From assembly GCA_902728285.1 (NCBI GenBank), contig CACVBU010000590.1, forward strand, positions 554,828 through 618,827: a DNA stretch of 64,000 bases, written 5' to 3'. The stretch is from Clytia hemisphaerica. Taxonomy: Eukaryota > Cnidaria > Hydrozoa > Leptothecata > Clytiidae. The translations under genes were made by a program, and so were the position numbers. Below are positions 1 through 64,000 of the stretch, in pieces (position 1 is the stretch's first letter; every line of letters starts with the position of its first letter). The notes beneath the pieces are model-generated. The model did not search any database. It had not been told where the DNA came from and was given only the letters and a program-made list of their open reading frames with translations.

Positions 1-2
1 TT

Positions 3-1030
3 TTGGAGTTAACAAAACTTCTAGGGAAGCTAACTTCTTCAGCAGTAGCAGTGTTAGCAGCACCTCTACACTACAGAAAGATACAAAGGAGTCAAATAAA
101 TGCCCTTTGGAAGTCTCAGTCGTATCACACCAACATTGTACTCCCCGAGGAGGTGAAGTTAGAACTGAAATGGTGGTTGGAAAAGCTGAGACTCTCAATC
201 GGGAAGTCCTTGTTGACACCAGAACCAGACCTAGTTATGTCAACAGATGCCTCAAAGAAGGGCTGGGGAGTGGACTATCAAGGTCAAAGGACAAGAGGCC
301 CTTGGAACCAGGAGGAGAGTGCCCTTCACATAAACATGTTAGAACTGAAAGCAGCCCTCTTTGGGATAAAAACTTATACGATGAACCAACCAGGGATTCG
401 CTCAGTGCATTTGCAGATGGACATTACATCAGCCCTTTCTTACATTGTGAAGATGGGGGGACACAGAACAAAGTGATGATAGACTTGAGCCAGAAGTTAT
501 GGGATTACTTGATATCCAAGGGGATCACGATTACTGTAGAGTATCTCCCAGGGAAGCTAAATGTAACAGCAGATTGGGAGTCAAGGAATGTTCAGGATTC
601 CAGCGAATGGAGATTAGACCGGAAAGTTTACAAAGCAATTTGTCAAGCTTTCGGGATACCTCAGATAGATCTGTTTGCGTCAAGGGTGTCCCATCAAGTT
701 CCTTGTTACGTGTCATGGAAACCAGACCCCTTTTGTCAAAGCGTGGATGCCTTTCAGACAAGTTGGGAAAACAACCTAAATTATGCCTTCCCACCGTTTT
801 GTCTCATCGGTCGGGTTCTGGACAAATTAGCAAGGGAGCAAGCAGAAATGATTCTGGTGACACCTCTATGGCAGGGACAACCTTGGTATCCCAGACTCTT
901 ACAGATGTGTGTTCAACCGCCTCTTTTGATTCCTTCGTTTCCAAGCCTATTGTTGGGCCCTCAAGCTCAACTGCATCCCCTGATGAGAGAAGGGTCTCTA
1001 ACTCTAGCGGTCTGGCGTGTTTCAGGAAAA
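3..1030 (+). pseudogene. DIRS/Ngaro-like retroelement, RNase H region (decayed)
   Basis: RNase H portion of a tyrosine-recombinase retrotransposon; the reverse transcriptase proper lies before the window. Visible in frame 3: an acidic residue in STDASKKGWGVDY (about residue 82), Glu in HINMLELKAALFG and Asp in HLQMDITSALSYI, which is the D-E-D order of retroelement RNase H. The frame ends just after KMGGH near position 475, and the same protein resumes one frame over (NKVMIDLSQKLWDYL, then LPGKLNVTADWESR, then LFASRVSHQVPCYVSWKPDP), so there is one frameshift there. The LFASR..PCYVSW..DP stretch is typical of DIRS-type elements. Overlapping frames are open only by chance. Recognition as DIRS-type is fairly firm; DIRS versus Ngaro is not decided. 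Confidence 0.82.
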
Positions 1031-1902
1031 CCTTGGAAACAGAAGGCATTTCAGGCAAAGCAGCAGTCCTTATATCAAATTCCAGGAGAAAAGGTTCCAT
1101 CTCTCATTATGAATCGGCCTGGAGAAAATGGTCTTGCTGGGCTAGTGAACGACAGGCTGATCCCACTTCATGTTCTTTGTCTCTGATTCTAGAATTTCTG
1201 GCAGATTTGTTTGAGAAGAATTTGCAGTACAGCACTATTTGTGGATATAGGTCAGCAATTTCAGCTTATCATAATCCAATTGAGGGGCAACCAGTGGGTC
1301 GTCATCCTAGAGTTAGTGCCCTGTTGACGGGTGTCTTTAATTTAAGGCCACCCCTGCCAAAGTATACGTTTGTATGGGATGTCTCTGATGTTTTGAATTA
1401 CATTAGACAAATGCCGGTTGATGACTCGATCTCAAATAAAGACTTAACCCTAAAACTGTCATCACTTTTGGGTATCGCATCAGCTAGTAGAGCGTCTGAG
1501 ATCTGTTATCTAGACATTAGGTATTTGGTTAAAGGGAAAGATTCTTATGAGTTTCACTTCGTTAAACTCACCAAGTCCTGGAGGAGAGGCAAACCAAGAC
1601 CAAAAATATGTTTCCATTTCTTAACAGAAGAACTAGAACTTTGTATTTGTAAGACTATAGACCAGTATTTGACAAGATCAAAAGAATGGAGGTCAGATCA
1701 GGATACCCAACTTTTGTTAAGTCATATAGAACCCCATGGCCCAGTGGCAGTGGGGACTGTTTCTAGATGGCTAATGGAACTGTTAGGTTTGGCGGGAATT
1801 GATACAAAAAAATTTTCTGGTCACTCTACTAGACACGCTTCTACTTCCAAAGCTAAATTAGTTGGGATACCCTTAAAAGAAATTGTCCATTCAGCTCTAT
1901 AG
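1030..1902 (+). pseudogene. DIRS/Ngaro-like tyrosine recombinase, C-terminally truncated
   Basis: Recombinase of the same element, in a third frame. In order: an N-terminal helical core-binding part (SISHYESAWRKWSCWASER, then a YRSAISAYH helix), the first catalytic arginine in GIASASRASEICYLDI, a basic KLTKSWRRGK segment at the catalytic lysine position, and the H-x-x-R box in FSGHSTRHASTS. The family normally continues with a WSN..TF..FY segment carrying the tyrosine nucleophile. Here the frame stops at 1902 right after KEIVHSAL and no such segment follows, so the enzyme is dead or the frame is shifted. This recombinase is of the retrotransposon type and is clearly different in sequence from the one at 16379-18553. 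Confidence 0.85.
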
Positions 1903-3814
1903 CCAGATTGAGTGAATGCATAAATGGAGCTAAATGTCTCAAAATAGTCAACACTGAAAGTAAGGCGTTGTTGTCACATTCCATACAGTATGCTATAATA
2001 AAGCAAGTAAATTTAATATAATTTAAGTTATCGCTCGAGAATAATTCGATTATACAGTATGATATTGTCATTAAATTAGAAGCTCAAATCAAGATTATCC
2101 CACTCTAACACTGCTTTTTGTCTCACAAACAAGTTAGGGAGAAAATATTTCTTAGTGACATTTCAATTGATAAGAAAAAAAAATTTGACACTTAATATAA
2201 AATTAATTTTCATTTTAGCATTTACCAGTCCTTGAAATTCAGGTGATACTCTTCAGGATCTTTAGTCTCTGAACTTGAGTTGAGAACAACCAAATTACGC
2301 TATAGTTTAAGAAAGTGCAAGAAAGGACTTTAAAATTAAATACCTTAGGTGGATTAATTTTGACCAGGATTTGAAAATTAGCAAATTTAGCTAATAAAAC
2401 AATCTTTTTAAGATATCTGATAATGGTATTTGCCAAATTAAATTTCATCCCAATTTTACAGAATTGATCATTTACCATTCACCAAATTTAAATCAACTCA
2501 AAATTAAATCAACAATTTATGATTTTAATCAAAAAGTGCATAATTAAATTCAGAGATAATTTACGCCCCTGATATGTCCGTTTTGATTCAAATGAGAATT
2601 GTGACCAGTAGACTGGCTAATAGTGCCAAGGCTATGGTGCGCCTGTTGCTACATATTCACGGATAGGATATTCAAAAAAAATGACTTCAATAAAGTTAAA
2701 AAACTTTCTGAAATTAAATTGTGAGGAGTTGAGCAGGGTCGTTCCTATAATACAATAATGAACGATTTGTGAGGACCGAGCTGACCGACATATTGGGGGC
2801 CACATACTGTACCTTGTTACCCTTGTTCGAAAGTTAGGATCCAAAAAAGGAAAGATGACAATTAAGCTTAAATCGCCTGATAGACCTAATGGCAATTTTG
2901 AGAATAGAGAGCTTTTTGGTAAACTTTCAAAATTTGCAATGTGTTAAAGGGATAATCAGATGGTCTGAGATTTTAAGGGTACCTGTTCTTATACATGAGA
3001 AAACGTGATTCCCCAAGTAGTTTTGTCAACTGACAAGTCAATGTCAGGATATTCCACTTTAAAATTTCGAAATCTGAGCTCTTTCCAACGTGAAAGGTCC
3101 GCGAGAGGTCCCACTGTTTTTTTTTGAAGTTCCTGAGAAGTCCTTCTGACTTGTCGAAGGTGAGATATATTTCAGGGGGTCTTGTAGAATTTTCTCAAAA
3201 AGAATCAACAATGTATATTGGACATTCTTGACTCAAAATAGGAATCCTCGTGGTTTTATGTTAACATGATAAAAGGGAAGTAAAATAAAGTATAAAAGTG
3301 TTACCCAATAAAAGAAATAATTACAAAATGCTTTGCAGGACTTTACACTCTTAACCCCCTGATAGAAAGGTTTTCTTCGGAACCGTTTAAACGGCGATAA
3401 TACTAAAAATTTGCTCCTCAACGGTCCGCATAAACAAATAAACGAAAGTGAAAGCAAATGTCTCTCGGAATTTTGTGAGTTTGTAAGCCAACTCGGTTTA
3501 CAATAACAAACTGGAAAGCGCGATGCGAGGATCCATAAAAAACATGGCGACTGCTTTTTGAGATCTTTTAAAAACCAAGAATTTGAGTTGGAGATTAAGA
3601 AACACTATTAAGGTTTTGGGTAAAGAAAAATACAGTTTGTTTTTCCCTGTTGGTTCAGTAGTGAAATATCTCAATCTTGGCAACCATCTGATTATCCCTG
3701 TTAAAGAAAATTTCATTTTAATTACTGAATTTTACAGAAACAGAGAAGAGACTTCGTTATTCAGCAAAACCTTAAAAACCTACAGATCCAATGACAGCAT
3801 CGAAAATAAATTAC
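1903..3814. other. No gene recognised
   Basis: AT-rich sequence with only short open frames of biased composition. No splice-framed exon, RNA gene or clear terminal inverted repeat was seen. Part of it may be the 3' end of the retroelement before it. Confidence 0.5.
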
Positions 3815-4390
3815 CTTCTTTTGAGATTTTCTTGGCTTGTTAACAACGATTGATCTTGAGGTGTAGAACTATTACATAAATTTGGGTTAGTAGTAGAGTA
3901 ATCCATTGAATTTTCTATTTCAGTGAAAGCATAATTGTCTTGATTAACACTCAAAGTCCCAGTTCTACTCTGGCTTGGTTGACCAGGAAGTAGGGTTATC
4001 AGCAACACAAGAATGTTTTTATTTCTCGTCTAACATAAATATAATTAAACCCACTTTCGTTTATATTGAGTTTTTTTTCTGTTTTCAAATAAGTAAATAT
4101 TTTAGTTTTCACCTCAGCTTGGTCTATATCAGTAAACAGTTGTATCTTTCCACTACAAATGTATTTTAGTTCATTTTCTAATATAAAATTGTCTATTTCA
4201 CGATCTAATTTCTTATAAATATCAATTCCAGGATATTGGAAATATGTGACAGTAAAACTCAGTCGCTGACGTTTTGAAGAAGCAGTTGTTGTTGACTTCT
4301 TCTGTTGGTTTCTTTTCTTTTCCACTTTTTTTGCTGTTGTAAACTCTACCCGGATTATACCAGTTGGTGTTGTCTCCAAGGCTACTAAGA
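3815..4390 (-). CDS. Unrecognised exon with one frameshift
   Basis: A minus-strand open stretch bounded by a good acceptor (ttcttag at about 4391-4397) and a donor (AAG|GTAATT at 3815). It starts ALETTPTGIIRVEFTTAKK, continues with a basic low-complexity part (KKRNQQKKSTTTASSKRQR) and then a more ordered part (FQYPGIDIYKKLDREIDN, KIQLFTDIDQAEVKTKIF). Near 4010 the frame stops (KTFLCC) and an adjacent frame carries on with LPGQPSQSRTGTLSVNQDN as far as the donor, so a single-base indel is likely. I do not recognise the protein. It is separate from the gene that ends at 7142. No partner exons were found, so it may be a gene fragment. Confidence 0.45.
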
Positions 4391-4799
4391 ATACTGCCGT
4401 TCTATGGCAAAAAACCAGGTAAAAAGCATTTTTATTTCAAGAAAAATATAATAAAGCCTTTATCTACGCATGGCCGACAATTTATACTCTAGGGCGACTT
4501 TTCAATTGTCGCTTTTTAGTCGCATTTTGAAGCCTCAATCGGATAGATTAAGCCTTGACAAGGCTTTTAGGCAATGAAAATCTATTAAAAAAGTCAATGC
4601 TTGGAATTTAGGGGACATATAAAATTTTGCTGTCGCCATACCGTTTTTTGCATATTTTAATGTCGCCTTTAAGAAATTCATATTCAAAATCAACTCTAAG
4701 GCGACTTCGCTTAAAGGCGACATTTTTTGTGTCGCCTTTAAGACAAATTTATTATAGGATATTCGACCATCAAATTATCTTACCGAATGAAATTAAAAA

Positions 4800-5215
4800 T
4801 CGAATCGTCTTCTAGATCTAAAATCAGAAATTCATTTGTCATCTTAAAGTCGATACAAAAATGCCAATCCAAATTGTCACCCTTAAGTCACAAATTTGAG
4901 CACATATTCAAATGTGCCTACCCATTTAGTCACCTTAAAGTCACAAATTTGAGCGCATCAATATATCGACCCAAATTGTCAACTTTAAGCCAAAAGTTTG
5001 GATACATCAAATATACCAATCAAAATTGTCACCTTAAGGCCAAAGATTTCTGCGTATCAAATATATCAATAATTGTCGCCTTAAAGCTAAAAATTTTGGC
5101 GTATCAAGTATATCAATTGTCGCCTTAGGGCCAAAAATGTAGGCTCATCGTACACTGTGTATATATCGATCTAAATTGTCACAAAGCCACTAATTTGGGC
5201 TCTTCCTCGTCATAA
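4800..5215. repeat. Degenerate ~60-bp tandem repeat, ATTGTCGCCTTAAAG units
   Basis: About seven diverged units, each with ATTGTC(A/G)CCTTAAGGC followed by a CAAA..TTTGGGC block and a TATCAAATATATCAA spacer. Related GTCGCCTTAAGG text occurs at 4490-4760 and at 33310-33440. Confidence 0.65.
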
Positions 5216-5553
5216 TGATTCCAAAGCAAAGTCAAGCCAAAATTTACGAAAAATTGTGTTTAAAAGTGGTAAATTTGGGGGGAAATGAATGCCTCGTGTG
5301 CAAAAAATTATACAAGAAAAATTCGCTAGTGCGTGATAAAAATTTTGTTCGTGCGCGAAAATGAGTACGAGCGAAAATTCCTACCAAAAAGGTTATATGA
5401 CGTCAACCGAAAATTCCAAATGTAACTTGGAATCAAACCACTGAGAAAAAAAGATTCGACCACTAATTTCGAAGGACGAAATGAAGAACTTTGGCTAAAA
5501 AGGGCAGATCTCTTTTGGTAAATCTAAGCACAATATCCCTACTCTTAGCTGCC

Positions 5554-5854
5554 TACTCTTAGGTTCCAAATAAACGGCCCCCCCCCCCGCTTGTTAATTT
5601 TTCGAAAATTTTCCAACCCCCCCCCGACCTTATTAGCACCCCCCCCCCCCGTTTATTATCTCTGACAATATTTTCAGCTGTCAAAGAGAAGGCCCCTTAT
5701 TTTGCTCTAAATAGCCTGATTTTAGCCTATTTTTACCTTATTTTTGGGTTTCAGAAGTACAATTTCCAACCCCCCCGGCAATTAGGTCCCCCCCCCCGTT
5801 TATTAAAATCTAGAAAATTTTCCAACCCCCCCGTTTATTTGGAACCTAAGAGTA
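5554..5854. mobile_element. TA-flanked MITE, TACTCTTAGG family copy 1
   Basis: Starts TACTCTTAGGTTCCAAATAA and ends with the reverse complement, TTATTTGGAACCTAAGAGTA. The interior is made of C-tracts alternating with TTATTAATTTTTCGAAAATT. The TA at each outer end fits a Tc1/mariner-like TA target duplication. No coding capacity. Confidence 0.8.
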
Positions 5855-6663
5855 ATACACGTAACCCGCCCCCCCTCCCCGCTAATTAATATATCGAAAA
5901 CCCTCCCGTCTGTACACAGCCCGATATCTACGGGCTGAATTCATGGCCGTAGAGGGTCTGTTGTCATCGTCTTTTTTCATTTGAGATTTTTCAAACCGAC
6001 CGCTGCAATGGAGTGTTAGTGAGAGAGGGCAGACGATGAGGTTCTTCGTACGGGACTTTTCTTATCAAACAGATAATGCGCACAGAATGTGCTACGAAGC
6101 GATAAAGTGAGAGTATCATTAATTTTATGTCCGATTTTTACCAATTTACCCTCTAAAAGAGTGCAATATCAATGTTTTCACCCTGATTTCGGATTTAAAA
6201 ATCTGTAATCCGCTGAATTAAATTCCCGCCAAAATTAGCTTTTTCCCTGATCCGTCAAATTAAATTCTCTACGAAAAGACTTTTTCACACATTCGCCAAA
6301 ATTTCTTCCCTTAAGGTAGGAAAAAGTAAGCGTTTCCCAAAAAAAGCGTGAGATATTAATTCACAAAACATCTCGACTAATTTTGCTGTTAATGATACAT
6401 TGATCAAAAAACCGAGTTCAAAGACAGTTATACTTTTAAGACCACTAGACTTTTACAGAAAAAAAGAAAGAAATTCCATCAAACTTCTCATTAGCTTCAT
6501 GATCAAACCCAGGAGAGGATTAAAAGACTTCAATGTTTACTTTAAACCACTTATTTCACCCAAGATGAATCGTACGAAATTATTATACCAGTACAAAAAT
6601 GTTACAAATAATAGATTTAAAAAACTTTCATGTGGATAAAAAAGTTTACTCTTATAAAAAGTT

Positions 6664-6843
6664 TACTCTTAGGTGGCAAATAAACGGGGAGGAGGGGGGG
6701 GGGAGGATTGTACTTCTGAAAACCCAATAATAAGGTAAATATAGACTAAAATCAAGCTTTTGGAGCAAGATAAGGGAACTTCTTTTTGCCAACTGAAAAT
6801 ATTCTTAAAAATTAATCAACCGTTTATTTGGCACCTAAGAGTA
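6664..6843. mobile_element. TA-flanked MITE, TACTCTTAGG family copy 2
   Basis: Starts TACTCTTAGGTGGCAAATAA and ends TTATTTGGCACCTAAGAGTA, the near-perfect reverse complement. The G-rich interior on this strand shows it is inverted relative to the copy at 5554. Confidence 0.78.
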
Positions 6844-7141
6844 AGTTCTCAAAACGCAGCAAATTTCAAAGTAGAGCAAAGAGGAAACTACGCACGTACT
6901 AAACGGAACGAGTTTTAATAGAAAAACCTTAAATAAAAAAAAAACTTCTAGAAAAAACTTTGGAGGTAGCATGCCAAAATGGAACAAAATTTAACGTTGG
7001 AGATAAGAATAAAATTAAAGCAGCTAACAAAGTTTACCAACCTTGGAGGTAGTATGTCCATAAGGGAACAAATTTTAACAAATGAACAAATAAAAGTAGC
7101 AGTAGCTAACAAAAAAAACAAAAAACAAACGACCAACAGTG

Positions 7142-8153
7142 TTAATGAATGCCCATTTTTTTCATCAATTTTATTTTCTTATCTTTACGATCTTTCCGGT
7201 AATTAGTCACACGTGTCTTTATCTGTTTCGCGGTAACGTGATGTCGTCCCATGAATGCAGCAACCTCCTTTTTACCTAAAATAATGAAATTCAACAAAAC
7301 AATTGTCTACTGTCTTTTTTTTAGGCGATAACGGCGATTTCCGGAATTTTCGGCCGGAAAAAAATTTTCTTCAAAATTGGACTTGGCCATGTTTTGGGCA
7401 TTGCTAACACGCTTCTTTCTTTGTTAAAATTGTGCATAAAATCAGAGAAAACTTATGATGAAATCTCGAGAAAATGGCAAAAAAAAAAAGTTTTTAAGGC
7501 ATATTTCCGGGATTTTCCGCCGGAATTTTCTTTAAATCGGGCTCCGTCACATTTTAGGTATTGCCATTTTGTATCAGTGTGCAAAATTTGATGAAAAAAA
7601 ATATAAAGTGCAGCTCGAGAAATTCAAGAAAAACTATTTTCCGGCGACGGCTGTTCCGGCGAGTTTTAAAAAGTTCCGGCTTCAAAAATCAGTTTTTAAC
7701 AATTGAAATACGCTTGATGGTGGGCATTGCTATCGATAACGTTTTCGTGTCAAAAAAACAAAGAAATGGTAGGATAAAGTCCAATGAAATTCTGCAAAAA
7801 AAGGGATTTCCGGCATTTTCGGCTGGGAAATTTTTCTCAAAAATCGGACTCGGTCATGTTTTGGGCATTGCTAATACGCATCTTTGTGCAAAAAATCTGA
7901 AAGAAATAATGAGCCAGTCCCGAGAAAAGGTAAGAGACAAACGAACGGACGAACATGAGTTAATTTAAAGGACCTCCGAGGTAGGCCCAAAAAGTGAAGA
8001 AAACTCATCTTGGAATTAGAAGAATGCATGCGGATCGAAAAATTATCTTACCAGGAAATCCTCTGTCGTCGGCCAAGCATTTCGCAAAGGTTTTCTCAAA
8101 GTCGGATTTAGACTCTTCGGACCATCTGTGGTAAGTTCTCTGTTTCGGTATGT
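7142..8153 (-). CDS. Myb/SANT-like C-terminal exons and stop codon
   Basis: Two exons, 8153-8052 and 7275-7142. They encode IPKQRTYHRWSEESKSDFEK, TFAKCLADDRGFPGKKEVAA, FMGRHHVTAKQIKTRVTNYR and a basic tail KDRKDKKIKLMKKMGIH with TAA at 7142-7144. The W-x3-E-x5-F..., G-K-x-E/V-x3-F and T-x2-Q-I-x-T-R-V spacing is that of a divergent Myb/SANT domain, with helix 3 at TAKQIKTRVTN. Acceptors TTTATTTCAG and TATTTTAG and donor CCTG|GTAAG fit, and all phases are 1. Confidence 0.75.
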
Positions 8154-11100
8154 CTGAAATAAAAAATTGGACATATTAATTTAACCATGTGATGAGAATT
8201 AAATTTTAAAGATGTTTGGAAAAAGTGCTTCTAAATTGCATCCCGTGACGATAACAATGGAATACAACTTTTAAATTCCGTATTGAGTTGAGGAAAAATT
8301 TGACCAAAATTCAATAGAAAATAGCATGTAACAACTGCGCCAATCATCCTTTACAATAAGCTTATGAAAACTCTCTCGCCTTATATAATATTCTGGAAAT
8401 CGAGACTATACTTTAAGGGAACTAATTTTGGGTGACTTTTTTGTATTTCTGCTTTTCACCAGGAATTGACCTAAAAACTTAAAATTTAGATGACCAAAGC
8501 TGAACCTTTAATGACCGATTCCTCTTCATCTTCATCTTCCTCTTCATCTTCATCTTCATCAGGGCGAAACTCCTCACCATCTGTTTCTGAAATTAATCGA
8601 ACTACAAATGAAGTGATGTACCAAATAAGTAAGGTCAAGAGTGAAAAAAATTCAACACGCAAAAAAAGGTAAACGAGACTAGGGTTCAAGGTCCCACTTG
8701 CCTGAAGATATTAGATTCGTCACATTTACTTTTTGAACCCAAATATTCCGCAGACTAAGTGGGGACTGAGGTGCACAAGGGTTAAACAAAAGAGTAAAAC
8801 AAATCACACACTCTTAGTTCGATATGATGTAGGCGGCACGCATCCCTTCTAACTTGATTGGATATAGGGGATGCGTATGGTCTAAATTTGTTCCAGCGAA
8901 CTGCCTCGTGTGTGTTTTTTTGTTGCTATTGTGCATTATACTGCATTATAGCGTATTGATGACTCATTTCCTTTCAATAATGAATCAGAATTTAAAGATC
9001 AATAGAACAACTTATCCTTAGCCAAAGTACCCCCCCCCCCCCGATTTGGATTCTCTAAAACAGTAGAAATCACCGACAAGAACAATTTAAAAACAACAGG
9101 GTAACAAAATTATTTAGGGAACGCCCGTAGCCTACATAAAAGTTGACCTCAAAACGACTCCATTCTAAGTTTCTTTGTCCTGTTAAAAGCAAGTTTGATT
9201 TAGATCAACATAATCATAGATTAGCCTCTCAATGAATTTTAAGTAAGAATAACATACCTAAGTCAGATTCTTCAGATCCTGAAGAATAGAAAGATTTCAA
9301 TTAATTTCAGGGTACTCATTTTCACGCGAACTAATTTTTGCGCTTCTAAGAGGGTCAACACCTAAAATCTAAAAGCAGGGTTTATCGTATTTTTCCCAAT
9401 ATTAATATTTTTTGTTCACCAGAAGGTACTGTCTCAAATGAACCGCTTTTTATTTTCACTGTTTTTTTAATTACTGATGACAACTTGGACCGAGTCCGTG
9501 TTCAGATATATGTTGTGATGTTTTTTAGAATCAGTGTGAGAAAACGTTTCCAACGGCATATCATATGACATGTTTTAGAGACAAAATTTTCACACTACCC
9601 ATGGACTATATAAACCAATCCAACAGAAACTTTCCATTCATCACAACAAAGGTCAGGATCATGGTCTAAAATTTTTCCTATCCCGGAGATCTGGAGCACT
9701 TTCGTTTTCGATTTCATTAATTATCTGAGAATATTTGTTTCCAACTCAAACCCATACATATTATATACCAATCGATCAGAAATGTTCCGTTGACTAAAAT
9801 AACCTCCAAGGTTCATATTTAGTTTGGCAAAACTTCAAAAAAATCGAAGATTGTCCCGAGAAGTTATGCTCAACTAGAGCCTTTCATCTTCACGTGACAC
9901 CTGAACAGGAACAAAGGTCAAACCGCGTCCGTAAAGCTCTCCACACTTAAACAACACCCAGATCCTAGATTAAATCAGATAATTTTTGATATTTAGCCTA
10001 CAAGCTCACTCTAAGACCCTGAGAAAAACCTCCAAATCTTTTTACCCGATTATTTTCCTTAGCTGAGATAAGGGACCAGGAATCTCATCACGAGTGTACT
10101 GTTTTAGCCTAATGGCAGGACTACTAATTTGGCTACTTGAAATAGATTTTTGGACATTTTTTGGGTGCTGATTCCGAAAATCACCAAGCCTGCTACCCCT
10201 AATGCACCAAGTAGGCCAGAATGCCCCAAAATAGACATATCTGTGTGGAGCTTGTACCGATGTTTGCTTTGACTATTTTTGGGTATTATATGAGTTTCTT
10301 TAATAGTCAAAAGGCTTACAAATAGGCCGCTGATGATGTCACAAGTTGCCTTAGATGAAGTTTGGGGTTTGGTACTGATTCGCACCGGAATGACTAAAAG
10401 AGTTTTTTGGTCCTTTTGATGATTTCTTTCCCTTCTGTTTCCAGGCTTGCCGTAATGAAAGTGAACACACTATTCACTGTCTAACGTCGAAAAATTTGTC
10501 ACGCAAGTGCAGACAATGTTGAAATTGGAAAAGTTGCCGGGTGACAATGAAAAAAGTTGTCACCTAGCTGGTGAACCGGAAACAAAATATTTCTTAGGGT
10601 TGACCTACCCTTAGGGAAGAAATCTTTGAAAGAAATTTACTTTTAAGTTTTTTGGCAATTCGCGAAATTAAATTCCGCAAAACACAAATATTTTCAAGAT
10701 TTGAAAAAACTCCCCAAAAATTGGTATTTTTAGGGCAAAATAGGCCATATTGTGAACAAAAAATTCTCTCAACTGAGAAATTAAATTCCCGTGAAACTTC
10801 CGAATTTTGAGCTGTGAACCACAAAATTAAATTCCGCGAAGATTTCTTCCCTGAAGGTATTTCAGGAAAAAATGACTGGGCCAAAAAATGGAGGTTTCTT
10901 CAGGGCCATTAAATTCATCTGATTATCTCTTTAAAGAAAAACAATCTCAAGGGTTTACCTGATTTTCGATTAATTCTTTCAGGATTCTTGCGTTCGACTT
11001 TTTGGACAGCCACTAAAATTGTTAAAACAGTTTGATTATCTAAAAATGCAAGTTATTCTGGCGCTTGTTTTTAAGAAGTTTATAACTCATCGGATTTTAC

Positions 11101-14100
11101 AATTGCATGCCTTTGTTCGTTGATTAGGACTTACTCTCGGGTACTTAATAGCCGTCCCCCCCGCTAATTAATTTTTCGAAAATTTTCCACCCAGGACATT
11201 CTTATTCCAACCCCCCCGCTTATTAATTTTTGGGAAAATGTTTTTGAAAGTTCCCTTTTTTGTCCTAATTCAGCTGTATTAGCCTCCTTTTCAAAAATTT
11301 TCCACCCAGGACATTTTTATTCCAACCCCCCCGCTTATTAAGTTTTGAGATTTTTTCCAACCCCCCCGCTTATTCCAACCCCCCCGGCTATTAGGTACCC
11401 GAGAGTAGTTTTATCGGATATCCTGTGAAAACATTTAAATCACCATCGAGGGTTTCCTGCCTTCGGGATATTTAGACTGTGTAAGAAAAAAAATTTTAGT
11501 CTTCAATAGGGAAATTAATATGCTCTGAACGAATTCTAGTTTCAGTGATGCCAATAAAATTTATGTACAAAACAACAAACCCTACCTTTTACTCGTAGTT
11601 TCTTCTTCTTCTCAATTTTAATAACATTGCCTTGACTCCCTAACAAAACATAAGAGAACGATTTCAGTGAATTACTCAAAGAACTGATTTCAATCATTAG
11701 GTCTCTAATAACTATTGGATAACCGTTAGTCTCCAATTTAATTTGCTTGTTTTTGCACACCTCTTCAGAGCTCTGCATGGTGGCCACCCATATTTTGGGA
11801 CCGATTTCAAGGGTTTCAAGGGTCATTTTGCATTAATTTTCAAGGGTTTTAAGGACTGTCAAGGAGCCTTTTGGCCAAATTTTCAAGGGGGGGGGGGTTT
11901 CACTTTTACGGTATGACGGTATTGGGCCTTTTTACCCACGGTAAATCGGTATTACGAGAAAAAAACGACGGGATTACGGTATTTCATTTTCTACCGGTAT
12001 CGGTAAATTGCCTGTTTTTTTGTCGGTATTTCGATATTTTTATCAATAAAAAACGGTATTTCGGTATAAAACTATTTACCTTTTAGTTTCTTCATGAGTT
12101 TCATGCAGAAAAATTTTCAAAAAAGATAAGTCTCTTCCGCTATTTTAACCAGTAAAATTTTCTTGCTCGCTTCGCTCGCACAATCTAGGATGTCCTATTG
12201 AGTTATTGTCATGGTGAGGTTATTCAAAATAAGCAAAACTTTACCATAACTAAACAATTTTTGTTATTTTTCTGCGAGCGCATTTTTTTAATGACAACTT
12301 TTGTGATGCAAATACTGCATCCAGTAGTTCTAAAAGCATCTTGTGCAGCATCGAACGATTAAAAAATAATTCACATCATGATGCACATGATGCGTTTTCA
12401 GGCAATCTAGGCATTCTAAATTTTAAATTCTTTCTTGGGCGAAACTCTTGGAACGCCGCACCGGGTACGGCAGGTACGTCGCTCGCCGTACCATATTTTT
12501 GCCAACAAATGGTCAGTGTTAAATAAAATCAAAAATTGTATCACTAAACAAGGCATACTTGGCTAACAATAGCGTATTAAGGCCGTTTTTCAATAACAAA
12601 GGAGAGCGAAAATTCTCGAAAAATCTCGCGTTCTTTTTTATATTTCTTTTCTTTTCTCCGATAGGGGGGGGGGGTTAAACTTTAGAATTCGCGTCCTCTA
12701 GTTGCACCACAGCACCACCTCTATGAAGCCTGTGTTGAAGTCTACGGCTTCTCAGACCATGATTGGGCCAAACCTCGATTTTGAATTAATTCTCAATATA
12801 AAAGACATCTTATAGGTCTGCGAAGAAGAAATTATTGGGGGAAAGGCTTATTTTTGCATTTGCCTCCCGTAACAAGCAAGTAACTTTGGCGCGGCAGACC
12901 TAAAATATTGCTTTATGAAAGCTCAAATAGCTGTAAAAGAGGCCTTAAAAAGTGGACGATATCGAGAATAAGGTCACAAAACTAGCAAAAAACTTTATTG
13001 GCGAAAATGTTTGGTATAAGAATGGGACTAGCTGGAGTTTTTACAAGCTCTCGTTTGATTTGGTTGGTCGTTAACCTGTAATAAAACAATTTTGTTACTT
13101 TTTCTAAAGAACGCGTCATCTCTATTCCTTCAAATAACCAATTAGTGAAGTCTCTTGTAAAAACTCCAGCCCATCCCATAAGAATAGGTATCAATCTGTT
13201 TAAAAAAGACCATAAAAAGGTTAAATTTAGCCCAATAAGGTCACAATCGCTTAACCAAAGATGTAAAAGCAAAAATGGTTTTTTTCGTGCGTGAATACGT
13301 GAATTGGCAAAAATTTGTGCGTGAACACCTGAATTGAGGGTTGACTGGGGGGCCTCATAAAGTACAAAACTTGTTTGTACAATTTCTCATTTGTTACTAC
13401 ACAATAGATTTGATAACTGAAAATTCATTATTTTCGAGAAAAAAAACATAAATATAATATCGGTATCGGTATTAGGCTTCCTTCACCGACGGTATTACGG
13501 TATTTGACCCAAAGTCTTGTCGGTATGACGGTATTTAAGACCCCTGAAACCCCCCCCCCCTTTCAAGGGTTTCAAAGTCTTTTTCAAAGGCAAAATATAT
13601 CTTTAAGGCTACAAAAGCTGTAGTACTGAAAAGTTGCATATAGAACTTCAAGCTTTCAAGAAATCACAGTAATCAAAATCTGAAAGTATGACTATGTGAA
13701 TACAATGCAAAGGGCCAAAGAAAAATTTCAAAAATATTGGTCATGCACTTAAAAACCTTTTATTCATAGCATCATTCTAAAATATTTCAATAAATAAGCT
13801 TTTTTTGCATTGAATTGTTCACAAAATTTCAACCATGAATCTGAAAGTACAGTGGCGTGGTAGGTAAAATTTGTGTGGGGTTGTTGAGCAAAAATCTGGA
13901 TATATTTGGTTTCGGCGCCCCTTCTAGCCCCTACAATACAAATTTTTACCCAAAACAAGACAAGATACTTGTTAGTGGATGCCATTTTGTTAATAATTCA
14001 GCGCCATTTCATGTTTCATTAAGCGCTGCATTGGCTGGGTTTATGAAATTTTTACAATTTTCCTTTTTGGAGCTCCCTTGAAGTAGCTTCGTTGGGGACC

Positions 14101-17100
14101 TGGGCACCCCTGACCCCTCCTACAACCACGCAACTGTCTACCTTAAGGAAACTTTTTTGGCGTGAACTAATTTTGGCGGGCAGCAAATATCCTAAAAAAT
14201 TTTAATTTTGACGGGAACTTATTTTGACGAATAGTGAATTTTTTTTATTTTGGCGGGAACTAATTTTGCCGAATGACAGCGTAAATCTGTTCTATTTTGC
14301 CTTATTTTGAGCAATTTCAGGGTTTATTTAGGCAAGGAAACAAAAAATTAATTTTGGCGGGAACTTATTTTGGCGAGTGAGCAAAATATTTAATTTAAGC
14401 GGGAACTAGAGTGTAAATTTCATAGCTCAAGGGTCTTCAGAAAATCATCAAATTTTCAAGGGTTTCAAGGAAATTTTCAAGGGTAGGAAAAAAATCAAGA
14501 GTGTTTCAAGGGTTCTAAGGATTTCAAGGGTCGCTGGCCACCATTTCTGGTGTACAGAGGGAGAACAAAACCCCAATCGTTTGCTTTCCCACGTTATATT
14601 AAACATGAACTTTCTCTAAATGTTAGGATACCTGCTTTTTAATAATTATTATTCAATACCTGTCTGTAGTTCTCTTGTTTGTTTTGCTGCGGTTTGTTTT
14701 GCTGCAGTTTGTTTGAAGTTAGAGATTCCAGCCTAGGAGAAAGAAAACGCAATTAGTATTAAATATTGCTAAATTTCTCGTCCAACAAACCTCCAAGTAA
14801 CTCCTAGTATCCTTTTTCATACTGAAACGGAGGGGGGAGGGTCTGATTTCTGTTTATAGATTCTTAAATAATAGAGCTGTTAGTCGCGTTTTACATTCAA
14901 ACGATAATTTAATCTAGTTTTGAGGAATAGAACCATTATTTTCATTGATTATGTTAATTTTTTCAAGTTGCCGTAAAACATACACAAAATGGTAACTTAT
15001 TGTTTTTGCTCACATAGGCAGGATTGATAACGTTTGTCATTTTGAGTCTGGGGGACTACTATATATGTACCAAATTTTATCTAAGAAAAAAAACTGTTGA
15101 TAGATATCAATGTTTTCAAAGCCTGACAGAAGCCACCTTACTACATAATATACCTTGGGCCTGGTTTTTTCATGTCAAAAAAGTGCAGAAAACACTGAAA
15201 ACACGAAAAAATAGTACAATTTTTAGGTTCTTTCATTTTTTTTTTTGTAAATACAAAGTCCTGAAAACACTGAAAGCACAGTACCTTTTGAGGAGATGTG
15301 TTTGTGGTGCTTTCGGTGTTTACTGCATTTCAAAACTTCATTTCCAAAAATCACCAGTCAAAAGTCTCATCCTGCAAACACTGTAATTTTCGAGGTTTTT
15401 TCATGACAGAAATTCCGTGTTTACAGTGTTTTGCTCTGACGTCATGATAAAGATGGCGTTCGCGCGGGAAATGGCGGCAAAAATACTCCAATACAAAGGG
15501 GTTACAGGCGTTAGTTGGCGTCCGCATGTCCTGCCTCGCTTAGCCGTAAGATTGGGTAGGTGAGGCCAAATTTCACTTCCAAGATTTCAGTGCTTTCAGG
15601 ACTTTGAAAAAAGGTTTTTTCAGTGGACTGGCAGTGTTTGCAGTGTTTATAGTAAGTTCTGGACTTTGTTGACATGAAAAAACCAGGCCCTTTGAAGGAA
15701 GAAATTTTTTGGCAAAGGGCTGGAAGTTTATTCAGAGTAAAGCTTACTTGTATTTGGCGAAAAACTAAACCTTGGCGAGAGCTTAAAGGTTTTCTACAGG
15801 AATAAAAGGAGCTTATTTTAGGCAGTGTCTTCATGCCGAGTCAGATAAATCAAAGCTACTTTTTTACGCAACAATATCCTGCAAACAAGTGAAAGATCGA
15901 AAGTTGTTTCGAGATGTGACCTCACATTATATTGCTTTTGTAAACAAAAGAATAGCAAAGTTGATTTCGAGCAAATTTACAATCGAATGTTTTGATTATA
16001 AGGTAGAAAACGTTCTATTTATTATAAACATAAAAACGTTCGAAAGAGTATCAGTTAAAGTCTTTGTTAAAGGAATGTTTTTTATTCAATGTATTTTCAT
16101 TTTTTCGAAACCTTTTCTAATCTTGTCGCACTTGTTTTTAAACATCAACATCATCAGACCTTTCAATGAACACAAAACCTTTAACTTTGCAGATTTTGGC
16201 TAAATTTCGCCTTGTTTTTATTTCCGATAAAATCTTTTCCTTAGACCTGTGGTAACAAAATATAGTAAAATTGTGTGAATCTAGTTTTGAAAATGAAGTT
16301 TCCACTCAGCGCAAAACCGCATAAGAATTCATCATTGCAAAACCCTAGAAAAAAAAAAGAAACAAGAGTTAGAACTACCTTGGTGTTCTCATAAATCTGC
16401 ATCAGATGCTTGCCGGTACTGTGCAACTGCTGCGAGCCACCTGCAGCCTGGTAAATGCCTTCGTTAATCTCTTCAGAGTGTCCGAAATGCTTAAATATGA
16501 GATCTTTCTCTTTCTCCGACATCTCTAACCGTGCTAAAATTGAGGCCACTCTGTGACGATTACGTGTTGCATTAATTGCGCCTGTTAGTGACAGTCGTTG
16601 CAGGATGTTAACGATCGACTGCCATCCATCTGCATGTCCCTTTCCGCTCTGTGTACTTGGAAAGAGGTACAGATTTGTTTCCAAGACGCAAGCGGCTTTG
16701 CGGACTTCTGGATCAGCCATATATTTGATGGCTGGCAATGTTTCAGCTGGGAAGATCACTGGGACCAGGTGGTCTTTCCCCTTCCCAGTTTGGTAAGTGA
16801 CCAACATGGTTGTTTCGTCGAACTCTTCAGGCAAATCTTCCCGGTCGACCCATTCGCCCCTCGATGGTTCCCCACCTAAAGATTGAGAAGTGTTTGCAGG
16901 TATGTAAATAGAGGAAATTATGTTTAACTGCGTGGGTTGTAAAGTTACCACAAGTGTATTCATTTAGGTGTGTTCTTGATTTAACAGTCGGCTAAAAGGC
17001 TACTTTGGACATGCTTATTTAGGAAATGTGAATTTAAATTTTCAATCTAATTTCATTCAGATTTGGATCAATCAGTTTTATTTTTTGCTAAAATTCCTTC

Positions 17101-20100
17101 CTTTATGGCAGTTAAAAAAATTGGATATCAATTTCTTGTTAACTATTTAAAAAAATAGACAAACCTCGACGAGCATTGAACATGATAAGGCATGTCACAG
17201 TTGCAGCACGGATGTTAGTATATTTGTCGTCAATGTTTTTTGGAAAAGCCATTGGATCGGTTTTGGCCATTATTGATGAGCATTCGTTAAGAAGTAATGT
17301 GACGTCTTCTTCTTTAGGCAGGTTCACTGGCTTCCTTAATACTTTGTTGCGTTTGTTTGCAATGTCATAATAGGCATCTCCAAACAGATCATTTTCAAAG
17401 CCTGTCAGAACTTTCAAAAACATGACAACATACTCCGATCTTTTGTCTTCATTTTTCATTAGAAAGTTACCAATCAAATATTGACCAGTTTTCTTGATCA
17501 TATTAAGAATAGATATCTTAAGGCCACTTTTCTGGGCATCCACAACTTCTGTTTGGCCAGTAGTTTCATCTTCCTTCAGTGCCAATCTGTCAGCCGCTTC
17601 AGCCAATATAGATAGTCCCTCACGCCGATACATGTCAGATGCATTGTTTGCCATGTCGTTAATGACAACAGCTGATTGGCCGTCATATATTTCTTTGAAA
17701 GTTAGGTAAACACGTGCCATTAATCTTATTCGGGATCTAACTGTTCTTGAATTTGCCAACAACTTGTCTTTCTTTCGCTTTATGGCAGTGTAAGATTGTT
17801 CTCCGACCATGAGAATAATCTTGTCTGTTTTGATATAATTTCCTACAGCATCAAGGTGCAGAGTATTTAGTAGATCTTTGAATCCACTATTCAGTTCACT
17901 GATGGAATTAACAACAGTGTCATTGATTGATACGACTGGAACAACAGGGGTGTTTGAATTTGGACATTGATGTCTTGATTTGAATGATTTAGCAATAAAA
18001 CCTTGCAGCCTGCACACATAACCATTTCGGACTGATTGTTGCTTGTTCTTGCTCGCTGGAACGATTCCACCCCATTTCCATTATCTAACATCTTCATGTT
18101 ATAGGCTCTGACACCATCTCTTCTTAGTTGGTCAATTGCTTTGTCTTGCTCGCGTTCATATAAAGAAAGCAATGGAACCACTGAAGGTTCATTTTTGTGT
18201 GTGGTCAGTATATGTCGCTTCAATCTGGATTGAGGTTTCAAGTTTTTACAAAAGATACATGGTCTTTTAGATTTCTTTCGTGAAGCTGGCTTGTTTTCTT
18301 TCTTTCCTTTTAATTTTGTAGATAGACTTTGATTTTTTTCTGAAGAAACTGGGCATTTTTCGGTGGAAACGTGCTTCTTAAGTGAGAGATTTGACAATTC
18401 AGTCTCAGATGTTGACTGCATTACATCCAACGAAGCAAGAAAGGGTAAAGGAGGTATTGGTTGGAACTCGTCATCTGTATCAATAATACTTAGATCATTC
18501 GATATTTGAATACCAGAATCGTTTAGCGGGGTCTGCATTGGCTCCAAATTTACCTTAAAATGAAAATGATTGGGATTTTACTGAACCTTTACTATAGTAT
18601 CAAGTCAATAGAAGTACTTACAAACACATAGTGTCCCCCCCCCCCTTATAAAGGGGGAATTATTATTTTGCCCAATTTTTGAAAGTATGGGGGAAAATGA
18701 AAAATTTGAAATTTGATGGGGGGATTAAAGAGGGGGAAAACCATAAATTTTGATTGGGGAACTTCATTGATCTCAAGGTAATCTCGTAGAAGACTTGTTA
18801 AGCAATGAAATCAGCAAATCTAACTTGAACCAAACCAATATTTCAATAAAATGTCACTGTCAAGCATTTTCAAGGCTATATTTTCAAGCTTTCCAAAAGT
18901 TTAAAACAAAATGAAATGTTAGGAAAGTCCAATGAAAATCTGCAAAAATGGCAATTTCCAGCATTTTCGGCCGAAATTCTATTTTTTCAAAAAATCAGGC
19001 TTCGTCACATTTTAGATATTGCTATTTTGAGTCAATGTCCAAAATTTTATGAGAAAATATAAAGTACAGCTCTGAAAGATTCAAGAAAACCTGTTGTTCG
19101 GGCGATAAAATGCTGTTCTGACAATTTTTTGAAAGCTCTGGCTTCAAAAATCAGTTTTTTGACAATTGAAACATGCTTGATGGTTTTGTGAAGAATATAG
19201 AAAAAATGAAATCTGCTTTAAGGACTCGGATTTTCCCTGTAGGCTATTGCCGATAAAAATAATTTGTCAGTGGAAATTAAACTACATCACCATGGGGTTT
19301 AAAAAAATATCTGTTACCCTATTTAGATGTTGGTCAAAAATCCATAATGGCAGAATTAGGGGTTTCCCCTATTTTATTTGACCCCTCGATAAAAAAGGCT
19401 CAAAAACTTGACAATCATCCTATCAGAAATTTCATATACCTTAAGGGAACTTTTTTTGGCGGGAACTAATTTTGGCAGGCAGCAAATATCCTAAAAAAAT
19501 TTAATTTTGGCGGGAACTAATTTTGGCGAATGACAGCGTCAATCTGTTCTATTTTGCCTTATTTTGATGAATTTCAGGGGTTATTTAGGCAAGGAAACAA
19601 AAAATTTAATTTTGGCGGGAACTTGTTATGGTGAGTGAGCAAAAAATTTAATTTTGGCGAATTTCGTCTAAAATCGCCAAATCCGCCAAAATAAGTTCCT
19701 TTAAGGTAGATTAAGAAAAAGGTCCGAAACATGGTGTGAAAATTGTCTACCTAGAAATATGGAGGATTGTCACTTTTCGTTGTCTTCGGAATTTCAGTTT
19801 TCCTAGCAACTTTGAGTGACTAACTTTTTTGCTTTGTTAGATAGTGATTGTCAAGATCATAATTTATTTTCAGACTATGATTCTGACTTTTTCTTAAGTA
19901 GCATAAAATTTCTGATCGTTTGATTTATAATAGTATGCAAGGCTTTATTTTCAAAAAAAGTTTTTTAGACTTCCTAAGAACCAAAACAGAAAAATGTTTC
20001 TGCCATTATGGATTAGACATTTTTGCAGAAAACAAATTACCTTTTTTGTTTATTTAGAAGGTAGACAACAGTTCCAGAAACTTAAGTGAATCAATTAAAG

Positions 20101-23100
20101 CAAATAAAGAAAGTTTCAATAACAAAGTTGCTAGGAAAACTGACACGTTGAAACTGGTTGAAAAGAATTAAAAGTGAATTTCTACGTATCTTGGGATAAG
20201 AAAATTTTCAGGCCATGGTTCTGACCTTTTTCTGAAAAAGTTTGTAATTTCTGATCAATAGATGAATTTAGAGTAGAATATATTTATTTCTAACACTAAA
20301 TTTTTTTTCCTACAATGGTTTGAAGAAATTGGTAAAACCTGAAAAATTCAACATTATGGTTTGTCGACCAATTAATATAATTAATATAATATAGTAGTTT
20401 TCTGAGAAAAATGAGTATGTTACCTGTTCGTTGCATCGATTCTGATTGATTTGATCGGATTCTGAGAGATTTGATCTGGATTCTGAGTGATTTGATCTGG
20501 ATTCTGATTGATTTGATCTGGATTCTGAGAGATTTGATCTGGATTCTGAGAGATTTGATCTGGATTCTGAGTGATTTGATCTGGATTCTGAGAGATTTGG
20601 TCTGGATTCTGAGAGATTTGATCTGGATTCTGAGTGATTTGATCTGGATTCTGAGTGATTTGATCTGGATTCTGAGAGATTTGATCTGGATGCTGAGTGA
20701 TTAGATCTGGATTCTGAGAGATTTGATCTGGATTCTGAGAGATTTGATCTGGATTCTGAGTGATTTGATCTGGATTCTGAGAGATTTGATCTGGATTCTG
20801 AGTGATTTGATCTGGATTCTGATTGATTTGATCTGGATTCTGAGAGATTTGATCTGGATTCTGAGTGATTTGATCTGGATTCTGATTGATTTGATCTGGA
20901 TTCTGATTGATTTGATCTGGATTCTGAGAGATTTGATCTGGATTCTGAGTGATTTGATCTGGATTCTGATTGCCTTGAGCTACATTCCAAGTTCTTTGGT
21001 CAGTATTAAGAGTCCTTTGATTCAGATTCTGAGTGCTTTGATTAGGAGTCTGACTGCTTTCATTTGGTTTCAGAGTGTTTTCATTCAACATTAACTTTGT
21101 TTGGATCTGAAATTTTGAAAGAAGGTTTCCAATTAAAAGTTGTTTTAAACACAACACTTGTAAGCATGTACTATTTCTCATCTTTTTCCACTATCACCAC
21201 TTTATTTCACCAACAAAGACAAACAGAGGTTGATCTTGTTTTAATCTTTCACAAAAATACTCTAATTGCCTGTGCATAGACTTTTTGAAGTTTTCAGTAG
21301 GGGTATTGGTTTTGGACAGTTTGAGTTCAGAATTATTTTAGCCTCTTTAGGATACACGATGGTCTTTTGACTGTCTGGAGAAAATCAATTCTGTATATCT
21401 TAACCTTTTGATTTAACAAAAATGATTGGTGTATTTCTATAGTTTAGAAGTTTAAAATCTTCTCTTTCCATTGAGTTAGTCTTCATTGAAATCGGTCTGT
21501 TAGATTTGGCATGTTAACTGTTTGAATGCAAACTTACTTTAAGATTTCCAAAAATTTCTTTTCTAGAAAAATTGAGGTATCCCTATGTCGCTTTGATGTT
21601 TGCTCAAAAATAAATCTTTTTATGGAATGAAAAATCTTCCTTTTATTTAAAATTAAAGAGGGAGACAAAATCAATAGATTTTAACCTTAATTCTTTTGCA
21701 GAATAGGACAAAGGAAGATAGTAGGAACTTACGAATGTGAATATTTTATCAATTTTTGTGACAGTATAGACATTATAAATACTTTTACATTTAACAATAT
21801 ACGTGACCACGCAAGCAGTTTGGAGACAAAAATTTGTTGTAATTGATAAATTGTTGGACTGAACAGGAGTGTTGCAGGCAAAATGCCAATCGATTTGTTA
21901 GTATCATTCAGAAAAAAATTATGTACTTAAAATCCCTTAATTGGAAAGAGCATAAAATTTTACATCCCAATCAGTCCCAATAAGTTAAAAATGATTTAAT
22001 AAATACCATCGTGTATTTTCCCTTTGTAGAAATTCGAAAATTGGTTTACGATTTCAATTTCCTCTATTTCCAATGATTGTCATCATTTTAACGAATCTGT
22101 ACATTAGAGATCTTAGAATACATACCATTTCATCTAAACCAATCAATCCATCAGCATCGTCACCATAATCAGAGTTATCACTAATCTCCATCTGTTACAG
22201 AGAAGTTTAAAACTATTAGAACCTCATTGTGTTATGTCAAAGTTGGTGTCAGTCAATCAAAGACTGGTCTCTGAAATAAGAATTAATTTAGACCTTCTTT
22301 GGTGTTAAAATTCAGAATGAAAAAAACTGTTAAAATTGACACTCCCATGAAATATAGTTTCCACAAAAATATGTTTCAATAAGGTATATACCAGTTCTCC
22401 TTTGAAGTCAAGTTCTTGATAACAACGCTTGGTCTTTTTCTCCTTCTGAAAATTTAGAATTTGTATTGCAGATCTGTATAAATATTTTAATAGGTGTATT
22501 CCTAAATTCGCGAAATAAAAAACCTTCAAATTTTCAAATTCAATCAGTCTGTTGCGATCTTTTGTCAAACAAAGATGGCAAAGCAGATTTGTTTATGTAT
22601 ATTTTCTACTAAATGTTGTCTCACCAGACCTTGATTTAGAGCAATGGAAGATCTGCTATGAGATTACTGGGTCCCTAAATTACTAATATGTATCAAAGTA
22701 TCAAACAGGAGCTATTGTGGACCAATATCACAATCAGACATTTGAAACTTTTCTGATTCTTTGTGTACTTTTGGTCATTTTAGCCACTTTGTTGAAAGAA
22801 GTTTATGTTATAACAACCTATCAAAAGTGGCTATGAATTTTAGAACAAAAACATGCAAAGGATGTGGTATTTAATAATTTTAGTCTCATAGAAAAAGCAC
22901 AATCGTTAAAGGGGTGATAAGTAAAATACATACACAAAAGTGAACTCCAGAATTGTATTCAAACACAACAGATTCAGCATCACTCAAGTCATCTTCAGGA
23001 ATGCTCTCCATGATGTCAACCTCTATTCTGAAATTGAGAAATAATAATCATCTACAGAGCATTCTCCAGTATCTCAAATGGTATGGGTGACTGGAATGGT

Positions 23101-26100
23101 TTTTGATAAAAAGCTGGTAACAGAAGGACAAACGGACAGACGAGCGGACAAGGGTTAGTTTATAGGACTACCTTAGGGTAGGTCTAAAAATAAAAGCAAC
23201 CATGTATCCTTGTTAAGTAAAAACAATTTAGCCTACGTTATGTTTGTTAAAACATCTCACCTTTCTGATGTAAGAGAGCTCGTTAATGGAGCCAAGCATT
23301 TGTTCTAAAATGGAACAATAAAAAATAAAGAATATAGATGTGTGATTACACAGACTGAAAAGTTCAATATTGACTTTTAAAACTATCTATTATTCAAAAG
23401 TTTTAATCTGTAACTATACCATTCTGCAATATCTAAATGTTAAAATTTTCTAATGATCTGCAGAGGTCCGAGTCTAAAACAGTCTAAATAAATTGATTGA
23501 CTTAAAGGAAACTAAAACTGACTACTTCTCTTACCATTTTTCTCCATACCATGTTTTCTTCGGAATCATAATAGTCATACCTGTTAAAACAATCAACCGA
23601 TAACTATTCAAAATTCATATCTATAAACTGGCAAATTTGCGCAACACCCAGCAACACCACATTAAGCTAAACTTTACCAATTTTCTGTAACTTAGAGGCC
23701 TATCATGTAGTAGTTGAGCCATTGGTTTCCAGGCCTTGTGAATAAAAAATTGGTTTCCCAGCCTTGTGAGTAAAGACTTCAAGGAATATAATAAAAAGCC
23801 ACAAATGTGTCTTGCCACGCGATTTAGATAACATTCATGTTCGGCTAGGTTCGGCCTTTTTGTTCTTCGTCCAACTCGCCCAAGAACAACCAAGAATGAC
23901 TTAGATCGTCCAAGATTGGACTGGGTCGGTTAAGTTTGGCCTTACTTTTTTATAATCCATTTTATGAAAGATCGAGTCCAAACCAGGCTGATCTACGAAG
24001 CCGAAAAATATCAAAACAACATTTGGGCGCCAAGTCAGAAAAAGAAGACATTCCATTGCGAATCATTGCAAAATCGAATTTTTCTGTTTTTTCAATAGTT
24101 ATAAACTTGAAAGAAAATGTTGTTGTGTTTTTTTTTTCATAACAAAGTTTTTTACTTTATTTTGTCCAGTCGAGTGGTAAAACTGGATGACTAACAACAG
24201 TTGTAGTAACAGTTGTAATTATTCCTCGTGTTGTTTGTCTTAGTTTTCAGGTTTTCTTTTAGCAATTTTGTTTAACGAAACAAAATATTTTCTTTTGGTG
24301 GTGGAAATTATTAAAGATTGTTTGGAAGAAAGAAATGAATCGATGATTCATAATCAGGTAGGACAGATTCAGACAACCGGATGTAAGCATTTTTCTTTTT
24401 GAAACTAAGTGGATAACTCTACGCTTATAACACCCTCTTGCCTGAAACCTCTAAATTTCCATTCATAGTTTATGATTTTGAAAGGATTATTTTTTTGTGA
24501 GGAAAGGTTTGTTTCTTTTTTGAACAAACCATAGGCTGATCCTAAAAAGATAAATGTTTCCCGTCCACCAGCCAACTTACCGGATTTCCGTTCCTTGCTC
24601 AATATCTTGGGATGCGACAAGATAAAGACGAACTTTTTGATCCACTATCTGTCTTTTCATTATTGCATTGGCTAGGAACTTTGGTGAATCGTTGATATAT
24701 TTTCCGTAGCCTTCCATCAATGTTGCATCCAAACTGAAGAGAGAAATTGTTGAACTCAAACTAATATCACTAGTCTCATTCAAATTAAAATCAAATCAAA
24801 TCTGAATCTAAATCTAAATTTTTTTCTTAGACCAGACCAAATTGACTAGTTGTTTTTGACCTTAGAATAAAAAAAAATTAAGCTCATTTGGCAGCACCTA
24901 TTTAACTGACTACCTTATTAAGGTAAGTTTTTAACAACACTTACCTTATGGTATTTATTTTTGCGTGTTAGAAATTTTCGATTTCGAAATTTCAAAATGA
25001 CTGATTTAGCTATTCAAGCTAAATCAGTCATTTTCTTGCTTTATTCCCACTTTTTGAAAATGCCTTTCGCAAAATTTAATACACGCAAAAGTTTCCAGAA
25101 ACTGGCAATCGTGAAATTTAATACACGCAAAACACATTTCCTCAAAAAAATTTGTTTGTAACATGCGAAAATAAATACCATTAAAGGTAAGACCAAAAGG
25201 GTACAAAACTAGCTTTTTTAAATTGCTAATATGAAAGTAAGACACCTGTATCATTATCTTACCATCGTAATTTCCCATCGATGTCTGAAACACCATCATA
25301 AATAAAACATCCATGTCCATCTCTTTCATAATTTATCCGTCTTTCATCAGCTTCTTCGATAGAAACCAGTTCACCTGTCAATATAACAAAACGTAAATAA
25401 TCGCACAATGTTTTCGAACCTTTTGTTAATTGTTTTAAACGTTCATTGCAATGCCAAGACCAAAAAAGTTACAATGCTTTAGCTTCACTTCGTAGTAAAA
25501 AGATTGGAAAGTACAGCCTGTGTTTAAAATGTAGACACTATAATACAGTGACTGGAAAAGTATATTGCTAATGTAGACACTTAAATACAGTACTGTAGTC
25601 ACATAAATACAGTGACTGGAAAAGCGTATTGCTGAATCAGAGTACATGTTACATACACATACGATAAGATTGACTTTAAGAGCCTTTAATCTTCAAATTC
25701 TTCAAGGTGTGATACCTTGATGTCTCAGATTTTGCTAAAATTTTGACCAAATGACCCTTTTAGTTAGAAAAGACAATCCTGAAAAAATCAGCTTCATAGC
25801 TTAAGTGGTTTTTGAGATGACTCCTTGATTTTGGAATACGGAACAAAATTTCATACCAAAAAAATACAATTTCTGTGGGGAAGAAAATTTGGAAGTGAAA
25901 AGAAATTGATTGGAGACAAATGAAGGTCTGTTTCTTTCCAATACATCAGAACTTTTTGCTGGGAATCGGAAAAATAAAAAGTGGGTTACCAAAAATTTCT
26001 TGAAAATTTGCTAGCACACTCTTAAGGGGGCCCAAAAATTGAAGAATCGAAGCGAAATGCATATTTACAGCAAAATTGAAGGTCTACAACAAACTTTTAG

Positions 26101-27692
26101 TGCTCCATTTCTTAGGGTTGTCTAATGGGTGGAATATTTCACTAAAATCTGAATTTTGGAATTTCTACCTAATTGCATGGTTCAGAAAATGACAGAAAAA
26201 TGCAGCTAAGTTGGGTTTGTGTCTTTTCTTACCAAAAGGGTCATTTGGTCAAAATTTCATCAAAATCTGAGGGGGGGGGTACAGAGGCAGGGTACTAACC
26301 CATAGGGTACTAACTTGATTTTTTACTAAAATTTTGTTAAATTTTACAGATTAGACCAAGAGAGGGGTACTCTTGTTAATTTTTCAGACTGAAAATTGAC
26401 AGATAATTCAAGCAAACTATCAATGATGGAGTCAGAAGCTTTTGTCCTTTGATTTTCATCACACACTTCTTGACCATTTTGGAAGTTTTGTCTTCAAAAA
26501 AATCAAAAAATTTGTCAAAAGAGTAAAAAAAATTTGTCGATTAAAAAAATTTCAAATCAAAAGAATTAATAATTGAAAAGTCAAAATATTACAACAAATT
26601 ACTTTTTTTATTGAAAAACAGCAAAATTCTGTGAAAAAGTACCCAAAAAATAGTATCCTGTACTTGCTTGCAGTACCCTGTGTCTGTACCCCCCTGGACA
26701 TTAAGGTATCCTGAAGTAGACTCTAAGAAAAAATGGCTCTTAATACAGAAAAAAACTAGATTTTAGAAGCAAAGCTATTTTTAGTTAAATAATCTATGAC
26801 AGACCTAATCTATGACAGACCTTGTGCAACAAATCCGAAAATTATCTAAGAAACAAACATAAATATTTGAACAACTGACTGACTTGATTGCTTTAGCTAA
26901 AAACTGAAGATATACCTTTATATTCTAGGATGATATCTTGTTTCCCTATTGGAAACTTAAAAAAGGAAACAGGAGTACAGCACCATTAAGATAAATTTAA
27001 GATGAGAACAATAGAACGTTTTTGTATAAAATGACAATTGAGAAGGTGTGGAAGTTACATTATTCTATTGCTAAAAAAAGGAAATGCAGTTGCTCATAAT
27101 ACATACGTTTTTGGAATAAGAAATGTCTCAGGAACACTCATCAGAGACAGGAGAATCAGTAGGAAGTAATTTTAATGATTGTAATTAAATTTTTGAATTT
27201 CTACACAGCTTTTTCTTTATAAGTTTTTGACTATATGGATCAAAATTTCTGATTTTAACTGCCGAAATTGCTAACCGGACTGGCTCAACTTCAATTTATT
27301 CAAATAAATTATTCAAAGGCCCAATTGTAAATTTTAGCAAAAGATCTTGATATTGGACCTCAGAAATTAAAATTATCAACAAAAAAATGAAAAACACCCA
27401 CAAAATTTCAGTCAAATCGGACTATTTTTATTTAAGTCTACAGGCTGCCCCCAAAGTTTTCAGCTAGGTTTTAGTGCTAAAACTCATCCCCAAGTCCCCA
27501 AAATGAAAATTTTGAAAAAATGAAAAAACAACCCCAGGTATTCACCCAAATAAAAAGTGTGCAAAATCTCAGGCACCTGAGAGCAATGACTTAAAGCAAA
27601 CTTACCAACATAATCATTGATAAAGAGTTTCTCAAAACATTCATCTTCCTTTCGATTGAGCAGAAAACGCAACTGTGTATTCTTTCTTGTTC
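7142..27692 (-). CDS. SET - heptad repeat - zinc finger - tyrosine recombinase - Myb/SANT fusion gene
   Basis: At least 16 exons: 27692-27606, 26955-26916, 25374-25263, 24733-24581, 23580-23535, 23304-23261 (end +/-1), 23027-22934, 22191-22126, 21106-20424, 18553-17165, 16875-16379, 14732-14660, 11762-11586 (acceptor uncertain), 8586-8506, 8153-8052, 7275-7142. Every junction has AG/GT borders. Phases agree throughout except where one base is missing (20424-21106 and 17165-18553) and where one small SET exon between 27606 and 26955 was not found. The product is roughly 1,250 residues; the 5' end and start codon are unknown. From its domains it should be nuclear: a lysine methyltransferase-like domain joined to a DNA-binding and strand-transfer fold and a Myb-like domain. 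From memory, fish and invertebrate genomes hold multicopy KMT5A-like proteins with recombinase-like C-termini; this arrangement looks akin to them but was not checked. It may be a domesticated or mobile Crypton-type gene, or a recent pseudogene. Confidence 0.78.
7320..7975. repeat. Dispersed repeat with TTTCCGG...TTTTCGGCCGG units
   Basis: Four diverged modules (near 7330, 7500, 7640, 7800), each with TTTCCGG.ATTTTC.GCCGG followed by TTGGGCATTGCTAACACGC-like text. It ends in ACGAACGGACGAAC and GGACCTCCGAGGTAGGCCC. The stretch 7500-7725 has a diverged copy at 18945-19185, and its end resembles 23130-23190. It lies just beyond the 3' end of the SET-recombinase gene. Confidence 0.65.
8506..8586 (-). 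CDS. Acidic exon (Asp/Glu run)
   Basis: 81 bp in phase 1, encoding ETDGEEFRPDEDEDEEEDE and ending ESVIK. Acceptor TTAATTTCAG, donor TAAAG|GTTCAG. Such acidic runs often precede a Myb/SANT domain in chromatin proteins. On the plus strand the same DNA reads as a serine run, which is a shadow. Confidence 0.65.
10606..10859. mobile_element. TA-flanked MITE, TACCTTAAGG family
   Basis: Ends TACCCTTAGGGAAGAAATCT and AGATTTCTTCCCTGAAGGTA are near-perfect reverse complements. Inside are repeated CGCGAAATTAAATTCC motifs. Confidence 0.75.
11132..11407. mobile_element. TA-flanked MITE, TACTCTTAGG family copy 3
   Basis: Begins TACTCTCGGGTACTTAATAG and ends CTATTAGGTACCCGAGAGTA. It shares the C-tract and TTATTAATTTTTCGAAAATT interior with the copy at 5554. 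Confidence 0.75.
11586..11762 (-). CDS. Charged helical exon downstream of the recombinase
   Basis: Encodes EVCKNKQIKLETNGYPIVIR, then DLMIEISSLSNSLKSFSYVL and a basic end IEKKKKLRVK. Donor AAAAG|GTAGGG, phase 1. The 5' border is uncertain: the phase-correct acceptor is CTGAAG|AG at 11763, whereas a stronger-looking ATGCAG lies a few bases upstream in the wrong phase. A transposon begins only about 15 bp upstream and may have replaced the original polypyrimidine tract. Confidence 0.5.
11886..13560. mobile_element. Nested hAT-like non-autonomous element with CGGTAT repeats
   Basis: Both ends carry a G/C run followed inward by GGTTTCA and arrays of ACGGTATGACGGTATT and CGGTATCGGTAT motifs, inverted at the two ends. 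TTTCAAGG flanks both sides and could be an 8-bp target duplication, though the host element itself repeats that motif. Subterminal short repeats of this sort are typical of hAT elements. Internal inverted repeats occur at 13016-13047 and 13152-13190. Confidence 0.55.
14139..14410. mobile_element. Partial TACCTTAAGG-family element
   Basis: Left end TACCTTAAGGAAACTTTTTT followed by repeated GGCGGGAACTAATTTTGGCG, as in the full copy at 19437. The right terminus is missing. Confidence 0.55.
14660..14732 (-). CDS. Lysine/alanine/glutamine linker exon
   Basis: 73 bp encoding AGISNFKQTAAKQTAAKQTR then ELQT. It begins in phase 0 after the recombinase exon (acceptor ttctcctag) and ends in phase 1 (donor ACAG|GTATTG). 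The composition suggests a charged helix. Confidence 0.6.
15158..15690. mobile_element. 533-bp inverted-repeat element
   Basis: GGGCCTGGTTTTTTCATGTC at the left and GACATGAAAAAACCAGGCCC at the right are exact reverse complements. Inward of both lie ACACTGAAAACAC/GTGTTTGCAGTGTTT motifs. The open frames inside it have no recognisable product. Confidence 0.75.
16379..16875 (-). CDS. Tyrosine-recombinase catalytic exon (Crypton-like)
   Basis: Joined to the previous exon it reads NARRGGEPSRGEW, equivalent to the GLRRGEL arginine box of tyrosine recombinases. Then come VTYQTGKGKDHLVPVIFP (beta-hairpin with the catalytic lysine), NLYLFPSTQ, TRNRHRVASILA (the H-x-x-R-H box, with Thr at the usual His position and Arg kept) and FKHFGHSEEINEGIYQ (the GH and the tyrosine nucleophile). 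So Arg, Lys, Arg, His and Tyr positions are all present; only the first His is replaced. Acceptor CTTTAG, donor CAAG|GTAGTT. The ARRGGEPSR...GHSE.IN..IYQ pattern is one I associate with a multicopy uncharacterised family in corals and molluscs. Strand-transfer ability is untested. Confidence 0.82.
17165..18553 (-). CDS. Zinc-finger and recombinase N-terminal exon
   Basis: It opens with an acidic region, then a basic stretch (KGKKENKPASRKKSKRP), then a C-x2-C-x11-H-x4-H finger (CIFCKNLKPQSRLKRH..). A second motif, MCAGCK followed by GFIAKSFKSRHQCP, gives C-x2-C-x11-H-x-C but crosses two frames. One G is missing near 18001, and the exon is correspondingly 1389 bp where phases need 1390. The second frame continues for about 270 residues (TDKIILMVGEQSYTAIKRKK, YVVMFLKVLTGFENDLFGDA, KPVNLPKEEDV) and ends ATVTCLIMFNARRG at the donor CGAG|GTTTGT. 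This helical part is the core-binding region expected in front of a tyrosine-recombinase catalytic domain; the ARRG brings in the first catalytic arginine. Confidence 0.8.
18940..19195. repeat. Diverged copy of the 7500-7725 repeat
   Basis: Shares the order TTTTCGGCCG, CGTCACATTTTAG, AATATAAAGTGCAGCTC-like text, GATTCAAGAAAA and GGCTTCAAAAATCAGTTTTT with 7500-7725. It lies in the intron between the repeat exon and the zinc-finger exon. Confidence 0.65.
19437..19708. mobile_element. TA-flanked MITE, TACCTTAAGG family, full copy
   Basis: Starts TACCTTAAGGGAACTTTTTT and ends AGTTCCTTTAAGGTA. Subterminal GGCGGGAACTAATTTTGGCG occurs several times. It lies in an intron of the large gene. Confidence 0.78.
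20424..21106 (-). CDS. Heptad tandem-repeat exon (NPDQI[S/T/N]Q)
   Basis: A single exon made mostly of about 24 copies of a 21-bp unit encoding NPDQISQ, NPDQITQ or NPDQINQ. It enters through TLKPNES, SQTPNQS, TQNLNQR, TLNTDQR and TWNVAQG, so the units are older and more diverged at the N-terminal side and nearly identical toward the C-terminal side. The acceptor is AAATTTCAG and the donor ACAG|GTAACA. Length is 683 bp where 684 is needed for phase 0 to 0. The last unit has ATCGGAT in place of ATCTGGAT on the plus strand (near 20455); restoring that base puts the exon end in frame with the next exon. The 21-bp unit is open in most of the six frames, so other frames reading SESRSNL or DLIWIL are shadows. 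Confidence 0.7.
22126..23304 (-). CDS. Acidic linker exons between SET and repeat
   Basis: Three short exons: 23304-23261, 23027-22934 and 22191-22126. They encode NKCLAPLTSSLTSER, IEVDIMESIPEDDLSDAESV then VFEYNSGVHFC, and MEISDNSDYGDDADGLIGL. They are rich in Asp, Glu and Ser with no folded domain I recognise. Splice sites are good (cattttag, aatttcag, ctgtaacag; donors GTGAGA, GTATGT, GTATGT) and the phases chain without a break from the SET exons to the repeat exon. Confidence 0.7.
23535..26955 (-). CDS. SET domain exons (KMT5A-like)
   Basis: Four exons: 26955-26916 (only 40 bp), 25374-25263, 24733-24581 and 23580-23535. Joined, they read FPIGKQDIILEYKGELVSIE, then EEADERRINYERDGHG, CFIYDGVSDIDGKLRCLDAT, EGYGKYINDSPKFLANAI, LYLVASQDIEQGTEIRYDYY and a final VWRKM. 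These match SET landmarks in order: the EYxGELI strand, the CIDAT strand, the INHSxxxN cofactor-binding loop (here YINDSPKFLAN) and the GxEIxYDY catalytic tyrosine motif. W-R at the end recalls the PWR end of fish KMT5A-like proteins. The phases of all four exons agree (1, 2, 2, then 0). Histidine of the NHS motif is aspartate here, as in some KMT5A-like proteins. Whether it is catalytically active is unknown. Confidence 0.85.
24942..25189. mobile_element. TA-flanked MITE, TACCTTAAGG family
   Basis: Starts TACCTTATGGTATTTATTTT and ends AAAATAAATACCATTAAAGG then TA. An internal inverted repeat AATGACTGATTTAGC / GCTAAATCAGTCATT lies near 24996-25034. It is intronic, between two SET exons. Confidence 0.75.
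26271..26694. mobile_element. G-run inverted-repeat element, hAT-like
   Basis: Left GGGGGTACAGAGGCAGGGTACT and right AGTACCCTGTGTCTGTACCC are inverted. The G/C runs at the ends recall the CAGGGG start of hAT elements. No clear 8-bp duplication. Confidence 0.55.
27606..27692 (-). CDS. Exon preceding the SET domain
   Basis: 87 bp in phase 1, encoding ...TRKNTQLRFLLNRKEDE then CFEKLFINDYV. The acceptor is tttcacag and the donor GTTG|GTAAG. The F..LFI...V segment sits where KMT5A-like proteins lead into the GRGVFA motif of the SET domain. The GRGVFA part itself should be in the next exon, which I could not find between 26956 and 27605. This is the most 5' exon I can support. Confidence 0.55.
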
Positions 27693-27889
27693 CTGTGAAA
27701 ACCAAAGAAAGAGTAAAACATTTCTTTTTCTCCAATTTTGCTTCAATGTCAAGTTTGCAACCAACAGTATATGAAAAATATTGTTCTATAATTTAAATAT
27801 GGAATAGAACCCTTAAACTTTGTACTAAAAGATGAAACTATAAAAAATGAAACAGATAAAAAAATTCACTCCATTAAGAATTAGTGAAT

Positions 27890-30800
27890 AAGGTGGTCTC
27901 TGTATGTCCTTGCGGACACGGCCACCATTGTTTTTTCAGGAAAAAGAAAAAACAAAATAAAGAAACAACAAACAACTGGTTCCATTGTGATGTGATGCTT
28001 TAACTGGCTCGGGACGAGGTGCTGACCGGACACGCCCTTAAACCTACGGTCGAACAATTCGTACCAAATAAAAAGATTTGAACCCCAAATGAATCAGTTT
28101 CACCACTGGAAAATTGGAACAATCAATGTTCGAACTGCTTCGGATGACCAAAAACTTGAAAAATGTATTGAGGAAATCCACAATGCAGGACTCAGCATAT
28201 GTGCACTGCAAGAAACAAGGAGACTTGGAAAAGGCTCGGGTATTATTTCAAGTACAATCGAAAATATAACTAACGATTACGAAATTCATTGGAGCGGTCA
28301 TTTGCACAAACGAACTCACGGTGTAAGCATCGCAATCAAAGTTGACCCCAATATAGAAATTATCGAAGTTACCCCCATTAACGCAAGATTAATCATTCTT
28401 GATGTAAATGTATATGGTTGTTATTTGAAAGTTATAGGATGTTATGCTCCCACAGAAGAGGACAGTGAATCAGCTAAAACAAGCTTTTACAACCTCTTAC
28501 AAAAACATGTTAGAGCCACCCAAGAGAATCAAAAAGTTATCTGCCTTGGGGACTTCAACGCCACCTCGTCTGCGTTTTGGTACAACTCTTCACTCCGAGA
28601 AAATTCAGTCATCCCCGATCTGGTAGTAAATAATAATGGTGAACGTTTCCACGAATTTTTCAACACGTGCCATCTATCTGTCTTAAATACATGGTATAAT
28701 TACAAACGCTGTCGTCGTGTCACATGGTACTCACCTGATGGTGTCACTCAAAAAGTGTACGATTTCGTTCTTATCGATAGCTGGTTACGTCAGTACGCGA
28801 AAAACTGCCGGGTTTACCGAAGTTTTGATTTTGATAGCGATCATCGTCTTGTAATCGCAACCCTTGACACACCATGTACCAAACAGGCCAGATATAGGAT
28901 CAGGAAACGAAAGTCTGGTTGCACTAAATTCGACATGAACTCTTTTTAAAAAAATGGAAACGTAAAAGATAACTTTATTGAAACTACTACCGCAAACATG
29001 AATTCGAAACCTACAATTAACGAAAATAATGAATTTATTAATAATCATCTAGTCGAATCCATTGCATCTGCTGCTGAACAAACAATACCCAAGATCCTCA
29101 ACAATTTACAATCCAAACTCTGGCACAATGACCAAAAACTCTCTGGACTATATGAACAAAAATCCACACTGTTTACGAGAAACGCCGATCCCAAAGAATT
29201 AATAAAGTCCGTAAGAAAATACGATTGGAGCAGATAACCTAAAAAATGAACACTTTAGAGCAGAAGCTGAAAGAATAGAATCAATTGCGTAGAGAGAGAA
29301 CTTCAAAAATTATTTCAACGTGCCAAGCAACAGGATACAACGCTTAAATCGATTCCCAATTCGTGCCCTAAAGAAAAATTGAAAAACCACTTCAAAACGC
29401 ACTTTAATCCTCCAGACCCATCCATCTCGAGAACCCCTGAGGAGTTCACCACCAACATACCAGTGTTTGTAGAACAACTTCAACAGATATCACGTACTGT
29501 TATGATTAATGATGAACCCCCAACCCTAAATAAAATTGAACTGTACATAAATAAATTGAAATCAAACAAAGCTTCGAACGATGTAGAGGCTGAATTCCTT
29601 AAATCATTGAACAGTCCAGTTATGTTAGAATTAATTCATCGCTTAGCGTCTAACCTATGGGAAAATATGGACATTCCCCATGCATGGGGAAACTCAAAGC
29701 TCCGCACCTTGTGGAAAGGTAAAGGATCGAAAAACGACCCTGCCAAATATCGGTTCCACTGTGTGCAAAATTGTTGTCAACATTATTCTAGACCGTTTGC
29801 GCCCATGGTATGAAGTTCAGCTATCTGAAGAGCAAAACGGTTTTCGAAAGGATCGAGGCACCACTGATGGCATTTATTCGATTAAGAGAGTCCAGCAGAT
29901 TGCTCATCGTAAGAAGCAGCCTCTCTACCTTCTTTTCATTGATCTAACCGCCGCCTTTGACCACATTCCCAGAAAGTGGCTCTTTGATTCAATTAAACTA
30001 CGTTTTACGGAAAACAACCCACCTCAACTTCTAAATATCCTCGAGAAATTATACGAGAACACAAGTTTAACATTCGAAGGCGAAACCTTCCAAACAACGT
30101 CTGGAGTTCTACAGGGCGGTCCCGAAAGTTCTTTCTTGTTTAATTTGTTTATAGACTTTGTTATGCGTGTTTTTATTGAAAAATCTGAGGGAATCAACTT
30201 CTTTGATCATAAGTATCAAATTAACCCGTTTAGTTTTACAAGGGAAGAAAAATACATATTAAGGAGACATCACACTGATTTGAATGGCTCCTCTGATTTT
30301 GCCTGGTGTGGGTATGCAGACGATCTAGTTTTATTTCTCGTCAACCTGGTCAGTCTTCAAGATACCGCCAACCTGTTAGATGAGGTGTTCCAAAATTTTG
30401 GCCTCACTATCAACAAAAGTAAAACTGAAACAATGATTTTAAATCACGACATCTTAGGAGTTGATGAATATCCAAAGTCAATCGTGTCTATAAACGATAC
30501 ACCTCTTAACAATGTTCCGAAATTCAAATATCTCGGCTGCTATATCGATTACCTTGACCCCAACACTGGAGACGCGGAAATCAATCACAGAATCCAAATG
30601 GCAAGTGTCAAGTTCTCTCAAATGTCAAATCTACTCCAAAATTTTCACATCAATCTAAAAACTCGCGTAAAGTTTCTGAATAGCTTTATACGTAGCAGAT
30701 TAACCTACTCGTGCCAGAACTGGAACATCAACCAGAAGCAATTTGATCGAATCGATACCGCTTACCGTACATTCCTCAGACGAATGGTAAGGAATGGTAT

Positions 30801-31280
30801 GAAACATGTCAATGAAAAGGAAAATGATTTTCGCATGGTTATTAGTAATGCTCGTTTGTTGGAAATTTGTGGTACGAAAGATGTGAGTTTGTTTATCAAA
30901 AGTCAACAATCGAAATATATTGCTCATGTTATTCGTATGTGTATTGATAGAAATGTTAAACGTCTTACATTCAATGATGATAAATATACTCGAAAAGGTC
31001 GACCAGTCAAGTCGCTTTTGGAATGCGTTATGGTTAATGAAAATGTGAGTGTTGATGGTTTTTGCAACCTTGCATTGCAAAGAAAGAAATGATACGATGA
31101 TATAATAGTTTTTCTTTTTGTAGTAGTGAAGCTGGCCTATCCAGGTTCAATTTATTATTTGAAGAATTCGGTGTGGGTTTGGAACCGACGTCAAACGACG
31201 TTGGTACAGGCCCACACCCTATTCAACCTAGCAATAGGGAATAGTAAAATTTTATATTTATATATATATATTGTTTGTTT
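27890..31280 (+). pseudogene. RTE-like non-LTR retrotransposon, decayed
   Basis: Inserted antisense to, and 5' of, the SET exons. Residues from 28107 encode an endonuclease/exonuclease/phosphatase domain: IGTINVRTAS, ALQETRRLGKGSG (catalytic Glu), VICLGDFNAT and FDSDHRLVIATL. In-frame stops follow at 28947 and 29235. A frameshift near 29750 links SNKASNDVEAEFLKS to the reverse transcriptase, which runs to 31092: LLFIDLTAAFDHIP (motif A), SGVLQGGPESSFLFNLFIDF (motif B), WCGYADDLVLF (motif C), LTINKSKTETM, KFKYLGCYID. It ends LRRMVRNG...RKGRPVKSLLECV. Order and endonuclease sequence fit the RTE clade; the clade call is from motif memory. The 5' untranslated part has a GGTGGTC...GGCCACC hairpin near 27902. 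Confidence 0.85.
31170..31218 (+). repeat. 3' hairpin of the LINE
   Basis: GGTGTGGG at 31170 pairs with CCCACACC at 31211, with GACGTCAAACGACGT in between able to form a second stem. It lies between the reverse transcriptase stop and the (TA)n tail, where a structured RNA could be recognised by the element's own reverse transcriptase. Confidence 0.55.
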
Positions 31281-31843
31281 GACCTTTTTATAGAAAAACA
31301 GGAGTTAATAAACAGAATAGAAAGTAGTAAAACTTAACATGGTTTCAGCCCCCCTCCCCCAGATTTTAAAAGGCACCTAGGCCAAGTCAGAGGTTGGGGC
31401 CTAAAATTCAAAAAATCTATGGGGTTAGTTGCTTTGATAGTGGCTATTTTCTAATTAGTTGTACATTTGGGACACAGATTGTGATGTTGGAACTTTCAAG
31501 CCTATAGTTTCTCAAATTTGTTTTCCTTTCCAGCTTGTTTTTTTTTATTCTGCTGACATTTTTAATAGCATAACAACAAAGCTTTTTTTAACAGGGTGCT
31601 TACGTGGGTGCGCTTCTCGAGATGGGAGGAAAGATAACCTAGGGGTGATTCAAAATCATTGAGATTTCGGAAATGCCAGAGAACAAAATGCATACAAAAA
31701 ATCTCATTATTTTGGTTAGCAGATTTTTTGCCATTGACAATTTAAACAAAGAGTTTCTATGGTTAATATTATCCAGAATAAATCTTGAGAGAAACAGCAT
31801 GAAACTAATCCTTACTTGAGGGTGTTTTGTTTTCCATGGGTTT
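31281..31843. other. No gene recognised
   Basis: Stretch between the LINE tail and the 3' end of the receptor gene. The missing 5' exons of the SET-recombinase gene could lie here or further on, but none could be framed. Confidence 0.4.
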
Positions 31844-33026
31844 TTAAAGACTGGGGAGTAACATATGAGAGTGAGTCAGTGTTTGATGTTGAATTCTTTT
31901 TTTGCCACAACAATTAAACAGTAATGTTTTGATTGAACCATGAAAATCAGGCACACGTAAAGCATATAGAAAAAAGTTCATCATCGAATTGATATAATGC
32001 ATGATTTTGGCAATGGATACAAGTCCAGTTGATGATTCGATTTTTGTAATCAGATATGGTGTTCCAAAATAATAACACATATTCAATGCGAAAAATGGTA
32101 ACCAAAATATCAAAAAAAGTCCAATTATTATCAAAAAATTTTTGGCAATTTGAATATCTCTATTCATACTATTGCTTGAAAACCTCCTGAATTGTACAGA
32201 TGTGTAAACGATAATAGAGTAACTGAAGACAATTACTATTGCTGGAAATATGAATGCGACCAAAAAAACAAGAGAGTATAAATTTTTTTATATCCTCCCA
32301 AAGAGTCTCAAACCAGCGGTTACTATACCAATACCCCAAACAATGGAAATGATAACGTAAAAGGGTAAGTTGTTTAGATTGCGATGCATCAAGGCAAACT
32401 TGACAGCCAACATTCTTTCAATACTGATTGCTGTTAGTGATAAAATTGAGGTTGTACCAAAGAGGACATCCAAACCAACGAGATATTCATAAATGACATG
32501 TCCATGTGTTATGAAATCTATAACCAAAGAACAACTTTGCTAGTTCACAAAATGTTTTTTATTTTGAGCAGTGAGAAAAATAAAGTTCAAAAATAAGTGA
32601 AATGCACATTGAACCCTAGAACGGAATATATTTCAAGACCAGCTTTATCCAGCTTTTCCCATCAGTATTTTATGTTGAAGAAATGTTGAATCCAGCTCAT
32701 CAATCTTTAGGAAAAACTTTCAAATATAATTTATACATATTTTTTAATAATTGAAGGACATACTGAGGAGAGACATAACCCAGACTGGAATCGAAAGTGC
32801 TCCAACCAATAAATCAGCAATCGCTAAGTTGATAATGAATAAATTGGTCTTTGTTCTCAGCCTTCTTGAACCCTTGAAATACGCCAAAATTACCATCAGG
32901 TTCACAATGATGACGGTGATGCTAATGAAGCATAATGCTTGGTTTACTCCCAGTTTTCGCGGTAAAAAACATTTATCTACCGCGGCGAGAAGAAACAGTA
33001 AAAGCACGGTCCAAAAAAAAGCTCAT
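31844..33026 (-). pseudogene. Class A (rhodopsin-like) GPCR with an in-frame stop
   Basis: Exon 33026 (or later) to 32764 encodes TM1 (ALCFISITVIIVNLMVILAY) and TM2 (LFIINLAIADLLVGALSIPV). The intron has donor CTCA|GTATGT and acceptor TTATAG. Exon 32517-31844 encodes TM3 (EYLVGLDVLFGTTSILSLTA), ISIERMLAVK (ERM for DRY), TM4 (PFYVIISIVWGIGIVTAGLR), TM5 (VAFIFPAIVIVFSYSIIVY), TM6 (IIIGLFLIFWLPFFALNMCY) and TM7 (IMHYINSMMNFFLYALRVPD, a variant NPxxY). A TAA at 32288-32290, in the same frame, interrupts the short TM4-TM5 loop. Asp is present at 3.32, but position 3.25 is Tyr, not Cys, and the loop has no Cys, so the usual disulfide is absent. The ATG at 33026 is one base out of frame across an eight-T run. 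It may be a pseudogene or carry sequence errors; the ligand is unknown. Confidence 0.82.
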
Positions 33027-34620
33027 ATTTGCATAAAACAAACTTAGCTCCAAAGCTTCCTCACAGGTTTATGGAAAAGGAACACTGGGATCGAGTTTAC
33101 TTTCATCCCTAATATGGTTAAAATAAAAGTCGCCATTCCGTCAGGATTGAAGCCTAAAAATCACGTCGCCTTACAGCCGTTATTTTTGGTATCAAGGATA
33201 TGAACACGAAAAAAAAGGAGCAACTTTTTAGGTCCCATAAGTGCATAGCAAACTCAAGATTCGGCTTAGATGCTCTTTAAAGCCATATCTTTCTCTTGAT
33301 ATACTGTGAGTACTCTTTAAGGCGACAGTTCGGTCAAAATATAAGGCAAAAACGTTAAGGTGACACATGAATGTCGCCCTAAGGAAAGTGTCACCTTAAG
33401 GTAGATATTTTCGATACGAAATGTCACCTTTAAGGCGAATTAATAATATACAAAAAAACTGTTTTTCTTACAGCCAAACCCATCAAGGGCGTTTTATGTA
33501 TTGAAGTAAAGCTTTTCTTATGTAATTTCATTCACATTTTCATTTAGACGAGTTCAGATTTCCAAATTCCTTGTCATTGTTGAGTAAACTACCAAAAATG
33601 GACCTTTTTTTGTCATATTAAAATATTTAAAGTCCAAATAATAGTCCTTGGGGGGCACTTTAGAAATCGATTATAGGACAACATTTTAGCGTTGAATTGA
33701 ATTTAAAGGAAATGTTTTTCGAAATAAACATATATATAAGGTGTTTACACCTTCACGGCGGGCCAGAATTGGACATAAAATGTTTAATTAAAGGCGAAAC
33801 CGCCCGTGGAGCATTGTGAGTATTTATTATTAATTCTAAAATGGTAGACATTGCGCGTCTTAAATACTGAGATGGCGCATTGTTTTTTTTTCCATAGAAA
33901 TTTGCCCGTTTTTCCGAAACTTCCGATTTTCCCGATAAATTTTGTTGTTTTAAAAACCGATTAGTTAACCGAAATGCGCAATTTGCCAAGATTCACCTCT
34001 ACAAAATTCTATCAAGGGACCCAGAAATTGTAACGTTGAGGCATTGAAAGGATAAAGTAAATATTGTTTAGAATAAAATAGTGAATTCAAGGATTTGTTA
34101 TGAAATCTCCCCTAGTTTTTTATGAATACATGACCGTTTTAAAAATGCATAAACCAAAAGAAAGGCTTCAAGAGATTGAGAACTATTTATTTTTGATATG
34201 CTTGCTTTTTCATGACTAGGGTCGAACCTACTCTGAGCATTTGTAAATCTTTATGATTTACCATGAAGGTAAGTATATGTACTCTGGCATTTATGGCTCA
34301 GAGGCCAGGGCATGATCAAGCAAGATTAAAAAAAGTAGTCAAAGAGCCAGGAGGGCAAAAAAGATAATAACACAATTTGAGGCACCTTTCTTGTGAGATG
34401 CCAAAATTGAAAATGTTTCTGAGTATGTACACATCATAAGATCTAAATATAAAGTAAAAAGTTCTAAAAAAATACCTAAGTAAATGTTATGTCTTAAAAT
34501 TGACAAATCTAAGGTCACAGGGTAGCTACAAAATCTATTCTCACAACACTCTGCACACTGCCATACAGTACGGTTGGACAGGATACGACCTAACCTGTTT
34601 TTATGTAAACATTGAAAACA
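33027..34620. other. No gene recognised; GTCGCCTTAAGG repeat text at 33310-33440
   Basis: Upstream region of the receptor. 33310-33440 holds four GTCGCC/GTCACCTTAAGG blocks resembling the tandem repeat at 4800-5215. The rest shows nothing recognisable. Confidence 0.5.
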
Positions 34621-34626
34621 CTGTAT

Positions 34627-34838
34627 GGTGCCATCCATATAGTATGTACGCAGCTGTGTACGCTTTTGCTAGACCCCCTCTCCCCCCTTCACTGCGCAGT
34701 GAAGGGGGGAGAGGGGGTCTAGCAAAAGCGTGCGTCTATTGTTTTTAAATGACGTGTTTTCTATTGTTCTATGCGTACAAGGGGGAGGGGTATCAAATAT
34801 TAGGAAAATTGTTGCGTACGTACTATATGGACGACCCC
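34627..34838. mobile_element. Foldback MITE with a perfect 72-bp palindrome
   Basis: Outer inverted ends CCATCCATATAGTATGTACG and GCGTACGTACTATATGGACG. Between them, 34660-34731 is an uninterrupted perfect palindrome centred on ACTGCGCAGT, with arms running through CTAGACCCCCTCTCCCCCC. Possible TAT duplication at both borders (34624-34626 and 34839-34841). Confidence 0.8.
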
Positions 34839-35217
34839 TATACAATTTACCAGTCTGGACATTGAAAATCCCACGGTACTATTCCAGCCTCCAGTAAAAA
34901 ATCTTGTGTTAAAGATGTTACAAGAAAATTGTTTTCCCGAATATCATAGAAAATTGAATCAAAATAAATCCAGAAAGAAAACCAGATTGCTCACAACGCA
35001 AGCATTCCTTCGGCCAATCACTCTCACGAAACGCGGACGACTGGACAGGTGTTTTCAGTAATTTTCAATACCAAATTGATTAAGCTTTTCACTTTATCGG
35101 TACGTAGTGCGAAAACAAGAATTCTTTTAAGAACGACCATCAAAAATTAAATTGAAGAATTGAAAAATCATGCGTAAACGATAAACTCTAAATAAAATAT
35201 TAACGGCAAGTACAAAA

Positions 35218-35270
35218 CGCCTACTACCTACTACTTAATACTTACTACCTACTACTTACTACCTACTGTA
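35218..35270. repeat. ACCTACTACTT microsatellite
   Basis: Imperfect repeats of CTACTACCTACTACTTA next to the duplicated segment that starts at 35312. Confidence 0.7.
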
Positions 35271-35311
35271 AAATAGCTCAAAACGGCTCGAAATTACCTT
35301 TAAAATATTCC

Positions 35312-35537
35312 AACATAGTAGCGAACGTTAAATCAATGATTATCATGTATTTCGTTTTAATCGTTCAATCAATGGTTTTAGTTGATTTAATGATCAAAAC
35401 TACGGAACTATGATAATACCGCTATACGGTTAAAAAGAAACCCGGGTATCTAACCCAAGGACACAAAGGGAAAGCAAAAAGTATACAGTAATTATAATTA
35501 TTATACCGTCAGCAGGTCAGTACAACATAAGTTACTT
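35312..35537. repeat. Direct repeat copy 1, running into the assembly gap
   Basis: Nearly identical to 38820-39031, beginning AACATAGTAGCGAACGTTAA and passing through CCCGGGTATCTAACCCAAGG. It is cut off by the run of N. Short related text (TTAAATCAATGATTATC) occurs inverted near 63660-63740. Confidence 0.8.
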
Positions 35538-36189
35538 NNNNNNNNNNNNNNNNNNNNNNNNNNNNNNNNNNNNNNNNNNNNNNNNNNNNNNNNNNNNNNN
35601 NNNNNNNNNNNNNNNNNNNNNNNNNNNNNNNNNNNNNNNNNNNNNNNNNNNNNNNNNNNNNNNNNNNNNNNNNNNNNNNNNNNNNNNNNNNNNNNNNNNN
35701 NNNNNNNNNNNNNNNNNNNNNNNNNNNNNNNNNNNNNNNNNNNNNNNNNNNNNNNNNNNNNNNNNNNNNNNNNNNNNNNNNNNNNNNNNNNNNNNNNNNN
35801 NNNNNNNNNNNNNNNNNNNNNNNNNNNNNNNNNNNNNNNNNNNNNNNNNNNNNNNNNNNNNNNNNNNNNNNNNNNNNNNNNNNNNNNNNNNNNNNNNNNN
35901 NNNNNNNNNNNNNNNNNNNNNNNNNNNNNNNNNNNNNNNNNNNNNNNNNNNNNNNNNNNNNNNNNNNNNNNNNNNNNNNNNNNNNNNNNNNNNNNNNNNN
36001 NNNNNNNNNNNNNNNNNNNNNNNNNNNNNNNNNNNNNNNNNNNNNNNNNNNNNNNNNNNNNNNNNNNNNNNNNNNNNNNNNNNNNNNNNNNNNNNNNNNN
36101 NNNNNNNNNNNNNNNNNNNNNNNNNNNNNNNNNNNNNNNNNNNNNNNNNNNNNNNNNNNNNNNNNNNNNNNNNNNNNNNNNNNNNNNNN
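35538..36189. other. Assembly gap (652 N)
   Basis: No sequence. The gap starts inside a repeat that recurs 3.3 kb downstream, so a collapsed or misjoined repeat is possible. The 5' exons of the lysine-rich gene may lie in it. Confidence 0.99.
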
Positions 36190-36474
36190 GTACTAAATTA
36201 TAATTTGAGCCAAGGAAAAATCCACAAATTCTTCAAAAACATGCTTTGCTCTAACGTCCAAATCTCAAGATTCTATTCCCATTGAATTCAGTTGTTTTTC
36301 TTACGGTTTATTCTTGATTAATACATTCTTTGAATTTTATTTTGTTCAATAAAGTATTCCCATAACGCCAAGTCATCCAATTGAATCGTGAATTTTTGGA
36401 AACCGGTGTATTGCCACCCAATAAACATTTGAACGTTCTTTTCTGAAAAAATTTAAAATACAAAATACCTCACC

Positions 36475-36713
36475 TACCTTTAGTGAATTAATTCTTGCGT
36501 GGATTTTATTTCACGAATCGAAAATCTTAAACTTTTCGTGTGGATTAAAGTTCGCGAATCAGCCTCTTTTTCACCTAATTTCTTCATTCTCCTAGGAATT
36601 ACGGCCAAAACTCGGATTTTAAATTTTCCGCGAGGACTAAGTTTCGCGAAAAGGGCCAAAATTCGCGAAAATCGCCAAAATTAATCCACATCAAATTTAA
36701 TCCACTTAAGGTA
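36475..36713. mobile_element. TA-flanked MITE, TACCTTAAGG family
   Basis: Starts TACCTTTAGTGAATTAATTC and ends TTTAATCCACTTAAGGTA, with internal TTTCGCGAA and TTCGCGAAA motifs in both orientations. Confidence 0.7.
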
Positions 36714-36796
36714 TTACGTGTTAAAGAATATATAACGATTACTTTACTAAATACCTTACCCTCATTTTTTCCATTTTTAGCCCGGCTCTAATTTAG

Positions 36797-38922
36797 TTCC
36801 AATCCTCTACGCTGGCCCTTATCACAGGAAAAAATTTTCGATTTCCAAGGTTGGCGAGTGACTGTTCACAAAAACAAAAACCTTTTTTAAGATCTCTTTT
36901 TCCCACACCTCTGTCATCACTTTTTGCGGATGAAGATCGCAGTCAGAATTCGAGCCAAGAAGAAGAAAGGTTATCAATCAAAAATGAAGATTCGAGCGAA
37001 AAGAGGCTAACTGCGAAGAGTGAATTCAAGAAATCAAAGAAGCCAAAACTTGCAGAATCAAATAGAGCTGATGATAAAACAGACACCAAATCTACCACTT
37101 CAATGCAAAACACCTTGGGAGAACCTGAACAAATGAAAACAAGTTCTTTGAACGAACAAACAGATTCTGACACTTTGAAGAAACAAGCTCCCGTTGCAAA
37201 TGCATTAGAATCAAAAGTGTTGACTGAATCGGAACTTCATGCTGATCAAATGATTAAAAAGTGAGTATCATTATATTCTGTGAAGGTATATACATTTCGG
37301 CGCATCTCTAATTCGACGTTCTACTATTTGATACACTCCGATATTCGATAATATTGAAAGTCATCGTCAACAAGAAACTCTTATAAACGACGCTCTGCTA
37401 TTCGATGAAAATCCAAATCCCCTTGAAAATCGAATTAGAGAGGGTCAATTGTATATTATTATTTGATTGTTTTTGTTCTTTTTATTTCAACTACGCGCGA
37501 TAAGTATTATAATACATAATCTAAGATTTGACTTTATTTACCTAAAATTTGAAAAAATATGGAAACTTTTTTGTTAAAACGAACATTTTATCGGCTTAAA
37601 TCATAAACTTTCTGTAGACCTTTTGATAAGACAGTAACTTCAAAAATAACGATGAAAGATTTTGATGAAACCCAGACAAGGGGGAGGGTGTTGAAAGGTT
37701 GAATTCCCTACCTAAGGGGGTCTGAATTTTCAAATGTATTTCCTAATGGGGTTACCACTAAGGGGGTACTTCCTACCCAAAAGGGGGGTCTCTAGAAATT
37801 ATGCTTATCTCAGTTCTGACAAAGAATGCTTAAACTTGTCTTTAATCTCTTAGATATATCGGTCAAGATAGAGTCGTTGCCTTACTGGACACTCCAGAGG
37901 AAGCTGAGAAGAAAAGATTGAAAGCTGAGATGACCGAGAAACTAAAGAAAGAAAAAGCTGCGGAGAGAACGAAAAAGAAGGCGCAGAAAGGTTTGGAACG
38001 TCAGAAAGTAAAGAATCAAAAAGCTGAAAAGAAACGACTGTCTCTGGAGAAGAAAAACGAGAAAGTAAAAGCAAAGAAATTTGTGAGCGCTCAGAACGAT
38101 GGATCGAACAAGGAGGTAGTTCAAGTGAAAACTAAAGAAACTAAGCCGAAAAATGTTGCGGAAAAGACTGAGACCGAATCTAAAGCGGAGTTGGACGACT
38201 TTGAAGATGCAGTTAAGAATAAGTTGGCAGCTAAGAAGGTACCAGCCAATGAGAATATTGCTTATGGCGAAGTAGTATCTGAGAAGCAGGAAACGACCGA
38301 TGTTGACATGGTGTCTGACAATCCTACGGAGGATGAAACGACGGGAGATAAAGTAAAGGATGAGCAACAAGCAATAACAACTGATCAGAGAGCTTCTGAA
38401 GTTCCGGAGAAAGAAAAGGTCACAAAAGTCATATCAGAAGAACAGAAGGGCAGCAAGAGCGACACTGAAGCTATAGCAAAGGCTGCCAAATTACCAAAAG
38501 TTAAAGCAGACACTAAGACATCTGACGGCAAGAAAGAGAAGAAATCCATTGACAAACCTTCAAAAAAACAAAAAGCTGAAAAGAAAACTCCAAAGCCGAG
38601 CGAGAAAACGATATCCGAAGAAAAACCTAAAAAAAAGAAGGTCCCAAAACTGACCAAACCTACGCTTCCTGCTATTGGTGGCGACGTCAAAAAGCCAGCG
38701 ACGGGGGATCTGACTTCTTCCGCAGGTGTCATCAAGCCGAAGTTTAAAGCACCTAAAAAGAAATCCTTAGGTTTCCAAGCACCAACGAAAGCTACGAAAC
38801 AATCATCAGGCGAGAAAAGCAACATAGTAGCGAACGTTAAATCAATGATTATCATGTTTTTCGTTTTAATCGTTCAATCAATGGTTTTAGTTGATTTAAT
38901 GATCAAAACTACGGAACTATGA
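36797..38922 (+). CDS. Lysine/glutamate-rich protein, partial, with repeat-derived C-terminus
   Basis: Two exons, 36797 (or 36781) to 37260 and 37854 to 38922, joined in phase 2 (donor AAAAA|GTGAGT, acceptor TCTCTTAG). No in-frame ATG starts the first exon, so 5' exons are missing, perhaps in the gap. Residues include LRSLFPTPLSSLFADEDRS, then YIGQDRVVALLDTPEEAEKK, then a long charged coiled-coil-like stretch (TEKLKKEKAAERTKKKAQKG) and Lys/Pro-rich blocks (KPKKKKVPKLTKPTLPAIGG, IKPKFKAPKKKSLGFQAP). This composition suits a nuclear or nucleolar protein; no domain is recognised. From 38821 the frame runs into the dispersed repeat, adding a hydrophobic tail (SMIIMFFVLIVQSMVLVDLM) before the stop. 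A different frame of the first exon (LYAGPYHRKKFSISKVGE) is also open and could be the true one at its start. Confidence 0.6.
37301..37440. mobile_element. Small intronic inverted-repeat element
   Basis: CTCTAATTCGA at the left and TCGAATTAGAG at the right, with TATTCGAT motifs between. It lies in the intron of the lysine-rich gene. Confidence 0.5.
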
Positions 38923-39031
38923 TAATACCGCTATACGGTTAAAAAGAAACCCGGGTATCTAACCCAAGGACACAAAGGGAAAGCAAAAAGTATACAGTAA
39001 TTATTATACCGTCAGTACAACTTATAACTTA
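38820..39031. repeat. Direct repeat copy 2, fused to the lysine-rich gene
   Basis: Second copy of the segment at 35312-35537. Similarity starts abruptly inside the coding frame after KQSSGEKS and continues past the stop codon through ACGGTTAAAAAGAAACCCGG. Confidence 0.8.
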
Positions 39032-39480
39032 TCTTATTTGCTGGATGAAATAAAATCAAGATAACAAAGTTTTATCCATTGTTGCACAACTTGTTGTCTT
39101 GATTTGAACTTTCTATCTAAAATTAAAATGGCTACCTTCAAATTGAATTTCTTTTAAACATACAGGAACAGATAGTTAAATACAACATATTATTACTTAT
39201 TTATGGCAGAAAATAATGATGGTGAGCAGCAGTGTTCCTCACAGCCATCACCGTCAAAGCGACCAAGAAAGACAAGTAAGTAGTTTCTTCTTTGTGTTCA
39301 ACATTTTCATTTGTCACATTTTGTGAAAATGAGGCGTCGAGTGGTGGAAAAACAAGTTTTTGTGATTGTTTTTTAACGCCCAGTCAGCACTTTCACCTTG
39401 AACTGACTGCCAAGTGAACCGCTGCGAGTGGGAATCAAACCTCAGTCCACAGTCCACAGTGCCTAATTTTTATGCATATC

Positions 39481-40231
39481 CAGGGGATGTCAATCGAAAA
39501 TTTCGATTGTCGAACCAATCGAACTCTTTAACCAAACACCAAAACCAATCGAACTGATTGGTCAAATCAATTGAACTCAATCGAAGTGATTGATCGGACA
39601 ATCGAACCCAATCGAATATTGACATTTTTTTCTCGGTTGATTGGTTTCATTTCACTTCGATCGAGCTCGATTGATTCGATCGATCAATTCAATTGAGTTC
39701 GATTGGTTTCGATTGAGTTCGATTGGTTTTGATTGAATCGGATTGCCTTCGATTAAGTTTCCTTTTTGTGCTTGAGGATTAAAGTCCGAGCAATAACGCT
39801 GTGATCGTCTCCTTTCTACCCTTATCGGCTCCCTTTACGTCAGCTCTTATTGGCGTTATTTTTTCGTCGCTGCCACGTATAATAAATAAGGGCCAGCAAT
39901 AAAGGGGCCGGCGTAAAAAGGGCCAACGAGGTAAATAGTCTAGATCTATTCCTTCTACGCTATGACAATGAAAGCCTAGATTTAAGTCTAAGCCAATCGG
40001 AAACGATTGATCGAATCAACTGAACCCGATCAAACTCAATTGAAGTAATCGATCGGACAATCGAGCCCAATCGAAATTTTACATTTTTTACGACTTTGAT
40101 TGATTTCGATTGTCCGAACGATCACTTCGATTGGGTTCGATCGATTCAATCAATCATTTCGATTGAGTTCGATTGAGTTCGATTGATTCGATTGACAATC
40201 AAATTCAATTGTGTTCGATTGACATCCCCTG
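39481..40231. mobile_element. 751-bp hAT-like MITE made of CGATTG motifs
   Basis: Begins CAGGGGATGTCAATCGAAAA and ends TTCGATTGACATCCCCTG. The flanks TGCATATC and GGCATAAT match at 5 of 8 positions, compatible with an old 8-bp duplication. Both halves are dense in (T/A)TCGATTG(A/G)(G/T)TTCGATTG and its complement, so the whole can fold. An insertion-like block without the motif sits at 39780-39960. Confidence 0.75.
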
Positions 40232-40296
40232 GGCATAATGCATTTACAAGCATTTACCACTGAAAGGCATGATAGTAGATTGTGATCTGATATTAC

Positions 40297-40575
40297 CAGA
40301 CAGTGCCAATCGAACAACTTGGAACAAAAATCGCAATCGAACCAATCAAACGTAATCGAACGCAATGGAATAATTGCGATTCGATTATCGTTGACTATGT
40401 TCCATTGGTTCGATTACGATTATGTTCGCTGAGTAAGCGAAGCAATCGAACGGCAAATCCTGGGTAATATTCAATTGCGATTCGATTGCGTTCGACAATC
40501 GAATTGCAATTATTCAATTGTGTTCAATTGCATTCAATTGATTCGGCGTTTGATTTGTTCGGTTGACACCGTCTG
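40297..40575. mobile_element. 279-bp CGATTG-family hAT-like MITE with 8-bp duplication
   Basis: Begins CAGACAGTGCCAATCGAACA and ends GTTCGGTTGACACCGTCTG. Flanks GATATTAC (40289-40296) and GATATTAT (40576-40583) match at 7 of 8 positions, a good hAT-type target duplication. Confidence 0.8.
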
Positions 40576-40753
40576 GATATTATGAGATTAAAGTCAATAT
40601 ATCAATCAAGATTAACTCAAATCAAAACACATACTGTAACAAAAATTCACTTTCGTTTTAAATGTACATATATTGCTATATTGACAGCTATATTCCTTAA
40701 AAAAACAGTGCAAAGGTTTATGATGGCAGATAGTGCAAATGTACTGGAGATCA

Positions 40754-40957
40754 GGTAACTTGCATCAGTGGAGGCTATATGCATAGCCTTTAAATGAATG
40801 ACCTGGCTGGTCATTGAAATATAAAATTAAATCAAAACAAATGGTAGAGTAGTGCTGCGAGCAGAGCTGGTTAGTTCATTTGTTTTGAAATTTTGCTGCT
40901 TTGATTGATCAGTCATTTGATGGCTATGCAAGTTTCCCTCCACTGATGCAAGTTACC
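40754..40957. mobile_element. GGTAACTTGCATCAG MITE, copy 1
   Basis: Left GGTAACTTGCATCAGTGGAG and right CTCCACTGATGCAAGTTACC are exact inverted ends. The interior includes ATGACCTGGCTGGTCATT and CGAGCAGAGCTGG. A second copy lies at 61848-62060. Confidence 0.82.
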
Positions 40958-40959
40958 CG

Positions 40960-43900
40960 ACTTCACGATATCACCTTTCCATGGTACTCTCTTTTAAGGT
41001 ACACATCAATAGTTGAATTACGTTTATTTGATTAATGATGACCATTACTGCATATATAAAACCCCATACTGTGTCGTAAAGTTTGAGAATGTTTGTTTGC
41101 TAACTCGCTTTTTTGAATTATATACAAGCTCTTTATACCGTCGAAAGTGTACATGTGCTTCTCTCATACTTTGCACGGTTTTACCAATCGCCTATGTACA
41201 TTTTAAGACGAAGGAATTTTTGTAGTTTAGATTGTAATTGATCACATGTTTAAATCTGAAACAGAGATTAATTTGTGACTGGAATTTTGAGTAAACAAGG
41301 AAAAAGTGAGTAAAGTATGGCAGAAAAGTGCAATATATCCCTTCGATGTATGATAGATATGAACGTGAGAACTTTGATCGAAAACAAAAAAATCCAAAAT
41401 ATTTGTTTACCTCAACAAAAGCAATAGACGATATCTGGTCTGTATAAACATAAAACCGATATCTCATCTAAAAAATGAGAGTTTTATGTATTAAATTAAC
41501 AAGAATGATTTAATAATTATTATAATGTCCAATCTTAATTAACCACAAAAAATTTGTCCAAGAAACCTGAACTTTTCTAAGAGGTCAAGAGCCCGAAAGC
41601 TCTATTCAATCTAAAGATTAATTAAAAATCTCTAAGTTATATTAACCTCCTTAAAAACATAATTTTATGGAACTAATCATATACCAATTTTTCGAATTTA
41701 AAAATCAACTTGTTGGTCAATAAATTTCTATTAGTTTTTGCAAACTAATAGAAAAAAGATGAAGAAAAATGTGCATGATGTGCCTGTTAAATGATGCCCT
41801 ACTCAAAGCTCTAAAGTCTCTGCACACTAATTACTGTCGTACTTTGGGAATATAATATTGTCAGTTTGCTAACTTTCCTGTTGTCATACTTTGCAGAAGT
41901 TCCTTGAATTTTAATCAAACACTCGGATTTTTTAAGACGTCTTGATTACATGATATGACATGAGATTGATATTGGATAAATGATTTGCATCGATTTAAAA
42001 ATCGCAATGATAATCAGGTTTTGTCTATTATATTTTTAGTAATTTTATTGGGTGATAATGCTAATCTATCATTATCAGTTATCTGATCATGATTGCTGGT
42101 CAAGAATTATAATTTCAGAATTTTTTTAAGTTGTAACGCGGATTTCTGAAAGCTATTCATGTATAAAGTATAAACAGTGGCAAATAGGGCATATTATGTT
42201 AAAACAAATTTCAATCATTAGAATTGATTATTGATATATTATATTGATTAGTTATCAATTGCTAACAATAACACAGCTAGATAACAATCAATTATATACT
42301 GTAAAGGACAAGAAAAAACATATCATCCATGTAGCATTATGTTGATGTTTATTAAAACCAAGAAGTTTGTTTTGCCTTGGATAGGCTTCTTTTGAAACAA
42401 AGTATTTAGTTCCTTGGAAATTCTAAAAGATTTGCAAAGAAAGCATGTTTTCACCATTCTTTTGCCACTAACTACTACTATTGACTTATACCTGGCTTAC
42501 AGATAGAAATTGTAGGTTTGCTTTTGTTAATACTTAAAGCAGTGCTCACAAGACAAGTTAAACCCTCTAATGACAAGCAGGGGTAGATCTACACCCTAGA
42601 TAATTTTATCAATTGATCATATGTAGTTTATATCAAACTTCGAAAATAAAAATAATTGACAACATGCATTTATCATATTGTTCTCTATTTTTCTATTTCT
42701 CCATTTTCCTTAACAGCTCATGGATAGCATCATCTTAATCACTAAACATTGTTTTAACTGAATGGATTTGAAAAATTATTATTTTCCTGTCAGAGGTATA
42801 TTCCCATGGAATTTGAAGGTTTCAAAACCTAAAATTACAAAATCTTGCTACACCTCACTTTGTTTAGTCTTGGTTTGATGAACAAATTGTGGCAGTTAAC
42901 ACCATCATTTAAACTAAGAAACCCAAGAAAAATCAGAGATTGCTTTGAACTCAGAGATCTGCTGAACTGGTTGGTATATTTTGTTTGTGGGGACAATGAA
43001 CTTAATTTTGTCATCATACAGAAAGAATTTTCTCCTGTTCAAACTTTTCAACTGCATTTTATTACAAAAAACTTTTGAAAGTTTAATTTAGTAAGCTTGT
43101 TGTCTGTTATTTTAAATCATGCATTTTTCCCTTTTTTTTGATCATCAGTCTAGGATCTACAGCTGCCAAGACCAAAACAAACATGAATGAAAGAAGAATA
43201 TCAAATACTGGTAATGGCGTTACATTATTTTATGCACTGGGTAATATTGAGGTACCTAAATCTAATAGAGTTGTGTGTCTTGTATGTATTGAATTACCAC
43301 TCTTCTTGTTATTTTCTTCGTCATCACTGCTGCAGCTGAGAAGTTTTGATATTGATGCCAGAAAATTCAAACTGCAAATTGCAGAAAAATGGACACCACG
43401 ATAATGAGAATTAAATGACATAATCCACAAAGTGATACAACAAGTCGGTATCATATCATACTTCTGAGACAATTAGGAAAAAACATTGTTTCAAAACTTT
43501 CACGTTATAGACTCATGTAAGATCAAATCCACCCTCTAAAAAGGGAAAAACTGCAACAAAACATTTTGTTTATAATGTACAGAGTATAACGATCAACTTT
43601 TTTATTTATTTCAGTGATAGTGGTTAGCACCGCCTTCTTAACTTTCAAACAAAAAAGAAGAAGAAGTCATGTTGAAAGCTCAGTCCTGCCAGAGAATATT
43701 GGGATTTGCTGAGGAAGAATATTTGGGGACACAGGCTAGGAATGGTTATAACCATTGTAATGTGTGTGTGATCGCTGGTGATTTTATGAATGGTGGATTG
43801 TCACAAATCATTTTGTCAGTATGTACGATGTCTTCCACTTGGCAAATCCATTTCATGCTAGCTTGCCTCTGGGTAGTACCTAGATTTCTGGAATGTTGGA

Positions 43901-46080
43901 TGAGAAGAAAGAAATAATACCAACAGGTTTTTTCAAATAGTCATTTAAATTAGAAAAATGTTAATCACTAATCTACAGTTAATAACACACTTTAATCAAG
44001 TGCATAGAGCCTTCTCAAAATCAAAGGGAGAAATCGTGAATTTTTTCATAAACTTTTTCGTATCCCCCTTAAATGTGTTTGTTAGTTTGTGGCAGTAAGG
44101 AGGTCCCAGTCGCTAAGGTAAGCATTGATTAGAAATTTCAAAGTCACAATATAGACTCTCCTCTTAAATTGTAATTGTTACCAAATTTTATTCCTTTACA
44201 AGTCCCTTAACCCATTTCTGATGATTTTTGTAGCGTACGTTTTATTGGTTTTACTCCAAAACCTTTGGTCCATGTTTTTATTATTCTATTCCCAATATCT
44301 CATAATTTTTTAATCTTATAAATGTAAATGGGCTGCTCGAATAATTGTAGCCTTATCCAAGTTTTTTTGTTTTTATTGATTATCTGACATAAACCAGCGC
44401 AATTGTTAGTTATTTGATATCGTTGTAATGTTTTAATTCCAACACTAGTTCCCAACTATACAGCAGATATCTATGCTACATTATCAATCGTTTTAGAAAG
44501 CTCCATCATCCGACTATTTTGCGAGATGGCATCCGAGAATGGTGTTTGTGTTGAATCAAAAGACTTATTCAATTCAAAGATGGATGGAATGTCAGCATGT
44601 CATCTTCGCCCATAGTTCACAGTGTATGGAACGTAAGCTTTATCGTTACAAAAGGTGAAAGTGAATAACGCAGGTCTACTTATCATTCGATGGAAACTTG
44701 TAGCAATATCTAGGTTCCTAAGGATGGAGGTTAAACCTATGCTCTCGCAACTCTAAATACTACATGTCTTCAGATTTCGAAAAGTTCTTCCACACCCTTT
44801 ACTCAGAACACTTAGTGTTACTGATTTCCCCTTTGAACACTGGACTCCCCGATATACTTTTGACCACCTGAAAAACACGATCACTCATTTCCTTTTTTTT
44901 TTCGCGGCGGACTCTTCTCTGCCCGCCGCTTTCCTCTCTCCTTCTTCCCCTTTCTTGATCGTTGTACCCTCGGTCTTCTAATTTCCGCTGTTGGTCTATT
45001 ATTAATTTTTATCAATCATATATTATCTAAATAATAAGAAGCTCAAATAGCAAAATTAAGAAACATGAGGAAACGAGTCAGGCTAAATCAAAATCTCTCC
45101 ATTTCATAATTTTTTTGCTTTTTAAACTATTAAGCAATTAAAACTTCGCAATGGTAACACGCTTTGGAACCTAAAATGTTACTGAAAGTCACTGGGTTCC
45201 AAATAATTCACAGAAATGAACAAAATGCTTTTAATTAAGAAACATCTAAGAAACGTTTCAGGAAAAAAGATGGTGCTTAAAAACACAAGCCTGCTCAGCA
45301 AAAACTTGTTCTTAAAAAAACGTTAATGCATTGTGTTGCATTGCTTTTTAGTATAATAATGACCGATTTGGGTGGGACTGGAGGCAGCACAAAATGTAAC
45401 AGAAGCTGGCAAAGCCGATGAGACAGGTTAGAGGTGGCAACTTGTCGTGTAATGCAAAAAAAGCCCTCATTGTTCAGAGGCGAAGTATTTGGCTATCCCT
45501 TTTTTGCTCAGGATCTGCTTCCAAATGCACTAGATTTTGTTTTGCAGCTGTTATTTGCAAGTTGGCCCGTTCATGGTCGTGCTGATTGCTCGATTAAGGA
45601 GTCATCAATCCAGCGTTATCAATATGCACGCTAAGGGTCATTCTATAGAATGCCAGTAATTAATTCGTCAATTATTTGTGGCTGTACTTTGACTTCTCAC
45701 GCCCCCTCATTGGACCTTGAATCAACTTAACGTACTCCGTGAAAACAATTTTATGTAACCATCCCCAATCTAGTGGCTGTAGATTGGAGCGACTGAGCGA
45801 AACGATAAGGACAAGTCTTATGTGCAAAATTGAAATACTGTTTTTTTATTTATGTCTTAATCTAGGTTGTTTGGAGTGGTGATGGTTGGAGGCACGGACG
45901 TTCAACAGGAGAGGAAACAGAGCAATTGTTCTTTATCTTTCTCGGTTTGAATAGTACAAATTATAAATACCTGAAAGAAATATTTGTTCATTAGTCAAAT
46001 ATATTTAATCAAGTACGTTTCTCCCTTATGCATTATGTATACAGTGTTTTTCCTTTATTTATTTCTGATTTAAATTTTCA
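40960..46080 (+). other. Long AT-rich stretch without a recognised exon
   Basis: First intron of the candidate plus-strand gene, if that gene is real. One framed piece (43150-43211, LGSTAAKTKTNMNERRISNT, acceptor ATCATCAG, donor CTG|GTAATG) does not match the neighbouring phase. A CT-rich tract lies at 44880-44985. Nothing else stands out. Confidence 0.4.
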
Positions 46081-48849
46081 GGAGCGAGAAACACTAACAG
46101 AAGCAGTTCTTCACTGAACAAATCCAAATCAAAAACTTGTACCAGATTTGGTCAAGAATATTACAAGGGGTACAAGATACGGTAATTGTAGTTGAAAGGT
46201 TTTCCCCCGAATATACTTATGTGAGGATGATGAGCGTGTTATTTGTACTTTCAATTGCCAGAGGACTCAGTCTTTTCAATCTATATTCTTTCGTTTAGAA
46301 TAAAGAAACTTAAAAATGATTGGTGCCTTGCAACAAACATCCACTAAATCTAATGCATTGGAAGATGAAATTAAAAAGAAGCATTAGTACGTGTTGATAT
46401 TAGGATTTGCGCGTTGTCCTCAATGAAGACTTTGCTTCATATTGTATTAATATCAGTTTAATTATAAAAATTGCTACACATGTACATGTCCAAGCATTAG
46501 TCAAACCCAGCCCGGTAGTAATCTTTTGCAGTTCTACTGCTTTTTACAGGCTTTCACTGCACTTGGCTACTCTCTGCTTTACTTCTACCTTTTGTTCTTT
46601 TGTTGTAACTTTTTCTAGGTTTGAGAAGTAGAGTGGTTCGTCACTTCCACGCTGAAAGCTTCTTCTTCTGGGGAAAAGCTTCATTTCCACCTGACTCTCC
46701 ATAGTTGTTAGCAGATTATCATTCCCAAGACATGGCTATGGTCAAGTCTATCGGGTTAGAGTTTGATAAGCAGGACATAAAAAGAACTGATTGACTTACC
46801 AAAGCGATTAATCAAGATGACTGGTACGCTTCTTTATTTTTGTTATAATTGATGCTTAAGGAGGGTTGAATTAGGGCTGTCAAATGCTAATTAGCTTGTT
46901 GAAGAAAACAAGATTGAGCTCTTTTTTGAAGAAGTTAAAAACAGTTCGGCTAAAATTTTTAAAAAGATTGCTATGAAAAGCTGAAATTGTGGTGATTAAC
47001 TTCGCCATCTTGTCCCTAAAAACGTAGTTTTACTGAATTTCAAAAGTCCAAAATAGACATTTCAATAGTAACACCCTATGCTCTTCAAGTCAGCTAAATG
47101 AAAGATCTTCTTTTCTTAAACAATTCTTGTTAGAATGCACACACAAGCCTTCCCAAGGGATTTATTGCCTTTAACAAAAGGCAATTGAAAGTCCAAATTG
47201 AAAAAACCTGTTGATGCTCAAGTGAGAGAAAGGTAATTTTGCCTCTGTGGTTATTTTTTTCATTTAGTAAACCAAATTACATGCAATTTAAAGATTGTTA
47301 TTATTTTTGCAAAATCTTATTTACACATGCATCCTATGAATGTTAGAACATTTTTTATACATTCTAGATTTATTTGTTGGTATTGTTCTATTCAGATAAG
47401 TTAAAAAAAGGGAAAACATCCGATCAAAAACTGCGCTCTAAAGAAAGCAAAAGTGATCTGTTTGGTTATTATTTAATGTGACCGGAGAAACCAATAATAA
47501 GGAATGATCTCATCTGGCAAAGGATTTTACCTTGGTTAGACGATAGCCTCTTCTGAAGGTAATTAGAAATATTTATCCTTTTTCAAGACAGCCTATTACG
47601 TGTTGTTTTCTCTAGATCTCATTATGGAAAAGTTGGCTTTGTTGAAGTTCAGATTGTTTAAAGGAGTCTCTTTTTTCTTTTTTTTCAGCTGTTAAACTCA
47701 GGATAATTGTGGAAAAATATCTTAAAAGGCAACGTTCCATGAAGAGATAGCAATTTTATTAGCGAAATGAGAACTGCTATTAATTTCATCAAGGAAAGAT
47801 CCAAAATTGAGCAAGAATCAAAGAACAAGTAAGAAATAATTTAAGATTATTAGAGGTTGAGGCTTCAATATTCGTTTTACAGATTTGAAGCTTTATTCGA
47901 TTATTGTAGCAGTAAAGCCTGTTTCCAAAGTGTGTTGTAAATGAAATCAGTGTGTTCTGAACCAACTCAACAGCCATATGGAAAGACAAACGATCGATTT
48001 ACAATTGTACAATATGATAACAATATCTACTTCTAGAAACACTAATCCATCCTCCCTTCCATGATTTTCATCTTGTTTTACGTTGAATTTAGGAGTGAAA
48101 CGACTAACGTTCATTCTTAATTTTTTATTTTTTAGTCCCAAATGTAGCAGCAAACTTAAACGCGGACGTTAGTCAAATCAGGCCAAGATCTTTTGACAGT
48201 AATCTCCTAGGTTTGTTGAAAGAAAGCACAACGAGGAGGTGCACGGCGAAAATAGAAACTTTTTAATTGGAAGGCAAAAAAGGTGTGTTGTAGGTAGAAT
48301 TTTGAAAGAGACTGGGTAAGGAGATTTTTCCGAACATTTTACAAATTTTGCTCTAGTTAGCAACATTCTATGGGAAAAGGTTCAGAAAATCGAGAGAGTC
48401 GTTACACTGCCTCACTGCTAATCAGTTAGAATACTTTGAGTTACTTATGTTCTGATATGAAGGTCTTGCATTCCGGCGTCATGCATAATTTTTATTTTGA
48501 TCCTTAAGCTTCAAACTCATTTATTGTTATTACAGATCAAGTCAAGACAAGATTGAGTCCCTAAGGAGCAAGGTTCGTGTTCAAAATACTAGAGGGAGTT
48601 TGAAACAGCGCCATCCGAACTTTTGCATCTCGACCCAACGGTGTTCACAATTTTGACAGCCTTGGACTTGTAGCCAGTATCGAACAAACCGTGTTAGTGA
48701 TACAGACTCCTGATTCTGATGACTTGACGTTTAATGGTGAAAGAGATATTGATTGTGAACTTTCTGATCCTGAAAATGAAGAAAATAGCGATGACGAGGA
48801 AAGTGACGGCGACGCTAGAAAACTTAATTTAAAAAAGTCTTATTAGATA

Positions 48850-51480
48850 AAAAAACGAAATTTTATTTTTTTGTGATTTTCTATATTATTTATTGATTTT
48901 GCTAGTGTATTTCAATCTGAGTGTGAAGTTACCTCTTCGATCAAAATGGATGTATGCTCTCAGGTTGATTTTTGCTCAGAAAGCGGGGTTTAAATTAGAA
49001 AATCGATGTTTTCTGTAAAAGTCCATGACAATTTCAAGAAACCCAAAACGCTATTGAAAAATTACTTTTCCATCAGCTTTTAAATTTGTCATGTTGTGAG
49101 CGATGGACTTACTTTATCAGGACCATTCGGCTTTTTTTGAAATTTCAGCGACTTTCTATACAAACATGTTTCTCGATTCGGACTCGTGTATTGTATGTAC
49201 CTGGCATAAATAGTCAACTAACTAGTGCATACTTCACCGACATGCTACTAAGTTTAAAAAATGTAATATAAATGAAAAAATCAATCAAATTTTCTCGGGA
49301 TAGAAAAACATTTTTAAAATCTTATTACGAGGCCGCCGATTAAATGTTTTTTGACGCCCGACGACCCATATTTTTGGAAAATGCACTGAAATAAAATGGG
49401 AAAGGAAATACTAAAGATTTGATTTCATGTTTCCTACATTTGTTTAAAAGAAATAAGAAAATAGCATTTTAAATTTTACATTAAATTATAGCTTTATTTA
49501 AATACATTGGCCTCAAAGAACAAATTTAGAACAGAAAGAAACTCTAAAAAACTTATTGATTACTCTACTACTAATATTTTTTGCCGCGACCCCACATTAA
49601 AATGCCACCTCTTAAACAACTTTGAATTGGTCTCTCTTAACTTACCATTTTAATTTTTGTCAAAGCAAAACCTTTGTAAATATGTTGTTTTGAGGGATTT
49701 CGATCTGCAATTCAAATTTTATTTGATATCTTGTAACTCAAATTTGTTATCAAAATAAGAAAGACATATGATTTTGTTTCAATTTTCAGGGAATTGTTCT
49801 TCTTTCAATTATGTCACTTTCGGTCAAATTCGTTCCCACCCTTAAACCCTTTTTTGTTATCTCACTTTCTCCTTAGGAGTGCTGGAAATCCTGTAATGCT
49901 CACTGTTAACGAGGGCCCATTTTTTTAATAAAAAAGACAAAATATTTTAAACAACAAGCAAAAATTTAGACTGTGAATTAACAGGGTGCAAAATTTTTTT
50001 GTTTAATCAAGCCAAGGTTCCCGGGTCAACTTTACTTAAAAGTGAATTTCGTAATAGTTTGACTACCTTTTTTACAATGATAAGTTAAATAATTGCACTA
50101 ACATTCGACATGTTTTGAAAGTCTATGATCGATATGATAAAAAAATATACGTGCGTATTTCATTCAGCAGCAAGGGAAATATCTCCCCAAATCGGATACT
50201 TAATCGGGTACGGAGTTGTCGCGGTAAGGATCGCTTTCAGGCTATTTAAAAATCGCGACATGGTTGCAAGTCCCAAAATGTTCTGACTAAGTTTTTTTTT
50301 ATTTTTGTGTCTTTCCCAGGTACAAATTTTCGTCGTCAGTCAGGGCCAAATTGACACACGGGTCATTTTTAAACCCGTGCCACATCCCGTCAGCGGCAGG
50401 TATGCTAGTATCCTCTAGATAATCGTAGTTCTATGCCACAAAGGTTTATTATTACTAGAGTTTGCGATCGACTATATAAGGTTAGTAGTGTCCTCCTGAT
50501 TTGCTATTGTATGTATGTGGTTTCAACATAGTTGCCAAGTATCGATGCGATGAACCACGGTTATATGATTGTTTTCCGAATTGATGTTAGAAAAGATAAA
50601 GTCACGTTGGACATCAAATGGAAGCTTTTAATCTTAAGGTACCGTTTTTTTTTCAAAAACATCCCCAGATGAGAAAAGAAAGTCCTCTGAGACAACTGTA
50701 AACCCCGAGGGCTTTCAGAAATTTTTTGAAAAAATCGATTTTTGAATTTTGGTATATTCTGATAGCTCATGAAACAAGGATTTCAAAAATGTATAACATG
50801 TTACCTTTTTAATCAGTGGATAGTGAAATAATTGGGTTTTAAGTTTTTGAAATCGGGAAAAATCGGGGAAAATCGGGGAAATATTGTCCCTTCTAATACC
50901 TTCAATGACCACATTCGATGAAACTGCTTAATGCGATTCGCGTGTTTGATATGACTTACTAATATCTGAATTTTTTCTTGTTTCTTTTAAATCTTATTTG
51001 AATCGGGGAAATCCGATTACCAATGATTCCAGCGTTAGTCTCTGAACGCCCCAGCTAAATTTCGACGCCCTGCCGGGCTGGCGCACCCTAATAGCCCTAT
51101 ATATTGCTGACTCTGCGCAAACATAACGCGCCAAAAAGAAGAGTATAAGGGGGGGACAGTGACCTGACAACAGAGACTGAACTGAGAGATGAGGGAAGGT
51201 GTCGGTTAAATTGTAAATGACTACCAAGGCGAAAGTTTTTTCAAACTGCGGAAACGTTTAGACGGGGGTATGGTGGTTCCATTTGACGGGGGTTCTGTTA
51301 TTATCAGTTAGTAGGGTCAGGGGTGATAGTAACGGATTGTCACTGTGTCGGTGCTCTCGGCGCCCCTGGCCCGCAGGGTTGCTAGTAACGGCTCGAATTC
51401 GTCGGTTAAAAAAGGGTACTTTACCCTTCTTATAATAAAACCCCGTTCTTTTTTGTCTTCTTAAGTATTTACCAATTTTT
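48850..51480. other. No gene recognised
   Basis: AT-rich sequence with chance open frames. A short AATCGGGGAA tandem run occurs at 50850-50882. Confidence 0.45.
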
Positions 51481-51483
51481 GTT

Positions 51484-51575
51484 TGCTGGCGAGTGCTGGC
51501 TCAACGATAGCGCGCTGGATTCTGATCAAGCTTATTTCATTGATGGGTTCGAATCCGGGTCTGTCGATATTTGGA
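51484..51575 (+). repeat. tRNA-like sequence, probable SINE head
   Basis: TGGCTCAACGATAG resembles an RNA polymerase III A box, and GGGTTCGAATCC, about 45 bp downstream, matches the B box well. The T-arm stem pairs poorly and there is no clean cloverleaf, so this looks like a tRNA-derived SINE promoter, not a working tRNA. A purine-rich body with repeated AGAAA/GTAGAAA follows to about 51720. Confidence 0.45.
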
Positions 51576-51729
51576 GAAAGTTTGAAAATATAGAAAAGTT
51601 AGTAGTAGAAATCAGCAGAAAACAAGTCTCAGAAAGTCAGAAAATAGAAAAGACTAGGAGATAGAATGGAAGATAGGAAGTAGAGAAAGTAGAAAAAATC
51701 CTGGAGAGTCATTTACAATCTACACACGA

Positions 51730-53110
51730 CCATGAGGGAAAGGAACAAACTGATTATTTTAACCGGTGAGTGATCATAAGATAACACTTTTTTGCTTCTC
51801 TATAAGTCTATAAGTATAAGTTAGTAAGTCATAAGTTGTTGATCATCATATGACAGCCCTTCTTTAATGTTTAAGTCTATTTTGTTTGTGCTTTGACAAA
51901 GTGTTAATATTTACATCAACCTCATGTATATTTTTTTAAATTATTAACAAAGTCAAGTCGAAGAACCAAAACAATTAATCTGTCAATGAGAAAACTTGAA
52001 TGAAAATATTATAAAGCTTTCAGCTAAAGTTTTTTTTCTTTATAAACTTTATAGGTGTATATGATGATCGATGGTGGCGTGAACAGTGATACATAGGAGA
52101 AGGAGAACGAGGTTGTACAATGATTAAAACTCCAATGCGCAGTGTCCCAGTCCAAAAGAAAATTATGCACAATCTTGTTGCATTTCCTACCTTCTTTGTA
52201 AATGGACACAATATGACATGAAATTAATGTGCCGAGAATGATATAAAATATGACAGTCACAATCATCAACAAAAGCTAATAGGAGGCTGGAAGTCACAAC
52301 ACGTGGTAGTCTGGAAATATTGAAGTAGTGATGAGATTACAGGATTATCTATCAATAATACAGAATGTTAATTGAAAGTTTGCTTACTCATAGAAAGTAG
52401 AAAAACATAAACTGTTGATAGCCGAACTGATATTTTCTTAGACTTTACTTTCATGAAAATTGAATTGTGAGATTGGTATATTCACCTGCATCCCACTGAC
52501 TTACATGGAAATTCTAGAAAAATGAAACTTTGGTATTACTTGGAAAACAAAGACTACTAATATTTGAGAAAAACTCTCCAAATATTTTTGTGTGCACTAA
52601 ATGGATTTCGAACAAAAAATGCAACTTTGTCAGGGCATAGCTATCATGAAAAGCATCTGGAAAATTGTTAATCAGTGATTCTATCCAAGATATTAACATA
52701 TTAACATAAATATTATACTTCCACTTTCAAGTCTTAGCACCTTACACTTAGAAAAAATCTGTGCACAAAGTCTTAGCCCACTTTTTCCTTTCCTTTTTCT
52801 TTTTAGAAATTTTGTGTCCCATAATTCATATCCTGCTTACACTTCTTATCTCTTGCATTATTCTGAGTTCATCAATAATGGAAGGCGTTTATTTTATTTT
52901 ATTTGTATTCATAAAACTTTTACTTCTTACATTATTCATTTTCAATCACTTTTTCTTATTAGTACTATAGCCTAGTCCCTTGTTAACTCTGCTCTAGTAT
53001 TATTTTCTTCCCTTAATTTATAACTGTACACATAACAATATATTTATTTAATTTTATATGTGGGCCTCTTGGGCTCACACCTACTGCTACTTACTAAATA
53101 ATAGATAGAT
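51730..53110. other. No gene recognised
   Basis: Open frames here (for example a very hydrophobic one at 52761-52970) have the composition expected of AT-rich DNA and no splice framing. Confidence 0.4.
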
Positions 53111-53112
53111 CA

Positions 53113-53417
53113 CGTTCCAACTTTAGACATCTGCACTCTGTGGAAGCATAGAAAAAATGAAAAAAATTTGAATTGGGAAAACTTCTGTTCATTACAGTTA
53201 GTCATCAAACTAAAATAATTGAGAGCAGGCTAGAAGGATACCTGTAGTTTAACACATATTTTTTAGTAGATTGACATGGGCCATGACTTTAGAGGATTTA
53301 TTATACATTTATAAAGCCATTTATATTGATTTTAAGGATCCAGAATTTAAATCAATTTGAAGAAATTCTCATTTCAATATGGCTTCCACAGAGTGCAGAT
53401 GTCTTGAATTTGGAACT
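53113..53417. mobile_element. Inverted-repeat element, AGACATCTGCACTCTGTGGAAGC ends
   Basis: Left end GTTCCAACTTTAGACATCTG then CACTCTGTGGAAGC; the right end is its reverse complement (GCTTCCACAGAGTGCAGATG then TCTTGAATTTGGAAC). The arms are about 37 bp with three or four mismatches. No coding content. Confidence 0.75.
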
Positions 53418-53419
53418 TT

Positions 53420-56205
53420 GGATGTCAATATCTTAGGATAGATTCGCCGTTGATAACTTTTTTCAAATGTTTTTCATTATAGCTTTTAATGGATTAAGTT
53501 TCATTTTTATGCAGGAATCCCTTAATTTCCACCAAAGCAGCAAATTTATTACTCCAAAAATAAGATACGAATTAAGTATATTTCCCCTTCACTCTGAGCA
53601 TATTATTTTTTTTTATAAAAAATGATTTTCTTTTTTCTTGATCATATAATGGAATTTGTCATTATGTCTAACATCACAGTTTTTATACTTTGGGATTGCA
53701 CTAAGAGATTTCCATAAAATAACAATTATAGACTTTGGGACTAGGCAATTGAGACAAAAGAAAATCCTTTAGAAAGTAAAAACATTATTTAGCTATCATT
53801 AAAATCTTATTTTGTTATGTTAAGACTTTTTTTTTGTTACCTCTAAGACAGTAAAACCTCGGGAAACTATTCAGAGTATATAAACATCCCCACATTGTTT
53901 ATGTTATTACTATATATTCAGAAAGCGTTTAAAAATATCCATAGTATATTCATTGTAATCATGCATCATATCTACTTGTGCTGTGTGTGAAATTAATTCA
54001 AGGTTGTTAGGTACTAGTCAAAATCCTCCTAAGCTCTCTTCTTTCAAAAATTTGATGAAAAATTGCAAATCAGGAGCACTTTGTACTGATTGCATCATGA
54101 ATACATTTCTCTTTCATAAGTATAACGCTTATAAGCATACACAGGCTCAGGTTTTGGTGACAAAGGGGTAGGCACCTAATTATAAAAAAGAAACATGTAA
54201 CAAATTAAATTATAAAAAAACACTACTCGACTTCATCCACTTTTTGATCAAAATATTTGGCATTAACTGCTGACCTCTTTGTTTACATTGTTTTGATGGA
54301 CCATTGCGTTTCAATTGAATGTTGTTCATTTTTCAACCATCATTGGACACCCAATTAGGTAAAAAAAGTTGCGACGGCCCAACTTGCTTACGGGGTATGG
54401 ATTTTAAGAAAAAAGGTAGCTTATTTTTTTTTTTAACATTATCTAGGGGCGCATTAGATAATTTCACGGTGATGAACTCAACCAAAGTTCGAATGACACT
54501 GTCTGGATGTTAGAAATAAATTGCATTCTCAGAGAGTATATTTGTGTTGTTTGGCAGGTCGATTTGTTAAAATTGTCTCCACAAATCTTAAACTATAACA
54601 TAAAAAAGATTTAATTGATACACTAGGAAATTTCCCACAAATATTAATTTAATTTAATAAAACTTTTTCTGGTTTCTAGTCCTGTTGTGTCATCTTTTTC
54701 ATCTACCCTATTGTCCAACAAAAATTTAGTCATCTCAGTCTCAAGCCAGTTCTTATTTTGTCCACTTTGAGCCTCGTTGTTCTTACAAAAAAAAAGTGTA
54801 ATATTAGAAGGGCTCAATTTTAAGATTTTCTCCCAGTCCACACCTCTAGACCTCTATTTACCAATTGCTGTAATACTTTTTTCCTAAAAATACTATTTTT
54901 TTCTTCATTATTTTAGATTTTTGTATATTGTAGTCTTTGTAGGGGGGGGGGATGGGGAACTATGTGCCTTATCTTTACTTTATAAATAGATAGATGTGTG
55001 TCCCAAAGAAAATATTTCAAATCATAATCGAATGACACGGTAAATGTCTAGAATTCCTACCCTAAGTGACATAACGAATACCCTATGACACCATTATCCG
55101 ATACAGAATAAAGTGTGTAATGAATATAAATTTGAGGTCAAGAATAGAACGAAATATTACTTTTAATGCTATGTTTATGTTTATGTCATATCATGAAGAA
55201 CAATTGAAATGTCCTATGGTTATAAAATATAATGTTTTACAAATGTCAGGTTTAATCAAAACTACTAATTTAAATATTATCATCGTATACCTTAGGGTTT
55301 TGTCCTAATCCTCTAAATCAAGTTCCCACCAAAATTTTCCCTCGTCTGCCAAAGTTTAATTGTTTTTTGATTTGCCATTTCTACGCCACCTAGAGGTTTA
55401 AATTTTTAGCATCCGCCAAACTATATTCGCGCCAAATTTAAATTATTGAAACAAAAGAAACTAGTTTGCTCAGCTTTCCTTCTAGGTGCGCGAACGAGCA
55501 ATATACCCTTTTTTTGAGAAAAAATATATATTTAAATACGAAAAAAGTATACAGCTCTATTTAAAATATCGAGCACTACCAAGAAAGAAGATTCTCTTCA
55601 TTATTTAAAAATAGTATAAATTAATATGAAAAATAGCAGTATAACTAATCTAATGGACCAATCAGAATCAAACTCATTTACTATCGCTGTCAGGATCAAA
55701 ATCACCTTTTCGAAATTTGAATAGATTATTCTGATTTAAATTCTGCTTGCGTCAGCATATATGCAATGCAAAGAATACAATATAATATTCCTATTTATGA
55801 CCTTGATAGAAGCGTGTATAAACTGTAAATACAAACTTGGCAAAAAACAATCGCTTAACATGAAATAATAGTATAATTTGAAAAAAGAACTATAGACTAA
55901 TTTAACGAGTACAACAAAAGCACGAAAGAAAGAATTTTTCTTGACTTTAGTGAAACTATCATAGCTTAATTAATGAATCACCTACCTAAATAATGTGAAA
56001 TATTGAGCGATGTTAAAACCTATTGTCCTCGTAAGCTCAGGATGATACGATTTGACGTCGCTCAATATTTTACGTTATTGCCCTCAAAAACACTTAGTAT
56101 AGGCCCATAATATAAAGAGACGATACAAAGGAAGCCAGTCTATAGAGACCCTCATTTTATAAATTTTTAGTACTTTTGCAGGATTAAATCTATTTACAAA
56201 ACTTC
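53420..56205. other. No gene recognised
   Basis: AT-rich region downstream of the second minus-strand gene. It includes a G run at 54942 and a CCCACCAAAATTTT / CGCCAAA motif block at 55320-55435 that resembles the interior of the TACCTTAAGG-family elements but lacks ends. Confidence 0.4.
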
Positions 56206-56510
56206 CTATTCTGTAAATGCCGTTAAAAATTGTACTGCAGCTGAGGGTAGGTGATAGAGGTCATTGTCGTATAATAATTTAACCACGTAAAATTCTGCCT
56301 TACTTCGTTTTTTCCGAATTATGCAGTTCCACGTCAACGATTGTTTCCTGCCAAGTTTATATTCACGGTTTTTAATCTTCTCCAAGAAAATACCTTCAAT
56401 TTTCCGAGGGTATACGTCAGTTAACAAGAATAACCAAAACGAGTCTTGGTGAGAGGGGTCCGCGTATACTGGGACGATCATCCCCTTTTTAATAGCACCT
56501 TTGGAGAGTT
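56206..56510 (-). CDS. C-terminal domain exon with stop codon
   Basis: Encodes ELSKGAIKKGMIVPVYADPS, then HQDSFWLFLLTDVYPRKIEG, IFLEKIKNREYKLGRKQSLT, WNCIIRKKRSKAEFYVVKLL and an end LPSAAVQFLTAFTE. The alternation of strands around FWLFLLTDV, GIFLEKI and FYVVKLL suggests a small beta-barrel of the Tudor/chromo type, but this is only a guess from pattern. Confidence 0.6.
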
Positions 56511-59500
56511 CTAAAATCGAAATTGCAAAAGTAAATTAGATAAAAGCCATTTCCTGAAATCGATAACGTTCAATTTGTATAGATGATTTCGTTTGTTTCC
56601 TTTTTATTCACTTTAGGAACATAACACATAGGGTAAAAGCTTTTACAATGTGAAACTTTCTCAGTGAATCAAAAAGTTTCAACACAATTTTTCATTTTTG
56701 TGTACCGGGTGACCCAAAAAAAGTTTAAGTGTTTGGTGGCAACGTGGAGCCACCCAATGGTTTCTGATAATTTTTTATTTTCATTAGAAATTCTATTCTA
56801 TTAGATAGAGGAAAGCCCAACTTAAATTTTGAGCTGTAACTTTCCAATTTGGTTCAGAATTTACGAAGTTATAAACTTTTACAGTAAAAAATACTTTAAA
56901 AAGGGTTATCAAATTATCAAATTATCAAATTAGGCATACTTTAATGCTTTCAGAGAAGTTTTTTTTGAAAAGTAAAGCTTTTAACTTCATGAAATACTGA
57001 ACCAATTTCAAAAATTTATACCTCAAATTTTAACTTAGGCTTTCCTCTATCAATAGAATGAAAAGACCATTTTTAGCTCCAAGAGGCCATCAAACACTTT
57101 TTTGTGGGCTACCCGGTATTTTATGTAATCTGATAATTAAAAAAAAACATGAGTTTTTCAAAACAAAACGCATCATAGCCGAAATCATCTATTTATTGTA
57201 CTGTTTTTTTCGTTCCCTGATATAATACGACAAGAAGAATGTTCTCACCTATGACACCTTCAACAATATTTGAAGCTTCGACACGGCTTGAACCTAAAAA
57301 GAAAGTTTCTTTGTTAAAACAGGTAAAAACACATCAATCCGTCTAGCAGTTGCAAGTTGTAATATTGCAAATTAGATACTCGCTTAATAATTGGTATTCC
57401 CTCCTAATTAGGCTAGAATCTGTAGTAAATTCAAACATAAATTTGTTACAATTGTCAGAGTAATATTATTTTAAGTTCGATCAAGACGGACGTCAATTTA
57501 AGTTTAAATTAAAAAAAGGGCTGTTGCGAACAAATCCTTTGGGAGTTTTATAGACGAGAAAGATAGAAATGGTGTGGCGTCAAGATCAAGCTTTAAGATA
57601 TTTTGGATGAACGAATACAACAACAAATTTCGTAACAAAACAATATAGATAAGTTTTCCAATTCCAACCAATTCGTTCTAACATTCCTTACCTTGGGTAC
57701 TTAATTCGGTTTGAGTGGGGCACTGCACTTCTTCAATAGTACTTTCTGCTGACACTGAAATAAAATCAAATCAATACATTGTAGATGAAAAATTGAGCAA
57801 GAAAATGGGTTGCTCTAATTTAAATAACGCTTAACGTCATATGAAAGACGGTTAGTAGAAATTATTAGCATTATAAAAAAACGAGCAGTATTTGAATTTG
57901 CTAAATTTTGTATTTTTTATAGAAAATTTATTGACTTGACACATAGAGGTGAAGATTTTTTCGGCTATCAAAAACAGAGAACACATTTAACTTACCAATC
58001 ACATTTTGCGTGGTTTCGCCGGTTTCATTTGGCACACAACGTTTGGGGTACATCCAGAGTCTGATAAACAAGCAGATTTATAGCCTTTAAATTAAGCTAA
58101 GCAAATAGTTTGTAACGGTATCATTTTAACGCATCAGAAGGCTCTTAAAAAAGATAACTTTATTTTAAAACTAAAAGTAATGGTAAAACGACGAATCTGA
58201 ACAGTGCAGGATTTCATTTCGTACCTTCGAACAAAAGAGTCACCGTTGTCATCGCGTTATTTTCGTCGGACATTCCTGATTAATAAATAAAAGCAAGTTT
58301 GAAAAAAAGAACAGTTCTCCAAAGGCAAATCTAACAATGATTATTTATTACTTAATACCCAAAGCATCACGGTTCACGATTACGTTTGTCCTATTAGCAA
58401 AAGGATCGAAAAAATGCGAGAAATAACTAAGCTCGGTTGAAAAAGCAACACACTTATGTCGAATTTTTTTCCAACAAAAAGGGAAGAACTTACTTTCAGT
58501 ACCAGGACCAACAGTTTTGGAGGGTGTTTCAACCACGTCAGATGGTGCTTCAACCTCACTAGAAGGTGTTTCAACATTGTCCGATAATGTTTCAGCCTCA
58601 TCAGAAGGTGTTGTAACCACAGATTGAGATTTACGATAATCTGAAAAAAACATCGGTGAAAATAAGTTTAAGGCTGAAACAAACAAAATCTTTTAAGGGA
58701 AAACAGATGCTGTTAGATAGTGAAAAGTATACCTTTATATGCCATCTTAATGTCTCCTTGATAACATCACCAAAAACAACATTATTCTCCACCACCAGGC
58801 TTTCCATAAAATGAGTGGCAAAGCCAGGAGTCGCATATCCATCGACATGGACCCTTTGCTCGCCACTCAAATAAAGCACAACGCAATGGGCTTACACACT
58901 CTTGTTTAGGGTATTTAACTAGAGATAAGAAGAGAAACACGCTGAGAATAACATTTTTAGTTATGAAATTATTTAAAAAATTTCAAAGAATCAAACTCAT
59001 TTACTATCTATCTATAAAAACCTTTAAAAGTTTACTGTATTATTGGCTATACTAAGGAGGTAAATAATGAAAAAGAACAAAAAAGGACCCATTCATGTTT
59101 CTAGGGCTATTTTTTCTAAACAGCAAAAGGTTCAACAAAAATATTTTAACTTACTCTTTTTCTGATATATTTTTTTTGTTGGCACAGGTCAACTTTTCCT
59201 TTTGGGATGTCATCCATTGTTGTGGCTGTCAATTTTGATTGCTGCATTCCACAGAGACTGCACTTCTTACATGCGTTACTGGGCATGGGCTCTCTGCAAT
59301 GTTGACAACACTGGAAAGAATGCCATAAAAATATTTAACAGTTTTGAAATTACTACCATGATATCGAGGGTTCGACTCCTTTTACCCCTTTGGAATTTAT
59401 TGAATTATGGATACACACATTTTGCTGTAGACAGCCTTATATTGAAACGATCAAATTAGAGAACTGAAAATCTTGCTATATATCCTAACTTAAGAGAATA

Positions 59501-62500
59501 CATTCACAAAAGAATCTTTCTCACCTTGTTTTGCTTTTGCCACAAGAACCCATTTCTGGCAGGCATTAATGTTCAGCGGTTCTTTACAGTGTTGACAAGA
59601 CTAGATGAAAGGAAAAGAGTGACCAGTTAGAACTAAAATAATATAAAGTATTTATATCTTTATATCTCTATCTGAGAAAAATTACAGGAAATCGTGAATT
59701 GAGAAAAATTTAACTTCAAATCTTAAAAGAATGTTCACATTAATAAAAGAGGTTCAAAATTATTTTCCTATATAGAAATGGCTAGCATTCTAAGATCAAG
59801 CCGTATCATTTTACCTTGTTTAATTTCTGCTTTTTTAAAGACGATCCACCTTGATCAACACCTTCCAAATTTACTGTACAACTATCTAAAAAGTAAAATT
59901 AATAACCTTCTGTAAACATTATTTCTATATGAATCAACTAGCCACATGATATACACGGTCAGCAAACGATGTCATACCTCAGGATGCAAGCCTATTTTGC
60001 AATCTGTAGACAGGAGTTTCATTATCATCAGTTAGGGTCAGGGTCAGGGTTGGAGTTGGAGAAGTCGTTTGCCAACCACTCTACACAAGGGTTATTTTTT
60101 ATCAAAAGTTTTACAAACAAATTGTGAACAATTTGAGCTTCATTCAAAGCTTCATCTTTTATTAAGGGTACTCGATTAACTTTCGACCGTTTTAAATTTT
60201 CCTTACTTTGAAATTCAAAACTTACATTCCAAGTCAAAATGTTTTGTAAAGTCTCCCAGTCAATTGTCCAACGTCGAATTGTCCAATGTTAAAGTCATCG
60301 TGATTTTAGTAATTGATGTCATGTCATGTCATGTCATGTCATGTCAGTTAGTTAGTTAGTTAGATTGTTAATCGGTCAGTAATTTGTACAAGTAAATTAT
60401 TGAATTACTGTATTTACTTGTAGCTGAAAAAAGGTTGAAAAATATTTTACTGAAACATAATGGGTGTCATTGGACCCTTCAAAGCCCATCTTAAAACCTC
60501 CCTTCTCAATATTATGTAAAAAACTCACCCTTTTCGTCCTTCTCTTCAAAAAAGGGCCTGATTCATTTTTATTAAGGTCTCTCAATAATGTTTTAAAAAT
60601 GATTATTATAACTAATTATACCCTTCTTTAATGTACAAAAAGTAACATGTAGATTCTTAAAGGAGTTTAGGGGAAAGAATTGGAAAGCAAGACATTCTTG
60701 TATTTCTCCGATATCGGCTTATGGTTAGATTTTAAGAAGAAGAACATCACATTAAAAACAATGATGTATACCTTTAACTGATGATGGTTGGTTTTCTTTC
60801 AAGGTTCTCTTGTTAGTTGTTCCTGACAAATATAAAATACATCATAAATAACCTAAAAAAAGAATTTCAAATTTGTATAAGTTACTCCTCAATTTAATTG
60901 AATCATCTACATTTGTACTCAAAGTTTAAAACCCGTTTCTTTCACACATCGTTTGATTTTTATATTTAAAACAAGTCTTTACTTTACTTGAAATACTTAA
61001 TCAAAAAGAAACTTCAAAAAAAAATTATTGAAAAGAAATATCTTTCTTTTACTCCTTTTTATTTGGAGAATTTCTAGGTTGTAAGTGAGAGATCAGGAAG
61101 AAAAACAAGGAATTTTAAGGGCACATTTTTATAGCCTCAGAAAAATAAACAACAAAATAAGGCTATTTTCATCTTATTTTCTGGTTACAGAGCATGGTTT
61201 AGGTGTGTTTGCAGAATCAAACTGCAGTTTTTGATTGGTTGAAAGTCACAGTTTGTAGGCTTTACTCGTCCAAGCAAATACAGAAACTCCATAAACCTAG
61301 CGGTCATTCAACCTAATGATCAATCAACCTAACGATCCATCGACCCAACAATCCATCAACCAATCTATCAACCAACCTATCCACCAACCACCAATTCATC
61401 AACCTACCAATTCATCGCAAACCAATCTGTCAACCTACAAACCCATCAATCTACCAATCCATCAACCATCTAATTTGCTGACCTACCAATCAATCAACCT
61501 ACCGACCCATCAACCTACCAACCAATCAACCTACCCGACTCAACCTACCGACCCATCAACCGACCCATCAACCACACCCATCAACCTACCGACCCATCAA
61601 CCTACCAACCCATAAACCTAACCAGTGCATAACAAAGTGCAACATTCGCCTTACATGTTCAATTCCACAATAATTTATAATTGTAATTTCGGTCAGTCGA
61701 GGGTTCATCATATTCCGAGATTGGAAACTAGACAAAACTAAAAAACAGGGGCGTTAATAATGTATGTATAATATTAATTCAATATTTATTTATCTTCAAT
61801 TCTTACGAATACAAAATTGGCTTTGTTGCTTCTATACCAAGAGATCGGGTAACTTGCATCAGTGGAGGCTAACATGCATAGCCCTCAAATAAAAAACTGG
61901 CTGGTCATTAAAATACAACTATGCAGCTCCGCTCGCAGCTTTACTCTACCATTTTTGTTTTGATTTAACTTTGTTTTTTAATGAACAGCCAGGTCATTTA
62001 TTTGAGGGCTATGCATGTTAGCCTGTATTTTGACTTCACGGTACTTATCCCCGGATGGTTTCAGTTTTAGAAGTATGACAAAGCATAATTCCAAAATGCC
62101 CGTCCACCCAATTCACTCAATCATTTTAAATTTACTTTAATTATCCTATGATTTCCAAAAAATTAAAACTTTTAATTCATAATTATATAAAAAAATAAAA
62201 AAGTTTGATGCTTCAGTGAAATATTTCAATAAATTCCTAGTTTCAATTTTCAGTGGGCATTTATCTAGCGCTTTGATTATCGCACTACTAAACAATCAAA
62301 CAACCTCCCGATTTATCCACCTAGTGATCTATCCACTAGCCAATCTGTTGACCTACCAATCCATCGACCTACCAACTCGTTGACCGATCCATTCATCTAT
62401 CCCACCCACCAATTCATTGAGCAACCATCATTCCCCCGCCGACCTATCAATCCAAACGATCCATTGGCCTATCCATCAACTAACAAACCCATATACCTAC

Positions 62501-63496
62501 CAATCCTGCAATCCATTGAGAATTCGTTGACCTACTAAATTCATCAACCAACCAATCCGCTGACCTATACCCCAATCCATTGACTACCAATCCCTTAACC
62601 AACCAATCCGCTGACCTATACCCAATCCATTGACTACCAATCCCTTAACCAACCAATCCATTGGCCTGCCAGCCAACTAAACAGACGATCTCAATCGAAC
62701 AGAATCGACGGTCGAACCAGTCGAACCAAATCGAATGCAATCGACCGATTGAAATTCGATTGTCGAACGCAATCGAATCTCAATCGAATATTACCGCAAT
62801 TTTCAGATTTGATTGATATATATTCGATTGCGTTCAATTGATGTTCGATTGCGTTCAATTGGTGTTCGATTGCGTTCAATATTGATGTTCGATTGCGTTC
62901 GATCGTCGATTCATTGACCCCCGGATAGTTCATCGCATAATTTCTACGGGAAATCGAAAGTAATTTCATTGGGCTTGTGATGTTTGAGAGCTTGGATGTT
63001 GGGAAGCTGCAAGAATAAAGCCAGACAATCTCAATCTAACGGAATCGACGATCTGACCAGTCAACAACAATCGAACCAATCGAATATTACCCAGAATTTT
63101 TGACGTTCGATTGAGATTCAATTGCGTTCGACAATCGAATTTCAATCGGTTGATTTGCGTTCGATTTGGTTCGACTGGTTCGACCGTGATTCCGTTTGAT
63201 GAGATTGTCTGGAACTAACCAATACGTCAACCAACCAATTTGTCGACCTATTGATCCATCAACCTAACGATGATCAATCGACCTACAACAATGATCTCCA
63301 TATCATAATGACCAATCCATATCATCCTGCTAACTAGCGCACTAGCACTAGCTAAAGCTGATCCATATTATTATATCGATTGGTGGATGATATCAGATGT
63401 CCAAATGATTATATACCCACTGATTGATGATCCTTCTGTGATGAAATTTGAAAAAAATAAAACAAACAAACCTTTTTCTTGCTTATTAGAATCCAT
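56206..63496 (-). CDS. Unrecognised multi-exon gene with zinc modules and a 21-bp repeat exon
   Basis: Exons: 63496-63472 (ATG), 60822-60772, 59885-59815, 59600-59525, 59310-59155 (doubtful), 58890-58733, 58640-58494, 58275-58225, 58060-57996, 57754-57692, 57293-57249, 56510-56206 (stop). The first exon is MDSNKQEK(G) with a good start context (GTTATGG). Phases run 1, 1, 0, 1 and then mostly 1 through to the stop, supporting one gene. The zinc-module exons are followed by a well-composed unknown segment (VVLYLSGEQRVHVDGYATPG, VVFGDVIKETLRWHIK), a Ser/Thr/Glu-rich middle and an ordered C-terminal domain. Three phase problems remain: 59310-59155 is in phase 0, 58890-58733 is 158 bp, and 58060-57996 is 65 bp. 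No family is recognised, so function is unknown. Confidence 0.65.
56705..57116. mobile_element. Tc1/mariner-like MITE with TA duplication
   Basis: TA at 56703 and 57117 flank CCGGGTGACCCAAAAAAAGT at the left and CTTTTTTGTGGGCTACCCGG at the right. Inside, GAGGAAAGCCCAACTTAAAT and its diverged complement repeat the inversion. It lies in the last intron of the gene around it. Confidence 0.78.
57249..58275 (-). CDS. Short middle exons, one with a missing base
   Basis: Exons 58275-58225 (RMSDENNAMTTVTLLFE), 58060-57996, 57754-57692 (VSAESTIEEVQCPTQTELST) and 57293-57249 (GSSRVEASNIVEGVI). All are phase 1 to 1 except 58060-57996, which is 65 bp where 66 is required. One extra A in CCAAATGAAACC would give CQNETGETTQNVI and restore phase. 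The splice sites are all good. Confidence 0.6.
58494..58640 (-). CDS. Exon of five 7-residue repeats
   Basis: After DYRKSQSVVT it contains TPSDEAE, TLSDNVE, TPSSEVE, APSDVVE and TPSKTVG, that is five 21-bp units, and ends GPGTE. Acceptor TTTTTTCAG, donor GAAA|GTAAGT, phase 1 to phase 1. The acidic Ser/Thr-rich units are likely unstructured. Confidence 0.65.
59155..59600 (-). CDS. Duplicated CxxC zinc-module exons
   Basis: Exon 59600-59525 encodes SCQHCKEPLNINACQKW then VLVAKAKQ. Exon 59310-59155 encodes CCQHCREPMPSNACKKCSLC then GMQQSKLTATTMDDIPKGKV. They share CQHC(K/R)EP(L/M)..NAC.K, so one was copied from the other. The first has Trp where the second has the final Cys of a C-x2-C...C-x2-C ribbon. 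The second does not fit the phase of its neighbours, whereas skipping it leaves a phase-1 join, so it may be an alternative or dead exon. Confidence 0.6.
60318..60364. repeat. CATGT and GTTA microsatellites
   Basis: TCATG repeated five times, followed by GTTAGTTAGTTAGTTAG. Confidence 0.85.
61316..61620. repeat. CAACCTACC-type tandem repeat, block 1
   Basis: Imperfect units such as ATCAACCTACCGACCC repeated about 18 times. The open frame read through it (Gln/Pro/Asn/Ser only) is a by-product of the repeat. Block 2 is at 62280-62680. Confidence 0.8.
61848..62060. mobile_element. GGTAACTTGCATCAG MITE, copy 2
   Basis: Left end GGTAACTTGCATCAGTGGAG identical to the copy at 40754. The interior arms TGCATAGCCCTCAAATAA and TTATTTGAGGGCTATGCA are inverted. 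The right terminus is diverged, but both copies are followed by GACTTCACG. Confidence 0.75.
62280..62680. repeat. CAACC-type tandem repeat, block 2
   Basis: More diverged units of the same type as 61316-61620, including a direct duplication of TGACTACCAATCCCTTAACC (near 62580 and 62630). Traces continue at 63220-63290. Confidence 0.7.
62683..63211. mobile_element. CGATTG-family elements, probably two overlapping copies
   Basis: One copy has clear ends: CAGACAATCTCAATCTAACG near 63024 and TGATGAGATTGTCTG at 63211. A second left end, CAGACGATCTCAATCGAACA, starts near 62683. Both are filled with TTCGATTGCGTTCAATTG motifs, like the elements at 39481 and 40297. Confidence 0.65.
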
Positions 63497-64000
63497 AACG
63501 AGATAACTAGCAATGTGTGTTTGTCAGATATAAGAGCACAGTCGATTGGCACTGAATGAAGTATGAGCAGAATACAGGGGAATCTTACGCAACTAGGATA
63601 CCATTATTAAAGCGCAAACTAAATGAGGAGGAGTGAGCGCAAGGCGGCGGAAACGGCACTTAAAAATCACGGATAATCATTGATTTAAGACTCTTGCGAA
63701 ATTAATGATTATCGTTGATTTAACGGTGATAACGGGTTGAAAGGCCACTTGGCGAGGACAATAAAGAAGAAGTGCTGGAACCAGCTCTAAAGAAAAAGTG
63801 TCTTGAATCTGAAGGTATTTTAACTTGGTATTTTATACTTTGTCTTTATATTAGTAAAAACATTTTCAATTTTGTCAGGGCGAAAAGTGTTCTACAATTT
63901 AAAAAAGGGACTTGTGTCGAGATTTAATGTTTTAAGCGCCATTTTTTTAGTTTAGGTATAAACTTATTTCTTTTTTATGATTTGTTGGCGAAAATTTTTG
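63497..64000. other. Upstream region of the second minus-strand gene
   Basis: Probable promoter side of the gene starting at 63496. It contains an imperfect inverted pair, GATAATCATTGATTTAA and TTAATGATTATCGTTGATTT (63670-63725), related to the direct repeat at 35312 and 38820. No TATA-like element can be assigned. Confidence 0.35.

Follow-up and report, generated by a model that had tools for sequence, protein, structure and literature searches.

Gene layout of the locus

The window, that is the whole stretch of 64,000 nucleotides analysed here (C410:554828-618827), exhibits on its minus strand a chain of exons (A to S), running from position 27692 to a stop codon at 7142. Its introns and gene content identify the source of the locus as a eukaryote. 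Along the minus strand, a SET domain like that of KMT5A/SETD8 comes first, followed by a tandem repeat of 7 residues, a pair of zinc-finger-like motifs, a tyrosine recombinase (YR) region and a Myb-like end. For the window gene, no start-codon exon was identified. Paralogues were searched in a genome of 417 Mb on 951 contigs, C410 being the contig of the window. One of them (C254:2435450) keeps exons A, B, C, D and E, the zinc-finger and YR parts and exons Q and R, in the same order as the window; no credible match was found there for exons F, G, H, M, N, O and S.

The SET region occupies five minus-strand exons. Its first part lies in exon A (27606-27692; TRKNTQLRFLL...), which is delimited by splice sites, belongs to an open chain and is 59% identical to its counterpart in C254. 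Exon B (26916-26945; KQDIILEYK) continues the open chain with 90% identity over 10 residues in C254. Exon C (25263-25374; GELVSIEEAD...GKLR) matches KMT5A and is 74% identical in C254. The SET core is carried by exon D (24581-24733; CLDAT...NDSP...TEIR) and the SET end by exon E (23535-23580; YDYYDSEENMVWRKM), which aligns with KMT5A; both are 80% identical in C254. Four small linker exons follow in the open chain between 22126 and 23304 of the same strand: F (23304-23261), G (23027-22934), H (22445-22392) and I (22191-22126). All four occur in a near copy on contig C180, where exon H contains a stop, and exon I is weakly matched in C254. Exon J (20424-21106, minus strand) comprises about 30 units of 7 residues of the NPDQITQ type. 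Tandem Repeats Finder (TRF) delineates a 21-base repeat at 21106-20424, confirming the heptad-repeat exon of the original prediction, and comparison with C180 reveals a one-base frame change near the exon's end.

The downstream exons lie on the minus strand as well. Exon K (17165-18553) encodes the two zinc-finger-like motifs and the N-terminal YR part with the catalytic arginine; a one-base frame change separates the two halves of the second zinc-finger-like motif. The C-terminal YR part, with the GKG, TRNRHR, GHS and tyrosine motifs, is in exon L (16379-16875). Exons M (14660-14732), N (11586-11639) and P (9258-9278) are weak candidates called from splice sites and phase alone. Candidate exon O (10959-11012) is in phase and 94% identical in C180. 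Exon Q (8506-8586) encodes a conserved acidic stretch (88% identity in C180, 58% in C254). The Myb-like part begins in exon R (8052-8153; DIPKQRTYHRWSEES...), which is 54% identical in C254 and has matches on C410, C180, C558, C254 and C59. It ends together with the stop codon in exon S (7142-7275; KKEVAAFMGRHHVTAKQIKTRV...), matched on C410, C22, C180, C59 and C418.

Exons A to J have AG/GT borders and constitute one open chain in the window copy; exons L to S, with the same borders, constitute a second one that reaches the stop. The splice-phase linkage proposed from the first reading of this DNA thus holds within A-J and within L-S, but not across the J-K junction, where the window copy loses phase and C180 keeps it.

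The SET region

The joined exons B to E (26945-23535) score 39.1 bits against the Pfam SET model (cut-off 22.4), whereas exon D alone scores 19.8 bits and stays below the cut-off. The joined SET exons also match the structures of KMT5A/SETD8 (phmmer E-value of about 1e-9). The top PDB hit of the SET part is a SET-domain protein (4ldg, E-value = 1.9e-10), and ranks 2 to 15 are all KMT5A/SETD8 chains (E-values from 1e-9 to 8e-9), which places this SET domain close to KMT5A. The Pfam score and the structure matches together bear out the SET domain that had been read from the sequence. Genome-wide, SET exons were found at 65 places.

An Asn-His motif in the AdoMet pocket is defining for KMT5A/SETD8. 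In contrast to the Asn-His of KMT5A, Asn-Asp (NDS or NDT) occupies the SET pocket in all eight loci counted (the window, C180, C254, C332, C802, C504, C8 and C308). No GxG motif was visible by eye in exon A. Because of this replacement and the missing GxG motif, methyltransferase activity is uncertain, and the SET part may be inactive as a methyltransferase.

The tyrosine recombinase region

The window protein alone exhibited no YR match in Pfam or PDB, and its YR exon had no hit against PDB up to an E-value of 10. As a query, the window YR identified 28 matching places in the genome, corresponding to 26 loci. One of these members (L028), found with 28% identity and an E-value of 3.5e-7, scores 28.0 bits against the phage integrase model PF00589, above the cut-off of 27.1. 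At E-values up to 10, PF00589 matched two of the eight aligned members, the best at 1e-6. A profile built from these eight members was compared with 177,635 PDB sequences, and its sole hit up to an E-value of 10 was the tyrosine recombinase XerA (E-value = 0.0046), with the lysine, arginine, histidine and tyrosine in register. A search of PHROGs gave nothing useful (best E-value 0.041). The recombinase assignment therefore survives the profile tests, through L028 and through XerA.

The arginine, lysine, RHR, GHS and tyrosine positions pointed out in the original prediction are present in the window copy, within exons K and L. The invariant positions of the member alignment include Arg279, Glu282, Lys311, Thr383, Arg386, His412 and Tyr421. 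Counted by hand over the 26 loci, with two pairs of rows merged into one locus each and with the window, C8 and C308 included, the first arginine is kept in 22 of the 23 aligned loci, the lysine in 23/23, the second arginine in 24/25, and the histidine and the tyrosine in 26/26 each. These counts contain weakly aligned fragments (e.g. C464, C22:327329 and C617), and at the first position of C8/C308 overlapping hits gave both lysine and arginine, the residue of C8 proving to be arginine. The Arg, Lys, HxxR, His, Tyr set of tyrosine recombinases is thus retained except for the histidine of HxxR, which is threonine in 24 of the 25 aligned loci and serine in one. This retention suggests that catalysis, rather than docking alone, may have been under selection in the YR. 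Open YR frames exist in other members: 558 codons in L013 and 695 in L017; in L015 and L019 the two YR exons are both open. By contig, C332, C504 and C8 are among the paralogues whose YR frame is open.

A Crypton/DUF3504 identity was considered and rejected: no DUF3504 match was obtained in Pfam up to an E-value of 10, the model being assumed to be present in the Pfam copy used. With no such family matched, we do not retain the "Crypton-like" label first given to this region. Ordinary phage-integrase-type YR places above the PF00589 cut-off number at least 128 in the same genome, indicating that other tyrosine recombinase genes or elements are common in it.

Linker, zinc-finger-like motifs and Myb-like end

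The tandem repeats that lie between the SET and zinc-finger parts differ from paralogue to paralogue, those of C802/C504 included. Several of them have a period divisible by three: 21 bases for the window and C180, 24 for C332, and 18 for C8 and C308. The repeat is demonstrated as coding for the window chain (open from A to J). Two zinc-finger-like motifs are visible by eye, C..C...H...H near 18250 and C..C...H..C near 18000, as the original prediction had it, but the score of the Pfam model zf-H2C2_5 (13.5 bits) stays under its cut-off of 27.

The Myb-like exons (8153-8052 and 7275-7142) have ten genome matches on seven contigs (C410, C22, C180, C558, C254, C59 and C418); C558 and C418 exhibit a Myb-like match without a YR match. 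No Myb model of Pfam matched the tail exons up to an E-value of 10, and the resemblance is one seen by eye. Of the Myb/SANT end proposed earlier, the Myb-like exons stand, but the Myb/SANT label finds no support in Pfam.

Lesions and selection

Compared with C180, the window exhibits the one-base frame changes in exons J and K, and its exon L is devoid of 11 residues that C180 has shortly after the catalytic arginine (an in-frame gap). The single continuous frame from SET to the Myb-like end that had been envisaged is thus broken in the window. Because of the two frame changes and the gap, the window copy is unlikely to yield a full-length protein.

The near copies examined have lesions too. 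In C180, stops interrupt exons H, J and L, the end of exon C is absent, and so is the segment 11134-16038 that holds candidate exons M and N. The copy at C22:82778-96182 still has its SET exons and the final Myb-like exon; the stretch corresponding to 8074-23237, with the YR part and the greater part of exon R, is absent. C254 has two stops within its joined YR segments.

Together with these lesions, a dN/dS of 0.57 between the YR parts of the window and C180, based on few changes, makes it likely that the window copy is a pseudogene without protein product. The finding would then concern its relatives only, a reading compatible with the one we prefer below. Against it, the frame changes of the window may stem from assembly error, and exons A to I, as well as L to S, are open in the window. 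In addition, the coding YR shares 99.1% identity with that of C180, against 96-99% in most of the aligned blocks of the region, so that some constraint may persist. At the level of the family, the SET region of the window and C254 (86 codons) gives a dN/dS of 0.16 (NG86) or 0.10 (YN00). For the YR of the same pair, dN is 0.275 and dS is not estimable, as expected at saturation. The SET-YR family has been under past purifying selection, which the window copy may have left.

Mobility

A second alternative is that a family of mobile YR elements captured a KMT5A-like SET domain, the YR moving the element and the SET domain shaping chromatin at the element or its target. The almost invariant catalytic positions of the YR and the many copies in the genome speak for it. 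So do the ends of the copies: those on C410, C180 and C22, all of the window clade, end at nearly one point, near 4446, with flanks that are all different, and a fourth match (C628, 81%) also ends there. This common end resembles that of a mobile element, mobility being unproven. At the other side, the block common to the window and C22 reaches 32939, past a LINE-like insertion, and includes part of a GPCR-like gene, which counts against mobility.

The LINE-like insertion (27842-31268, plus strand) adjoins exon A upstream, has endonuclease and reverse-transcriptase motifs recognizable by eye, and is absent from C22. The GPCR-like (seven-helix) fragments (31847-33022, minus strand), also recognized by eye, are interrupted by stops and lie mostly inside the block duplicated in C22. 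An upstream element end at 27841 was discarded: the LINE-like insertion begins there, and similarity to C22 resumes at 31269.

Cryptons are found as mobile copies with short direct repeats of 4-6 bases at both ends. When the two block ends were compared, no direct or inverted match of 8 bases was found in the roughly 90 bases around the upstream one at 32939. That end is defined by a single comparison, and repeats as short as those of Cryptons escape such a test.

The C8/C308 pair was also tried as an element with a sharp end. Similarity resumes beyond the apparent end and spans the SET exons, so this mobile-element reading was dropped; the two copies align in the same order on either side, as expected of alleles. 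The near-identical copies compared all look allelic or lie inside a larger duplicated block. Most copies are diverged and intron-rich, which gives the family the look of a host gene. Overall, we regard such a mobile element family as unlikely, though it retains some appeal in the patchy distribution of a published family that may be identical to this one (65 genes in Hydractinia, 24 in Hydra, 1 in Nematostella and 61 in sea urchin, as given in PMC10368294).

Linkage of SET and YR in one gene family

A SET exon lies upstream on the same strand, at a distance of 6.6-22.5 kb, at 11 of the 26 family YR loci, where 0.0025 per locus is expected. As a control we used ordinary YR places of the same genome (PF00589 places; 142 of 278 candidates scored, yielding 128 places), of which one has a SET exon upstream on the same strand. 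The difference is highly significant (Fisher test, p = 4e-9, or 2e-8 without the window). After near-identical loci were collapsed by hand, 9 of 16 groups are SET-linked, the control being left uncollapsed. A local search of the fetched DNA, carried out on the family loci and not on the control, adds C802 and C504 and raises the linked loci to 13/26.

Among the linked loci are members whose YR shares only 28-32% identity with that of the window (C99, C248, C628 and C677), which argues that the SET-YR union is old. Nine loci were read at length. Eight of them, three near-identical pairs included, exhibit the order SET, zinc finger, YR; the ninth, C22, is without the YR part. At the other 13 of the 26 YR loci no SET exon was detected by the genome and local searches among the matches listed, so that some members may be YR-only or their SET exons may have been missed.

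The contrast of 11/26 with 1/128 makes one ancient fused gene far likelier than two neighbours. We conclude that SET and recombinase far more likely belong to one ancient, fused, multi-copy gene family, as the fusion first proposed for this locus required, and the SET and YR exons would be spliced into a single transcript. That a SET gene merely precedes a separate recombinase gene is very improbable: the long repetitive linker, the out-of-phase J-K junction of the window copy and the 13 loci without a detected SET exon would fit it, but order and strand agree at 13/26 loci down to 28-32% YR identity, small exons connect the SET and recombinase parts in the open chain A-J, the J-K junction is in phase in C180, and the gene models of Hydractinia and sea urchin in PMC10368294 likewise combine an N-terminal SET with other domains in longer genes.

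Comparison with known systems

Judged by titles and the beginnings of abstracts, no fusion of SET with a tyrosine recombinase was found in the open-licence literature searched. Comparable multi-copy genes of a KMT5A-like/recombinase kind may exist in fish. The transposase of SETMAR is of the mariner type. SETMAR/Metnase is described as a SET-transposase chimera with H3K36 activity (PMC4593633); the present family is similar in fusing SET to a transposon enzyme, but here the enzyme is a YR. DIRS1-type retroposons with ALOG domains are reported to encode an inactive N6-adenine (DNA-type) methylase, fused in some versions to the YR catalytic domain (PMC3537659). They share with the window family a methylase domain joined to a YR; in contrast to their N6-adenine methylase and reverse transcriptase, the methylase-type domain here is SET, and the gene contains no reverse transcriptase.

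The domesticated Crypton genes with DUF3504 (ZMYM2/3/4, QRICH1, KCTD1, KIAA1958 and WOC) are all described as having lost the catalytic tyrosine and the second arginine (PMC3212892), and the YR of animal CryptonA is reported to be related to DUF3504. The window family resembles them in having a YR-derived region inside a host-like gene. It differs from them in the absence of a DUF3504 match and in keeping the tyrosine at 26/26 loci and the second arginine at 24/25.

KMT5A/SETD8, which monomethylates histone H4K20, is the best named relative of the SET part with solved structures. KMT5A itself has its SET domain at the C-terminal side (PMC10368294), whereas here SET is N-terminal (upstream of the zinc-finger and YR parts in 8/8 loci), carries Asn-Asp and is followed by zinc-finger-like motifs, YR and a Myb-like end. 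In Hydractinia and sea urchin (Strongylocentrotus), most KMT5A-like genes are reported to carry SET at the N-terminal side; the longer ones contain further domains, and the C-terminal ends show conservation across the two animals, with E-values below 3e-43 (PMC10368294). The window family, with 65 SET places, 26 YR loci and SET followed by YR, is likewise multi-copy, N-terminal in its SET and long. It thus resembles the expansions of Hydractinia, Hydra and Strongylocentrotus, with their dozens of diverged KMT5A-like genes that mostly have an N-terminal SET. By this likeness of description rather than of sequence, the two may be one family. Neither "integrase" nor "recombinase" occurs in the main text of PMC10368294, whose figures or supplements might show such a domain.

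A proposed DNA-docked chromatin factor

We lean, if only slightly, towards the window copy being a probably decayed member of an ancient multi-copy gene family, in all likelihood from an animal, whose protein serves as a DNA-docked chromatin factor. Its zinc fingers, recombinase fold and Myb-like end would grip selected sites on the DNA, and its SET part would act on, or merely bind, the nearby nucleosomes. A repetitive, fast-changing linker lies between SET and the zinc-finger-like motifs, and the acidic stretch and Myb-like end are seen in the window subfamily. Such a family would reside in the genome as a host gene and not as an active transposon, with a window copy that yields no full-length product. 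Methylation, and any recombination, by its proteins are predictions from sequence.

The retained catalytic positions leave room for an active recombinase. In its strongest form, SET-YR proteins would be animal tyrosine recombinases that are active, write chromatin and come into play at about the time of zygotic genome activation; by cutting and rejoining DNA where it is marked, they would either move themselves or rearrange host DNA. We consider this improbable. Should the N-terminal-SET genes expanded in hydrozoans and sea urchins turn out to be the window family, these puzzling, early-activated histone-methyltransferase genes would become chromatin enzymes fused to recombinases in which most catalytic residues are kept. 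DNA binding or cutting by the YR part, H4K20 methylation by the SET part, and the mobile or domesticated state of the genes would then be open to direct testing.

Other features of the window

An interspersed repeat at 25013-25189 has dozens of copies in the genome (about 77-87% identity), including an array on C630. A lysine-rich open frame of 358 codons lies on the plus strand at 37846-38922. Short tandem-repeat arrays of the CAACCAATC-like type were identified by TRF at 61294-61624 and 62340-62659.
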